64,000 nucleotides of DNA from Nereocystis luetkeana (taxonomy: Eukaryota > Sar > Phaeophyceae > Laminariales > Laminariaceae): positions 15,990,869-16,054,868 of the forward strand of contig JARUPZ010000003.1 of the NCBI GenBank assembly GCA_031213475.1, written 5' to 3'. Made by a program: the position numbers and the translations under genes. Within the stretch, counting starts at the first letter, position 1, and each line of letters opens with the position of its first letter. Shown here piece after piece: positions 1 through 64,000 of the stretch. The notes under the pieces were generated by a model, which was not told the DNA's origin, searched no databases, and worked only from the letters and a program-made list of their open reading frames with translations.

Positions 1-379
1 GAGCATAGACGTGGCTGTACGGGTGGGAGGCAGCGCGACTCGAGTCTTTGTCTCGAGGTGCATACATGCACATCGAAAAGACGATATGATACATTCCTGA
101 AGGCGGCAGAGGGAGGACGCGTTGTGGAGACAACGGGCGCGCCATTGTACAGAGAGAGCAAAATAAAACGAAAAACAAAAAAACGCATACATACCTGGTA
201 CTCGTACCTGGTACGCAGGTACGTATTGATCTATACGCACATCCCTCAACCTACACCCCAGACCACCAGACCACCCAGGTAGTTTGGGGAGGTCCCAGGA
301 CGCTTGTGTACTGCTGTGTACAGTCAGTTACCTCTTTAACGCGACCGAGAAGGCAAGCACAAGTTCTGGACATGATACT

Positions 380-1300
380 CATGAAAAAAAGTATAATTTG
401 AGTCGGTGGAGACAGCAGTACTGCTGTATGCGATAGAAACAATGTCGTCGCAAGACCGACACGGTGTTGTTTGCTGTGGAGACGCAGCCTCGCTACAAGC
501 TCTGGGCATGATACTCATGGAAACATGCCGGAGTATAGGCCGCCATAATAATAATGAGACTAATAATAATGACTATAAAAAATAACACGCAGCACAGCAG
601 CACAGACAGGTCGGGGTTTTCATAAACGTGATAAACAGGAATGCGACGGGCGCTGTATAATCAGCCCGGGGTACAAGAAAAGGGACGAAAAGGAGAGCAA
701 ATTGTTTCGTATACTCGTGGACGGGGGTTTCCATAATAAACGTGATAAAACAGGAATGCGAGGGGCACTGTATAATCAGCCCCGGGGTACAAGGAAAGGG
801 ACGAAAACGAGACGAAATGCTACATGTATGTACCAAATATGATGTGGCTGTAGACTAAATTGAGTCGGTGCACAGTGGAGATGGTACCGCTACTGTGGGC
901 GACAAATAAGAAGAAAACAAAAACATGTTGACGCACGACCGACACGGGGTTGCTTGCTGTGTGTGGAGACACAGTCCGGCTGCAAGCTCTGGGCCTGATA
1001 CTCTTGGAAGCATGACGAAGTATTGGCCGCTATATTATAGTTTGGGTCGGTGCGCGGTGGAGACAGTACTGCCGTGTGCGATGGAAACATATCGACGCAC
1101 GACCGACCCGGTGTTGTTTGCAGTGGAAACACAGTTTTTTACAATCGCTGGGCATGATACTCATGGAAACATGCCGAAGTATGGACTGCTATAGTAATAA
1201 TTTGAGTCGGAGCGCTGTGGAGACAGAACTGCCGTGTGCGATGATGGAAACATGTTGACGCACGACCGACACGGGGTTGTTGGCTGTGGAGACACAGTCC
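380..1300. repeat. Degenerate ~163-bp satellite array
   Basis: A block containing 'cgacacgg.gttg', 'tgtggagacacag' and 'gcatgatactcatggaaacatg' recurs with its anchor at 458, 941, 1105 and 1268. The last intervals are 164 and 163 bp, and 458 to 941 is three units of about 161. Units are diverged and one stretch is interrupted by an unrelated duplication. No coding potential is evident; short open frames are by-products of the repeats. Confidence 0.7.
613..815. repeat. Tandem duplication, ~114-bp period
   Basis: Two adjacent copies share 'cgtgataaa.caggaatgcga' followed by 'ctgtataatcagcccc' and 'acaaggaaagggacgaaaa'. The cgtgat anchor is at 627 and 741. The pair interrupts the surrounding 163-bp satellite. 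Confidence 0.7.
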
Positions 1301-1599
1301 TGGTGCGCCCCGTCTGATAAGCACGTTTTGGACAGGGCGGCGGCCTACGCAGAAGCAATTATCTCAAATAAGGAGTTGCGAGCATAGGGGGGGGGGGGAG
1401 GGGGGGCACAGCGCTGCGACGCCCCCCCACCGTCCCCACGTTGGTTCGTTGGTCGGGATGCTTGGCTTGACGCCCATGTGTTCTAAGTTACCCGCCCAGG
1501 GGCTGGGCGGGAGAAGATACACCCACGTGTGTGTTGCAAAGGGGGCGCGGAAGGGGGGGGGTGTATATACATTTTTCACCATAATGTACGACCATCAAT

Positions 1600-2230
1600 G
1601 AGCTCCCCGTTGTGGAGACAACGGGGAGGGAGCAGGTCTGCTGTGGAGACAGCGGGCACAACTGCCCATATTTGGTTTTGTCGATTACCCGATGAAAACA
1701 CTCCGATGTATGGCTATCAATGAGTTCCCCGCTGTGGAGACAGCTGGGGGGGAGGCGGTCCGCTGTGGAGACAGCGGGCATAACTGCCCATATTTGGTTT
1801 GGGCGAATACCCGACGAAAACATATCGATGTAAACCAACAGTGAGTTCCCCAGCTGTGGAGACAGCGGGGGAGGGGGGGCAGGTCCGCTGTGGAGACAGC
1901 GGGCACAACTGCCCGAGGGTGGCGTTGTCCCCCGCATGCTTGACCTTGCCAGGAATGCATGAAAACATATAAATGCACGACCGCCAAGGAGTTGCCCGCT
2001 GTGGAGACAATGGGGGGCAGGCTCGCTGTGGAGACGGCGGGCACAACCGCTCGAGGGGGTGCCATCCCTCTCCGTCATTGTTTTTTTTGTCATGTTTATT
2101 AGTTTGTTTTAGGGGGAATACACGATGAAAACACACCGGTGTACGACCGCCGATGAGTTGCCTGCTGTGGAGACAGTGGGGGGCGGGCTCGATGCCAAGA
2201 TTGGGGGCAGTACTGCTCGAGGGGGAGCTA
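1600..2230. repeat. Satellite array with gctgtggagacagcggg core
   Basis: About five units of 122-166 bp carry 'ctgtggagacagcggg', 'aactgccca' and 'acccgatgaaaaca'. The anchor 'actgccc' lies at 1661, 1783 and 1908, with more degenerate anchors near 2046 and 2211. The core 'tgtggagac' is shared with the array at 380-1300, so both may derive from one ancestral unit. Confidence 0.7.
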
Positions 2231-2995
2231 CGACGAGGCCACGTCTCACCTCATCTTCCAACTTTTCGTGGCATACGTTTGTTATCTTGTATCCGCACCT
2301 ACGTTGCCCAGATGAGGGCACGCCCACGGTGGGAATGCAGGAGACAGAGGTGGGGACACCCACCCTTACCATTGCCCACCGTCACACATGCGGCATTGAC
2401 CCCCCAACAGACACGAGGGGGACATAAATCCGCAGTTTCCGCGCTGACGACAGCCGGGTGTTCTACGAATGTTGGCGGCCGATGCGCGGCACAAACATTT
2501 CCAACCTGCCACATGGTACAACAACTCATGATTCGGGCTTCCACCATATACGGTTACCCATTTCATATTTAGCTACTTTATCCTTCGTTTCTGGCTTATT
2601 TCCTCTGGAAACACGAGAAACGTACAGATGAACGGTTCCGGCACGGAAATCAGATCCGTGTGCTGATAAGGTGGCTACCGCTAAGGCTGTTCGTGATATT
2701 CCGACAGCCCTTGGCCGCAGCTATTTCCGGGGGGGCGTGATGCACCTAATGTTGTGCTTACTCTTCCGATAGGGGAAGGCATTCATATACTGGTGCCGGT
2801 GATTTGGTGTGCCGTGCTTCTAATCAGTCTAATTCCCCGTTACAGGACGGTCCACGTGGATACAGATTAGTATATCTGGCGAATATTTTTGTCGATGACA
2901 GACGGCACCGTTGTGCAGACAAATATCGGGTCGACGCGTCACACAGCACGCACACTGGGCAAAGCTCAAGTCGCTATAGGGGGCAAAGCTAGACG
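2231..2995. other. No gene recognised
   Basis: Unique-looking sequence between the satellites and the recombinase remnant. I see no coding, RNA or repeat signal here. It may be the 5' part of the recombinase-bearing element. Confidence 0.4.
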
Positions 2996-4402
2996 TTGGA
3001 AGATCAACCCTTGCGACTCCACACTGTTGTAAATTCATCGGTGACACCCCCCCCCCCACTCGTCCCGTCGCCGCCTGCACACTCCAAGCGCGTGTCTCTG
3101 GCGTCGTTGGCAGCGCTCATACACGGGATACAAGCTGGCCGGCCACTGTTTCGCGTGGAGGGAGCACGCGGCTGCCGATTCGGACGCAAAGGTTTTCTGC
3201 AGCAGCTACTTCCGCGCTCGGATAGGGTTTGCTTGGCACTGGCCCACGTGACGGTCGGAATGCCACGATACGTTCGACCACCGGCGTTATTCGGAGCAGC
3301 GCCTGGTGGAGGCGAGGGCGGATTTTTGTACCGACATCTTGGCCTCCAGTACGTTGGGGGTTCAGTTGCGAGCTCGACTAGGCGTACGTACGAGTCTGGT
3401 CGCCGATCTTGGAGTCCGTTTCGCAGGTTGATGGGTTGTTAGGACTTCTCGGCATCGAGTGATCGAAGAGTTTTAAGGGCTGGGCGTTGGTCGAGTTTGT
3501 ATCGTGGTGTTGTGCGTCGGAAGGTAACCTGGCGAATATGATTTCCGGGAAATTCGCGGAGGTGTAGTACTTCCATCGATTGAGGGTAGGAGTGGAGCTG
3601 CTGGTCACGGCTCCGGTTGTCCAGTGTGCGCTCAGGAGGATGGCACGGGCCCACGTGCCGGCAGGAACGCCACGCCGCGTCCGCTTACCGGTGTCGTTCG
3701 GTGGAAACCCTCATTCCCACGTGGGGCCCGGAGGGGAAAGTGTTGTGGTTGTGTCTGTGTCTGAGTTACTTCCTGATGACGCGTTCGTACGAAATGTTCA
3801 CCGCGGATTCGGGGGCGGTGCACCCGGTGCACTGCCCGACGCGAGGTGACATGGCGTTTTTCTCCGAGGGCACACAATAAGGAGAGAGGCGTAGGCAACA
3901 ACCGGACAGGGTAGAGGTGCGGTTTAAGGGGCATAAGGGGGATCAGGAACAAGCTGGCAGTGTGCGCGTGCAGACTCGAAGTGAGGTTCGCGGGCCAAGG
4001 TCGTCCTTTAGGGCAGACGGCGGGACCGTTGCCCTTATGTTGGAGTTGAGGTCATGTGTCCCTGGTTTTCCCTACCATGCCCCCCTGTCCTCGTATCAAT
4101 GTGGCAAGGCCATACGAGTGGTAAGGTATGGCTGTGCCCTCAGAGCAATAAAGGAGGTGGTGGCGAAGTCAGGTCGGAATCCTGATGAGTTCGCCTTGCA
4201 CTCGTTGCGCATAGGAACCACGACCACGCTCGGGGCGGGGGGAGACATGGCGGAACGAGTTATCCAGAGAGAAGGGAGGCGGAGGTCTGACGCGTACGAG
4301 GTGTACACTTGTAATATCATAGAAGATTCCACGAGAGTGTCACGTAAGCTGGCGAGGGCAAAGGTGGAAGGGAGGGAAGGAACGGCGGGGGGTAAGAAAT
4401 AA
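2996..4402 (+). pseudogene. Tyrosine recombinase remnant (DIRS/Ngaro- or Crypton-like)
   Basis: Three open segments add up to one tyrosine-recombinase architecture. The core-binding start 'SSTRRTYESG' is near 3,370. A middle part (about 3,475-3,710) is readable in another frame with one TAG at 3565. The catalytic part follows at 3,710-4,402. Catalytic residues are visible: the box-I Arg in 'TRSYE', the HxxR pair in 'HSLRIG', and the C-terminal Tyr in 'YEVYT', giving R, H, R and Y in order. Two frame changes and stops at about 3440 and 3878 show that it is not expressed as one protein. Such recombinases integrate circular DNA copies of DIRS-type retroelements or Cryptons. No reverse transcriptase lies beside it, so the element class cannot be settled. 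Confidence 0.72.
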
Positions 4403-4991
4403 CTAAGAGTACGTCAAACAGTAGCCTCACAGCACCTCGGGGTTGGGGGAGTCGAATGGTACCGTACCATTCAGAGGCTTGGTCATCCGAGACAACTGTA
4501 GGCCGTACTAGTTAGGAACCCGGCCGGTATCATAGGAGGGAGAGAGACGTAAAATTAGGGTGGTCGAGATACCCAGGGTATTGCAGGAAGCTGCGATACA
4601 GGTATCTGGCCGAGGGGAGGAACCTCTCTCTCTCCCACGACACAGGAAACGATAATGATAATGCAATTCGAAAGATATACAATAAACTTGCAGATGGCCT
4701 GCACTGCTTCCATAAGCGTGCCTTTCTTTCCTGGTTTTATGCTTCTCTTCAAATGTTTTTAGCCATCTGCCTGCCTTCTATCCCCCCCCCCCCCCCCCCC
4801 TCTCCTCCACCTCCCCAACTCCTTTTTCCCTCATCCCCCCCCCCCCCCCCTTCTTCCTCTATTTCCCCGTTCCACTCCCCCCCCCTATATTATATACCTG
4901 GTATATATAGAGGTTGGGTTGACGTCGGTTGGCGACGACGCTGTAAACACACACCTCTCAACACGTGTACTAAACAGCCAGGGTACTGCTT

Positions 4992-5027
<36 letters not shown>

Positions 5028-6613
5028 GGGGCAGTCACCTCGGCAGGCAGTCGAGTTAGATATTGTTTTACGGGGAGACCTTTCCCTCCGCACAAAAGGG
5101 GGATGATCGTGTCACGTAGTGTGTATATGGTAAGGCACCCACGAGGAAGTTGCGTAGTAAACCCATTGCTGTCTTTGGAAGTGGCCGCACCAGAAGAAAC
5201 GAAATCAATTTATTGACCATGTCATCGATACGCAAGAAAATCCGCCTCAAAAACGGTTCTTGGTTGGATGCAGCCCGCCCTGCATGCGACTCGCCCTACA
5301 CCTCACGACCCTTCGCGCTTGGAGAAAGTATGTCTTCCTGGTCGGTGAAGCCGGCGTGCTCCGTCCTGGCATTGTAGGGATGCGATGGTCTATAGTCATA
5401 CAATTATGGCCATGCAAATGAGTAGCCCCCGGCCCCCCGCCGGGGCTCTGCCCTCCCCCCTCCCACCCACAGCCCTCCCCCCTCCCACACAGGCCCTATT
5501 TTCCTACTGTCGCCCGTGACCCGACCCAACCGCCCTGCCAATACTTCGGTAAAGAAAACTGGGTGAAGTATATTGTTCACCCGGACGCATATCATGAACG
5601 GAGTCGGCACGTGTCACTCCTTCTCTCAGGGACAACATCGTTTTTCCCGCCCGCCGGCAGATTAGTCGCTCGCTGCCCCCCCCCCCCCGTGTTCCACAAG
5701 CTTTATAGTAGTAACTCCCTAAACGACGGAAACTCTTTTGTATCCAACCCCACAGTTCCCCCTCCCCGTCTTCTGTTCTCGCACCTCTCCGTTCCTCTGA
5801 TATTTTGACTGCTGCTATGCCACTCCTGAAAATACGTTCGCTGCCCACTAGGTCCATACCCCACACTTTCTGCCCCAACAGACAACCGGCGGCGCGCCTT
5901 CCACCATCTCCTCTTCCCCCAGGACGCCTCGAGCATGTCGCTTCTTCACTCTCCCCGCCCCCCCTCTCCTTTATCCCCCTCCCCCCCAAACGAAATCGCC
6001 ACCGCCCTCATATTTAATCCCCCCCCCCCCCCGCGCCTAGAAACGCGGCTCCCTAGTTCCAAAAATATCGGCGTTTTACATTCCTTATGTCCCACCAAGG
6101 AAATATGTGCACAGCAGTAACAGTAATAGATCATGCAGATTGTACGGCTCCCATCCGGCAACTTAAACTGCATAACACATATCAGTTTATCCACGCGTCT
6201 ATCTACCTAGAATGATCTGCAGATAGATCGTGAAGTGGGAAACTGATCTATCTGATCTGACTCGTCTGTGGGAGTATCGTACCAGGTATCTGGTTGCAGA
6301 TCGATCTACTACACTGTACCAGGTATGTACTATTAATATGAGCAGTACACGGAAGAAGAGGCAGGCAGCGTGCTGGACAGGGTCGATTCGGTGGCTGCAC
6401 CGCGCTCGAAGATCTGGTCAGGAGGACATCTCAAATCAAGCAGACGGTGTGGAATCCTGATGGCATATCATATTTTCCGCTGATCGTTCATAGAGTGGTA
6501 CTGGTATGCACCTGCTGTGTAGCGCTCGCCGCATGTGCTGATCCCACTGGGTAAAACAAATGCAGGAATGAGTACCAGTACAGCATGGTACAACGTGCAG
6601 GCAAACGTGCAGC
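4403..6613. repeat. Gene-free, pyrimidine-rich low-complexity stretch
   Basis: No gene was recognised. The stretch contains C19 at 4782-4800, C16 at 4835-4850, a (TTG)n microsatellite at 4992-5026, further C-rich tracts at about 5,676-5,690 and 5,940-6,035, and two copies of the nine-base motif TACCAGGTA at 6280 and 6317. Apparent proline-rich frames are shadows of the C tracts. Confidence 0.6.
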
Positions 6614-6889
6614 TGTGAAGATCACGGAGAGCGGGACGCTTTGTATCCCTGGACAGGTCTGCCTATTAGGCCGGCACTCGTTGGTACTCACGTTGATGTT
6701 CGCTTCAAGATAGAAGAGCCACTTTATTCCTTTCGTGCGCGACGGAGACTGGGGCCACGCTCGTGCCTCTCTGGAAAACCCCTGGTTTTCCACTTAAGAT
6801 ACGCCTTCCAAGTACTACAAATACGATCCCAGTGCCAGAACCCAGGTAATTACCGGGTTTTCAACCTCATACAAAACAGTATCATAACA
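6614..6889 (-). repeat. LTR (3' LTR of the gypsy element)
   Basis: It starts TGTGAAGATCAC and ends ATCATAACA on the + strand, with the TG...CA termini of LTRs. Length 276 bp equals that of the partner at 17891-18166; about 260 positions match. On the coding (minus) strand the bases just upstream of it (about 6890-6905) are moderately purine-rich, a weak polypurine-tract candidate. Confidence 0.93.
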
Positions 6890-7486
6890 CTAGCCCACTC
6901 TGTTGAGCCGTATATGCAGAATTATGGGGAATTCATGGAAACCCCGATTCCACAACTAGAACATGAGTCGAAGATGCGGCTCCTCAAAACCCACTCCCAC
7001 ACCTCTGAACGGCAAGGCAACGAAGCCGGCAAAGTACGTAAAAAAGAATGAAAGGAAGCGTAGCCTCAAGGGGCAGGAAGAAATCGTCAACGAAAAACCA
7101 TCGCCATGTCACCCGCGACGGGGGGGGGCGAGGAAGATGCAGGGAAAGTGAAAAGGGAACATAAAAAAAAACGAGAAGAAATATATCAAGGAAGATATCA
7201 AGAGACATCGAAAACCCAGCCTACTACTCGGGAAACGTGTCCTGTCCCACAGTGAGTGGCACGATTACCCAAACCAGCCCCGACACTGAGCGGGGGGGGT
7301 AGGCAGGACAGAATACGAGAAAAACATCCCTAGCCAAGCCCAAGAAAAACACTCAAACAAACAACCCAGGAACACACCTGCCAGAAGAAAAAATCGACCC
7401 GAAAAGCCGGAAGACGTCAACAACGACCGCTTAAATCCAGGAAAACGTCGAGAAAAAAAAAATCGAGCGCAGCCAAGAAGCGAAAA
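6890..7486. other. 3' untranslated part of the gypsy element
   Basis: A-rich on the + strand (T-rich in the sense of the element). No domain was recognised between the integrase stop and the 3' LTR. Confidence 0.5.
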
Positions 7487-8535
7487 TCAGCTATCCACGG
7501 CGGCTCCTCGAGATTCGTCTACGTTACGCTGGACCCCCCGTGCAAACGCGCTAGCCAAGTGAAGTTGCCGATACCAAGAGCCTCGTACAGTTCTCGTCGA
7601 AGTCGTATAGCGCGCCGGAGAAAGAGGAAGCTTGATCGGTCCTGGGTCGTCCAAAAATCGAACAAAATATACTCCATCCGTGGGCGTAGTCGCGCTGATT
7701 TTCCCGAGCAACCGCAGTCCGTCGTCGCCCTTGTACCATAAATGGGCCGCGTTGAGAAGCACGGGGTTGCAGTGTCGGCGAAGCCAGTCGACGTGCGAGA
7801 CGCAGCCATAGCCGGGTGCCAGAAACCGCTCGCCCTTACTCCGAGAGAGCTCCCGTTGTGCCGCGCCGATTCTCATTCAGCGGTACAGGCGGTTGGTGTG
7901 ACGATGCTGGTTCGGGGTGCCGGCCCAGCAGCGCAAAATTGCGTGGCGAGAAAGCTGAAAGTCCATTTCCCGTTCCCAGGATGGACGGGAGAGTCCAGTC
8001 CAGTGCGTCTCGTACATCACTGCGATGACGCCACCTCGACCTCGAACCGATTGGTATCCGGTAATCTTTTCCACTTCGAGTCGGTGAAGAGGTGTCGAGA
8101 CGTCGTCCTGGGTGACGTGATACGGGGGAGATTTCTTGGAGAAGTTGTTGAGCACGTACTCCGTCAACCCCGCTAGCAAATACTTCGGCATGTCGCCACG
8201 GTCGTAGGGGTTGGCACAGGTCTTGCAGCGTTGAATTGAAACGCGCCGACGAGCATCCGCGCCGGGCATATCGGAGGGGAGATCCAAATACAGGAGCTTG
8301 CCCCAAGAGGAGATCCGTCTGGGGTGTCCGCTGCGGAGCAGGGGCCAACTGCGAGAACTCTGTAGGGGCCTGTCCAGTTGAGTGAGAGTTTGGCCTTCAG
8401 GACATTGGCGTCCGTGTCGGGTTTTGCCCCCTGGCAGATGGTGGCCGCCGTATTGTACGCCCACGCCCAGGCGCCAACGTCAAATCTGGGGACCGGACGC
8501 AGAGCGTCGGCGAGGGCGGAGTTGCGGCGGTTCAC
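7487..8535 (-). pseudogene. Integrase C-terminal region (broken)
   Basis: The reading begins with 'LNWTGPYRVLAVGP', the conserved GPY/F-type module that follows the catalytic core of gypsy integrases. It continues after a frame change near 8,330 into 'LLYLDLPSDMPGADARRR' and a long C-terminal extension. After an in-frame TGA at 7877-7879 the same frame resumes with a Trp/Gly-rich 'WYKGDDGLRLLGKIS...VYFVRFLDD' stretch resembling a small chromatin-reader fold (Tudor or chromodomain-like; inference from pattern only). The HHCC finger and the D,D-35-E core that should precede it were not found. The extension is far longer than in yeast Ty3. Confidence 0.75.
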
Positions 8536-9442
8536 GCGGGCAACAGTGAGGCGTACGCGCGCTGCTGGCGGTCCGCCGCCAAGTCACAATAGGCGAGGTG
8601 GTCGCGGGCCAAGCTTTGGTGGCCGGCGACTCCAGCACGCTCGAAATTCGTGAGGGGGAGGCGTGGCAGCCGAGGGCGAACTGAAATTCAACAGCTGCGC
8701 CGAGGGCATCCAAGTCATTCGTGGGGACGGGCGGCGCGTCAGTTGGCAGCGGAAGCCGTAAAAGAGGGGTTCCCACGGGTTCGGCGCGGTCGCGTTCGGA
8801 CGGGATGGGTACCGTCGGGACCAAAGAAGCGGCAGGAGCCGGGGCCAACACGACTGGTGCGGTTGGTCGCGGCCGTGGGGCTTGCGGCGGGGTGATCGCG
8901 CGCCGGGCTGATGGTCTAGGGGCCCCGCCGGGCCCGAAACTATTTTCAACAGCAGGCGGCGCGGAGCCAGCGGTGGCGGTTGTTCGTCGGCGCGTCCGAG
9001 TGGAGATGCGGCCGGAACACGGCAAAACGGTCGGAGGCGCCGGGGTGCCAGGCGGCGATGGGGTAGACGCGGCCGGATCAGTGATCACAGTGGAATCTTC
9101 TCCCTGTGAGAGTGGAGATGCGGCCGGAACACGGCAAAACGGTCGGAGGCGCCGGGGTGCCAGGCGGCGATGGGGTAGACGCGGCCGGATCAGTGATCAC
9201 AGTGGAATCTTCTCCCTGTGAAATGCTCGTCGGGGGAGAAGCGCGCTGGGCGACAATCGTCGCTACAGCGGGGGCTTTTGCAGAGCCCTGGTCGCCCCCA
9301 GGGGGTAAGACAAAAACAGAAGCGAAAGTGGCGTTGGCGGCGGGTGAGAAAACCCTCAAGCCAGGACGGCGATCGACGGTGGCGACGGAAGCAGAGACAC
9401 GAGCGACGAATCTCCCCTAAAGAGCAGAGAGGTCGTCAATCC
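8536..9442 (-). other. Pro/Ala-rich spacer where the integrase core is expected
   Basis: The minus strand is open in one frame over much of 8,480-9,088 but encodes only Pro/Ala/Arg-rich sequence without integrase motifs. A 112-bp tandem duplication lies inside. It probably marks a deletion or replacement of the integrase catalytic region. Confidence 0.5.
9001..9220. repeat. 112-bp tandem duplication
   Basis: 'tggagatgcggccggaac' starts at 9001 and again at 9113. The copies are essentially identical up to 'ttctccctgtga' at about 9108 and 9220. Near identity shows the duplication is much younger than the insertion itself. Confidence 0.9.
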
Positions 9443-10141
9443 TCATACGTGGCCCGTGTGTGCGAAAATCGCGAAAATCCGAAGAGGTGAAAGGCAGCCC
9501 ACCCGAGACGGCACTTTCGGTGCGGGGCACCAGCCCACCCTAACCGACACCGGGGGTCGGGGGAGAGCGAGTGCGAAGCCCGCGGGCCTGGATGAGGAAG
9601 ATACCTCCGTCCTCGACGGGGTGAGGCTGCTAGACCCACTGCGGTCGTGTTCTATGGCGGGCTCTGGTAAGCGAGAGAGAAAATCAGCATTGCCGTTGGC
9701 GCTGCCCTGGCGGTACTCGAGGGTGTAGTCGAACGCTGTGAGGAACTCGAGCCACCGCTGAACTCGCGCGATATGCTCCCATACTTTGCCGATGCTCTCA
9801 AGTGCCTTGTGGTCCGAAAATATGCGAAACTTTGTCCCCCATAGGTAGCCGCGGAGTCGCTTGATACCCCAGACAATGCTGCCAGCTTCCAGGTCCAACG
9901 GGGTCCAGTGCCTCTCGGAATCGAGAGTAGCGCGGCTGATACAAGCAATGGGCCGTACCGAGCCGTCCAGTTGTTCTTGTGTAAGCACGGCACCAAAACA
10001 GTCGAGGCAGGCGTCAGAGTACACGCGAAAGAGGCGGGAGCCGTCGGCTACAGCGTCCCAGTCCGGGAAGACCAAAATTGGCGGAGCAGCGAGGTGGTAG
10101 AGAGCGGTAGGAACGGCTACTAAAACGCATCCAGCTGGCAC
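9443..10141 (-). pseudogene. RNase H domain of gypsy pol, with end of RT thumb/connection
   Basis: The frame opens with the connection segment ('PPILVFPDWDAVADGSR') and then carries a Ty3-type RNase H. The acidic residues are Asp in 'YSDAC' (residue ~43), Glu in 'LDLEAG' (~85) and Asp in 'FSDHKALES' (~110). The exit motif 'GNADFLSRLP' marks the end of the domain. The enzyme would degrade the RNA strand of the RNA:DNA hybrid during reverse transcription in the virus-like particle. The polymerase domain that should lie immediately upstream (fingers and palm with the YxDD box) is missing; only about 75 bases separate this frame from the protease segment. The tail after about residue 165 is Ser/Pro/Arg-rich linker. 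Confidence 0.88.
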
Positions 10142-10215
10142 TTCCCAGGAGTACTGTATGCTGCATCACCGAGGGGGGAACCAGGCAGGCGCAAACTGCG
10201 AGGGAGCACGTAGGC

Positions 10216-10599
10216 TCATTTTCTCGAACAAATTGGACGCTCCAGGCGCACTCTCGTCGATGTCTTCAGAGGGGTTGATTCGCCCAAACCCCCCCAGGAA
10301 CGAGGGGCGCATTTCTGCTCGCACGCGATGGATGCCGCACCAACCCCAAGCATGCGATTCAAAACATCTCGCCGAATGAAGGTCTGTTGGGAGCCAGTGT
10401 CAAGAAGCGCCACGCAACCGAAAAGTGCAAGAACGCCAGCTCCGCTGTGAATCGCGATTTTGGTTGTAAAAAAGACGTCATCGAGGGTAATGGTGCCCTC
10501 AACGAGGCAGGGGCTGTGCTCTGGCAGCGCGAGGGAGGGGTCGACACCAGGTGCGACAGCCAAACCCTCGGGGCTGTGATCAGCCGGCGCGTCAGAAAA
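10216..10599 (-). pseudogene. Retropepsin-like aspartic protease segment
   Basis: The catalytic signature 'VALLDTGSQQTFI' is present, with the D-T-G-S active-site loop at about 10,390-10,401 and a hydrophobic run before it as in retroviral-type proteases. The frame is the same as that of the NADAR segment directly upstream, separated only by one TAA at 10600-10602. NADAR and protease were thus probably one continuous polyprotein reading. The ORF ends at 10216 without the C-terminal flap and hydrophobic-GR region of the family, so the protease is truncated where the RT deletion begins. Confidence 0.75.
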
Positions 10600-11319
10600 T
10601 TAGGTCGAAAACTTCAAGGGAGGACCTAGGCAAGCGCGGGCCACGGCCAAAGGGCGAAGCGGCGCTGGGGAAATCTCATGAATTCTGTCAGTCGTGGTCG
10701 GAGGGCTAAATTGATGAGAGGAGGCGGGGGGTGCCAACCCGGCCTCACTTGAGCGGAGGGTGTCGCGAACGGCGGAAAGAGCTTTCCCGAGCCAATTTTT
10801 GCCACGCCACCGACAGGGGTCTTGAGCCTCGGGGTCGTCTGCCCGGAGACCGATGCCCCACACGGAGTCAAAAGGGCTGGCTTCAGCCAAAATTTTGTTG
10901 CCAGTGCTAAATAGGTGCTGCTTCATGACCGGGTTCTGCGCGAATTTGGCAAAGGGACCAGCAAGGACGGCGTCTTCCCGAACGCGGTCCCAAGTAGCGC
11001 AGCCGAAGTTATGCACGCCTCGACCGAGGCGTTTCTGTTCGTGAGGGTCTGGCGAGGCCATAATCCGCTCCGCTGTGTCGTGGTCCAGAAAAAGGCGAGC
11101 CTTTTCAGCCATCATATACTGCTCCGCGCAGGAATATGTCACTCCGTCACAGACAAAAACACCGAGGGGGACCACTGCGAAAACTAGGAGGGGGGGTGCC
11201 AGAAAAGTACCACCCGCTCCGTTGCACACTCGAGAGTAGGGTCTAAGACCGAAGATGTCGAGTCGTCGGTGGCCGCCGTTGCGGTGTGTGTTTAGGGGAG
11301 TGTTCTTCTCTGAGAACAC
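10600..11319 (-). CDS. NADAR (YbiA/DUF1768-like) domain inside the gypsy polyprotein
   Basis: This 239-codon open frame contains a nearly complete NADAR domain at about residues 55-192. Visible family hallmarks in order are 'DGVTYSCAEQYMMAEKARLF' (Glu of the first active-site helix), 'KRLGRGVHNF', 'KFAQNPVMKQHL.STG', 'LAEASPFDSVWGIGL' (Asp and Trp of the pocket) and 'WRGKNWLGKALSAVRD'. Known NADAR proteins are N-glycosidases: E. coli YbiA acts on riboflavin-pathway intermediates, and bacterial relatives remove ADP-ribose from guanine in DNA. The N-terminal beta-strand motif ('LSNF'-like) is not recognisable. The segment lies between gag and protease on the coding strand of the element, so it is element cargo rather than a host gene. 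Residues important for catalysis look intact although the surrounding element is broken. Its role in the transposon cycle is unknown. Confidence 0.85.
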   Translation of the reverse strand: MFSEKNTPLNTHRNGGHRRLDIFGLRPYSRVCNGAGGTFLAPPLLVFAVVPLGVFVCDGVTYSCAEQYMMAEKARLFLDHDTAERIMASPDPHEQKRLGRGVHNFGCATWDRVREDAVLAGPFAKFAQNPVMKQHLFSTGNKILAEASPFDSVWGIGLRADDPEAQDPCRWRGKNWLGKALSAVRDTLRSSEAGLAPPASSHQFSPPTTTDRIHEISPAPLRPLAVARACLGPPLKFST

Positions 11320-12227
11320 TGAGCCCCTGGTGCACGAGGCGAGTCCGGTTCCACGTATACTGGCTCAGTGTCACCATTGCCCGTAGGCAAAAAATCGCCA
11401 GAAGGTTCTCTTACTGCGCCCGATGATCTCTGTCCTGGACCAAAGGGGGCAGGGGGCTCTGAGCCCGTTCTGCTCGACGAGAGCTGCGATTCTTCCGAAT
11501 GTAACGGGTATGCAGTCCGGTTGATCTGACCGGAGGCTGTGGAGTCACCACTGGCTCGACGGGCAGTACCAGGTTTTTCCTGTTCCACTAGAGCCGAAGG
11601 AGCGCGGCGCACGTGGAGTGGCGTGCGCGAAGAGGAAAGAGGGCCTGCAGACCCTGTAGACGACTTCAAGAACGGTGCTCCGGTGGGGGGCAACAAAGGG
11701 TCCACCGGAGAGGGTTTCCGTCCTGTAGACCTGGTGGGGAAGGGGGACGAGGTAGCTAATCTTGTCGACTCTTCCTTAATCGGAAAAAGGATTGAACGGC
11801 CACCGGTATTGCGAGGAAACGCCGAGTCGAGCTTCAACCGAGATCACGTGGTTTCGGTGTTTGCCTTCCCGCACCTCAAACCGACCGCCACCGCATGGCC
11901 GGGAGGTGAAAGAGGGGCACACCCTCGCTGAAAAGAACGACGCAACGGCACGACACGCGTGATGCCGCGCGGTGCGTGGTTCGGGAGAGGGGCGTTTATC
12001 TCGCCTGCTCTCGTGCCCAGGGTGAGAGGAGCGGCGTTCGAGGCGCGGGCTCCCGACGTCGGCGAAGACGCCCGGGGACTCCCCGGTAGAACCGGTGGAG
12101 CTGAGTCGCTGCGTCGGTCCGAAGTACGGAGCAATGCGCGGGAGGGGAGCGGCGCAGGGCGACGCTGAGTGCTGAGCGAGCCTGGGACGCGTGTATCTTG
12201 TGAAATCAATGTATTTTCTCCCGGCAA
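11292..12227 (-). pseudogene. Pro/Ser/Arg-rich gag C-terminal linker
   Basis: Two minus-strand open segments (11,292-11,837 and 11,844-12,227) share one frame, split by a single stop, and also share the frame of the zinc-knuckle segment upstream. Composition is Pro, Ser, Arg and Gly without recognisable fold. It joins gag to the NADAR segment through a frame change close to 11,300, where -1 or +1 frameshifting or splicing would normally connect gag and pol. Confidence 0.45.
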
Positions 12228-12461
12228 TGCTGGCGGCGGGCGGGCAGGAGGAGCCGAGCCGCCGTCGACCTGTCAGTTACCGGCGCGGAAGGTGCCTGGA
12301 TGGCGTCCCATGGGGTGACCGTCCGAATTATGCGATGCACCGTGGCGAACCCCCGACGCGAGAGCCGCGGTGGAAGAGGCAGAGTTGGTCGAACCACCAC
12401 CGTGGTAGCCGGAGTTAGACTGTTGGCGCCCTCGTTCCGCGTGTGTGTTGTAGCCGCCACC

Positions 12462-12911
12462 TTATCTGTGGCCCTGGCCGTGATGCTGTCCACGCGAATG
12501 GCCTGAACGTCCCCTGTTTTTCTTGTGGTTGTTCTTGTTCGGCCGTGAGGTTTTTTCGCGGCGGTGTCGGGCCATGCGTTCTTGCCAACGACGGAACGCC
12601 GCTCCGTCCTCGCCGAGAGTTCCGAGGTCGGGGTTGAGAATACCGCTGAGGTTTTGAAAGGGATGCCTACACTGTCTTAGGGAGTGTGAGTCTTCGTGGC
12701 AGTTCAAACAGCGGCCTCGGCTTCCGCTGGGGGCGGCCGCGTGGGCGGACGATGAAAGTAGACCGCTCCAGAGAGGGGGGTCCTCGGTCTGGATGGACAT
12801 GCAAACAGCGTGAACTTCAGCATAGTGGTGTTCTTCTAGGGGCCAGCAGTTGGAAGCGGAGTCAAGCCACGGGTCGAGGCAGTCAGGGATGGATTTGTGG
12901 ACGTTCATCAC
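12462..12911 (-). pseudogene. Gag nucleocapsid segment with CCHC zinc knuckle
   Basis: 'CLNCHEDSHSLRQC' fits CX2CX4HX4C exactly, the RNA-binding knuckle of gag nucleocapsids. It is followed by a strongly basic Lys/Arg/His-rich tail suited to binding genomic RNA. The frame is the same as the segment at 13,014-13,331 upstream and the linker downstream, interrupted by single stops. Confidence 0.85.
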
Positions 12912-13013
12912 AAGCGGATTATTGCGCGACCCCGTCTGCCAAACAGGCGACTGGGGAAGCGTCCGGCCCTGGCCGCGACCATTACCGGCGGGCCGGGGAC
13001 CCGACGGGGCGGA

Positions 13014-13331
13014 TTACCGCACACTCGTCGAAGAAGCAGGCAAATAAAAATATTTTTCGCCGTTGATGGCAGGTGTCTTATTATTCGCGAGAGTCTCAAA
13101 AGCCAGCCACATGGCGTCCAAAGTACCAAACGGCCCCGACACGTTAGCCAAAACTCCCCGGTACAGCGTGGGCATCAAGCTGGGGAACTGCTCGTTCCGA
13201 ACAACCTCCAAAACAACCTCCACCCCCGGAGCCAAAACACGCTCAGTCCCCGTCGCTGCCGACATTACTCCACGAAAAGCACGGCTAAAATCGCAAAAGG
13301 GGGTCCCGTTAGGTACGCCAAAATTATGCAA
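13014..13331 (-). pseudogene. Gag capsid-like segment
   Basis: An open segment beginning 'HNFGVPNGTPFCDFSRAFRG' is followed by 'PSLMPTLYRG' and 'LDAMWLAFETLANN'. This helical, Trp-containing sequence precedes the zinc knuckle in the same frame, where the capsid C-terminal domain of gypsy gag lies. Assignment rests on position and composition. I know of no diagnostic residue. Confidence 0.6.
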
Positions 13332-13384
13332 CTTGGTGTAGCTGGCCCCCGTGTCGGTGCGATCGAAGTGGTTGCTCAGCAGCC

Positions 13385-14536
13385 TCAGGAGGAGCGTGAA
13401 CGCTTCCGGTCCCGTCGATCAAGCTGCGAGGGCGCGCGACACCTCTTGGAGCCGGTGGTGACTTCGGGAACGGGGCTTTCGCCGCCGCCGTCAGTGGAGG
13501 ACCTCGAAGAGTTGGCCTGAGACGCGTCTCCCCGCGGGCGGTAGCTCCAATTTCGCCCGTCGCTCGAGCTGTCCTTCCCCTGGCCCCGGTTCCACCGCCG
13601 ACCAGCCCCGCTTCGCCGGAACGTGCTCCTGCCATGGTCTGAACCCTGTCCACGGCGGGCCTTGCCGTCTTGGCGTGTCGAGGCTCCCCCCGTGCTTGGA
13701 CGCCAGCGGTCCCGGGCGTCATCGGGGCGGTAGGGGTGGTCACGGGCCCCAGAGCCGTCGGGGACTCCCAGGTGTTGGTGCCCCGGGGGCCGGTGAGTCC
13801 TGCCGTCCGAGAGGGGGTTGGAGGGGGCGTGGGCCTGACCCGAGCCCTGTCCGACGTCCGGGAGCCGTTGTCCCTGGGCGCCGAGGTCCGCCCGGCGCTT
13901 GCAATGGCGCCCATACTCCATCGGGGTCGGCCAAAAAACGGTGGCGGAGCACAAATCGTGCGCCTGCCGAAGGCTTTTCACGAGGGCCATGGTGTGCTCC
14001 CGGCGTTGCTGGGCCTTCCAGCTGTCACCCGCCATGACAAGCCAAGCGTCGTGGACGGAGAGGTCGTCCTCGGGCATGTCCAGTCGGAGCTCGCGAGCGG
14101 CAGAGACGACCTTCGAAGCCGCCTCCAAGGGGAAGCATGAATTTGGGGCAGCGGCCATGCAGGCGACACTCCCCTGGAAGAAATCCAGATCCCCGGTACG
14201 CTTGATCCGGGCGTCGACCGCGATGGCGCCAGGAGGGAGCGTGGCGGAAGAGTCAAAACCGGGGGCTGGAGTGGCGGTTGTCGCGGTCTCGGCGAGGGGA
14301 AGGCGCTCCCCTGAGTGTCTCGTCTCGGCGACACGACGGGGCTTCGTGCTGCTGTCCGCCCGCGCCGCCCGCAGAGCTTCCCTGGCGCGGGATATGGAGT
14401 CCTGGGCGCAGGAGGTGGAGCGTGCGGCGCCCTCCGAGGCAACGGCGGCCTCCTTCGAAGAGTCGTTTGTGGCCTCCGAAGCAATGGTCGCGTCGGCGGC
14501 GGTGCGAGCGGCCGCTGATGCCACAGTCTCGGCCAC
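13385..14536 (-). pseudogene. Gag N-terminal/matrix-like segment, Ala-rich then Arg/Gly-rich
   Basis: 383 codons are open. The first ~65 residues are Ala/Ser/Glu-rich and likely form a coiled coil. The middle ('SVHDAWLVMAGDSW', 'HTMALVKSLRQAHDLCS') looks helical and ordered, and the last ~170 residues are basic and low-complexity. The plus strand is also open in places, which reflects high GC. It lies upstream of the capsid-like segment and in a different frame, so at least one indel has occurred. Confidence 0.5.
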
Positions 14537-14601
14537 CGTGAGCGCCTACGCCCGGCGGCGGGCGGTTTTCGCCGAGGTCGCTCCGAGGGTCTCGGCGGCA
14601 G

Positions 14602-15174
14602 TCAAGGTCCGTTCGGCCGTCGCGACATCGGGGTGATCCTCGGCTGCAAGAGGCCGTGATCCCCCCGCCGAGGTCCGGCACGTCTGACCAGCGCCGGATG
14701 AGGGCCGCCTGGGCCTCGACCGAGAGGGAGGTCCAGGCCTCTGGTAGTTGGGGGGGGCGGGGCTTGATCCCCGTCCAGCGCTGTCTCCCTAGCGGCGCCT
14801 TGCATCGTCGTTCGCTCTTTGCCCTCGGAACTGCGGGCCTCGTAGTCCACAGCGTCGTCCATATCCGTTCGGCCCGGACGCTGGGGTGTCCGCTCTCCCG
14901 ACGAGGGATAGGAGCCGTAAGTCCTCAGGCCGCTGACAGACCTGGCGGGGCTGGGGGACTCCTCCTTCGCCTTTGGTGTCCGTGGCATGCTGAGTCGGAA
15001 ACAGGCGAAACACATCGGGGCAGGGGAGGGCACCGGGACAGGGGGGGACACCGGGGCCGGGGGGTGCGGCATTCGGCGGAACTCAGGGTCGTGTAACGAA
15101 GGAGCTGCGGTGGCAGTATCCACGGCTCGTGCTTCAGCAACTTGTCTAGCGGTGATGAGGGCATAGCGAGCCAT
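14602..15174 (-). pseudogene. Possible gag leader segment, Pro-rich
   Basis: 190 codons are open. It begins 'MARYALITARQVAEARA' and becomes Pro/Arg-rich. It could be the start of gag after the 5' leader. No family match was recognised, and it is in a different frame from the next segment. Confidence 0.35.
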
Positions 15175-15588
15175 TCATCGAGCACTATGAGCGCTTGGGG
15201 AGCCAGCATCGATCCGAGAAGGTGGCGCGATAGATATGCGGTCGTCGCGGGGTGTACGTGTACTAACATCCAGTGTGTTTAGTGAAGGTACGTCGCCGGT
15301 ACTGGGGGGGCTATAATAAGCATCGTCCCTTCCAACTGCAGTATTATTTTTTTTCTCGGCACATTTTCCAGCAGAATCGTCGCGGGTCGCTACAGCAGCG
15401 GGTATGGTAGGCGCTGTACTAAATTCCACGATGCCGTCTTGTGGGCGGGGCGCAGGGAAAAAATCTCGAGCGGCCGTCTCGCTCCCTCTAGCAGTAGTCT
15501 CAAAACTTGCAGCAGTACTGTAGGTTCCAGCAGAATCAGCGTGGGTGGCTACGGCAGAGGAAAAGGCAGGTGCACTACTGAAATGCAG

Positions 15589-16980
15589 TGTGCCGTCTTG
15601 TGGGTGAGGCGTGGGAAAAATTCACGAGCGGCCATATCGCTCCCTCTAACAGCAGCGTCAAAACTCGCAGCCGTACTGGAATTTTCAGCAGAAACTGCGC
15701 GGGTGGGCACAGCAGCGGGCAACGCAGGCGCAATACCGAAAACCAGTGTGCCGTCTTGTGGGCGAGGCGTGGGAAAAATCACGAGCGACCATATCGCTGC
15801 ATCAAAACTCGCAGCCGTACTGGAATTTTCAGCAGAAACGGCGCGGGTGGGCACAGCAGCAGGCAACGCAGGCGCAATACCGAAAGCCAGTGTGCCGCCT
15901 TGTGGACGAGGCGTGGGAAAAACTCACGAGCGACCATATCGCTCCCTCTAACAGCAGCATCAAAACTCGCAGCCGTACTGGAATTTTCAGCAGAAACTGC
16001 GCGGGTGGGCACAGCAGCGGGCAACGCAGGCGCAATACCGAAAACCAGTGTGCCGTCTTGTGGGCGAGGCGTGGGAAAAATCACGAGCGACCATATCGCT
16101 GCATCAAAACTCGCAGCCGTACTGGAATTTTCAGCAGAAACGGCGCGGGTGGGCACAGCAGCAGGCAACGCAGGCGCAATACCGAAAGCCAGTGTGCCGC
16201 CTTGTGGACGAGGCGTGGGAAAAATTCACGAGCGACCATATCGCTCCCTCTAACAGCAGCATCAAAACTCGCAGCCGTACTGGAATTTCCAGCAGAAACG
16301 GCGCGGGTGGGCACAGCAGCAGGCAACGCAGGCGCAATACCGAAAGCCAGTGTGCTGTCTTGTGGGCGAGGCGTGGAAAAAAATCACGAGCGACCATGTC
16401 GCTCCCTCTAACAGCAGCATCAAAACTCGCAGCCGTACTGGATTGTTCAGCAAAAACGGCGCGGGCGGGCACAGCAGCGGGCAACGCAGGCGCGATACAG
16501 AAATCTAGTGTGCCGTCATGTGAGCGAGGCATGGGAAAAATTCACGAGCGTCCGTATCGCTCCTTCTGACAGCAGCACAACTCGAACCAGTGCTGGAGTT
16601 GCCAGGATCTCTGTTTGTTGCTACAGCAGCGAGGGAAGTAGGCTCAACACTGAAATCCTGTGTGCCGTCTTGTGGGCGAGGCGCGGGAACAATCTCACGA
16701 GCGGCCGCATCTCCCCCTCTACCAGCAGTATTAAAACGCGCAGCAGTACGGAATTTCCACGCGGAATCGTCGTTTGCAGCTACAGCAGCGAGGGAAGCGG
16801 GCTCAATATTGAAATCCTGTGTGCCATCGTGTGGTTCAGGCACGGGAAAAATCGCATCGTGCGCTCGCGTTGCGGGAAAAAATCACGAGAGGCAGCATCG
16901 CTCGCGGCTATCCTACGCGTACGAGCGAGGTCGGGCAGCAGTGGAATCGTGCGAGGCGGAAAAACAGTCTCAATCACTCT
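15589..16980. repeat. Nine-unit 144/158-bp tandem array in gypsy 5' leader
   Basis: The anchor 'tgtgccgtcttgtgggcgag' recurs at 15589, 15747, 15891, 16049, 16193, 16351, 16509, 16661 and 16820. Successive intervals are 158, 144, 158, 144, 158, 158, 152 and 159. The 144-bp form lacks about 14 bp of 'tccctctaacagcag'. 15747-16048 and 16049-16350 are near-identical 302-bp higher-order copies. Because 158 is not divisible by three, reading frame is lost from unit to unit, so the array is not a coding repeat. Confidence 0.92.
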
Positions 16981-17029
16981 CTCATCTGGCCCAGGAGCAG
17001 GTAGATCCGACGGCAAAGGGCGCAGCTGG

Positions 17030-17490
17030 GTGGCGTGGAAAACGCTACGTCCAGGCTTGCCCGTCGCTCTCCGGCCCAGTGCAGAAGCAGCTGGCTCAAC
17101 GCTCTCAGCGGAGCCAGGTGGCTTGGACGGCAGTAAAACGCTACGTCCAGGTTTGTCCGCCGCTCTCCGGCCCGGAGCAGAAGCAGCTGGCTCAACGTTC
17201 TCAGCGGAGCCAGGTGGCTTGGACGGCAGTAAAAAGCTACGTCGATGTTTGTCCGGCGCTTTCCAGCCCAGAGCAGAAGCAGCTGGCTCCACGCTCTCAG
17301 CGGAGCCAGGTGGCTTGGACGGCAGTAGGCACGAGTGGGGAGTCAAAACCGCAAAACCCAAGGCCTGGCTGGTTACGCGCGCCACGCGCTCCGAAAAGTC
17401 CGACGCTCTCCGGCCCAGAGCGGAAGAAGCTGGCTCAACGCTCTCAGCGGAGCCAGGTGGATTGGACGACAGAGCTCGTCCCGGCGAGCG
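17030..17490 (-). repeat. 96-bp tandem repeat, coding-compatible period
   Basis: 'gctacgtccagg.ttg.ccg' recurs at 17044, 17140 and 17236, exactly 96 bp apart. A fourth, displaced unit lies near 17,400. On the minus strand each unit reads as about 32 residues containing 'LLPSKPPGSAE.VEPAASA'. Unlike the neighbouring 158-bp array, the period keeps the frame, so this part may once have been translated as a Pro/Ser/Ala-rich leader. Confidence 0.85.
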
Positions 17491-17870
17491 AGAAGGCTCG
17501 GAAAAGGTCTTGAACGAGGTCCGTCTGCCGGAAGCTGCTCGAGATTCGCCAAGGGGCCCCAGCCCTGGGTCTTCGGACGGGCGAGTTGTTCAAGGCGCGC
17601 GATCCACGCCGTCATCGCGGGGCTCCTGCCGAGACGCCCGCTCCGCTTGGTGGTCTGTTGTACAAGGCGCTCGATCTCCATCGACGAACCTTGGGCGGTG
17701 AGGCACTGGGCGGCTCTGGGCCTCAGTGTCTCGTCCACCACGAGGGGAAGCAGACCCTCCCTCCTCGTGAGTCTCCATGGTGCAGTGGAGCAAACTGGCT
17801 CTAAAAAAAAAGCTAAACGGAAGCAAAAACAGAGTGAAAAAAAAATTGTACCGCCAAAAAGGCAAAAAGT

Positions 17871-17888
17871 CCTAAGCCGAAGACGCCA
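17871..17888 (-). other. Primer-binding-site candidate
   Basis: Two bases inside the 5' LTR, the minus strand reads TGGCGTCTTCGGCTTAGG. A PBS begins with TGG, complementary to the CCA end of a tRNA, and position and start fit. The donor tRNA cannot be named from sequence alone. Confidence 0.6.
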
Positions 17889-17890
17889 CT

Positions 17891-18166
17891 TGTTAAGATC
17901 ACAGAGAGCGGGACACATAGTATCCCTGGACAGGTCTGCCTATTAAGCCGGCACACGTTGGTACTCACGTTGATGTTCGCTCAGAGATAGAAGAGCCACT
18001 TTATTCCTTTCGTGCACGACGGAGACTGGGGCCATGCTCGTGCCTCTCCGGAAAACCCCTGGTTTTCCACCTAAGATACGCCTTCCAAGTACTACAAATA
18101 CGATCCCAGTGCCAGAACCCAGGTAATTACCGGGCTTTCAACCTCATACAAAGCAGTATCATAACA
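17891..18166 (-). repeat. LTR (5' LTR of the gypsy element)
   Basis: It starts TGTTAAGATCAC and ends ATCATAACA; the first and last five bases are inverted (TGTTA/TAACA). It differs from the other LTR at about 16 of 276 positions. It would hold the element promoter, directed toward lower coordinates. It ends 638 bp upstream of the start codon of gene A on the opposite strand. Confidence 0.93.
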
Positions 18167-18804
18167 CAGCACATTTTTGCTCGAAGCGAGCGATCACTTC
18201 GATAAAACTCGTAGTGTTTGTCCGCAAGAAATAAAGGGGAAAAATCCTTGGATTCGTTCCATGTTTGCATGTTGCCGAACACAAAAATTACTTGCTACCA
18301 GTACAAGATTCTGGCGAAGTCGGTACGCCGTAAAATATCGACCTGACTCCAACCCTAACCTTCGCCTCGAGCGCACCCCGTCTCGTGCTGGGGACGAACG
18401 ACGGTCGGGCCCGGTCCAACCGATGCCGTTTTTTTTGGCGCGGAGACTGTAGTATCGTACTGTCTATTTTGTTCTTTTACTGATTACACTCCTGGGCATA
18501 CCAAGTTGTCCCATACGTATGGTTCTGGATTGCCAGTGGTATATGTCCATCTTGAACAAGCACTGCAGCAGAAACTTTTGTGTTCTTCGTAAAGATTCCG
18601 ATTTGTGATAGCAACAAATAAAACGCTCGGATGATTCCTGCAGCCGTACATTGCTCCGCCCAAACCACAACAACACAGCTCAACCGCTCCGCTACTACTC
18701 CTCCTGCTCCTGCCACGCTGACCGTGGGCTACTGTAGTACTGCAGTAGCTGCAGAGCTCATGCTATTTCGCCCCCGCGTCGGTCTTGGGTTGCCGGTGCC
18801 GAAC
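18167..18804. promoter_or_regulatory. Upstream region of gene A
   Basis: 638 bp lie between the retroelement and the first ATG of gene A. No TATA box or other defined promoter motif stands out. It must contain the 5' UTR and the proximal promoter if the gene is transcribed. Confidence 0.3.
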
Positions 18805-19856
18805 ATGGGGAATCTTCGTGGCTGCAGCCAAACATCCCCGTTCGGTCGAGCGCGGGCCACGCTGTCTGTGTTGTTCCTTGGCTCGGCTGGGTACCTGCAC
18901 TCACTGTCCTCCGCGCAAACTGTGTGCGGTGTAGCCCAAACCACTCCAATTCGAGTCGAAGACGCAACTGAAGTGGATGCACTTCGAGCGGCTGTGAGTT
19001 GCTCCAAAGGCGGTGTAGTGGAGGCTGACTGGGCTGGCAACATCACGCTCCTCGAGCCAATCGCGGTTGCAGAGGGTACCTTCCTGTACGTGACGGGAGA
19101 GGATGCTCTGGCCGAGGCACACGGCGACAGGTTCCAGACCAATGGGACCCGTCTGTTCGAGGTTTCTCAAGGAGGCGGTCTGACCCTGACTGGGCTGAAG
19201 CTGTCGGGAGGTACTGCTGCTGAGGGGGGCGGAGGTGCGATATACGCGTCTTCTGCAAACTTGACGCTGAGTAACTGCACGTTTGACGGGGGGGCGGTAC
19301 CGAGGGGAACGGGGGGGCGGTATGGGCCGAGGGAGGAAACGTCACGATCATGGGGGGAGAGTTCTTGGCCAACACCGCGCCTGGTTATGGAGGGGCCGTG
19401 TACGCCGTCGAAGGCAGGTTGGTGGTTCAAGGAGGATCCAGGTTCGAGGGCAACGAGGCCGTCGTGGGCGGTGGGCTGTTCTGTGGCATGGGGGGGGATG
19501 TGGGCGTGAACAAGCCCCTGGTTTTATGCTCCATCACGGACGCGGAGTTCGAGTCCAACTCTGATGTGCGCGACAACAACGACAATGTCGAGTATTTTTC
19601 GTATTACGACGGAGGCGGCGCTGCTGCGTTCATGTTTGCGATTGTCGATATCACTGATTCTCTTTTCGACGGAAACAAAGCGCGACTTTCGGGCGGGGCC
19701 TTGCATGGGGGCGCTGAAAGCACCTTGTCCGTGAATGGGTGCACGTTTTTTAACAACACCTCGGAGAAGTTCGGCGGGGCGATCACCGCGTCTTCCATGA
19801 CCCTGGGAGGAAGCACGCAGTTCACGAACAACGAAGCCGGAGAAGATGGTGGTGCG
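18805..19856 (+). CDS. Gene A exon 1
   Basis: It starts at ATG 18805; the hydrophobic segment ending 'LSSAQTVCGV' is the signal peptide. Pmp repeats follow. The paralogous exon in gene B is 1,053 nt and this one 1,052. The frame shifts by one base between 'CTFDGG' and 'GGEFLANTA', inside G-rich runs at 19,288-19,315. The donor is GCG|GTACGT. Confidence 0.85.
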
Positions 19857-22800
19857 GTACGTAACTTGTTTTCTGGTCTTTATCGTGTGTCGTGTACTCG
19901 TAGCTGGTGCGTACAGTAGGTAATTTATTTTGACGCTGTACGATACAGCAGTAAGTATTAATAGTACAATCGTACCTGGTACGGCTTCCCAGAATTCCTA
20001 CTCCACTGCTGCTGTAGTACGAGTACAAGTACGTGTGTTCCATCGAGCGACCGTCGATGGGAGGTCGATCGAGCGAGGGCGTGACCGATGAAGGGCAGCC
20101 AAGGATTGCACTCAGAACAATTTCTGGGCGACCGTGACCGACCGCTGTACGACCGCGCTCTGTACTGACAGTCTTTGCTCACTGCCTGCATACAGCTGCA
20201 GTAGTGCCGTTGTTGTACATAGTAAACATACCCTCGTTGTAATGTGGGTACATCACTGCCGAGCTGTACACCACTGTACAGTTCTGCTGCACTACTACTG
20301 CAGTAGAGCTGCCTGCTGCAACTGTACTGACTTCCGCGACTTCTGCGTGTGCTCAACATGCATCGTTCATGTTATAGTACTACTGCTGTAGCCTAGGCAA
20401 CACTGCCATCTTGTACTTGCGCGGCAGCTGCTGCTTGCTGTTGTCCTGTGCGCACGCCGAGCAGTATTATACCGCATTAGTTGTAGAACAATCAGTTCTG
20501 CCGTTGCTCCGTTAAAACAAATATGGCTCTTGACAATCTTCAAAAATTAAAAAAAAAACAAAATAAGAAAGAAGTGATTTGTTCATGTGCACGGCTCATA
20601 CATATATATTCGTATACCACACATACATACGAATACGCCGTTGGATTTGCAGTCGGAGATCAGCAGTCGTGTGTCTTCTAAACACTAAAACAGCGCAAAT
20701 AAGCACGCTGGCGCCAGCCCAACACCGCCATCGGGCTCCGCGTGCGCACCATACTCACGATGACCAAGAGACACGGGCAGTTGGAAAGGGCAAGCGGAAG
20801 ATGAAACACCTGTAAATATACGTGCGTACGGCAGTGGACACCCGCGGGTGTTAAAAATACACGTGTGTGTGTCCTTCACATTAAACCGTTCTTTCTACCC
20901 GTCGACATCTACAGCACAACCAGTGTCCGTGCCGAATCTTCAAATCCTAGAAGGGACACAAGTTCTGTGGTCACAAAGCTACGCCACAGACAGGTATACC
21001 GCGTTGCCACGTACCAGGTATGCAGTAAGCACAGCAGCAGTGGGCAATGCAATGCCATGTCATCACATACAAGGTATGCACGACAGACACGGCATACACA
21101 TTCTATGAAATAGAGAAACGAAAGGAAACAATCAAAGAGAGAAAACAAAAACAAAGACAAATCAACAGAGAAAATAGAAAAAAGAAGGAAAAAACCTAGA
21201 AGAAACAATCTGTCGTGCCCCCCCCCCCGCAGGCGAGGTGGGCAACACTTGAAAAAAAACGGACTGGAAAAAAAAAAAAAAAAAAAAAACTGGTAAAAAA
21301 TAACAAAAACAACGCTGTGCTTTGAACAGAGCAAGACAAAGAATAGAAGAGGAAAAAATAACAAAGGGGAAAATAACTGGCAGGCCGAAGCCCAAAGCAC
21401 CCTACACGTAGGTACACGTCAATTTGGTGTCCAGGCACAAAGCCTTTACCAGGCATTATCTCTCCGACCTTGATCTAACTCAATTATACTTCGAATGATA
21501 GGACTTACTTGGAGTTGGCCCCACTACAGCAGTAATTGTTGAGGCAATTCTCTTGGTGTTCGTGCCGATCTGAACCAATTCTTCTTCTGGACCCTTTTAG
21601 GACTGCTGCAGCCAGTCCCGTTGTGGAGACCAACCTGACTGAGTAACTTGTCTCCAAAACGGGACTGCAGTCCTGAAAGGGTAGGCACTACCTGGTATGT
21701 TCTTTAACCTCGGGTGCTCACTATATATATAATAATATATATAATATATATATATATATTTATGTACTACTGGTGGTTGGTGCTGTTGTTTCTCCTAGTT
21801 TTCGCTGTCATTTTTTTTCTTTTTCACTTTCGATTTGCCTACTTTATTTTTGTTTTCTCTTTGATTGTTTCTTTTCGTTTCACTATTTCATAGATTGTGT
21901 ATGTCGTGCCTGTCGTATCTAGTATGATGACATGGCGTTGCATTGCCCACTGCAGTGCATACTGCACACGTGGCAACGTAGTATCTCTGTGGCGTAGCTT
22001 GGTGACCACAGAACTTGTATCTCTTCTATTAATAGGATTGAAGAATCGGCACGGACACTGCTGGTTGTGCTGAACGTCGACGGGTAAAAAGAACGGTTTA
22101 TTTTCATTTTGCGAATAAAGTCAAATGTCCGACCCACCTGGGGCTCGAACCCAGGAGGACTCAAACACAAGTAGAATTCGAGGTTAACCGCTTGAACCCC
22201 CGGGGCGATATTACGCAGCTTGCAAAGTTGAGTATCAACTATATAATCAGTCGAACACACAGCTGACGTATTTCATAATTAAAGAAAATCAACAGACAAC
22301 TATTTAATCAGTCGAACTCACAGCTGACGTACCGGTATTTCATAATTTAAAAAATCAACATGACCAGTTATATATCAAGAGCAGAAGAGGCCAAGAACAT
22401 GTACGATAGTGAGACTATTATCATACTGAGCCTCACCAACAAACACGTGCGTGCTCATGTACCGGTACGTCAAGATTCAAGATCTGCTGCAATTTTTACA
22501 GGGAGTATATTGAACAATTTCAAAGTACCTGGTGTATGAAACATCCTCCTCTGTCTGCAGCTGGATTTTTTGTCGGCAGCGATACATCAATAATACAATA
22601 CAGCAGTGCAGTACCAGTACAAGTTTATATGCACGTAGGAGAGCGAGCAGTTTGTTTTCTTCTTTTGGTTTTTGCTGACGGGCTTATTATCCCTTCTAGA
22701 ACCGTAGTTCTCTTTTGAGGACAAACCAGCCTAATTCTAACAATTTTGTCCCCGAAACGAGACTGCGGTCCTAAAAGGGTGAATTTAAATAGCAGCCATA

Positions 22801-25800
22801 CCTGGTACAACACTGATAGCACCGTCCCACTCCCGAGCCCTGCGGGGGAAGTGGAATGAAATGCAGTAAAAAAACACACAGCCGAACAAAAACGAAACGC
22901 AAGGATACCGTTGGAATGTAATATCACTGCGACTCCGTCTCCCCGAGTTCAGAAAAAAATAAATAATAATCTACCAGGGGTACTTCATTTGTTTTTTAAC
23001 CACCGGTATTTATTATTCAACCCCCCATGAGGCTGGACCAGAACAAACTCTAGAATGTTCGTGCCCTCAGGCAACGGTAGCCTAGACTGCACGGACCAGA
23101 ACATATTATAGAATATTCGTTCGAGTACCGCCGGGCAACGGTAGCCCAGACTGCACGGCAGGCCATGAGCGAAAACGGGCAAAAAATCCAGAGCAGTAAA
23201 CGCCACCTACCTGCCAAAATGAAAATGCGAAAAACGCCCCGGGCACACAACAGTGCTTTTTTGAGCCCAGGGACCGAGCGCTGTCCAAGCGCACCGCACC
23301 GCACCGCACCGCACCGCACCGCACCGCACCGCACCGTGTGAAAACCGAAAACCAAACATCCACACCGCACCGCACCGTACGATTCGCCCAAAAAAAACCT
23401 TGAAAAAAACAACTACATAATCCCGCGGCAATCAAAACACAGAACATCAAGGTCACCCAAACCACAACAGCAACGAAGCGTGCCCCACAAGTTAGCGCAA
23501 GCTTGCCAGCTTCTTTCTATTATAGACGTCGGGTTTGTGGAAATATGTCAAGTGCAGCTCTCGCAATCAATGGTGCGGCCTCCGACACACTGACGGAATC
23601 ACGAACGAACAGACGGACAAACATACACACTTAATTCATACCAGGTACACAATTGAACGCATCCCGCAATGAAGAGGCGTTTTCGTATTAGGGCAAAAAG
23701 CTGCCTCGTTTGCTTCACTTTCTTGGCCTGTCTTCACTACTATATTTACCGTAGAGCAGTAGACGAGACAAGGCGGTTTCGTACTTGAAGTAGGCCGTGT
23801 GCGTTAGAAGGAAAAACACAGAGGTCCCGCCGCATTCAAAGCACACAGCCGCCCCCCCTCCCCAAAACGCAGCAGCACGGTCACCGCGGCAACTCGACAC
23901 GGCGTGCGACGAAGCAAGCCCCACGCGTTGTAGCAGAAGATCGCCCGTTTCTATACTTCCCGGGTCTGTGGAAACCGGTCACGTACTCTCGCAATCGAAG
24001 ATACTAAAACACGATATAACTTACTCACCAGACAGACAAAACAAACAAGACAGACAGACAGACAGATGCACGACGTAGATAGATGAATAATAGAGTCCTG
24101 TGCGCACCTCACGACTACAGTAGCATATACTAAGTATATAGATGAGGTCAGGCGACCCGTGAGTATAGTGCGTAGATGCCGTGCCATGTGCGGTCGCGAA
24201 AGAAACAACCAAACGAAATCCTGCCACACTCAAACGCACACCATTAAAAACGCAGCAGCACGGCTACCACGGCCAACTCGAGACGGCGTAGGACGAAGCA
24301 AGTCCCACGCGTTAGCCCAACCTTGCCTGCTTGTGAAGACCATCGCGTTTTAGGGCAGTCGATCACGTACGGCTTTCGCAGTCGATGATATAGACCGCTG
24401 ACAGGCAGTACAAGGCATACAACCGACACCAAGTGATACACAATGGATGTCTGTACGCACTCCGCTATGACGAGCCTTCCCCATTATAGACCAGGAAAAT
24501 CGCGATGTTCGTCGCGTCGCCCCCTCGGCCTTGCCTCATACACGATATGAAAGCCTTTTTTGCCCCCAGGAACAAAACGGCCTCCTTATGAAGAGGGTTG
24601 TTGACCTGAAGGCAAAAATCGGTCTCGTTTCGAAGAGGCTTTTTTGCCTGGAGGCAAGCAGCTGCATCGTTGCTACAATATATTATTATAGTAGATACTC
24701 GTATGTAAATGAGGCAAGACAGCCTGGTTCATGCCTGGTCGTTTGCGTTCGGAGTAGAAACCCAAAAAACCTGGCCGCATTCGGGCACACGGCAGGAACA
24801 CCCACCAAAACGCACAGCAGCAGGGCGATCGCGGCCAACTCGATACGGTGTGTGACGACACAAGTTCTTCGCGCTTTGTAGCCATACGTAGATTGTTCTT
24901 TTCTGTAAATACCGGGTTTGTATGGCAACCGGCCACGTAGAGTTCTCGCAATCAGTGATATACGCCAGCGACAGACAATTTGCCACAACAAGTAAAAAAC
25001 GACTTCATAGAAGTTCGCCTACGCCTTAATATGATCTCACCAAGGAGTTTCGGCCTAGATTCTAGCCACGGCGTCGCGAACGAATTGAAAGAGGCTCGCT
25101 AAGGTCTTTGTGAGTACCCTAGACTTTCACCGCAACGCGCTGCGGCCCACATAGAGTTGAACCAAGCCTGCCAAACAAATATCAGGTCCGGGTTGGGGTT
25201 GGGGGTCAGGGTTAGGTTTAGGGCTAAAGTTTCCGCTGGGTTTTGATTGATCATTTGTGGGGTGTTGGTCGGCACCCGCAGATTAGTACCTTACATTTAA
25301 CTTGGAGTAGTGTGGGCTTCACTCGAAAACGCAGTGGGCCCTTTCCTAAGAGAGAATCCCATGGTACCCAGTAGAGTTTCTACGGGATCGTATGGGGTAT
25401 CCTCTAGCCAGTTCCATAGAAATTCCCATGGCAACAAATAATTTATCCCATGATAGTGCGGTTCATCCCATGGGATATCTAGCCCATGGGATCCCATTGG
25501 ATCTCATCCCTTGGGCTTACTCATGTCCTCCATGGGAAAACATAAAAGCAAAATCATGTCTGTACGAAGTACAACCATCTTTGGTGCTGTGGTGCAGTCC
25601 GCTTCTCTCTGCCTTCTCTCTGTGCCACCTGTTCACGGACCCATCGCCTGCTTCGAGACCCCCCCCCCCCCCACTCCGGTACCACTTATCCCTTGTTTTG
25701 TTTCACAGGTGGTCGGGACCCCCCCCTTTGCACAATGTGGTAGTAAACAATGCTTGCGGAGACGAGCAATGTAGCACACCGTTAGGTGTACTGAACTGAT

Positions 25801-28800
25801 AAGTTGTGGATACATTGTGGGGTGTGAGGAATACATCGCTCTATGCTTCCATAACGACGCAGCAACCCCACAAGGTCTCGCCAACCTCTCAGTTCGGTAC
25901 GTTCAATGACAAGCTATGGTACTTTGTTCAATGTCTCCACAAGAGCGTTTTTATGCCCACATTGTGCAATCGGGGGGGGGCGGGGGGGAAGCCAACCTGT
26001 GTTTCAGTGGTTTTCGCAACGGTCTCAATTCTTATCATCAACGGCAAGTTCCCGGAGATCCTTCGGTATATCGAATCACTAAGAGGTCGTTCACTCTAGG
26101 CATGGTGTCAGTTCTTTGATAGTCGGCTTGATACTGGATTCTCCACGCCAGATGTTTTAGGGAACATCGCCCGTGTGGGTTATTACTCCTCGTTTCACCG
26201 CATCACGGCCCGCACATAGTCCGTTTTACGCCCCCCGCAAAGACACGCCACCGTCTACGGATGGCCGCCTCGACGCTCTCGCATTGCGTCTTCCTGAGGG
26301 CCTGGGTGTGCAACGAGTTGTATTCGGTATGCCGCCCGCGCCTTTTTTGGGTGTGTCTATCGATCACAATTCTGCACTGTGTTGCTACGCTATCACGTAT
26401 GTAGAGTGCGAGACTTGAAATGTTACATATTTTTTCTTGCCCGGATGAGCCTTCGTAGGGCCTCATCGAAGGCCGAATACCACGTAGTATACAAGCGAGG
26501 ACAGAGAAAGACCCAATCAGACAGAATCAGAGTATAAACATACGCACGTCCGCTTTTGCAGTAAGCCATGCCAACCTCTACGCCATTCCGATTGAGTTAT
26601 TAATAGAACAATACACAATTTAGGTCGCCATCACCACGGTCCACCTTGGGGATGTTGAGCATGTTGACGAAGAGAACGGCCAAACGGCCACACGAGAAAG
26701 GAGCCCAAAAAGACGGTCGGGACTGTTACTGAACAATCGCGCGTAGCTACGGGACTACAGTGGTACGCACACTGCAGGAACGAAACACGCACGAACTACA
26801 CTAGGCTAATCGATTAGAATCCCGAAGATCCTCTCGCGACGTTGAACATTGACAATCTTACGATCCGGTACTGACGTCATCTCCCATCGCCGCCCTCACG
26901 ACCCGCCGGGATGCTCGTGAACGGGCGCGAGGCCTTCCCCGGCGCAGCCGGCGGCATCGAGCACGGTGGTGACAGCAACAAGATAAATGGCGTACTTCCA
27001 CTCTAAATAAACCCGAAGCACTCATTATGTACCTCGCTCGGGCGTCGAGAGAGGAGAAGTGTATCATATATACGCACATTTTTGTTATGCTCAGCATATA
27101 TGTTTTGCGCACCAGAATACCGGCACTGTCGTACAAGAAGAGGAGATGTTTCGAGTTCGTAATCTTGTATGCTGAGAAAAACGCGGCTTTCACCAAACTC
27201 GACGGACATCGTACACGAGCATACTACTCTGGTATTTCGAGGAGATCATACCGATACTGCAACTCCAACTGACCATCACTCTGTGCTACACTGCAGGTGT
27301 ATGGGTGGGATATATTTGGCACGGTAACGTTCAACGATGTTAATTGCTCGGGGAATGTTGCGGCGAATGACGGCGGCTGTTTTTACGGTGCGGGCAGCAA
27401 CATCTTTAACGATGGCGTATTCATGCTAGACAACGAGGCGGAGAAAGGCGGCTGCATATGTGAGTGCAACATGCATCGATTTGGGTTCCTTTGCACGGGC
27501 AGGGGCACCGCTGCTACCGTGCTTTTATTTTTTTCGGGTGCTGAGTTCGGGGGCTGCAAACGCCACGAATACTCTATACAGTACCTATGGTCGACGGGGG
27601 TAGATCTCGACGAACCCAGGCTGCTGGCAAGAGGCAAGCTGGCGCCACCGTCGTTTTCGCCAGGAATGGATACGTCCCTGATGCACGCTCGCTTGGATAT
27701 TGTAGCTCCTATGTAACGTAGGACTGGCAATACAGTGGGGAAACATTCCGAGTTGCGGGGTTTTGCCCCGAACAGCCGAGCATGGTCAAGGACACATCGC
27801 GAATCCTCTACGAACGACTTCCCCAGCCCCCGACCCCCTCTCCCACAACGTACTCAATACGTCGTCCACCTGACGGGAACTTGCTCGACATGATTGTTTT
27901 TGCAAACTGCCCCCCACTTGTGCTCCCGACGCGTGCGAAACAGTCGCGTACGAGGGTAGCAATGCTACTGTCGCCGGCGGAGAATACACGTGCGAAGCCG
28001 TCAGATTCGGCGGTTTCCTTTTTGTTGGCGGCGGTACTCGTGTCAAGATCACCTCGGGGTCGTTTCAAGAAAACGTTTCGGGTAAGAACGGCGGCGCGAT
28101 CTACTGCGATGGAGCTGATGGGTCCTCAGATATGTCAATCGAGGGAGGCTTGTTCAGGAACAACGAGGCGCAGGCGTCAGGGGGCGCGATCGCATTGTGG
28201 GGAACGGATGTGGGGGCGATGATAACCGGAGGAACATTTACTGGCAATTTCGCAACGTGAGCTTGCCAACGCATAAGATGGCAGTTCTTGCCATAGGTAT
28301 ATAGCTGCCATTTTTTCGCTTTGACCTTAGGCGCAATCACGGATTAGGGAAGAAGAATGTTTCAGGGGAGGGCTCTCGATGCACGATTGGCCTCGACGTT
28401 TGGCACAATGTGAATCTTTATGCGCCTATAGTTTGTGCTGTCGTATATTGTTACCCATGTCTGCCTCATCGGAGATTTTGTCTGGGTGAGCTGCATGCCG
28501 ATTACTGCACAATTCTCATCGCACTGATGCATGACTGCCCTGCTCTTCATTTCTCGCCACGCCTTTTCACAGATTTTTTGGCGGCTTCATTTACACGGAA
28601 GAAGGCGCCAGCATTAGTTGCAAGGGGGCCATCATCACGGGCAACTCCGCAGGCGATCAAGGCGGCGGTATCTATGCCCACCAAGCCACATGGGTGAACT
28701 CTAGCTGCAACTTAATTTCCAACGAGTCGCCCCAAGCAGCGGCCATCTACCTGACAAACGTGGAGAGCGCCACGTTCGAAAACCACTACGTCACCGACAA

Positions 28801-31800
28801 CCTCGCATCGAGCGGCAGCGTGGTCTTTGTGGCGGCGAGTTCCGTTAATGCCAGAGGCGTTAGGTTTACAGCGACCGACGATATCCAGGAGTACTCTTTC
28901 AACCGTGCAGTACAGTTAGACGGCGACAGCACTCTTGACGCGGAGGGATGCGTGTTCGATCGTTGGCTAGGCGACGCCGTTGTCTTCAGCTCGAACTCGG
29001 CTAACGGCTCGCTCGTCCTCGAAAGCTGCGACTTCAGCGGGAGCTCCGCGAGCAAGGCGGTCATATCACCCAACTCGGACGCCCACATTCGCAACGCCGT
29101 CGTCAGTAGCTTCACCTTCGAAAACGCTGTCGCCGACGCTGAGGACGACTCCCTGACGCTGGTGGACCGCGCTTTGGACTGCAGCGATTCGGATGCGTGT
29201 GGAGACGGGGAGTGTGTTGACAGCGCACTCGGAGTACTGCGCATGTGTCTCGAGGGCGGTGAATGTCTGAATGATGGCGGCGAGCTATCCCTCGATGTCA
29301 AAACACGCCCAGCTGTAGAGACCTTCAGCCCTGACGAAGTGTCGTATGAGCTTGTTGTTTCGGCGGCGCTGACCGGGACGACGAACGTTATCTGGGACTT
29401 GGATGTCGAGGCTGATGGCCTTGACCTGGACATAGTCCCGTCCAGCGGTGTTTTGTCTCCTGGGGGTAGTGTGGTTGTGTCTGTTACCGGTACCTCTATG
29501 AACCAGGACGCTGGTGGGAACCTGGCCAGTACTTTCTCCTTGACGTCGGTAGGAAGTGCTAGTTCGGGGTCTATCGTCGTCGCTAGTCAAGAGGTAGACT
29601 CCGTGTTCTACCTTTGTCAAGCATACGAGTACGCCGGGCCACCGACCGGCGACGCCGCCGCTGGGGACGGCAATTTCTCGTGCGAGCAGTGTGCCTCCAT
29701 CGGGGGCGCGGAGGGGGTGGATTGCACGAGGCCAGGCGCAACACTGACCTCGCTACCTATCAAGCCGGGATACTGGCGGTCGGACCGTGAGTCTGTGACA
29801 GTTCACGAATGCCTGCACTTCGACGCGTGCCAGGGGGCGACGACGATATTAAGTTCGGAAGATTACTGCGCGGATGGGTACAAAGGCCCATGTGAGTCGA
29901 CGCACACCTAAATAATACCGCAAGCTTGGTCGGCGTACTATTTGCCGAGGTGTTCATTCGTTTGTGTCGAATAGGTCAGTGGATATATGCTGCATACAAT
30001 ATGTTTTATTTTATTTTTCGTAGATGGCGTTGGGTTTGATGTGTATCTGGTGAATGTTGCGTTTGTGCTTCTGAATTTCCGGGCTGCTTGTTGGAACTCT
30101 CTTGGGGCTTGACCAACGCTATTTTGTCGTTATACTTCGTAGAGTGTTATGTTTATGTCTCCGCCTCCCCACAATTGGATGCTACGACAACTACAGTAGG
30201 TGTCACGCATTGCTCCTGCTCATTAATCGTTTTCAACAACCCCACGCTATCACTCACCTATCAGATTGCGCCGTGTGTTCTGATGACTACGGAAGTGGAG
30301 TCGGCAACAGCTGCCACGCCTGCGACGACACCAAAGCCCACCTGCTCATCGCGATGGCTGCGCTATTCTGCTTGATGGCGCTCCTACTGTTGTTCCTCGC
30401 AGTGGTCTTCCTCATCGGAGGGCTCGACGCCATCGACATCGTTCGCGAGACCGTGGGTCGAAAATTCTCCGTAGCGGCCAAGGCATCAAGCACCGGCCCC
30501 CCTGTATCGGAGGCCAAGTCGGAGGAACGAAAGGGGTCCGAACCAGGCAGCAGAGTGGGCTCCTTGGGTGGCGTCCCAGCTCCTGCGTTTGCTTGCACGC
30601 CAGTGCTGACACGATGTGGTGGTAGTGTTAGCGAGAGCAGTGCGGGCCCCAGAGTCTTCCCGACGACATATTCCGACACTGACGATAACGAACGGACGTT
30701 TGTCCGGGCTCTCGGCACCAGGGTCAGTTTCGGGGCTAACGTCGAGTCATCAGGTGTCCCAAGCGAATGCCCTCCTAGGGACGCGACAGTGTCTGGGCGT
30801 CGACAAGCTCGGCTGGCGGCCGTTTCTCACTTCGATGCAGGCGAGGCACAACCGAATGGCGTGCGCAGTGCACCAGCGAGCAGAAGCGAGCGGGCGAACA
30901 GTGGCGGTGGCAGGAAGGCAAGGTGCTGTGGGCTCGGTGACAAGCTTAAGCGCTGCGTGTCAAGGTTGCCACTGGACAAGCTCAAGCTCCTGGTGGTAGT
31001 GTGGCAGATTCTTGCTGTGTTCTCGAGCATCACGGGCGTCGAGTTCCCGGCTTCCTACGCAACATTCCTGTCGTGGATCAGCGTCGTGAACCTGGACATA
31101 GGGAGCATATTCTCGGCCTCATGCGTCTTTCCGTCTGTGAATTTCTACGCAAACCTGCTAGTTACGACGCTAACGCCTTTGGTGTTGGCGACAGTGCTGG
31201 TGTTAACGTACAGGACGGCGAAGAGGAGAGCGGCGATTGGGTCCGCCGGGGTGATAGCAAGGAGGGCTGCGTGGTCGAGGCATGTGGCGGCAGGTCTGCT
31301 TCTGACCTTCTTGGTGAGAGTTTGATATTAACTTCTTCTGCGGTGTCTCTGTGTAGGAAACGCCCGGCGCAATGTTGATGGAAGAGAGAAAGCCGCGGCG
31401 GCAGTAAAGCTAATCGCGCAGGGCAGGGCGCGGTTCCGCTGGGATTGATTTTGACGTTGCTGGTCGGTTATGTTCGTCCAACGTTTACCGCAAAGTAAAC
31501 AAAAGGTGGGTAGAGCGTTGATGTGAGGAGGGGAATCATGGAATTTATTACTATCCGGGATGCTGGTGAAGCGGCAGGCCGAAGAATGTCGGTACACGAG
31601 AGGGAAATCGTCTCAGCTGGCTTGGGTCAGCCCTCCTTGGCGTTCATTTCCTCGGAACCTCCACATTGGCTTGCTTGGCCACCCTATAGGTTCCATTCGC
31701 CCCGTTTTCAGCGACACCACGTGCAGGAGAGCAGACGGCAGCGACTAAAACTTCGGATAGTGAAACCCAATGATTTGTTTTGAAGTGTCAATGTTCGTAT

Positions 31801-34800
31801 TATACTTGGCGGGCAGATATTGCGCCATCGTCGATTGTAGCGTCGCGTACGTCTACTTAGCATGGAGGGCACAGTCGGTTGTTTGTACCTGTGGTGACTT
31901 ATCACGTCCTGTGTCTCTGATCCCAGGTATTTACGTCGACCTCTACTGCGGCCTTCAGAACCTTCGCTTGTGACGAGGAGGTTGTGAAGGGGGAGAGCTA
32001 CCTCAGGGCAGACTACAGCATTTCCTGCGATACGAGCTTGCACTTGTTCTTCAAGTTCTACGCGGCTCTCATGATCCTGGTGAGCAGGCCAGCTATTATT
32101 CGAGATAGTAGACGTGGGCACACGGTGTCTTCGTCGATTTCCTAGGAGTATGAGTCTAGTTCTCGAGGCCAGCAGGTATCGATAGCTTCCATTGAGTCTC
32201 GTTTGCGTGTCATCATGTTTCGCCAGACTTGGGCTTGGGTTGCGTCGTGTCGGCTGAACTATTCTGGTCTGTTTGTTACCGCTTGACAGATCTACCCGAT
32301 CGGCATCCCCGTTCTGTACGCCGTCATCCTCTGGAGAAACCGAGACTTGCTCAACCCTCGCATCCACACCGAACCCAGTGTAGTCGACGAGACGGCCACG
32401 CCACGCGATATAGCGACTGGAGACGACAGCCCCGCAGCGATCCCCTCTGTCAAGCCACAGGGTCAGATCAAGAGATATTCTCCTGAGGCGTTGCAAGAGC
32501 GTGAGGAAAAAGTGGAGGCGCGTAGGAAGCACCCAGAGCTTGTCCCCTCCATGTTCTTGTGGAAGGATTTCGGTGAGATTTACAAGGGCATCTGGCACCT
32601 GAAATGTTTTACTAGTGGGGAAAATTATGACTTTTAGGTTACTTCTGGAGGAAATCCACCCAACGACTGCCTCTTGTTTCTATGTGAAACGATGCTGCCA
32701 TTGACGGTGTGCACATATTGGCCCTCCTTGACGGAGGGTTCGATACTGTGCATACAGTGGTAGTCCCGTGGGCCGGTTGTAATACATACCCACCCCCGTC
32801 CTGTACAATATAAGCATACGAACATCCTTGTAGAGACATGGAACAATAAAGCCACACCAGTACGCGCAACAGATTGAGACTCTGTAGAGAGAGACGAATT
32901 GTGACTATCTGCATTCGCTCAACGCATACCTGGTACGTGGCGCTTACTTCCCGGACTGACCACGGTCCAGTAATAGGAAGCCTTGCAGATAAATACTAAT
33001 ATCTGGAGCACGTTTTTATCCTAACGATCCTACTGTTCTCTAACGATCCTATTACATTTGGATGGGGCCGTAGGGTTTATCGACAAGCGTTTGGGGCCTC
33101 TTTGCCAGGTACTGCAGTTATTCATGTCTCGAGCCGCGTTGCTATTGTTTGTCTTAACGCCGTTGATTTATATCCAGGTCCCGACTTGTACTACTACGAG
33201 GTGATCGAGTGCGGCCGAAGGATGCTTTTGACGGGAGTGCTCATTTTCATCGCGCCTCAGAGCGCGACTCAAGCGGCCATGGCTTGCATATTCGCCTTCG
33301 CGAGCCTGCTGGGGTTCGAGCTTCTACGGCCGCATATGGATCCATCAGACTCGTGGCTTTACCGCCTGGTGAGCTGTGAACTGTGACGCTCTCCTGTCTC
33401 TGCTGTATTCGTACCATGACAGTCGAGCTTTGCAACGTCTGCAAGATCGTATGTGTACTCGTATCATTGAAGCACACATTGTGGACGTGGTCGGCTATCA
33501 CACTCTACATCAGTGAAGACCTCCAACTGAACACCACTTGGTGGTATCTCAAAGAACGACCAACGCAGCCCCACATGAAACCATGCGAGCGCACGTCTGA
33601 GTCCCTATACCACTGCAAGGTACCACTCCACTTCACCACACCATTCCGGACGGCAATGTAGATACCGTTGTGGGGCATTAATATATACTGGTATATATTA
33701 TATATATACCCCTTTGTCCATATATTCCCATCCCAAGTGGTACCGTATATAATACTTAAGTCACGATCCGAAGTAAACGTTTCACACTTTGCGGCCCACT
33801 GTATCTCGAAACAAACGCGGGATGTCGGGCCGGGATAACAGCGGATTATTTTGAGAAGGGATGAGGTACTTTGACGATGTGCACTTTGAAATCGTATTCG
33901 CTCTTGTTACCTCCCGGCAATGACAGCAGTGTTGTCCCACGGCGTTGTCGAGTCCTCCGGGGAACAGGAAGGAATCCTCGTCGACCACCGAGATGGTTTC
34001 GAGTGTACGCATGCCTTTTTGCCTCTGTGCTTCCATGTTTGGACCCTCTACATGTGGTTGTATTGTAATACCTCGCAAGCACCACTTGGCGACCAGGCTG
34101 TCTGCATGCTGAACCCAACAGGAGGGAACCCACGCACTGGGTCCACGAGTGTGTCCCATGCGAAACGTGGTTCGGTGACCTCTTAGGAGGAATACACACG
34201 TCTTAAATCCACTTCCAGCCCGTGATCGCCCACGAGCATCACTGGTCTGTCTGTATGCTTGGTTGCACCACGGCACTGTATCAAAGAAAGGCGTGATGGC
34301 TTTTACAGTAGTTCTTTGACACCTTGAGTATTACATTGATCACAACGGCCATGAAGCCTGCTGTAGAAGGGCAAGTGGTAGCCACTGGAAACATGCTTAA
34401 TACCCCCCTCTCTTTCACGACGATGGCGCCGCTCGTGCCCCCCTCAGCTCCTCGGTGCGTTTCGTTTGACTTCGACTCTTTATCCTTCATATATTGTTTG
34501 CCCCGTGTCCATGACAGGGTTGCGTCATCATCTTTCTGAGTAACTTCCTGGCGCTGCTAATAAAAGTGGACGCCGGAGAAGAGACCAACCGCGCCGCTTT
34601 TGGAGTCCTCTTGATCGCGGTCAACGTGATGCTAGTCCTTGCCGTTCTTGTCACTTCCTGGTTCGCCACGCAGCAGACGGCCAACGACTCTCGAGAGGAT
34701 GAAAACGCCTTCGCCATTGCAAAAACCATGCTGACAGCTGAAAAATACGCCGCCCGAAGCGCCCGACTCACGCGTATCGGGAGTGCGTCGATGTCGCCGA

Positions 34801-35018
34801 CGTCCTCCTCTGCCGGGCCCGGCTTTCACCCGGCTGGTCGTATCGCATTTGGGCGCGATGCCTCCGAGAGATTCGGAGGGGACAACGCAAGGGGCGAGGG
34901 TACTAATAGTAGAAAGTTGACCAAGCCGAGCCTAGCGCGCAGTGAGAGTGACAGGGCGCCCACGGTGGAAAGACTGCCGCAGGGGAAGGTTCCTCGCTGG
35001 GAATCTTGGCCCAGATGA
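18805..35018 (+). CDS. Gene A: Pmp/beta-helix multi-pass membrane protein (one-base frameshift)
   Basis: Nine exons: 18805-19856, 27297-27459, 27944-28256, 28573-29891, 30265-31313, 31927-32079, 32290-32572, 33178-33368, 34518-35018. All introns are GT-AG and phase closes at each junction. The product (about 1,674 aa once the exon 1 slip is allowed for) has a signal peptide (~1-32) and an extracellular run of Pmp-type repeats (GG[AG]I/V and FxxN motifs; parallel beta-helix), as in chlamydial Pmp proteins. An EGF-like Cys cluster ('CSDSDACGDGECVD'), a beta-sandwich-like segment and a Cys-rich stalk ('PGYWRS', 'YCAVCSDDYG') follow. From ~975 there are about eight or nine hydrophobic helices, then a Ser/Arg-rich cytoplasmic tail. 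It is probably a plasma-membrane receptor or adhesion protein; the ligand is unknown. Exon 1 lacks one base near 19,283-19,315, so this allele may be a pseudogene or the base may be a sequencing error. Confidence 0.85.
20878..21402 (+). repeat. SINE-like repeat R1, copy A
   Basis: It begins 'AAACCGTTCTTT.. ACCCGTCGACAT' and runs through 'CACAAGTTCTGTGGTCACAAAGC', an A-rich block, a C9 plus 'GCAGGCGAGGTGG' box and 'GCCCAAAGCACC'. It is shared with copy B (inverted, same intron) and with copy C near 62 kb. No protein coding. Confidence 0.8.
21591..21682. repeat. 92-bp hairpin (MITE-like), copy 1
   Basis: The left arm 'ACCCTTTTAGGACTGC..' and the right arm '..GCAGTCCTGAAAGGGT' are imperfect inverted repeats over about 35 bases each, both including an 'AGTCCCGTT'/'AACGGGACT' block. 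A related hairpin lies at 22,691-22,780. TACCTGGTA occurs just after it at 21689. Confidence 0.7.
21787..22209 (-). repeat. SINE-like repeat R1, copy B, with tRNA-like head
   Basis: On the minus strand the head (22,209-22,127) has a D-arm-like 'GGTTCAAGCGGTTAACC' and a perfect T-arm with B box 'GGTTCGAGCCC', followed by the R1 body down to about 21,787. The A box 'GGTTCAAGCGG' and the B box are those of a Pol III internal promoter. Copies A and B face each other and make an inverted repeat of about 330-bp arms. Confidence 0.72.
22691..22780. repeat. 90-bp hairpin (MITE-like), copy 2
   Basis: 'CCCTTCTAGAACCGTAGT' pairs imperfectly with '..ACTGCGGTCCTAAAAGGG'. It is related in both arms to the hairpin at 21,591-21,682, and again TACCTGGTA follows (22799). 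Confidence 0.65.
23036..23166. repeat. ~64-bp tandem duplication
   Basis: 'gcaacggtagcc.agactgcacgg' occurs at 23071 and 23135, each preceded by a 'gaccagaaca..tagaatattcgt' block. Two adjacent diverged copies. Confidence 0.7.
23291..23335. repeat. (GCACC)9 pentanucleotide microsatellite
   Basis: Nine perfect GCACC units, with a short satellite tract at about 23,361-23,379. A degenerate array of the same unit lies near 52 kb in intron 1 of gene B. Confidence 0.95.
23455..24975. repeat. Four dispersed copies of a ~140-180-bp intronic repeat
   Basis: Diverged copies near 23,455-23,590, 23,865-24,005, 24,250-24,400 and 24,795-24,975 share 'aaaacgcagcagcacgg', 'ccaactcga.acggcgt', 'gaagcaag.cccacgcg', 'cgggtttgtgg' and 'ctctcgcaatc'. 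Spacing is about 390-545 bp. It looks like an old segmental tandem amplification within intron 1. Confidence 0.65.
25189..25226. repeat. Telomere-like interstitial tract
   Basis: 'GGGTTGGGGTTGGGGGTCAG' continues into 'GGTTAGGTTTAGGG', a degenerate TTAGGG array. It is similar in composition to the cleaner tract at 46,158-46,190. Confidence 0.6.
25360..25545. repeat. Cluster of CCATGG palindromes
   Basis: 'cccatgg', 'tcccatggcaac', 'cccatgggat' and relatives occur about seven times in 185 bp, spaced irregularly and including 'cccatgggatatctagccca' followed by another 'tgggatccca'. The sequence can fold into several alternative hairpins. Function unknown. Confidence 0.55.
26203..26340 (-). pseudogene. 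Fragment of LINE C-terminus
   Basis: The minus strand reads 'QALRKTQCESVEAAIRRRWR' then 'VFAGGVKRTM', closely matching 'KALKMTRCESIETTIRKRRL' then 'FFAGGVARQ' in the LINE near 60,850-60,920. Only the C-terminal tail remains, as expected from 5' truncation. Confidence 0.75.
27297..27459 (+). CDS. Gene A exon 2
   Basis: 163 nt, identical in length to gene B exon 2. It encodes one Pmp repeat pair with 'GGCFYG' and 'FNDGVF'. Acceptor CTGCAG|GTG, donor ATAT|GTGAGT; it ends in phase 1. Confidence 0.88.
27944..28256 (+). CDS. Gene A exon 3
   Basis: 313 nt, with three beta-helix coils ('GGEYTCEAVRFGGFLF', 'GSFQENVSGKNGGAI', 'GGLFRNNEAQASGGAI'). The acceptor AAACAG|TC matches the GAAAACAG|AC of gene B. 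In gene B the same stretch is split by an extra intron. Confidence 0.85.
28573..29891 (+). CDS. Gene A exon 4
   Basis: 1,319 nt: last beta-helix coils, the EGF-like Cys cluster 'CSDSDACGDGECVD', a ~110-residue beta-rich segment ('PSSGVLSPGGSVVVSVTGT') and the start of the Cys-rich stalk ending 'YCADGYKGP'. Donor CCCAT|GTGAGT. Confidence 0.9.
30265..31313 (+). CDS. Gene A exon 5
   Basis: 1,049 nt. It completes the Cys stalk ('YCAVCSDDYGSGVGNSCHAC'), then membrane helix 1 ('LFCLMALLLLFLAVVFLIGG') and a ~180-residue Ser/Arg-rich loop. Further helices follow around 'LLVVVWQILAVFSSITGVEF', 'NLLVTTLTPLVLATVLVLTY' and 'AAGLLLTFL'. The 'SWISVVNLDIGSIFSASC' block is the best-conserved part between the paralogs. 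Confidence 0.9.
31927..32079 (+). CDS. Gene A exon 6
   Basis: 153 nt in phase 0, the same length as gene B exon 6. It encodes the loop 'TFACDEEVVKGESYLRADYS' with paired cysteines and the start of the next membrane helix. Confidence 0.9.
32290..32572 (+). CDS. Gene A exon 7
   Basis: 283 nt, identical length in gene B. The helix 'IYPIGIPVLYAVILW' is followed by an acidic, Glu-rich cytoplasmic loop ending 'MFLWKDFG'. Donor TTTCG|GTGAGA. Confidence 0.9.
32573..33177 (+). other. Gene A intron 7
   Basis: GT-AG intron of 605 bp with one TACCTGGTA motif at 32927. Nothing else was recognised. The shorter gene A introns (484, 316, 373, 613, 210 and 1,149 bp) likewise hold no recognised element except an AT-rich microsatellite at 33,680-33,710. 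Confidence 0.6.
33178..33368 (+). CDS. Gene A exon 8
   Basis: 191 nt, identical length in gene B. 'GPDLYYYEVIECGRR' leads into two membrane helices and 'DSWLYRL'. It is about 83% identical to the paralog at protein level by hand count (53 of 64). Confidence 0.92.
34518..35018 (+). CDS. Gene A exon 9 (last)
   Basis: 501 nt ending in TGA 35016-35018. Two membrane helices ('CVIIFLSNFLALLIKV', 'VNVMLVLAVLVTSWF') are followed by a ~100-residue Ser/Arg/Gly-rich tail that gene B lacks. Confidence 0.88.
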   Translation, partial: GCVIIFLSNFLALLIKVDAGEETNRAAFGVLLIAVNVMLVLAVLVTSWFATQQTANDSREDENAFAIAKTMLTAEKYAARSARLTRIGSASMSPTSSSAGPGFHPAGRIAFGRDASERFGGDNARGEGTNSRKLTKPSLARSESDRAPTVERLPQGKVPRWESWPR

Positions 35019-38000
35019 GTGTGCACGTGGTTCATTCAAATGCCCGGCCGAAAACCTTGTAGACCGTCATGCTACTTTAATTCTAAGCAAAGCTCCGAGG
35101 ACATTACTCAGCAGGGACACAGGGTACAACCGTTGCGGTATAGAACGTTGCCGGACACCACATTATAGGTGCTCGACATCTAGTGCCATTGCTATGTTTC
35201 TATTGCTATGCTGTGGTCATCGTATTTTTTGTTCAATTTTGTTTCGAGCTAGACGCCGTCATTTTATGCAGCACTCCGGCTTTCGTAGCAGGGCCAATCG
35301 ACCGGCATGAGCAGAACTCGTGTGACTGGCTCGACCCCGCACTTCGCACATGTTTTGCTATCGCTAGATGCTGATGCCCCTTATGCTGTCGACGTCGGGT
35401 CGTTTCTTTTCAACTTTGTTTCGATTCTACGTAGACTCCGTTGTTTCGTACAGCACTCCGGCTTTCGTAGTAGGAAGAGTCGACCGTCATGAGCGGAACT
35501 CGTCCTATTGCGTCAACGTTCGAGATACCAGGTCATCCAGCAGGCCTCTTTCTCGATGAGGAAAGCGTTGCGTCGATAGTCTTCTGCACCATTGCAATTG
35601 TGCTTGGACGAAGCACGCACGCAGGGTGTAACGGTTTCTGGGTCACATCAGGAAGAACGCGTGGTTGCAGTTTTGCAGGCATGGGGGCGGGGGCGGGGGC
35701 TTTGCTTGCTGTAGGGTGCGTGCTGTAAATATGGTAAAATTAGCCACAATGCGCCCCATTTCCTCTTGATGTGTTCCCGTCTAACCACAGAGAAAGCCAT
35801 GCGCTATACGCACCAGGTTAGGTGTGCTGCTTGCAGCGGTCCACTGCATACTTAAGTTTCGCCTGTCCAGGTTTTATCAACAGCGGCGATAGGCTGTTCC
35901 CTGGTCGTTTTGATCAGCATCATATAAATAGTTACACACTGCTCTAGGTGCGGTGAGCACACTACTGTCTGTACTGTTGTTTGGAAATCACACACTGTCG
36001 TGTAAGTCGTGCTCTTCTTAGAGTAGAATATGGTGCTACCGACACAGCAGGCCTTACCACTGCTGCACTATTCCTCGACAGTACATTATACCTGGTATAG
36101 TATTCCTTATAATAACTATACCATATTATTGTATAATAGTCCGCGTTGTGCATGTCACAGTCAAACTCTGCACCTACTATGACGGTAGTGGTTGGATCCC
36201 TATTTTATGTTCTACTGTAGTGCCGTTTGTCTGATCGTTGTTGCCAGCATGTATGTATTGTTTCGTGCTGAATCGTTTTACAACGTACAATACGAGTACA
36301 GTAGTAGACCACGGTGGCTTTCGCAAGTGGATATGGTACCGTGACGGGATGGGATGGGACTGTTTCATGTTTATTTTTCGGGGGGAGCAATACGGAGAAC
36401 GGGACGGGAGGGGACGTGATAACAAAATTTAGGTGTGCCATCTCTTGACGGGAACGGATGGGAAGGGGTTGTTGGACATGTATTCCGAATGAAGGAGTTG
36501 CGGATATCCTGCGAGACCTTTGTTTTCTTGATGGGAAGTTACTGCTGCTGTAGATTAGTTTATTGCAGAAATTATTTTTTGGAGGGAGGGAGGGGGGGGG
36601 AGGTGATATATTGCAGGATAATTATCTGGCCGGAAAGAGATGGTGATATCTAGTGGGGAGTATAGCCCCGAATGGTCGGCCAGTGTTACGGTATCGCCCC
36701 GTCTATTTATGCGAGGAGGCCTTACGCGTACGTACCCCAGAACGAGGTACATCTCGCGCCTGATGTATTTCTAATTGCACGTATTGTGTCAGAGGAAGGA
36801 AAAAATAGACAATGCCGTGCTATAATTCAAGAGGATCTGACTTGCTTACCGGAACATCCGGGTCTATCGGCAACCTCAACTGACCGAATTTTAACGTTTG
36901 TGCGGTACGGTGCAGTCTATTCATTTGCTTTGACACTCACATGGGGCGGTACGGTGCAGTGAGATTGAGTAAGTATCCTCTTGGTGTTGTTCCATTTATT
37001 ATGCCAATTTTTTCGCGCTCAGGAAATCGAGAGGAAACGCGCTTCGTTCTTTGCTGCAGGGGCGCCATCTGGTCATTTATCAGACACGCAAAGAAGCGGC
37101 CACCCGCACCTCCACATGTATGCTGCTGAACTAAGCGCGAATATCAGCGGGAAACCCTCGAGGACATCCGAGAGTTCTCTCAGACGCCACACATTACGTT
37201 CTGTAAAGAAAAGGACTCACCTTGTTCGAGCCCTGCTATTTATATCAGAGCGGGGTGGGACTCACATGTTGGAACAACCCGCCTCCCTCGGGTGCGTTCG
37301 CTGTTGGGTCGATACTATATTTTTCGTGGTCTTCTGTCAGGACATTCATCGAATGCGCCGAGAGATTTGTACAACAGGTTTCGGGTGGCTAAATTGCTCC
37401 CCGAGAGACACACCCTCCTCACGTAGTAGTGGTTGTGTGTTTTCCGCATCCCTATGCCGTCTTGCGTCTTTCTGATAATTCTTGATTGCCTCGAAGCATG
37501 TTCTCATGTACAGGCGGGTATGTCAACCAGTGTTTTTATTTAACTTTCCTCGAAAACGAATGACCAGGTTTTAGCCTAGCAACGTTAGAGGTGTGGGAGT
37601 GGGTTGTATAGCGCGGCATGTTCGATTGAATCTGAGAATCCTCCGGAGATCAAATCTACGCAAATTATATATATATATATATATACGGGATTTCAGAGGG
37701 GGCTACTGTATTATAAACACCATTCAGTGTTGTTGTGGTGTGCCATTCTTGATGAGGGGACAATATGTGTAGCCCTTTAGTGGCGCCTCCTTACGGAGGA
37801 GATCCTCCCCCTCCTCCAAATAGAACCGTCCCGCGTCTTCCACCAGGAACACTCCCGGCGAGGCAAGACGTGACGACTACGATCAAGTGTGAGTGTGTTC
37901 CGAGTGGCCCGAGATATGCCAGAGACAACCTGCACAACGATAATAAGAGTGGTCGAGCTTGAGATCCGTACGTACCGCCCACCTGACATCGTACCTCAAC

Positions 38001-39292
38001 AGGCCGGTGTGCACAGCAACTTCCTTCAGCAGTATCAGGTACGACCTACGGGTGTATACAGGACTAGGTCGCTTTATGCTACCAACTTTGCAAATCACAC
38101 CATACGGAATATACCTCTAAGCCAGGCGAAAAATAGATAGAGATTTCCAGGTGCAGTTATGCACGTTGTAATGATATAGCCCCGATCACATAATGCCTAG
38201 AAGGAGATGCATACAGACTGCTGCGCTAGATACCAGTGCTCGTATCAGCGAGGAGTGTGGGCAGAACTTCCTACACGAGGGGGAGCTTCAACGTCATGTT
38301 GCTGCCGTACAAACCCTAGCGTCACCCACCCACTGTAATACATCCATCAGCGCCCTGCCCCCCTCCTAACCGCCGAAAAACACATTTTCCTATCGTTCGC
38401 TCGAACACACCACACCACCACCACTATTCGAAGTGTGATAATACAAGAGTACAGCAAAAAAAAACTATTCATGAGTAACCTATTAACTTCACCCCCAAAA
38501 ACATGAAGGCTCCTCTAAACCAAGTTCAGATAGTTGACACCTAGCTGCAGTTTCGCAGAAAATAAAGCCGCGAACATACAACCATTCAAGACAGAACAAG
38601 AAAACCCCAATTTTCAGAGGATTATAGTCGCCCTGGGGAGGTTACGCCCTCTACACGTTAGGGGTAAAACTAGTCCCCCCCTATCAAATGGTATACACAT
38701 TTATCGACACTTGTCAAACGCATTCCCGTGTCTTGGCTCTAGGCAATCAAAGAAAATAGCGCAATATCGAGAAAATAAAGAGCCCTAAAACACGCCTTCG
38801 TGAAAGGTCTGCGAATACCAGCCGGCTCATTCTTCTACGCAAGCCGGATGCATCGAACGACAGCTTGAATGTGAAACAAAAATGTCAACAATGAAGGCCC
38901 GACGACCGCAGCTAGCAGCAACTCTCCGAATATTCCACAAACGGAGAACACACACATTTACCACCTATTAACAAAGCAACGGCTGCATCCTTTGGAGCCA
39001 TCTGAATAGCCCAAACCCTATCCTCGCATTGTTTGTATGCTGTGCATCGCCATTTGGGCGCGTCAAGTTTGCCAGCGGGCACTGTTTGGGGGACACGGCG
39101 AGGTTTTCACCATGGCAGCCCCGGATCTCTCCCCGAAACTGACGTAACTTCCTCGTCCGTAGTCACGGCGCTTGCACCCGTCTCCCTTGCTTGGAGTCTG
39201 CGGGACGACAGTGCATCGCGCCCTTCGATACGGTCAAGTGTCGAGGGCATTGGGGCCAATGGAGTTCGACATACGAAGACAAACGCCCACAC
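35019..39292. other. Spacer between the convergent genes
   Basis: 4.3 kb, the 3' flank of both genes. I recognised no gene. It holds a 182-bp tandem duplication (35,180-35,520), (TA)n at about 37,665-37,686 and one TACCTGGTA at 36089. It must contain both polyadenylation regions; AATAAA occurs at 38,562 and 38,774 on the + strand but nothing ties these to a transcript. Confidence 0.5.
35180..35520. repeat. 182-bp tandem duplication 3' of gene A
   Basis: 'gcactccggctttcgtag' is at 35271 and 35453, each preceded by 'tttgtttcga' and followed by 'tcgacc..catgagc.gaactcgt'. The two copies are diverged. Confidence 0.75.
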
Positions 39293-39568
39293 TCACGCCA
39301 TCCTTCTTTCGCGTGTGAGACGGGCGCTTTTGGCGGCGAATTGTTCGGCTGTGAGCATGGTCTTCGCTATAGCGAGGGAGTTTTCTTCCTCGCGAGAGTC
39401 GTTTACGGTCTGCTGCACGGCGAACCAGGAGGTCACGATGACGGCGACGACTAGCAGCATGTTGACCAGTACCATGAGGACCCCGAAAGCGGCACGGTTG
39501 TCCTCTTCTCCGGCGTCCACCTTAATCAGGAGCGCGAGGAAGTTGCTCAAGAAGATGATAACGCAGCC
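39293..39568 (-). CDS. Gene B exon 10 (last)
   Basis: 276 nt, stop TGA at 39293-39295. 'CVIIFLSNFLALLIKVDAGE' and 'MLLVVAVIVTSWFAVQQT' are membrane helices. The tail ends 'ARLTRERRMA', 75 residues earlier than gene A. The stop overlaps a perfect donor-like GGC|GTGAGTG, so an additional downstream exon (for example in 39,107-39,292) is possible. Confidence 0.8.
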   Translation of the reverse strand, partial: GCVIIFLSNFLALLIKVDAGEEDNRAAFGVLMVLVNMLLVVAVIVTSWFAVQQTVNDSREEENSLAIAKTMLTAEQFAAKSARLTRERRMA

Positions 39569-42500
39569 CTGTGGATCCAATCGAACACGGCCCGGGTGGT
39601 ACAGGTGTGATGATGCTTGCCGTTTGGTATTGTAGCAGGTCAGCCATGCCCTCAACTGCTGCGGAATATTGTAGCATACATGCCTGTCAATGGGGGTTTC
39701 AATGAACTAGTCCATGCGCCATGCGCTGCCAATACGCGGCGTAGCCCCGGCGCGTAATGCGTACGCTATGAAGGACGCTTGGTACCGCTGGGCTAGCTGT
39801 TCGAGGATAGGGCACGTTTACACTTCCACACGTATCTCAGCATACAACAATTACATAATCACAGTCAAGTGTCAAGACTCACCAGGCGGTAGAGCCACGA
39901 GTCGGTAGGGTCCAGGTGGGGTCGCATGAGCTCGAAGCCCAGAAGACTCGCGAAGGCGAACAGGCAAGCCATGGCAGCTTGTGTCGACGTGCGTGGCGAT
40001 ATGAAAATCAGTAATCCCGTCAACAGAATCCTTCGGCCGCACTCAACCACCTCGTAGTAGTATAAGTCGGGGCCTGGGTACGAACCAACATACATGCAAA
40101 GTGTTTCAGCATTTGCCGCGTGAACAAACACACTACGTGGGAGCAAGGGTTGGTATAACTATGGCGATATCGAACTGAGTATCGGTATGGACGATTGCAT
40201 CCTCTGCGATTTAATATTACCGGAATTCTTGGCCACATAACTCTGCGAGGATGAACGTCTACATGTCAACGCCATCAACCTCCTGATAACCTCACAAAAA
40301 AACAGACGTTAGGTTAAGCTCCTCTCGCAAACGAAACACAAAATCAATGGTGTGTCACGTTGAAAGTGACAGTTTTCAAGCATCGATTGCCTTTGCACCT
40401 CTCACCGAAATCTTTCCAGAGAAATATGGGTCAAGTTGAAAGCGACAGTTTTCAAACACCCCATGCCTTTGCACCTCTCACCGATTTTTTTCCAGAGAAA
40501 TATGAGCCAAGTTGAAAGCGACAGTTTTCAAACACCGCATGCCTTTGGACCTCTCACCGAAATCTTTCCAGAGAAACATAGAGGGGACTAACTCCGGATT
40601 GACCCTCCGCGCTTGCACTTTTTCCTCGAGCTCTTGCAACTCCTCAGGGGAATATGTCTTGGTCTGACTCTTAGAGTTGGTAGAAGGTGTAGCTGCGGGG
40701 TTGTCGTCCTCTCCCACCTGGCCGGCTCTAGAGGATGCCTCAACGGCCCCATCGGGCTCGGTGCGGATGCGAGGGTTGAGCAACTCTCTGTTTTCCCAGA
40801 GAATGACGGCGTACAGGACGGGGATGCCGACCGGGTACACCTTTGGAGCGGCGGCAAAGACAGGTTAAGCCATTTCAGTCCAAACGACACAATCGAATAC
40901 GGAAAAACAACCAAATTAACCAAAGGAAACTTTTAAAGGGAAACCGCCCGTGCCTGCATGCCCGAAGAGTAAGACTGCAAGGAAAAGAGCAAGAGCGCAA
41001 CTATAGTAGGTACCCACAGCCGCTCTCCCTACTAAACTGGCATGCTCACCAGGATCATGAACCCCGCGTAGACTTTGAAAAAAATGTGCAAGCTCGTTTT
41101 ACACGAAATGCTGTAGTCTGCCCTGAGGTAGCTCTCCCCCTCCACAACCTCCTCGTCGCAAGCGAAGGTTTTGAAGACCACAGTAGAGGTCGACGTAAAC
41201 ACCTGCAATAAGTGACGCATACAGGAAGAAATATGTCACCCCAGGCCGGAACAAAACGATCTGTTGAATAGACGGACACTACACTGTGTGCCAGTTGCCC
41301 CAGACATGGAGAGATAAAACGTTTTAGAGTAGATAACTGCAGTGACGGAGGTATCTACAAGACAGAGCTAACCCGACTACGTCTACCAAACAAATCAAAG
41401 CATTGAAGTTCACCTATTATGTGACGCTTTTATCCACGGAGGCGTACTGCGGTAGGGGCGACACCCAAGTTATCTGAGGCTCCTCCCTTAAGGAACTGTA
41501 TGCGAATAATAAGTGAAAACCTGGCGGTGTGAAAAAACGAACGGTAGGCCCAATGGACAGCCCCCATGGCCGTACAGTAGGTGTACGGCGAAACAGTTTG
41601 AAATCATAAGCAATGGGGGGTAGGTTTAGCTGAGGGGCCCCGACTGCCAGAAAAAATGTGACAAAAAAAAGTGCAGTACCCGCACGCGTCCCGTTGTCGT
41701 ATGTCCCGCTGCACGACGTGTTTATGAAAACGGCACGTTGTATTCTTGACGGCCAAACAAGGTGACGCGGAGGTATACTACAAACCAGCATCAAGGGCTG
41801 ATTCAAATCCACTCAGCGATTTCTACCTTCTTAGTGCCCGAGATCCGGCAGTGTATCGCTCCACCCGCATCTCGGGTGTGCTACTGTTCATCCTCTATTT
41901 TCCCCTCTCCACATAATTGTTTCACTCCTTAATGCGACGGTAGAAGCTGAACAAGAAACAACCTCACCAAGAAGGTCAGAAGCAATCCCGCCGCCACATG
42001 CCTCGACCAAGCAGCCCTCCTTGCTATCACCCCGGCGGACCCAATCCCCGCCCTATGCTTTGCCGTCTGGTACGTCAACACCAGCCCCGTTGCCAACACA
42101 AAAGGCGCCAACGTCGTTACAAGCAGGCTTGCGTAAAAGTTCACAGACGGAAGGACGCACGAAGCCGAGAAGATGCTCCCTATGTCCAGGTTAACGACGC
42201 TGATCCATGACAAGAACTGCGCATAAGAAGCCGGGAACTCGACGCCCGTGATGCTCGAGAAGACAGCTAGAATCTGCCACACTACCACAAGGATCTTGAG
42301 CTTGTCCAGCGGCAACCTCGACACGAAGCGCTTAAACTTGTCGCCAACCCCACAGCATTTTGACTTCTCGCCACCATCGATGTCCACCTGCACACTTTCG
42401 GTCGCCTGTGCTCCGCCTGCGCTAGTGTCAGAGACACCGGCGAGCCGATCTTGCCGAACAGCAGGCCTCTCCGAGTTCCTCGAATAATGTCTCCCCCTCC

Positions 42501-45500
42501 CATCTGATGATTTGACGCCGGCCCCGGCACCGATCTCGGGGCCGAGAGCCCGGGAAAACCCTCTGTCGGTATCATCTGAGTCGGAATATGTTACCGGGAA
42601 TACTCTGCGACGACCGGGTGTGCCTTCGCCACCACCATCACCCCCATCCTCAAGCTTAGCCTCTGACGCGAGCGAAAATGCAGGGGCAGCGGTGGCATCC
42701 AAGGACCTACCGCGTTCGTGCGACCTGGCCTCCGACACAGGGGGCCCAGTGCTTGATGCCTTGCTCCCCACGGAGAATTTACGGCCGACGGAATGGCGGA
42801 CCATGTCGATGGCGTCAAGCCCTCCGACGAGGAAGACCGCGGCGAAGAGCAGCAGCAGAAGCAGCACCAAACAGAAGAGCACACCCATCGCGATGAGCAG
42901 GTGGGCCTTGGTGTCGTCGCAGGCGTGGCAACTGTTGCCGACCCCACTTCCGTAGTCATCAGAACACACGGCGCAATCTGATAGGCGAGCGATAGCGTGG
43001 GTTTGCGGACGAGTTGGAATAAGCACAAGTCAGAACGTGGCATCTAGAGGTCGTTCCACCCATGGGAGGCGGGGGTATACGCATGACAAAGTACGAGGGA
43101 AACATGGCGTTGGATAACCCCCTAGCGATCTGGAGGCGAACAGCCCGATCGAGGTACTAAAAAAAAGTGACGATTCCGTAGCATACACGTGGCATTCACT
43201 AGTCACACATATTAGCCAAAATCCACGAAAAACAAAATAATGTTGTTACCGGCAGCACATAATTACTAAACCAATCGGACCAGAGGACGGGCCAACCTCA
43301 ATCAAGGCAGCACTAGCCGAGGTTACTATATTCTTCGGCTGGTGCGTGGACTCACATGGGCCGCTGTAACCAGCAGCGCAATAAGCTTCCGAACTTGACA
43401 TCGTCGTTGCGCCCTTGCACGCTTTAGAGTGCAAACATTCGAACACGTCAAGCGACTGGCTATTCGACCTCCAGTAACCCGGCCGGATGGGAAGCGAGGC
43501 CAACGTCGCCCCCGCGTTGTCGCAATCCACCCCCTCCTCTCCCTCGATGGTAGCACACTGCTCGCATGAGGTATCACCGTCGTGGTCGCCAGCCAAGGGC
43601 AAGGCGTATTCGTAAGCTTGGCAGAGGTAAAACGTCGAGATGACACTCAGCTTGACACCGTCGGTGGAGCTCATGCCGGCGCTTCCTACTGACGTTAAGG
43701 AGAAGTTACTGGTTAGGTCCCCCCCCACGTCCTGGTTCGAAGGGGTACCGGTAACGGTAACCGTAGCGCTACCCCCAGGAGGCAAGACCCCGCTGGACGG
43801 GAGTACGCTCAAGTCCAGGTCACCCCCCTCGAACACCAGTTCCCAGATAGCGTTTGTCGTCCCACTTGATGCAGACGAGACCAAGAGCTCATACGACACT
43901 GGCTCGGGGCTGAAAGTCTCGTTCTCGGCAGACGTTTTAAGGCCGAGGGATAGCTCGCCGCCATCGTTCAGACATTCGCCGTCCTCGAGACACTCACACA
44001 GAACTCCGAGTGCACTATCCACGCATTCTCCGGGCCCACACGCATTGGAATCGCTGCAATCTAATGCCCGGTCCACAAGCGTGAGTGAGCTATTCAGCGA
44101 GTCGCGGGCAATGCGGCCGAACGTGACACTGCTGACGACGGCGTTGCGGATCTCGGCGTCGGAGAAGGGTGAGACGACCGCCATAGACGCGGAGCTCCCA
44201 CTGAAGTCGCAGCTGTCGAGCACAAGCGAACTACTGGCCGAGTTAAGATTGTAGACAACGGTGTCACCGCGCCAGCCGTCAAATACGCAGTCCCCCGCGT
44301 CAAGTGTGCTGTTGAAGTCTAACTGTAGCGCTCGGTTGAAGGAGCTTTCCCGGACATCTTCACTCGCTGTAAAAGTCACGCCCCTGGCAACAACGGGGCT
44401 TAGGGCGACACCCACCACACTGCCACTCGAGGCCAGGTTGCCAGCGATTATGTGGTTTCGGAACGTAGCGCTCTTGACGCCTGTCAGGTACATGGCTCCT
44501 CCTTGCGGTGACTCGTTGGCGATCAAGTCGCAGCTAGAGTTCACCAACGTGGCTTCTCGTACATAGAAACCCCCTCCCTGTTCACCAGCGAAGTTTCCTC
44601 TGGCGAGAGCCCCCTCGCAGTTGATACTGGCCTTAATCTCGAGAAAAACAAAGCCGCCAAAAAATCTGGGAGACAGCGTAGCGGGCGTTGCGAAGCAGGG
44701 TAGCCACATGTCAGTGTTACGAACACCTAACCGAGCAGCAAGCATCGTGCAGCCCAACAATAGAACCCACAAGCTACTAACCCCCAACGAAGAAAACAGG
44801 AGCAGCAGTGTGCAGTAGCATGCAGGTGCAAGAGGGACGCTATCAAGGGTATTGCGCTTTGCACTCGTCGATGGTTGTCTATGTTTGTGTACCTTGTGTG
44901 CCCAACCTAGCCGTACATGCAAAACGATACCAACGATCGTCACAGCGCGACTACGGCAATTCTATACACAATCATTCGCGAGAAGCCCCGACCCTTCTGG
45001 AGAGAGCGTGGGCGCGCATCGGAGACCTCCGGCCTTGTACTGGAGATTGGGTGCCCGGACACAGACGCGTTTGGCTCGGCGACCAGCCCTCGCTTTCTGG
45101 GCCACTCTCTCGACGGGTCGCACGAACCGGTCTCCGCTGTGCCTACTTCACCGCGCGCGGTCGGAGGCGGCCCCGAGACCGCCGAGCGCGGCCGGGTCGA
45201 ATCTCGTTCTCTGTGGTGAGAAGGCTCGGTAATGCTTTCAGTCACTGGAGATTGACAGTTACATTAGGCGAAAATATTCAGGAAGCCTCGCAGTTTCGTA
45301 GATTGCGGAGGTTGACGGGGTCTGTCCCTTATTTGGCGAAAATAGCTTGCAATCTATATTACAGGAGTTCGATTCATGTGATTCGGCTTGCTACCACGGC
45401 TATCATATTATATTGCTGGTACCGGTGCTGGTGCTGCTGTATCTTTGTCGTTTGGGTCCCCGAACCGGGATTCGTTGGGCTCGGTGTCTAGCCCTGGTTT

Positions 45501-48500
45501 TGTCGCCGGCAGCTCGCGTTTTCGGGCCGCCTCCGTGCCTTCACCCCCGCGCACGTTCCACGAGGCCCCGAGATCACTGATGTCGGCCACAGGACGAACG
45601 CCGCCCGGGAGACAACTGAACTGGAGATGTTACACGGACGACCCGGTCCAAGAGTATATTTTTGTTTTCATCGGGTTATCTTTGGGCGGAATTATTTCAT
45701 TGGGCCCCCGATCCGGGGTTTGTTGATGCCCACGACTATAGACACCGGCCACACAAAAGAGAGTGCGGGTGTAGAAGAGAGAGCAGAGCTGGTCCTTCAG
45801 CAGCCCCGTATCCCGTAACGGAGGTGCCGTATTACTCCAAAGTACCAGTGCATCATATTCAGTCCGGCCGAGATATTTCGTTTGTTGTACTTGTAGTCGT
45901 ACTCGTATTGTAGATACGTAGCGGCACAACACGATGTAACGAAATTACGGTATTTGATTGGCTTCAAAATTCACATTGCTTGGGAGTAGGTTTAGCAGTC
46001 TGGGAGAAGGGATCTTTCGGGATGTTTTTTACTTGAAAAATGTGTAGCGTGGTCTGCACTTTGGAATCGTCGTCCGCATCTGAGAAATTTCCTGGTTCGA
46101 TGCAAACTCGGCGTAGCCGTGTTTATGGCGAGTTTTGGCCCGTTTCGGCTGCGGTTTGGGGTCAGGGTCAGGGTTAGGGTTAGGGTTAGAGTCTGGGGTT
46201 GGGTTGGGTCTTCGCCCGTACCTTGATCCCAATAGGAACCAAAACATCTGAACAGCCAACCTAAAGATCCCTTCTCCCAGATTGTTAAAGGTCCTCTTGC
46301 TTGGGGGAACGTCCTCAAGATACTTCTGTGCTGCACATATGATCAGGTCCGAAAGTGGCCATACTGCGTACTGGCAAACGTTGGTCGTTGTTCGATACTG
46401 CCCATATACTCTGCGAGCCCTTGCTTCGATTTTCACCCTCTTTTGCGCATCGCCTCCAACTCTGTCCGCCCAGCCTTCTTTCTGGGCCCTCGGAACTTTC
46501 CACAGTGCGGCAATGTTTGCACAGCGTTCCTGCAGCAGTACTGGCTTAGTCCCGTTGCTTTAATACTTCTGTAATACCATACTCCTGTGCTGCGCAGATT
46601 CTCCATAACATCCTAAAGCTGAGAAGGTACTGTGAAAACCAACAATGCTCCGCAGGGTTCGATATAGCTCATGCTTTGAGTACTGGCTGCGTGCCGTTGT
46701 TCGGTACTGCTCATCATACCATACAGGGACGAATCGCCCTATTTGGATATGCACGTACTACGGCTGCTGGGTGAGCTCCGGGTATTTCGGGGTGCGATAC
46801 TACAGGTACCACCTGCACTCGGCAATACGTTGGGAGGCTACTGAGCGCAACATTCTGGAGTCGGCGCGCTGGAGTGAAGCGGGGTGAGGGGGAGTGGAAT
46901 GGGGTCCATACATAGACATACGTGTGCATATCCAAAAGGCCAGTAGATATGTGCAGAATTAGCAGTAAGTTGGGAGGATATTGAGAGTATCGGCAATATT
47001 CTAGAGTTATGTACTGGACATAAACTGCCATTACTGGCAGCACTTTGGCCGTTAGGACTATCATATTGATATAATTTGCTGCGATTACTCGCAGCACTGA
47101 AGTAGCCGAAGCACTATTTCAATACATCTAGTATACTCCGAGTATGACCTATACTGAGATGGGCACATACCTGTGCACTGATAATACCATCCGAAGAACT
47201 GAGACGGCAACTTTCCCAAACAAGCTTGAAAGACAAATGCGACAGATAAACGTCGGAAAAGGGAGGCTCTGAGGGCGATGCCATCGTGTAACAGGTGACA
47301 TTTGCTTCATTAATGAGGTAAAAATACATAATTTCTACGAGTATATATTTCGGATTACTTGACGTTGCCTTCAACAGTTGGCATTGGTTTGGTGCTATAT
47401 GTGTGACACTGTAAGAGTAACACATTATATGTACCGCATTAGAAGTACGAGTTGACACTGGGGCATATTTTCCTATCCGGAGAATGGGTGCCAACGAATT
47501 AGTTACCCATTGACAAGCTCACGTTGCAGTGTTGTTTTCAAATGTGCCTCCAGTGATTGTCACCAGCACCTCTGGTCCCCAGATTGCGATTGCGCCTCCA
47601 TTTTCCTCCGCACTGTTGCCCCGGAACGTTCCTCCCTCGATTGAAATATCTGACACTCCATTCCCGCTGCAATAGAGCTTCTCGCGTAACACAGAAGACA
47701 AGACAAGCAGGACAAAGCAACAGCGTAGGTTCAACATAGACAAATACTGGTGTGACGGGATCCAAATACCTGAAACTAGGCGAACCCGCGGATGTAACCC
47801 CTCTCTGGGATATAAACAATCATGGGCCGAACACCGATGTCATCCCCGCTGCAACAATTTGATGTGGCGAAGCGCGTGAGACGCTCAGGACCGACTTAGG
47901 ATAGTGTGCACCATCATACGCCGAGACATGAACTAGTGGTACTGCGGATGCGCAGTTCAGCTTGTAACGCGATTCGTTCAGGGTCACTCTCACATACTCA
48001 ACTCTCTTCAAATAGTGTGTGACAACAGAACGGTAGAAGCTGTTAGCAGCAAGGTACCACACGTGCCACAGTAGGGGTAGCCTTTAGTGTAACGTTTCTC
48101 AGGATCCTTGCTTGAGGACCTCCAAACTACTGCTACTACGCACAGGGGCTCACCCTACAGATACTTTGAAGAGGCATGCACAGCAGCCCGATTGATAATT
48201 CCGTGGCCTACAGAAGTTGGGAAGAAAAAATATTGTGCAAAACAAGTGAGATACGTCCATGTTACATACTATATACAGTAATCTATATCGGGTATTGCCC
48301 CAGTGGAGAAGGAACAGGTGGACCAATAGTCAGGCAGCTTCATGAGGCAAAACAGTGCCGCTCCGATCGTAACAACGCTTCCTTTTGCAACCCCATAACT
48401 CTAACACACACTGGACCACGCAAAGAACAACACACTGCTCGGCAAAACCAGGAAACTATAATTTTCCATGTAGTACCGCACCGCGCCGCCTCTCCTGGTC

Positions 48501-51500
48501 GCCGTGTTGTCGGCAAAAAGTCCCCCAGTGATCTTCACAGTAGTGTTGTCTCCAGCGTAAAGAAAACCGCCTCTTGAGCAGGTTCGGCATGTGAATTCTC
48601 CGCCGTTGACCACTGTATCGCTGCCCACATCCGCGTCTGTTTTCGTCGTGCGTTATGAAAAAGACACGTCTGTTTGTAGCGCAGCTAAAGGGAGGCAGTC
48701 GAACGATATGCTGACGGCGCCTTCTTCAGAATGTGGGAGGTAGCGTCAGGAGGCATCCGCGCAAAAATCTATCAACCGCAGCACCTGCAGTAGTCGCAGC
48801 CATGGTATGGCATTGTTTTGTGCGTTCGTCTTTGGCGTACGAATAAATCTTTATGGCAAACCAACATGCGAAAAGACATGTATATCTTGTTCTTACCAGG
48901 ATCGGCGCATCCGACACAACACCTAGACCACGGCAGTAGATACCGTGATCGGCTCCTGCCCAACTCAACATACGGAGGGCCCCAGACATAGAGAGACAGA
49001 GACACAGAGACACACGGGAGACACGTGCTACGATAGGGTATGATATTAGCACCTACCGTAACGCCATGTTTCTGAACAAAAATTGACTTAGATATATGTC
49101 CAGGCTTAAACCGGCGGCGCAAATGACTCATCCCACGGTAGGGGCTGCGCTTTTTCTTCGCCTTCGTAGGCAATATTTCTGACCGGCAGAGCCACTCACG
49201 CGAGAGCAACTACTAGCATGCCGGTGAATATAACAACTTTACCACTGCAGCATATTCGTCCTAGAGACCAGCGCGTAGAAACGTTAGTAGCGTTGCGTGA
49301 AATAATGTTTTCGAGCACATGTTTCGAGTGAGATGAGCAGCATCTCAGAAATTAAGGCACCACCCTTACAAGGCATTGCTCAAACGGATACCGGATCGTC
49401 TGGCAGAAATGTTTGGCCAGAAAGTGATATCACAAATGCATACCCCAGTGGAAGCACGCGTCCGGAGTGCGCACATAGTATTGACCCCGGTCGTATAGCG
49501 CGCCCGAAGTGCGCACACAGCTCCAGTATCGAGCCTTGGAGGGGGGGTATCGGCCCTGTTATGCTCCTTCTAACAGGCCTGTTTGCCGCCTTCACGTCCA
49601 TCATTGTGTGAGGGTGGTTTCAAGACAAAAAACGCCCTGCCAGAAACGTTATGCCGGCGGTAGCAGCGGGTGGTTTCGAGAGAAACAGATTGAAAGCTGT
49701 TGCACTTACATATGCTGCCCCCATGATCCCCCTGGTTGTTTAGCATGACGGTCCCATCGTTAAAGACGACCTTGCCTGAACCGTGGAAGCAACCGCCGTG
49801 CCCTACCGCCGAGTTGCTCGTGCAGGAAACATCGTTCAACACGATTGTGCCGTCTGGATCCCACCCACGCACCTGCACGACGGCGGATATTCGGTTAAAG
49901 TTACGACATCTAGAAGGGTTCGAACAAAAGCAAAGTGCACGTGAGTAACAACACGCTCCACTGCACGTGGCAGGGTGTGTCGACCGTGCACTACCTTGCT
50001 ACGGAAGGAGACGACTATAAATAAGAAAGATCTACCACTACCTCATGACGCCCCTGCACGGCTATTGGGTTCACCCGGAAGGCAACACACCATAATAGCC
50101 TGAATCACGCTAATCTACTACACCACAGTACGCGATCTTGCTCTATGAAACACGGCCAATTCCACGTATCGATGCTCTCAGCATCCTTCTGATGAGTATA
50201 CCAGATAGCACGCCATCGATCCCCTGATCTCTTGAGGACAGGAATAAAACAACCCCCGTTACCGTCGTTGGCCGCAACGACGCTGCTGAGAATCAAAACC
50301 CCTGGGAATACTTTCCCGTGACATGGATAGCGACAGAGAAGAAACCGTCATCCGAGTGGTATGGGTGCTGTTCGCTCTGACCTGGATACTGCGAACGGGA
50401 GTTTTCCCGTTCCCGAGTTTTTGCACTAAACAAAGAAGGTTTCAGATTCATTGAGCGTATTTGCCCCTTTATCCCTGTTTTTTTCTATGTAATAATGCTC
50501 TTCGAGTAGGTAATTCTAAAATCAGCAAATCTAGAGCATGCTCCGGATTCGTCCAGCCCGAAAGGCCGCGATCCAACCCTATCCCCAGGGAGTTTCCAAG
50601 ATCAATTGGTATGAGGGAGAGTCTCTATGGTCGTGTCGGCTCCTCCAGCAATGAATGGCTCGAGGAGGGTGTTAGGCCGAAATTTATATTGATGAGGGAA
50701 GAAATACAGAAAATATGTCTGTGTGAAAATGCTCTGGGGACAACAAGGATGGGTTTTCGACAAGCCACCACAGCTTCCGAATGCAGCCGAACCGAGAGCC
50801 GCCATGAGCAGTTAGCGCTAGAGGAGCGCATTCCCTAAATAGGCGGTCGTCGACAGGCACAAACTATCAATCGTTTTCTTCCATGTTTGGCGGTGCGGAT
50901 TATATCCTGTCAAAATGTCTCTATCAAGGGTATACATTGTTTGCTGTCCAAGCATCGTCCGCGAGACCGGTATATCGCCGTTCGTTGTCGGGCTGGTGTG
51001 CTGACGCAGCATGTCATTACATGCTGAGAAACACCCAGCAACTAATAGTGGCAAACTATTCATAAGAAATCGCTTAAAAACTACTGTACGACTATTAATA
51101 TTACTAGAACGCATTATTTTACCACATACCCATACTCGTACAACTCGTACTGTGTGTAGCCTGTTTTACACGAGCGTGTGGGGCCATCATAAAAAGCATC
51201 CTATTCTGCAAACGTACAAGTCCAATAGCAACATTTAATCGAACGATCCAACTGGGCTTGCATCAAGCCTGCTCCTTTTCTCTAAACGATGCATGTTCTT
51301 TCTACACTCAGGTTTTCTTTTCTCAATTTTCGCCCAGTTATGCTTGTCTTCGTCCTATAAAAGTCCGATTCTGCTATTTTAGTGCCAAAATAAACGGTTA
51401 TGCTACTTCGTGCGCTTTGAAAAAACCCAACAATTTTGGTGAGTGATATGCCAGCGGAATTATTGTAAGCCCAAATTATGAGGATGCTCAGGGTCCCGTT

Positions 51501-53765
51501 TTTCTTCGTGCTCGTACGGTGCGGTTCTAGAAATTGCGCATCATTCTACATCGCACCGGAGCGCACCTTGTAGCATTATGGAAAACCAAAATTTGCACCG
51601 CATCGTGGAATAGGGTGGGAATCCATATTACAGGCGTTCCATGCGCTGCGGCTTGACCTGGTTGGTAGGCCGCCGAACGCGGTATCGTGGAACGGTGTGG
51701 ACCGTATTGGAACTGACGGTTATGATACGTACACCAACCGTAGTATAATTCATACCGAAGTACATACACAAATAGACTGCAACAACCCGAATCGAAATAC
51801 GTTACACCCGAACCGTGCATCATATACGTTTTCTTGTATGTTACGGTTTCGGTACAAACCCAAGGTACAACAAGTTTTTCTACTACTAAATACGGTGGAC
51901 GCTCAACCGTACCGTAGGAAACAACTCTGTTGAACCGATAACCGCACCGGACCGAATTATGCTCGAAAAACAAAATCTACCGCACCGCACCGCACCACAC
52001 CGTATCGCACCGCACCGCATCGTACCACACCACACCACACCGTACACAGGAAAAACAAAACACCGTTTTGCACGGTATACATACCAGGTACATAGCAAAA
52101 CCGCACCGCACCGCACCGTACCGCACTGCACAGGACAACTCATTTCGCCCGAAAAAACCCGCATCGAACCGCACCGTGCGATTTCAAAAAAAGGGAAAAA
52201 ACGCCTCGCGATGCTATTCCACACCCACCCGTGAGAAGCCTAGCAAAAATTTGCCTCATACGGGACATGAGGGCCCTCACTAACCTCGCCTTTGTGACCG
52301 CCGGATCTCAGATGCGGTTCCAGGGTTGACAAACCGAGCCATGAAATGCCAGTATATCGTACCAGGTAGTATACAAAGAATGCATTGCATATTTTTATGG
52401 CCATGGTTGTAAGAAGGAGGTTCTTTTTGCAAGCTCAATCTGAATAAAAACATTACTACTCTGCGGTCAATTCCTTTGCCACCTGTTCCTCTTGAACATG
52501 GTATCGTAGTACGGCTGACACGTGCAAAGGTTGGGAGTGCGCCCTTGGCACCATTACCGTTACAGGCTGCTGCCGTCATTACCCGAGGAAGCATCACACA
52601 CCACCCACATACCTACCCTGGAGTAAAGTACGAGTAATTAGTAGTCACGGTTTTGTTCGCTGGCCTAGGGTAGGAATTGAAACACTATCTGGTGATCCAG
52701 AGTCGAACTCACCGCGCCGCCATCATCATTTGCCGAGTTATTTGCCAGCTGGGTGCTTCCCTCCAAGGTCATGGAAGAAGCAGATATCGCGCCGCCGTCC
52801 TCCTCCGCGGTGTTGTTCCCAAACACGCACCCGTTCACCAAGACGTCGGTGACAGGACCTCCGGACAAAGCTCCCCCAGAAGTCCGCGCGTAGTTCTCGT
52901 TGAACACAGAATCCGTTATGGTAGCGTCAACAAGATGGAACGCAGCGGCTCCGCCACCATCAAGAGATGAAAGATCATCCTCGTCATCACCTTGGTTTAC
53001 GAAGGAAGCCTTGTTAGAGGTAAATTCGGCATCCATGAGCGAGCATAAAACCGCCGAACTTGCCGCCGAGGCTACCGTTGATGACCCACAGAAGAGTGCA
53101 CCGCCTACCGACGCCTCGTTTCCTTCGAACCTGGCTCCTCCTCGAACCTGCAACCGGCCGTCGGAGACATGCACGGCGCCTCCGTACCGAATAGCGGTGT
53201 TGCCAAGGAACTCACCGCCCGTGATCGTGACGTTTCCGCCGTTCGCCCAAACCGCACCCCCGTTTCCATCCGTGGCAACGTTGTCATAAAAAACGCAGCT
53301 ATCCAGTATCAGTGTCGCAAAATAGGAGTAGATCGCGCCCCCCTCACCCGCAGTACCTCCCGATACCTTCATCTGAGTTAAGATTAGACCGCCGCCCGGA
53401 GAAGCTTCGAAAAGACGCGTCCCGTTCATCTGGGCGTCGTCGCCATGCACCTCGGCCAGATCGTCCTCCCCCGTTATGGAAAGGAAAGTACCGTCCGCGA
53501 TTGATATAGGGGAGTCTAGCGTGATCACCCCAGCCCAGTCGACTTCCACCCCACCGCCGTCGGTACAGTTCACAGCCGCTCGCAGTGTACCCAGTTCCGT
53601 TGTATTGTCGACTCGAATTGGCGTGGTTTGCCCTACGCCACACACAGTTTGCGCCAATGACAGTGAGTCCAGATACCCAGCCGCACTCAGGAGCATCGCA
53701 CACAGCAGTGTTGTCCATACTCGATCGAAAGCGCACGTTTGGAGTATGTCGCGGAGGCTCTTCAT
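39293..53765 (-). CDS. Gene B: Pmp/beta-helix multi-pass membrane protein
   Basis: Ten exons, in transcript order: 53765-52713, 49872-49710, 48636-48477, 47666-47523, 44665-43356, 42977-41968, 41202-41050, 40840-40558, 40073-39883, 39568-39293. All junctions are GT-AG and phase closes; the 4,743-nt CDS encodes about 1,580 aa without any stop or shift. The order of parts equals gene A: signal peptide, Pmp-type beta-helix, EGF-like 'CSDSNACGPGECVD', beta-sandwich-like segment, Cys-rich stalk, then eight or nine membrane helices. It is predicted to be a cell-surface receptor or adhesion protein; nothing in sequence identifies a ligand. Differences from gene A are one extra intron in the third coding block, a shorter cytoplasmic tail (91 against 166 residues in the last exon), a shorter exon 5 loop, and no frameshift. 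It is convergent to gene A across a 4.3-kb spacer. Confidence 0.9.
39883..40073 (-). CDS. Gene B exon 9
   Basis: 191 nt. 'GPDLYYYEVVECGRR' and two membrane helices ('ILLTGLLIFIS', 'ACLFAFASLLGFELM'), ending 'DSWLYRL'. Acceptor ACCCAG, donor GTGAGT. Confidence 0.92.
40345..40585 (-). repeat. 76-bp tandem triplication carrying the exon 8 splice donor
   Basis: On the minus strand each unit reads 'TTTCTCTGGAAAGATTTCG' then GTGAGAGG. The exon/donor boundary falls at 40558/40557, 40482/40481 and 40406/40405. The first copy is the exon end; the other two lie in the intron. The middle copy has an altered 'GGAAAAAAATCG'. Confidence 0.9.
40558..40840 (-). CDS. Gene B exon 8
   Basis: 283 nt. Helix 'YPVGIPVLYAVILW', Glu-rich loop and 'MFLWKDFG'. 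Its 3' end and splice donor are tandemly triplicated into the following intron. Confidence 0.9.
41050..41202 (-). CDS. Gene B exon 7
   Basis: 153 nt in phase 0. 'TFACDEEVVEGESYLRADYS' loop and the start of a membrane helix. Acceptor TTGCAG|GTG. Confidence 0.9.
41968..42977 (-). CDS. Gene B exon 6
   Basis: 1,010 nt, 39 nt shorter than in gene A, the loss lying in the Ser/Gly-rich cytoplasmic loop. 'LFCLVLLLLLLFAAVFLVGG' is membrane helix 1; helices around 'VWQILAVFSSITGVEF' and 'LAPFVLATGLVLTY' follow. Confidence 0.92.
43356..44665 (-). CDS. Gene B exon 5
   Basis: 1,310 nt. Final beta-helix coils, EGF-like 'CSDSNACGPGECVDSALGV', the beta-rich segment 'PSSGVLPPGGSATVTVTGT' and the Cys-rich stalk with 'RPGYWRSN'. 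Acceptor CCCAG|ATTTTTT and donor CCCAT|GTGAGT equal those of gene A. Confidence 0.92.
44666..47522 (-). other. Gene B intron 4 (2.9 kb)
   Basis: GT-AG intron containing the interstitial telomeric tract at 46,158-46,190. No exon-like or RNA-like sequence was recognised in it. The gene A counterpart is 316 bp. Confidence 0.7.
46158..46190. repeat. Interstitial telomeric repeat (TTAGGG)n
   Basis: 'GGGTCAGGGTCAGGGTTAGG' leads into two further perfect GTTAGG units, flanked by 'GGGGTTGGGTTGGG'. TTAGGG is the telomeric unit known from brown algae and many other eukaryotes. Confidence 0.85.
47523..47666 (-). CDS. Gene B exon 4 (split off relative to gene A)
   Basis: 144 nt. 'SDISIEGGTFRGNSAEENGG' and 'ITGGTFENNTA' are encoded. 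Exons 3 and 4 together are 304 nt against 313 in the single exon of gene A, preserving phase. Donor GCAAC|GTGAGC is identical to gene A. Confidence 0.82.
48477..48636 (-). CDS. Gene B exon 3
   Basis: 160 nt. 'GGEFTCRTCSRGGFLYAGD' and 'GGLFADNTATRRGGAV' are encoded. Acceptor AACAG|AC; the donor CG|GTACTA is the choice that keeps phase with the next exon, but a GTAC-type donor is weaker than the others. Confidence 0.78.
49710..49872 (-). CDS. Gene B exon 2
   Basis: 163 nt. 'GWDPDGTIVLNDVSC' and 'GGCFHGSGKVVFNDG' are Pmp coils. Acceptor GTGCAG|GTG, donor ATAT|GTAAGT. Confidence 0.9.
49873..52712 (-). other. Gene B intron 1 (2.8 kb)
   Basis: GT-AG. It contains degenerate GCACC arrays at about 51,978-52,125 and the motif TACCAGGTA at 52082 and 52360. 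I recognised no other element and no missed exon. Confidence 0.7.
51978..52125. repeat. Degenerate GCACC/ACACC pentanucleotide arrays
   Basis: Runs of CGCAC and ACACC units at 51,979-52,043 and again at about 52,098-52,130. Same unit as the perfect array in gene A intron 1, and also on the + strand. Confidence 0.8.
52713..53765 (-). CDS. Gene B exon 1
   Basis: 1,053 nt (351 codons). ATG at 53765 starts 'MKSLRDILQTC' and a signal peptide ending near 'LSLAQTVCGV'. Ordered Pmp repeats with GGA and FxxN motifs follow. Donor GCG|GTGAGT. An in-frame upstream start gives 12 more residues but no paralog support. Confidence 0.92.
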
Positions 53766-55466
53766 GCCCTGCACGCAGAGACCGAACCGGGAACAGTACA
53801 AACTGGGCTGAGCCGGACGATTTTACGAAACTAACGTGCTGAACGATTGCCTACGTGTAGCTGGCGTGGGAAACACCCGGCGGGCATTCCGAACTGTTGC
53901 TGTTTATCATCGCCATAGCCAGCCACAGAGGACGTGTTTACGTATTTCCCCATCGACATATATATAGTGTATTGGACCCATCTATCTCAGCAACGCCAGT
54001 ACTTTATTGGCTGGTGGGTACCGGCACCTTTTTCCTCCCCTCTACTCACCAGTTGGAATACTTTTTCTGGGTTCCTCCTGCTCGTTCTACAGCAGAAACA
54101 AAATACTTGGCTACAGTACAAGAAACCGAAATTTCAAGCGCCTGGAACCACATTTTCAAACTTCAGCCACAAGGCCCGCCCCGAAGGAGGACACGAAAAG
54201 TGCTGTCGCTTTGGCACACTCACGGGAGTGCACCGAGGAGCTCATATCCGGTCTGCTGATTTTTGGCTCGATGGAAACGTTCGGAGCTTTGTAGGGCAGA
54301 GAAACAAAAAGTCCACCTAAAAAAAACAGCGGCAGGCGTGCTTCCATTGTCTTTGTTACCGGGGCTTTTGGGGGGCGCAGGTGCATGTATTGTGTGTCGA
54401 TGTTTTCATGTACTTTCTCTTTCGTACTTCGTGCATGTCGAAATAAGAAAATAAGTATCCTACCTTGGGTATATACGTGCGTACGTACATCATTCATGGT
54501 TCGGGTTGATTTCTTCATGGATGGAGCATGGAGCTCCTGGACTGGCATTTATTTGCAAGTCGCTTGTTTGCACCTAAAATTGTTTAGACCGTCTGTCTGT
54601 TGTTCCGTTTCCTTCTTCCTCGTGAGCGAGCGTAGCGAGCGAAGCCGCCCGCTCGAAGCGCTTGTAATACCATACGAACGGTATGCAGTGCACCTCGAGT
54701 TCGCTCGTACCTGCGCGCACAGCAGTTTACGTACGAGCTCGATTTTAAAGCACCTTCCGCATCAACGCCACACACTACTACCCGTGGACTGGACTCCTTA
54801 TTATGCTCTTCTTCTTTGGAACGCGAGCTTGACGTGAGTCGCGCCCTGCGATATCGGGGCACAAAATTGGGCAGCTGCACACAACTGGAGCCACAGAAAA
54901 AAGTCATTGTCTATTATTGATAGAGATATCCTCTACTACGTACGAGTACGAATCACTGACTGTAAAAGCTCAGTGGTTTGTGTGTGGCACAATCCGGGGT
55001 TCAAAATCTGTGCGACGTCCTTTTTGCAATTGTTTCTGAAAGTCATGGAAATTACTTACCTGTTATTTACAGAAGTATACACCTGAAAGCCAGGTTACAT
55101 GCTCGTACACGCTTCCAGGCAAGACTGAGCGCCATAATCAGTCCTGTTCGGGGCAGTGCTGATTGACTATTGATCACTACCAAGTAGTGAGTAGGCGTTT
55201 TTTTTTTTTTTTTTTTTTTGCTCATCTCATTTATTATCTTCGCACATCCGCTTCTCTCTCTCCTTCCAACTCGTAACTCAGATCCGGGGTCACATAGCAG
55301 GCTCTTCTACCCCCTTCCCGCTACGGTACGTGCCTTCATTTTTATCGCGAGAAGATTTCAGCCTTTTCTTCCCTCGTCGACTCGCATCGAATTGTGCCTA
55401 CCCACGCTGCAAGGCGCTCTCAACAATTGAATCCTTTTTATTTTTATTTTTGCAAATAAAGTCAAA

Positions 55467-55546
55467 GTCCGACCCACCTGGGGCTCGAACCCAGGACTCA
55501 AACAAGTAGAATTCGAGGTTAACCACTTGAACCACCGGGGCGATCG
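55467..55546 (-). repeat. tRNA-like SINE head (solo)
   Basis: The minus strand has D-arm-like 'GGTTCAAGTGGTTAACC', a perfect T-arm (CTGGG/CCCAG with loop TTCGAGC) and Pol III A and B boxes. It matches the head of R1 copy B including the 3' extension 'TCGGAC.TTTGACTTTATT'. The acceptor halves pair only partly (about 5 of 7), so it is not called a functional tRNA. Confidence 0.65.
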
Positions 55547-56765
55547 GTATCTGCGGTAGTTGTACTGCTGCTGTCTACACCTGCTCGTGCACAGGTACAT
55601 GTCACACTTGACCTCTGACGTTATACCAAAATGTCCGGAAATATAATGATATTTTTATCACCTTTAAAGTATTGAAACATTGCTTAATTGTAATACCAAT
55701 GCTCGCCACACATTTTTTTTTCACGTACCAGGTACTACGTACCAGGTGCCAGGTATCGTACAGCAGCGGTTCTTCTGCTGTACGTACGAGTGCTCATGCT
55801 GGTACAAATTAAAAACACGTATCGCTGGTCATACCGTCGGTCTACCGTATGCTATCCGACTAGCGGTACAACAGCTATAGCTACATAATCGTAGCATCAA
55901 GAGGGCGGGCTTGGTGTTCATGAGGCCTGCCCTTGCCCTAGATCGGTGTCGGTTCCTATTCGTGCTCGCAAAGCTGTTACATTGTGCACCAATGATGGGC
56001 GCACTCTAAAAAAGGAGTACCAGGTATTTTATATGCTTCCTGCTGCTGCAGGGAGTCGGCTGTGGTACTATTATTATTCAAGCTGCACTCTGCTGCAGTA
56101 TTCTTGTGGCCGATCTCCACACCGGAGCACCGCTCTTAACTGACCTGGCTAGCTGTAAAGCCCGCACGGTCTCCCCGGTATCACCCTTCCCCCCGAGAAT
56201 CTGGTGTTGTATTGAAGTCCTCTGTCTGATATTCGGGCTGGCTTCCAAAACGTCGTAGGTGCGGCTTGGGCACGGCGGTACAACAGCAGTACGAATCTGA
56301 CAGAACTGTCCGCATCCTCGGCTTGCACTACGATACAGCAGCAAAAGTTAAGAGTAGTTCTACTCTGGTCACCTACACCCCTTCCCCTACTGACAGTTGT
56401 CTTACCTTATCTCAGTTGTAGCCAGCCCTACGTGGTCTCGCCGACGTGGCTTACCAAACATCCGGTCTCAGACGAAACCAAATATCATTGGTTGCATCGG
56501 GGGCGAGCCACACCGCAAGGAAATAAACCAAGCATGCAAGAGAAGGAGCAACCGTTGCCCGGCGCATTTTTGAACAAATAATCATAAAGAAAATTCTTAC
56601 CTAAAAAAAATATGATAAATAGTTCCCCCGCTTTGTTTGCCGGTGCCTCTCAATTGGCTCATGTGTTCGTAATTTGCCAGATCCGAAGCATCTACTTGTA
56701 CGGGTATCGAGTATCTTGATCTTCCATGGAGATCCACAGCAAACAGGATACAGCAGACAACATTA

Positions 56766-56809
56766 GCGGCAGCGGCAGCGGCAGCGGCAGCAGCAGCAGC
56801 AGCAGCAGT
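56766..56809. repeat. (GGCAGC)n / (CAG)n microsatellite
   Basis: GGCAGC units are followed by pure CAG units. Not in a recognised gene. Confidence 0.9.
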
Positions 56810-57769
56810 AAGTAGGCAGCAAGAAAACGAGCACCACTACTACATCAAAACAACAACAGCAACAACATCAGCAACAACAATATGTAATCGGTAAAGACCT
56901 ATGCCAATGGAAACGCGAAGTTGAAAAAAAAAAATCAAATATATGGCTTTAAAAAATCAGCCGAAAATTTTCTCGTACCGCCGCTGTGGGGAAAAAAGAG
57001 AAAAATGTTTGATTTTTTCTTTTTTTTTCCCCAACGGCTGCAGGCGGCGCAATTTGTGTTTTTCTGGTCGCAAATTGTCAACACGGTTATCGAAACCAGC
57101 TCGTGCGACGATCGACCCTCGATCTCGACATAGACTCAGCCCACGGCCAACCCACTCGGTATCTGGCAAGCCCAACGAGTATAGATGACGGCCTCGAAGA
57201 TATCAGGCGGATCCATGGTCTAGGGGGCGAGAGCTTGCCGGCGGCGTCGTACGGTATCCTCCCAAACCTGAAAAAAAGACTATTTTTTGCCATTCGAGAC
57301 GGATGGAGAAGTTTTGTCTTCTGTTTTGTGCTAACCAGCGGACAAATGTTTTTTTATCACACGCCTGGTCAGCTCCCGCCACATGACACTGGCCATGGTG
57401 TGAAGACGATGACCCTAGGGTGGGTCGGAGCCCCTAACGAGCGCACTCCGTTCAGAATTCGTGACGCAATCGTTGGTTTTGTTGATCGATGTCTGTCGAG
57501 GACTCGGAATCTCGCCGCTTCGAACCAAAGATCGGCCTGAGTTTTTCTCAAGCCGATGTTGGCCCAACATCGGCCCCAGATTTGCTTTTTTCGGGCTTTT
57601 CCAAAAGTTAGGAACTTTTTTTTTTTTTTAGGTGGCCCATAGGAAAGCGTGTTCTGATTTTTTTTGGCGGGTATCTTTGAAATTCAAACTTTTTATTGCA
57701 ACTTCGCTGTACCATTGGCATAGATAGGTCTAAGCATAATAATATTATTTAATCGGTCGTACCCACAGC

Positions 57770-58420
57770 GTGGGTATGCATGCACGACAGGAAGGATGGG
57801 ATTGTCGGCGTGGGTTGGGACGGCTGCACCCAGCTAACGGAAACCAAGGCGCGTACCGGGCTACGAAACGGAGAGCCACTTTCGCCATAGAGAAGAAAAA
57901 GAAACAAAAGAAGAAAAAAAGGAGGCGGGGACGAGCCTCACGTTGGCTGGCAAAGAAAGCAGCACGCGAGGCTCGTAAGAGACAGAAGGAGGCACTTGTG
58001 ACGGTAGCAACCTACAATGTGCGCACCCTGGCTGTAAAGGGGAAACACGGTTACGGACATGACGAGCGTGTACTGGCGAAGGGACGGCAACTCGGCTGTG
58101 ACTTCATTGGCCTGCAGGAAACTCGGAGGCCCGGCAGCACGACGTTCCGTGCGGCAGGGTATCGTGTTTTCTGTTCAGGACAGGAAACAACAGCCACCAG
58201 GCAAGGGCTGTACGGAGTAGGCCTAGCTGTCAAGGAATCGTTGTGCAGTAAGTCTGTGTATATTCATCAGTTCGTTGACGAGCGGCTAAAAAAGTCTATG
58301 CGCTTTGAGCTGGCTGGCAAATGCGAGGCAGTCAATTTCGTCGTTGCGTACGCTCCAAATGATTGTACCAAGGACGCCGAACTGAAACGTATTTTCTGGC
58401 AGATTCTAGAAGCTGGAGTA
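57770..58420 (+). pseudogene. LINE endonuclease N-terminal part
   Basis: After a Lys/Arg-rich start the frame shows the AP-endonuclease-like signature: Asn in 'TYNVRTLA', Glu in 'GLQETRRPG', 'GVGLAVK' and 'VVAYAPN'. These belong to the EEP (exonuclease-endonuclease-phosphatase) fold that nicks target DNA for target-primed reverse transcription. The remaining catalytic boxes ('MDANAGTG', 'SHHNILYIKVRL') are in the next frame, so one base was gained or lost near 58,410-58,425 beside an A6 run. Confidence 0.82.
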
Positions 58421-58421
58421 C

Positions 58422-60806
58422 TTGGTGGAAAAAATCCCGACGAAAGAGTGTCTGTTTGTACCGATGGATGCCAACGCGGGAACTGGACAGAGGAAGGAAG
58501 GGTGCGGTGATGATGAAAACAGAGTGCTGGGAGCGTATGGACGTGATGTTCGTAACGATAATGGCAGACGGCTCCTGTCGTTCGCCACCAATTGCAAGTT
58601 AGCTCTCACCAACACGTTTTTCAGCACGCGCAAGGGTGGGATATCGCATACTCACAACGGCACCGGCCCGAATGACCGTAAGCGGATCGACTACATCCTA
58701 ACCCGCCAAGTCCATCGACCTAGAGTACAAGATGCGAAAGTCGTCCCACAGCCTCCTGCCCCAGCTAAGGCTGACTCACACCACAACATCTTGTATATCA
58801 AAGTCCGACTCGGTGGTCATTTTGCGCCCAACAGACAAATACGCAGACCGACCAAACGCCGAGAGTTCGACAGGCAGCTTTTCATGTCCGATGGAAAGTG
58901 TCGTGAACGAGTAGTCTCCAGGATCATCTCCACTCTCAACCAGCCTATCCAGCCCCGTAATACGTCTGGTATGGTCGAGATTTTCACTACGGCTGTTATT
59001 GATGCGGCCAAAAAAGAGGTACCACCCCCTGCACGTCGCCACCGCAGACATGGATGGTGTGTGTCTGCCGAAACCTTGGCCGCATTCATACCAGCATGGA
59101 CAGCGAGGGAGGATGCACGACAATTCTTGCGTGCCCACCCCCGGGACAGAACCGCGTGGAAGACCCTGAGATCTGCGTGTTCGCGTGCCAATCTGCAGGT
59201 GATTGCCGCAGGACTGCATGCGTACTTCGAAGCGTACCTTGCCGAAACCGAACGACTTCTAGCGAACAACGACCAGAGAGGTTTTTACAAGCACCTTAAG
59301 AGTACGGTAGGATTGGAAGGGACCAAAGCGAGGAGCGAACAGTTCATTAGGGACGAGGATGGCACGATCTTACGGGAAAAGGTGCGAATTCGTGAACGAT
59401 GGGCGGGGTTTTACCACAAACTCTTGAACACGAAGTCGCTGAAACTCGATCCCACGATCATCGACCTCTTGCCACCGCGACCGCCTAAACAGTCGCTTGA
59501 AGATGAACCATCCATAGACGAGATGACAGAAGCACTTAAGGGAATGTCGAATTGGAAAACTGTCGGGCCAGATGGTCTCCCGGTCGAACTCCTAAAGATC
59601 GACCAGCCGGCATTCGCCCAGCGCCTTCACAACATCCTTGTCAATGTTTGGTTAACAGGAGAAGTCCCTCAGCAATGGAAAGATGCGATCATCAAGGTCC
59701 TTCACAAAAAGAAGGATCGAACTGACTGCAACAACTATAGAGGGATTTCGCTTCTTGCCCACGCAGGCAAAGTGTTCTTGAAAATCGTCGCGTCCCGCCT
59801 CAGCAACTACTACTGCGAGACCGAGGAACTACTCCCTGAGGAACAGTGCGGCTTCCGCCCCGCACGATCAACGATTGATATGTTGTTCGTCGTGCGGCGG
59901 TTGCAAGAGCTCGGACGACATAGGAAAATCCCCTTATACGTGTGTTTCATCGATCTGCAGAAAGCGTACGACTCTGTCGACCGAGAGCTTTTATGGAAGG
60001 TACTGACACGCTTTGGCGTACCAACCAAGATGCTGAGAAATATCCGTAATTTCCACGATGGCATGCGGGCTCGCGTGCGTACTGACGACGGCGAGCTCTC
60101 GGAATGGTTTGATGTCACGCAGGGGCTGCGGCAAGGCTGTGTACTATCACCGTTACTGTTCAACGTGTTCTTCGCTGCTGCGCTACACGTCGTACTAGTA
60201 CGCTTCAGCCAAGACGAAGCCATTGTAAGGGATTTGGTCCAACTCAGTGAAGCTGGAATAATTCGAACAGGGAAGGGGGAGCCATTGGCGTGCGTGCGAA
60301 GGTCTGTATGGGGCATGTTGTACACCGATGATGCAGGAATTGTCTCGAAGTCGGCTGAAGGGCTCGCAAAAATGATGACAGTCATCGTGACTGTCTTCGA
60401 AGCAGCAGGCCTCACGGTGTCGGAAAAGAAGACTGAGACAATGGTCCTACAAACACCAGACCGGACAACCCTCTCACCCCCGCTCGTCATCGAAGCGGCA
60501 GGTCAGAGATATAAGCAGACGACCCAGTTATTATACCTAGGCGGCGTTATCGACGAAAACGCTGCGCTCTCGCTCGAAATCGACCGACGGATCCGCCTCA
60601 TGCGAGCATGCCTCAAACGGTTCGGCCCGGAGTTGTATGATAGGACTACCGCCCCCCTTAGCCTTAAAGTTCGAATGCTGAAGGCCGAGGTGACTGAGAC
60701 CCTGCTGTACGGGTGTGTGAAGTGGACCCTCAGAGCGGAGCACTTTGCCAAGCTTCGAACGGCTCACCACCAAGTCCTGTTGCGAGTCATTGGCTTCCAG
60801 CGCTGA
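58422..60806 (+). CDS. LINE endonuclease C-terminal part plus reverse transcriptase
   Basis: 794 codons open from TTG 58422, a frame boundary rather than a true start. The endonuclease end has 'MDANAGTG' (Asp, Asn) and 'KADSHHNILYI'. The reverse transcriptase follows with 'TVGPDGLPVELLK', 'WKDAIIKVLHKK', 'NNYRGISLL', 'EEQCGFRPARSTIDMLFVVR', 'CFIDLQKAYDSVDRELLW' (first catalytic Asp), 'GLRQGCVLSPLLFN' and 'MLYTDDAGIV' (catalytic Y-x-D-D as YTDD). A thumb and C-terminal region follow. All polymerase boxes look intact. The in-frame TGA at 60804 precedes a conserved C-terminal tail. Confidence 0.9.
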   Translation: MVEKIPTKECLFVPMDANAGTGQRKEGCGDDENRVLGAYGRDVRNDNGRRLLSFATNCKLALTNTFFSTRKGGISHTHNGTGPNDRKRIDYILTRQVHRPRVQDAKVVPQPPAPAKADSHHNILYIKVRLGGHFAPNRQIRRPTKRREFDRQLFMSDGKCRERVVSRIISTLNQPIQPRNTSGMVEIFTTAVIDAAKKEVPPPARRHRRHGWCVSAETLAAFIPAWTAREDARQFLRAHPRDRTAWKTLRSACSRANLQVIAAGLHAYFEAYLAETERLLANNDQRGFYKHLKSTVGLEGTKARSEQFIRDEDGTILREKVRIRERWAGFYHKLLNTKSLKLDPTIIDLLPPRPPKQSLEDEPSIDEMTEALKGMSNWKTVGPDGLPVELLKIDQPAFAQRLHNILVNVWLTGEVPQQWKDAIIKVLHKKKDRTDCNNYRGISLLAHAGKVFLKIVASRLSNYYCETEELLPEEQCGFRPARSTIDMLFVVRRLQELGRHRKIPLYVCFIDLQKAYDSVDRELLWKVLTRFGVPTKMLRNIRNFHDGMRARVRTDDGELSEWFDVTQGLRQGCVLSPLLFNVFFAAALHVVLVRFSQDEAIVRDLVQLSEAGIIRTGKGEPLACVRRSVWGMLYTDDAGIVSKSAEGLAKMMTVIVTVFEAAGLTVSEKKTETMVLQTPDRTTLSPPLVIEAAGQRYKQTTQLLYLGGVIDENAALSLEIDRRIRLMRACLKRFGPELYDRTTAPLSLKVRMLKAEVTETLLYGCVKWTLRAEHFAKLRTAHHQVLLRVIGFQR

Positions 60807-61175
60807 CTTCGTACTGACCATGCCACCCTCTCGTACGCGAAGGCCCTCAAGATGACACGTTGCGAGAGCATCGAAACGACCATTCGTAAACGGCGGCTCT
60901 TCTTTGCGGGGGGCGTGGCACGGCAAAGCAAGGAGCGATTACCCAGTCGGGTAATGTTCGGGACGATAACTGGTGGGGAGAACCCGAGACCAGGCGGACA
61001 GTGTAAGACTTGGCATAGCTGCATAGTCGAAGACCTTAAGGAGTTCCGAGCCACCGAAGGGTCAACGGAAGTTGCCCCCTTGGTGTTTGGAGTTGAGACC
61101 GCGTTGTGGTCCACTGCAGCCAAAAGGCGGGGAAGTGGTACGGGGGGATCCTTGAAGCAGCCGAACGGTTCATGA
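60807..61175 (+). pseudogene. LINE ORF C-terminal tail after in-frame TGA
   Basis: It has the same frame as the RT. It reads 'HATLSYAKALKMTRCESIET' and 'RRLFFAGGVARQ', the conserved C-terminal block also found in the intronic fragment at 26.2 kb. Conservation in a second copy shows that it belongs to the protein. The reading continues after a further frame change as a charged, Arg/Gly-rich tail to about 61,399. Confidence 0.75.
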
Positions 61176-61589
61176 TGAGGTGGCACGAGGCTGAGGCTGA
61201 GATGAGTAGGCAGCGCCGCGCATCCGCCGTGGATGGTGCCCAAGGGAACGGGGAGGGAGGGGGCAGCAGGAGAAGTTGCAGAAAGCCCGACCAAGGGAAT
61301 GCGGAGAGGGGGGGGAACAGGAGGGGTAGAAGGGAAACTGCGGTACACGAAAGTAGGAAGGAGATGGCAGACAGGGTAGCAAGGCACCAAGTCGACTAGG
61401 AAGTAGAACATGACCATACTACTAGTGCTACCAACTGGTGCAGCTGGTTCGAACGTGGTCTTCCCTTGTCTTCTCTTTTTGTTGTGTTGTTTTTTTTTTT
61501 TCTTTCTTGCGCTGACTCTCCGTGAGTTTCATTTTATTTTTTTCTCTTCCTTTTCTGATTGATAAGCCGTACTGAAGGAGCCGTGTGGC

Positions 61590-61757
61590 GTGGTTGGATG
61601 ACGGACCTGCTCTGCTCGTTTCGTATTGTCTGACGCCAAGGGGTTGGGCATGGTTGACGAACGCAGGGCGGAGACGGCAGTCTGGGTAGCAAGGTACCAG
61701 GCGGATTAGCAGGGAGAACCTGGCTATACTACTCGTACCACAAACTGCTGCCGCCAC
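61590..61757 (+). repeat. Second LINE 3'-end fragment
   Basis: 'gggtagcaaggtaccaggcg' and 'actactcgtacca..aactg' resemble the end of the LINE at 61,373-61,440 ('gggtagcaaggcaccaagtc', 'actactagtgctacca'). It is a short truncated copy directly abutting R1 copy C. Confidence 0.6.
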
Positions 61758-61763
61758 CTGGAA

Positions 61764-62266
61764 GGTGCTTTGGGCTTTGGTCTGCCTGTTATTTCCCCTT
61801 TGTTATTTTTCCTTGTTACTTTTTCCCTTGGTTCTTTGTCTTACTCTGTTTACAAGCAGTGGTGTTTTTTCTCATTATTTTTCTTCCTTTTTTCCCAGCT
61901 CGTTCTTTTTCAAGTGTTGGCCACCTCGCCTGCGGGGGGGGGGCACGACAGATTGTTTCTCCTAGATTTTGCTTTCATTTTTCTTCTTTTTCTCTTTCGA
62001 TTTGTCTACCTTGTTTTTGTTTTCTCTTTGATTGTTTCTTTTCGTTTCACTATTTCATAGATTGCGTATGTCGTGCCTGTCGTATCTAGTATAATGACAT
62101 GGCTTTGCATTGCCCACTGCAGTGCATACTGCACACGTGGCAACGTAGTATCTCTGTGGCGTAGCTTTGTGACCACAGAACTTGTATCTCTTCTAGGATT
62201 GGAGAATCGGCACGGACACTGGTTGTGCTGGATGTCGACGGGTTTAAAGAACGGTTTCATGTGAAG
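61764..62266 (-). repeat. SINE-like repeat R1, copy C
   Basis: The minus strand begins 'AAACCGTTCTTTAAACCCGT', then 'CACAAGTTCTGTGGTCACAA', an A-rich block and 'CCAAAGCACC' as in copy A. No tRNA-like head is attached. Flanking 'CAGCTGACGTATT' motifs also flank copy B. Confidence 0.78.
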
Positions 62267-62494
62267 AACACACACACACAGCTGACGTATTCGCAGAACT
62301 TCTTTTCGTATGAAAAAAAACACACACCTGGCCCAGCAACATACTCGCAAAGGTATGACACCTCGCGTCGCCCGTGGATAGTTTTAGTGTGAAAGACGTC
62401 AGCTGTGAGTTCGACCGATTGAATACGGTGGATATTTATTAAAAGTATGAAATACGTCAGCTGTGACTCACAGGTATGACCCTGCTTTCAATTA

Positions 62495-62660
62495 CCTGGG
62501 TACCCGGCAGGTATACCCGTCAGGGTCCTACCCGTTTGGCGGGTAGGGTCCGAGCTCCTTACCCGCGGGTAATCGGAGCCTGAAGGGTAATTGGGTCGTC
62601 GGGTGCCGGGTACCCGGGTACCCGCGAGTTTTCGGTTACCCGCGGGTAATTGGTATTCCC
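62495..62660. repeat. GGGTACCC-rich segment, left
   Basis: Repeated GGGTACCC, GCGGGTA and 'GGCGGGTAGGGTCCG.GCTCC' blocks. It shares these blocks with 63,605-63,740, mostly palindromic, so both orientations match. Confidence 0.7.
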
Positions 62661-63604
62661 GGTTCATTATGCCTGTCTGTACAATCTCTGTAGGAAACCC
62701 TTTCAAAACACGCACTCACACAAGCCAGGCACACAAACCATCAACCAGCTACATTCAACGCTCAAGGGAACGCCCACCGCACACGGCAGTATCGTCACAC
62801 GGCACCAGCTGTGCACAATGAGCCAAGAGGCGAGCGATGCTTACGTGGTCTCTCAAGAAACTGAACTATTGCTGGCGGGGGGCGATCTTTTCTGAGAATT
62901 CTGCTGAAAGTTCCAAGCCGCCTGTCTGTGCAAAGTGCAAAGCACCCTCGAAAGCGATGCAGACAGCAGCACAGCGACGGCTCTGCAGGCCCCAGATCAT
63001 TCAGCAGCAGCATTGGAGAAACGTATCGGAGTGTGCTTCTGTGATGCTTGCCCCTTGCCCCTCCTGAGTTCAGGGGTGTAGGTGTGGGTAGCCGCTTCTT
63101 CGCGAGCAACCATGTACCCGTTTTTTTATGCTTTTTGTTTTCTATCCGTCCACGATTCCTTCGATTTTCGAGCGCAGGCGATCGTTGATATGTTATCGAC
63201 GGTACAGGTAGTTCGGCATTACTATGCTATGATACAACGAATTGTCAGTCAGCGTTACACGTTCAATTATCTTGCTGACATAGTAGTGCTACTTTCCGAT
63301 GCCTGCCACGCAGCACGTAGCAGTGGGTCGAAAAATGAAAAATGGCCACAGCAGTCTTCTAAGCGGGAGACCGTCAACCATCTCGATCGAACATATTCTC
63401 ACACTTTCCGCGGATTCAATCCCAAAATATCACGCCAGTCCAATGAAGTATTACACGACACGGCAACTTTAGGCGGCTTGTGTATCGAATCAATCATAGA
63501 AACTGTTCGTACTCCTCGTTTCGGCAAGAACACAGTACTGCACACTATCCTCCACCTAAATTTCATTCTTTGTGGCACTGAAATTATGTGAAACAAAATA
63601 TATA
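62661..63604. other. Segment between GGGTACCC-rich arms
   Basis: No recognised gene. The longest open frame (63,082-63,591, +) has no ATG at its start and no known motif. A possible non-autonomous element interior. Confidence 0.3.
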
Positions 63605-63740
63605 TATGGCCGGGTGCCCGGTACCCGGCAAAAAAAACGGGTACCCGGGTACCCGGTCGTCAAAATGGCATTATTACCCGGCGGGTAGGGTAGGGTCCGG
63701 GCTCCAAAATTTGGCGGGTACCCGCAGGGTCCTACCTCTA
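63605..63740. repeat. GGGTACCC-rich segment, right
   Basis: 'cgggtacccgggtacccgg', 'GGCGGGTAGGGTAGGGTCCG' and 'CGGGTACCCGCAGGGTCCTA' correspond to blocks in the left arm. It is followed by 'AGCTGTGAGTTCGACTGATT', which also occurs inverted by R1 copy B. Confidence 0.7.
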
Positions 63741-64000
63741 GCTGTGAGTTCGACTGATTACTCAACTTTGCAAGCTGCGTATTATGTCTCGTCTATAGAA
63801 CTACATACTTAGATCACAACCCCTGAGCGTGCTCGGTTGGTGCATCCCTGGCCTCTCAGAGCTCCCACTTCCAAACCGCCTCCTTTCATTACTTGCCGGA
63901 CCTTTCCAGCAGTTCTTTGTTTTCTCGGTTCTTTCTTCCCTTTTTCTTCTTCCGTTTTGTGTGCATGCGTGTTCTCCGAGCACGGCGTCGCGGGAGGACC
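63741..64000. other. End of window, nothing recognised
   Basis: Unique-looking sequence with a T/C-rich stretch at 63,890-63,960. No gene or repeat can be supported. Confidence 0.4.

Follow-up and report, generated by a model that had tools for sequence, protein, structure and literature searches.

Why does a retrotransposon in the genome of Nereocystis luetkeana encode a NADAR domain between gag and protease, and what might the domain do there? We examined this question in a 64,000-nucleotide stretch of DNA (the window), in which a NADAR-bearing ORF with a GTG start lies at 10600-11319 on the minus strand. An earlier note had recognised the domain by eye, and an HMM search, the check that it had proposed, bore it out. 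Pfam PF08719 matched ORF residues 57-189 to profile positions 32-163 of 163 (E=3.5e-46) with 157.9 bits, far above the cut-off of 35.1, and NCBIfam TIGR02464 matched the ORF at E=1.5e-39. The Pfam match and the fold model discussed below place the domain at 10753..11151 (minus strand). Our own NADAR profile, for which 19 homologues served as input, yielded a single match in the six frames of the window (218.3 bits) and matched 0 of 10 codon-shuffled windows. A chance or misread ORF at 10600-11319 was ruled out by the Pfam score and the codon-shuffled controls.

The AlphaFold model of the ORF, with 31 aligned sequences as input, had a mean pLDDT of 75.8; 122 of its 239 residues reached at least 90, nearly all of them within the domain, and the blocks across the domain were mostly above 90. 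When this model was compared with the PDB using Foldseek, the best match was 8bau (E=5.6e-9), followed by YbiA 2b3w (E=3.3e-7); these two NADARs were the only ones of 34 matches below 0.001. 8BAU is the NADAR of the oomycete P. nicotianae with ADP-ribose bound, and the contacts described for it are E43, K50, R79, W89, R93, E125, D130 and W133 (PMC11543638). All eight, aligned with a chain numbering offset of 2, are kept in the ORF as E66, K73, R100, W110, R114, E146, D151 and W154, respectively, and the pocket motifs that had been called legible are thus intact in the window copy. The same source assigns NADARs to subfamilies by the residue at the E125 position, Glu marking YbiA, Asp the BC4488 type and His the phage type (PMC11543638). 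By this criterion the gypsy NADAR is classed in the YbiA subfamily, as the position is Glu (E146) in the ORF and in 34 of 41 relatives. The gypsy domain is predicted to share its fold with the P. nicotianae protein as well as all eight contacts, but the latter stands alone and is 30% identical in the structural alignment, whereas the former sits within Pol and its activity is a prediction.

The domain is enclosed by an LTR element of 11.55 kb at 6614-18166 on the minus strand. Its 5' LTR (17891..18166, minus) and 3' LTR (6614..6889, minus) have TG...CA ends and differ at 16 of 276 aligned columns (5.8%; K2P 0.061), in agreement with the ~6% divergence given earlier. They are flanked by a 4-bp target-site duplication, CAGC (left copy 6610..6613, right copy 18167..18170), and a likely primer-binding site, TGGCGTCTTCGG, called by sequence only, lies 2 nt inside the 5' LTR (17877..17888, minus). 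LTRs with TG...CA ends, the target-site duplication and the likely primer-binding site are marks of the Ty3/gypsy type. Read 5' to 3' on the minus strand, the element opens with a long repeat-rich leader; frames in the gag position, with a CCHC knuckle, and a Pol leader come next, ahead of NADAR, protease and RNase H, and a possible integrase-end remnant comes last.

Taking these parts in turn, an open frame at 13388..14545 (minus) was assigned to gag by its position and had no match in Pfam. The ORF at 12462..12911 (minus) carries CLNCHEDSHSLRQC, whose C-X2-C-X4-H-X4-C pattern we take to be a gag-type zinc knuckle; in Pfam this ORF gave nothing but a sub-cut-off match to another family. An N-terminal Pol leader runs into the start of NADAR at 11154..11879 (minus), where tblastn aligned residues 1-238 of P0024, one of the relatives described below, at 69% identity. 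The aspartic protease (10219..10599, minus) bears the motif LLDTGS, is homologous to P0001 and P0121 and lies in the same frame as NADAR; it had no Pfam match among the frame pieces scanned. It is followed by an RNase H of the reverse-transcriptase type (9446..10165, minus; PF17917 E=1.4e-27, PF17919 E=1.5e-17). A possible C-terminal remnant of integrase at 8176..8583 (minus) had no match in Pfam; it contains WTGPY, presumably an integrase C-terminal mark, and like the knuckle it was read directly from the letters. Pfam recognised no integrase in 16 frame pieces scanned (6 plus 10, 6 of the latter within 7490-9196) and no chromodomain in the piece 7490-7876. Pol in the window therefore runs from protease to RNase H, with the reverse transcriptase (RT) deleted and integrase not recognised in the pieces scanned. 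The LTRs and the target-site duplication uphold the description of a Ty3/gypsy-type element, and NADAR lies between its gag and protease, as stated earlier.

Repeats were also observed in the element. Its 5' region holds a minisatellite-like array at 15386-16852, with families of 300 and 236 nt in 5 and 6 copies, respectively, and spacings of 158, 302 and 311 nt; beyond the array, more repeats with Ala/Ser/Pro-rich coding were seen by eye as far as ~17.5 kb. The decayed 3' part of Pol contains a perfect 112-nt tandem duplication (8998-9221).

Relatives of the domain were sought among 5.8 billion proteins, which gave 708 matches, 120 of them listed; the top-scoring relative among those listed was 78% identical across 72% of the NADAR ORF. 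These 120 of 708, together with 13 proteins from further searches, formed a comparison set of 133, in which an LLDTGSPQTFI-like protease motif was present in 7 proteins and the NADAR-protease linker motif in 21. The searches for family proteins were seeded with NADAR and thus retrieve carriers only. A search permitting long proteins returned five matches, including P0121, a protein of 1947 aa in which Pfam identified NADAR, RVT_1 and RNase H and which is uninterrupted through RNase H. P0121 is laid out as NADAR-protease-RT-RNase H, with the protease motif LLDSGS near residue 591; Pfam found no integrase family in it at E up to 0.01. It was the only gypsy Pol open through RNase H found by the NADAR-seeded searches, and 8 of 8 ADP-ribose contacts are kept in its pocket. 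Identity between the window and P0121 was 53% over 135 aa for NADAR, 41% for the protease and 63% for RNase H, and by this comparison NADAR is kept about as well as the neighbouring Pol enzymes. Because NADAR recurs in relatives and is open in P0121, it belongs to Pol, and judging from these alignments Pol of this Ty3/gypsy family has it as an inherent component. The label "cargo" given to it earlier must consequently be dropped, since NADAR is integral to Pol in the divergent P0121, open through RNase H, as well as in a Gypsy lineage already published for Ectocarpus. A one-off capture of a host gene was likewise ruled out by the recurrence in relatives and by P0121.

The window copy itself is dead, bearing a frameshift, stops and the RT deletion. 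NADAR and protease form one frame, split by a single in-frame stop codon at 10600-10602 (minus), a position at which P0001, P0002 and P0004 have a residue and read through. The GTG-started ORF opens with ~55 residues that do not represent the true start of NADAR, because the N terminus of the domain continues in another frame at 11154..11258 (minus; residues 304-338 of P0121 by tblastn), where it meets a premature stop. The leader frame at 11154..11879 contains three stops in all. Using tblastn, residues 337-643 of P0121 were placed at 11157-10243, residues 644-691 at 10241-10098 and residues 1255-1415 at 10102-9620. Residues 692-1254 (563 residues) are without counterpart, which marks the deletion of RT, with its junction at 10098..10102 (minus).

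The arrangement has been described before. A 2025 study of Ectocarpus sp. 7 reports a Gypsy lineage (e.g. Gypsy-12_Ec32) with NADAR at the N terminus of Pol, states that all families of this one lineage carry it, and describes a C-terminal chromodomain after the integrase of Gypsy-12_Ec32 (PMC12477816). The window element is likewise Ty3/gypsy with NADAR at the Pol N terminus; it differs in that the window copy lacks RT, and the comparison with Gypsy-12_Ec32 is one of descriptions. Novelty is limited because the text of that paper already reports the NADAR-Gypsy fusion, and the window element is another case of an unusual arrangement. To the published fusion we add the kinship of its NADAR with a stand-alone brown-algal protein (98/98) and the occurrence of NADAR in two further protein families of putative RT-like nature. 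The same paper mentions another retroelement with a YbiA-family NADAR, the Tx1 LINE of Crassostrea gigas, which differs in being non-LTR, in carrying NADAR in ORF1 and in its divergence, and which is known here from the paper's text only (PMC12477816).

We inferred the origin of the gypsy domain from two trees. Domain rows of at least 120 aa numbered 223 (217 distinct), and 134 were taken into a quick tree: 41 of P0001-P0048, P0073, P0106, P0121-P0127, 21 viral rows, 32 prokaryotic loci, 30 of 63 other proteins and the window. The prokaryotic rows came from the best 80 of 583 confirmed loci. A second tree contained 38 rows hand-picked from the 134. In the 38-row tree the seven gypsy rows grouped together (99/96), and with P0121, P0073 and P0106 they formed a clade (98/98) separate from 23 other rows comprising named prokaryotic loci, viral contigs and unnamed proteins. 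The grouping of gypsy domains with P0073 and P0106 had an SH-aLRT of 96 in the 134-row quick tree, and that of gypsy rows with P0121 to the exclusion of P0073 and P0106 was weak in the 38-row tree (85/64). P0106 is from the brown alga Pylaiella littoralis; both it and P0073 are listed without other domains and thus, as listed, are not in a polyprotein, in which they differ from the gypsy domains with which they group. Viral contigs held 27 NADAR loci of at most 56% identity, and scanning these contigs with P0121 and P0001 revealed no relative.

Because P0106 and P0073 fall within the 98/98 clade, these trees argue for an ancestor shared by the gypsy NADARs and a stand-alone brown-algal protein; transfer may have run in either direction. 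A fresh capture from bacteria by the element, as suggested in the Ectocarpus paper, is less favoured by the 98/98 clade and the SH-aLRT of 96. That suggestion of horizontal transfer was based on blastp matches outside Ectocarpus being almost all bacterial (PMC12477816), and NADAR proteins of Ectocarpus have been held likely to be proteobacterial in origin, with weak support (PMC7922944). An older bacterial source for brown-algal NADARs would be compatible with the 38-row tree. Outside Pol, Ectocarpus has Esi0017_0056, a stress-induced DUF1768/NADAR protein of 391 aa, and two similar proteins (PMC7922944); Esi0017_0056 was not identified among the tree rows. The kinship of the gypsy NADAR with a brown-algal protein outside Pol provides a host-element pair to compare.

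We also compared conservation of the pocket with that of the whole domain across 41 relatives. The seven of eight sites that were testable averaged 0.81 compared to 0.77 for the domain (p=0.29), and p was 0.079 when R93 was left out (6 sites); at the R93 position 18 of the 41 have R and 19 have K. Conservation at the pocket sites thus did not significantly exceed the domain average in these 41 relatives, many of them decaying fragments. This result would count against strong catalytic selection, with the qualification that many rows are decayed.

As to function, we propose that NADAR is an N-glycosidase made within Gag-Pol that frees the element's nucleic acid of ADP-ribose, as an accessory enzyme in the manner of dUTPase, a reading that we favour at somewhat under an even chance. 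The Pol polyprotein would start with a low-complexity leader and the YbiA-type NADAR and continue with protease, RT and RNase H, integrase presumably coming last. In working copies NADAR would be translated within Gag-Pol and freed or exposed by the element's protease inside the particle, where it may cleave ADP-ribose from guanine, or else from related bases or nucleotides, of element RNA or cDNA. Its removal might keep reverse transcription and integration unblocked, giving NADAR a role in sanitation or counter-defence similar to that of dUTPase. Reversal of nucleic-acid ADP-ribosylation by the element would fit the known chemistry of the family (PMC11543638, PMC11125620), as the YbiA-type NADAR of P. 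nicotianae is described to hydrolyse guanine-ADP-ribose (PMC11543638). The betaretroviral dUTPase-Pro is likewise an accessory enzyme that acts on nucleotides and lies N-terminal of the protease, although its chemistry is unrelated and it belongs to animal retroviruses (PMC1224870). The physiological role of nucleic-acid ADP-ribosylation in eukaryotes is described as unclear (PMC11125620). Should the gypsy NADAR prove to be an active de-ADP-ribosylase, it would point to nucleic-acid ADP-ribosylation in algal cells and offer a genetic handle on that modification.

The substrate may, however, not be nucleic acid, because YbiA-type proteins are also reported to be active on riboflavin intermediates (PMC11125620). 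NADAR might target small NAD-derived molecules (free ADP-ribose derivatives, or products of RNA repair or NAD-capped RNA) or ADP-ribosylated proteins, and so blunt a host alarm. Such a small-molecule role has been proposed for many viral NADARs, notably those of phages, but where eukaryotic RNA viruses are concerned the review that makes this proposal prefers macromolecular targets (PMC9503650); moreover, the closest solved relative acts on guanine-linked ADP-ribose, and embedding in Pol would place NADAR in the particle with RNA. We consider this alternative unlikely, if still worth entertaining. Rather less likely, in our estimation, is that NADAR aids the processing of the RNA intermediate of transposition with no host conflict involved. 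The Ectocarpus authors suggest this role, also for the oyster Tx1 LINEs (PMC12477816), and NADARs have been linked with RNA-repair systems (PMC9503650), yet the characterised chemistry of NADARs is cleavage of N-glycosides, and the cited work describes no direct processing of RNA. That NADAR is a non-catalytic module binding ADP-ribose or nucleic acid, serving for example in target-site choice or RNA packing, would accord with the pocket test and with the replacement of W133 by C in 3 of 3 methyltransferase-family rows checked, but P0121 keeps all eight contact residues, and we regard such a module as quite improbable. Least probable is a useless passenger captured once from a host or bacterium, since against the broken window copy, the close stand-alone relatives in the 38-row tree and the non-significant pocket test stand a NADAR that is open in P0121, exceeds the protease in identity to it and is described as "highly conserved" in all families of one Ectocarpus lineage (PMC12477816).

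The search permitting long proteins also yielded P0122, P0123, P0124 and P0125. P0122 and P0123 contain 6 and 7 zinc-finger-like motifs, respectively, around NADAR, and YFDD occurs in P0123 only. A similar zinc-finger-like motif was noticed by eye before NADAR in P0106 of Pylaiella. P0124 and P0125 have a cytosine methyltransferase domain by Pfam and YxDD motifs (YCDD and YTDD), and the P0124-P0127 family combines a cytosine DNA methyltransferase and NADAR with an RT/RNase H-like end. By blastp, NADAR was the only stretch that P0122-P0125 had in common with P0121. In two C-terminal fragments from P0122-P0127, Pfam gave no match at E up to 10. The model of P0129, a C-terminal relative of P0125, had a mean pLDDT of 52.6, and its structure search gave RNase HI as best match (E=0.019) and HIV-1 RT at 0.17, with none below 0.001. 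Nine relatives of the P0125 C terminus were listed, an incomplete list from which P0124 is absent; three had NADAR (P0125 included) and six were without it by Pfam, two of these six being only ~1000 aa long. These features are suggestive only of P0122-P0127 being retroelements. Among the papers listed by our NADAR/YbiA-retroelement literature search, we found none on P0122-P0127.

These proteins raise the broader proposition that eukaryotic retroelements have repeatedly acquired NADAR as an accessory enzyme, captured separately by Gypsy Pol, Tx1 LINEs, P0122/P0123 and P0124-P0127, and directed against a host defence that would attach ADP-ribose to the guanines of retroelement RNA or cDNA. If so, de-ADP-ribosylation would serve retroelements generally as a counter-defence comparable to dUTPase. 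We think that unlikely at present. In AU tests on the 38 rows a single clade was not rejected, whether for gypsy with P0122/3 (p=0.15), with P0124/5/7 (p=0.36) or with all of them (p=0.09), and separate capture by several retroelement families is therefore unsupported on this tree. In the 134-row quick tree, constraining gypsy with P0122/3 gave a result 41 log units above the free search (p-AU 0.88).

Elsewhere in the window, a likely non-LTR retrotransposon at 57770-60806 (plus strand) encodes an endonuclease (PF03372, E=1.1e-5) followed by RVT_1 (E=1.2e-33); tblastn with NADAR-family proteins detected no NADAR at this locus. ORFs at 28694-29911, 43246-44943 and 52665-53801 matched Beta_helix (E=1.6e-6, and E=4.1e-4, which is below the cut-off) and a polymorphic-membrane-protein repeat (E=2.1e-12), and a similar ORF was seen by eye at 18631-19919. 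The ORFs with Beta_helix or polymorphic-membrane-protein repeats across the window are possibly a clustered gene family.
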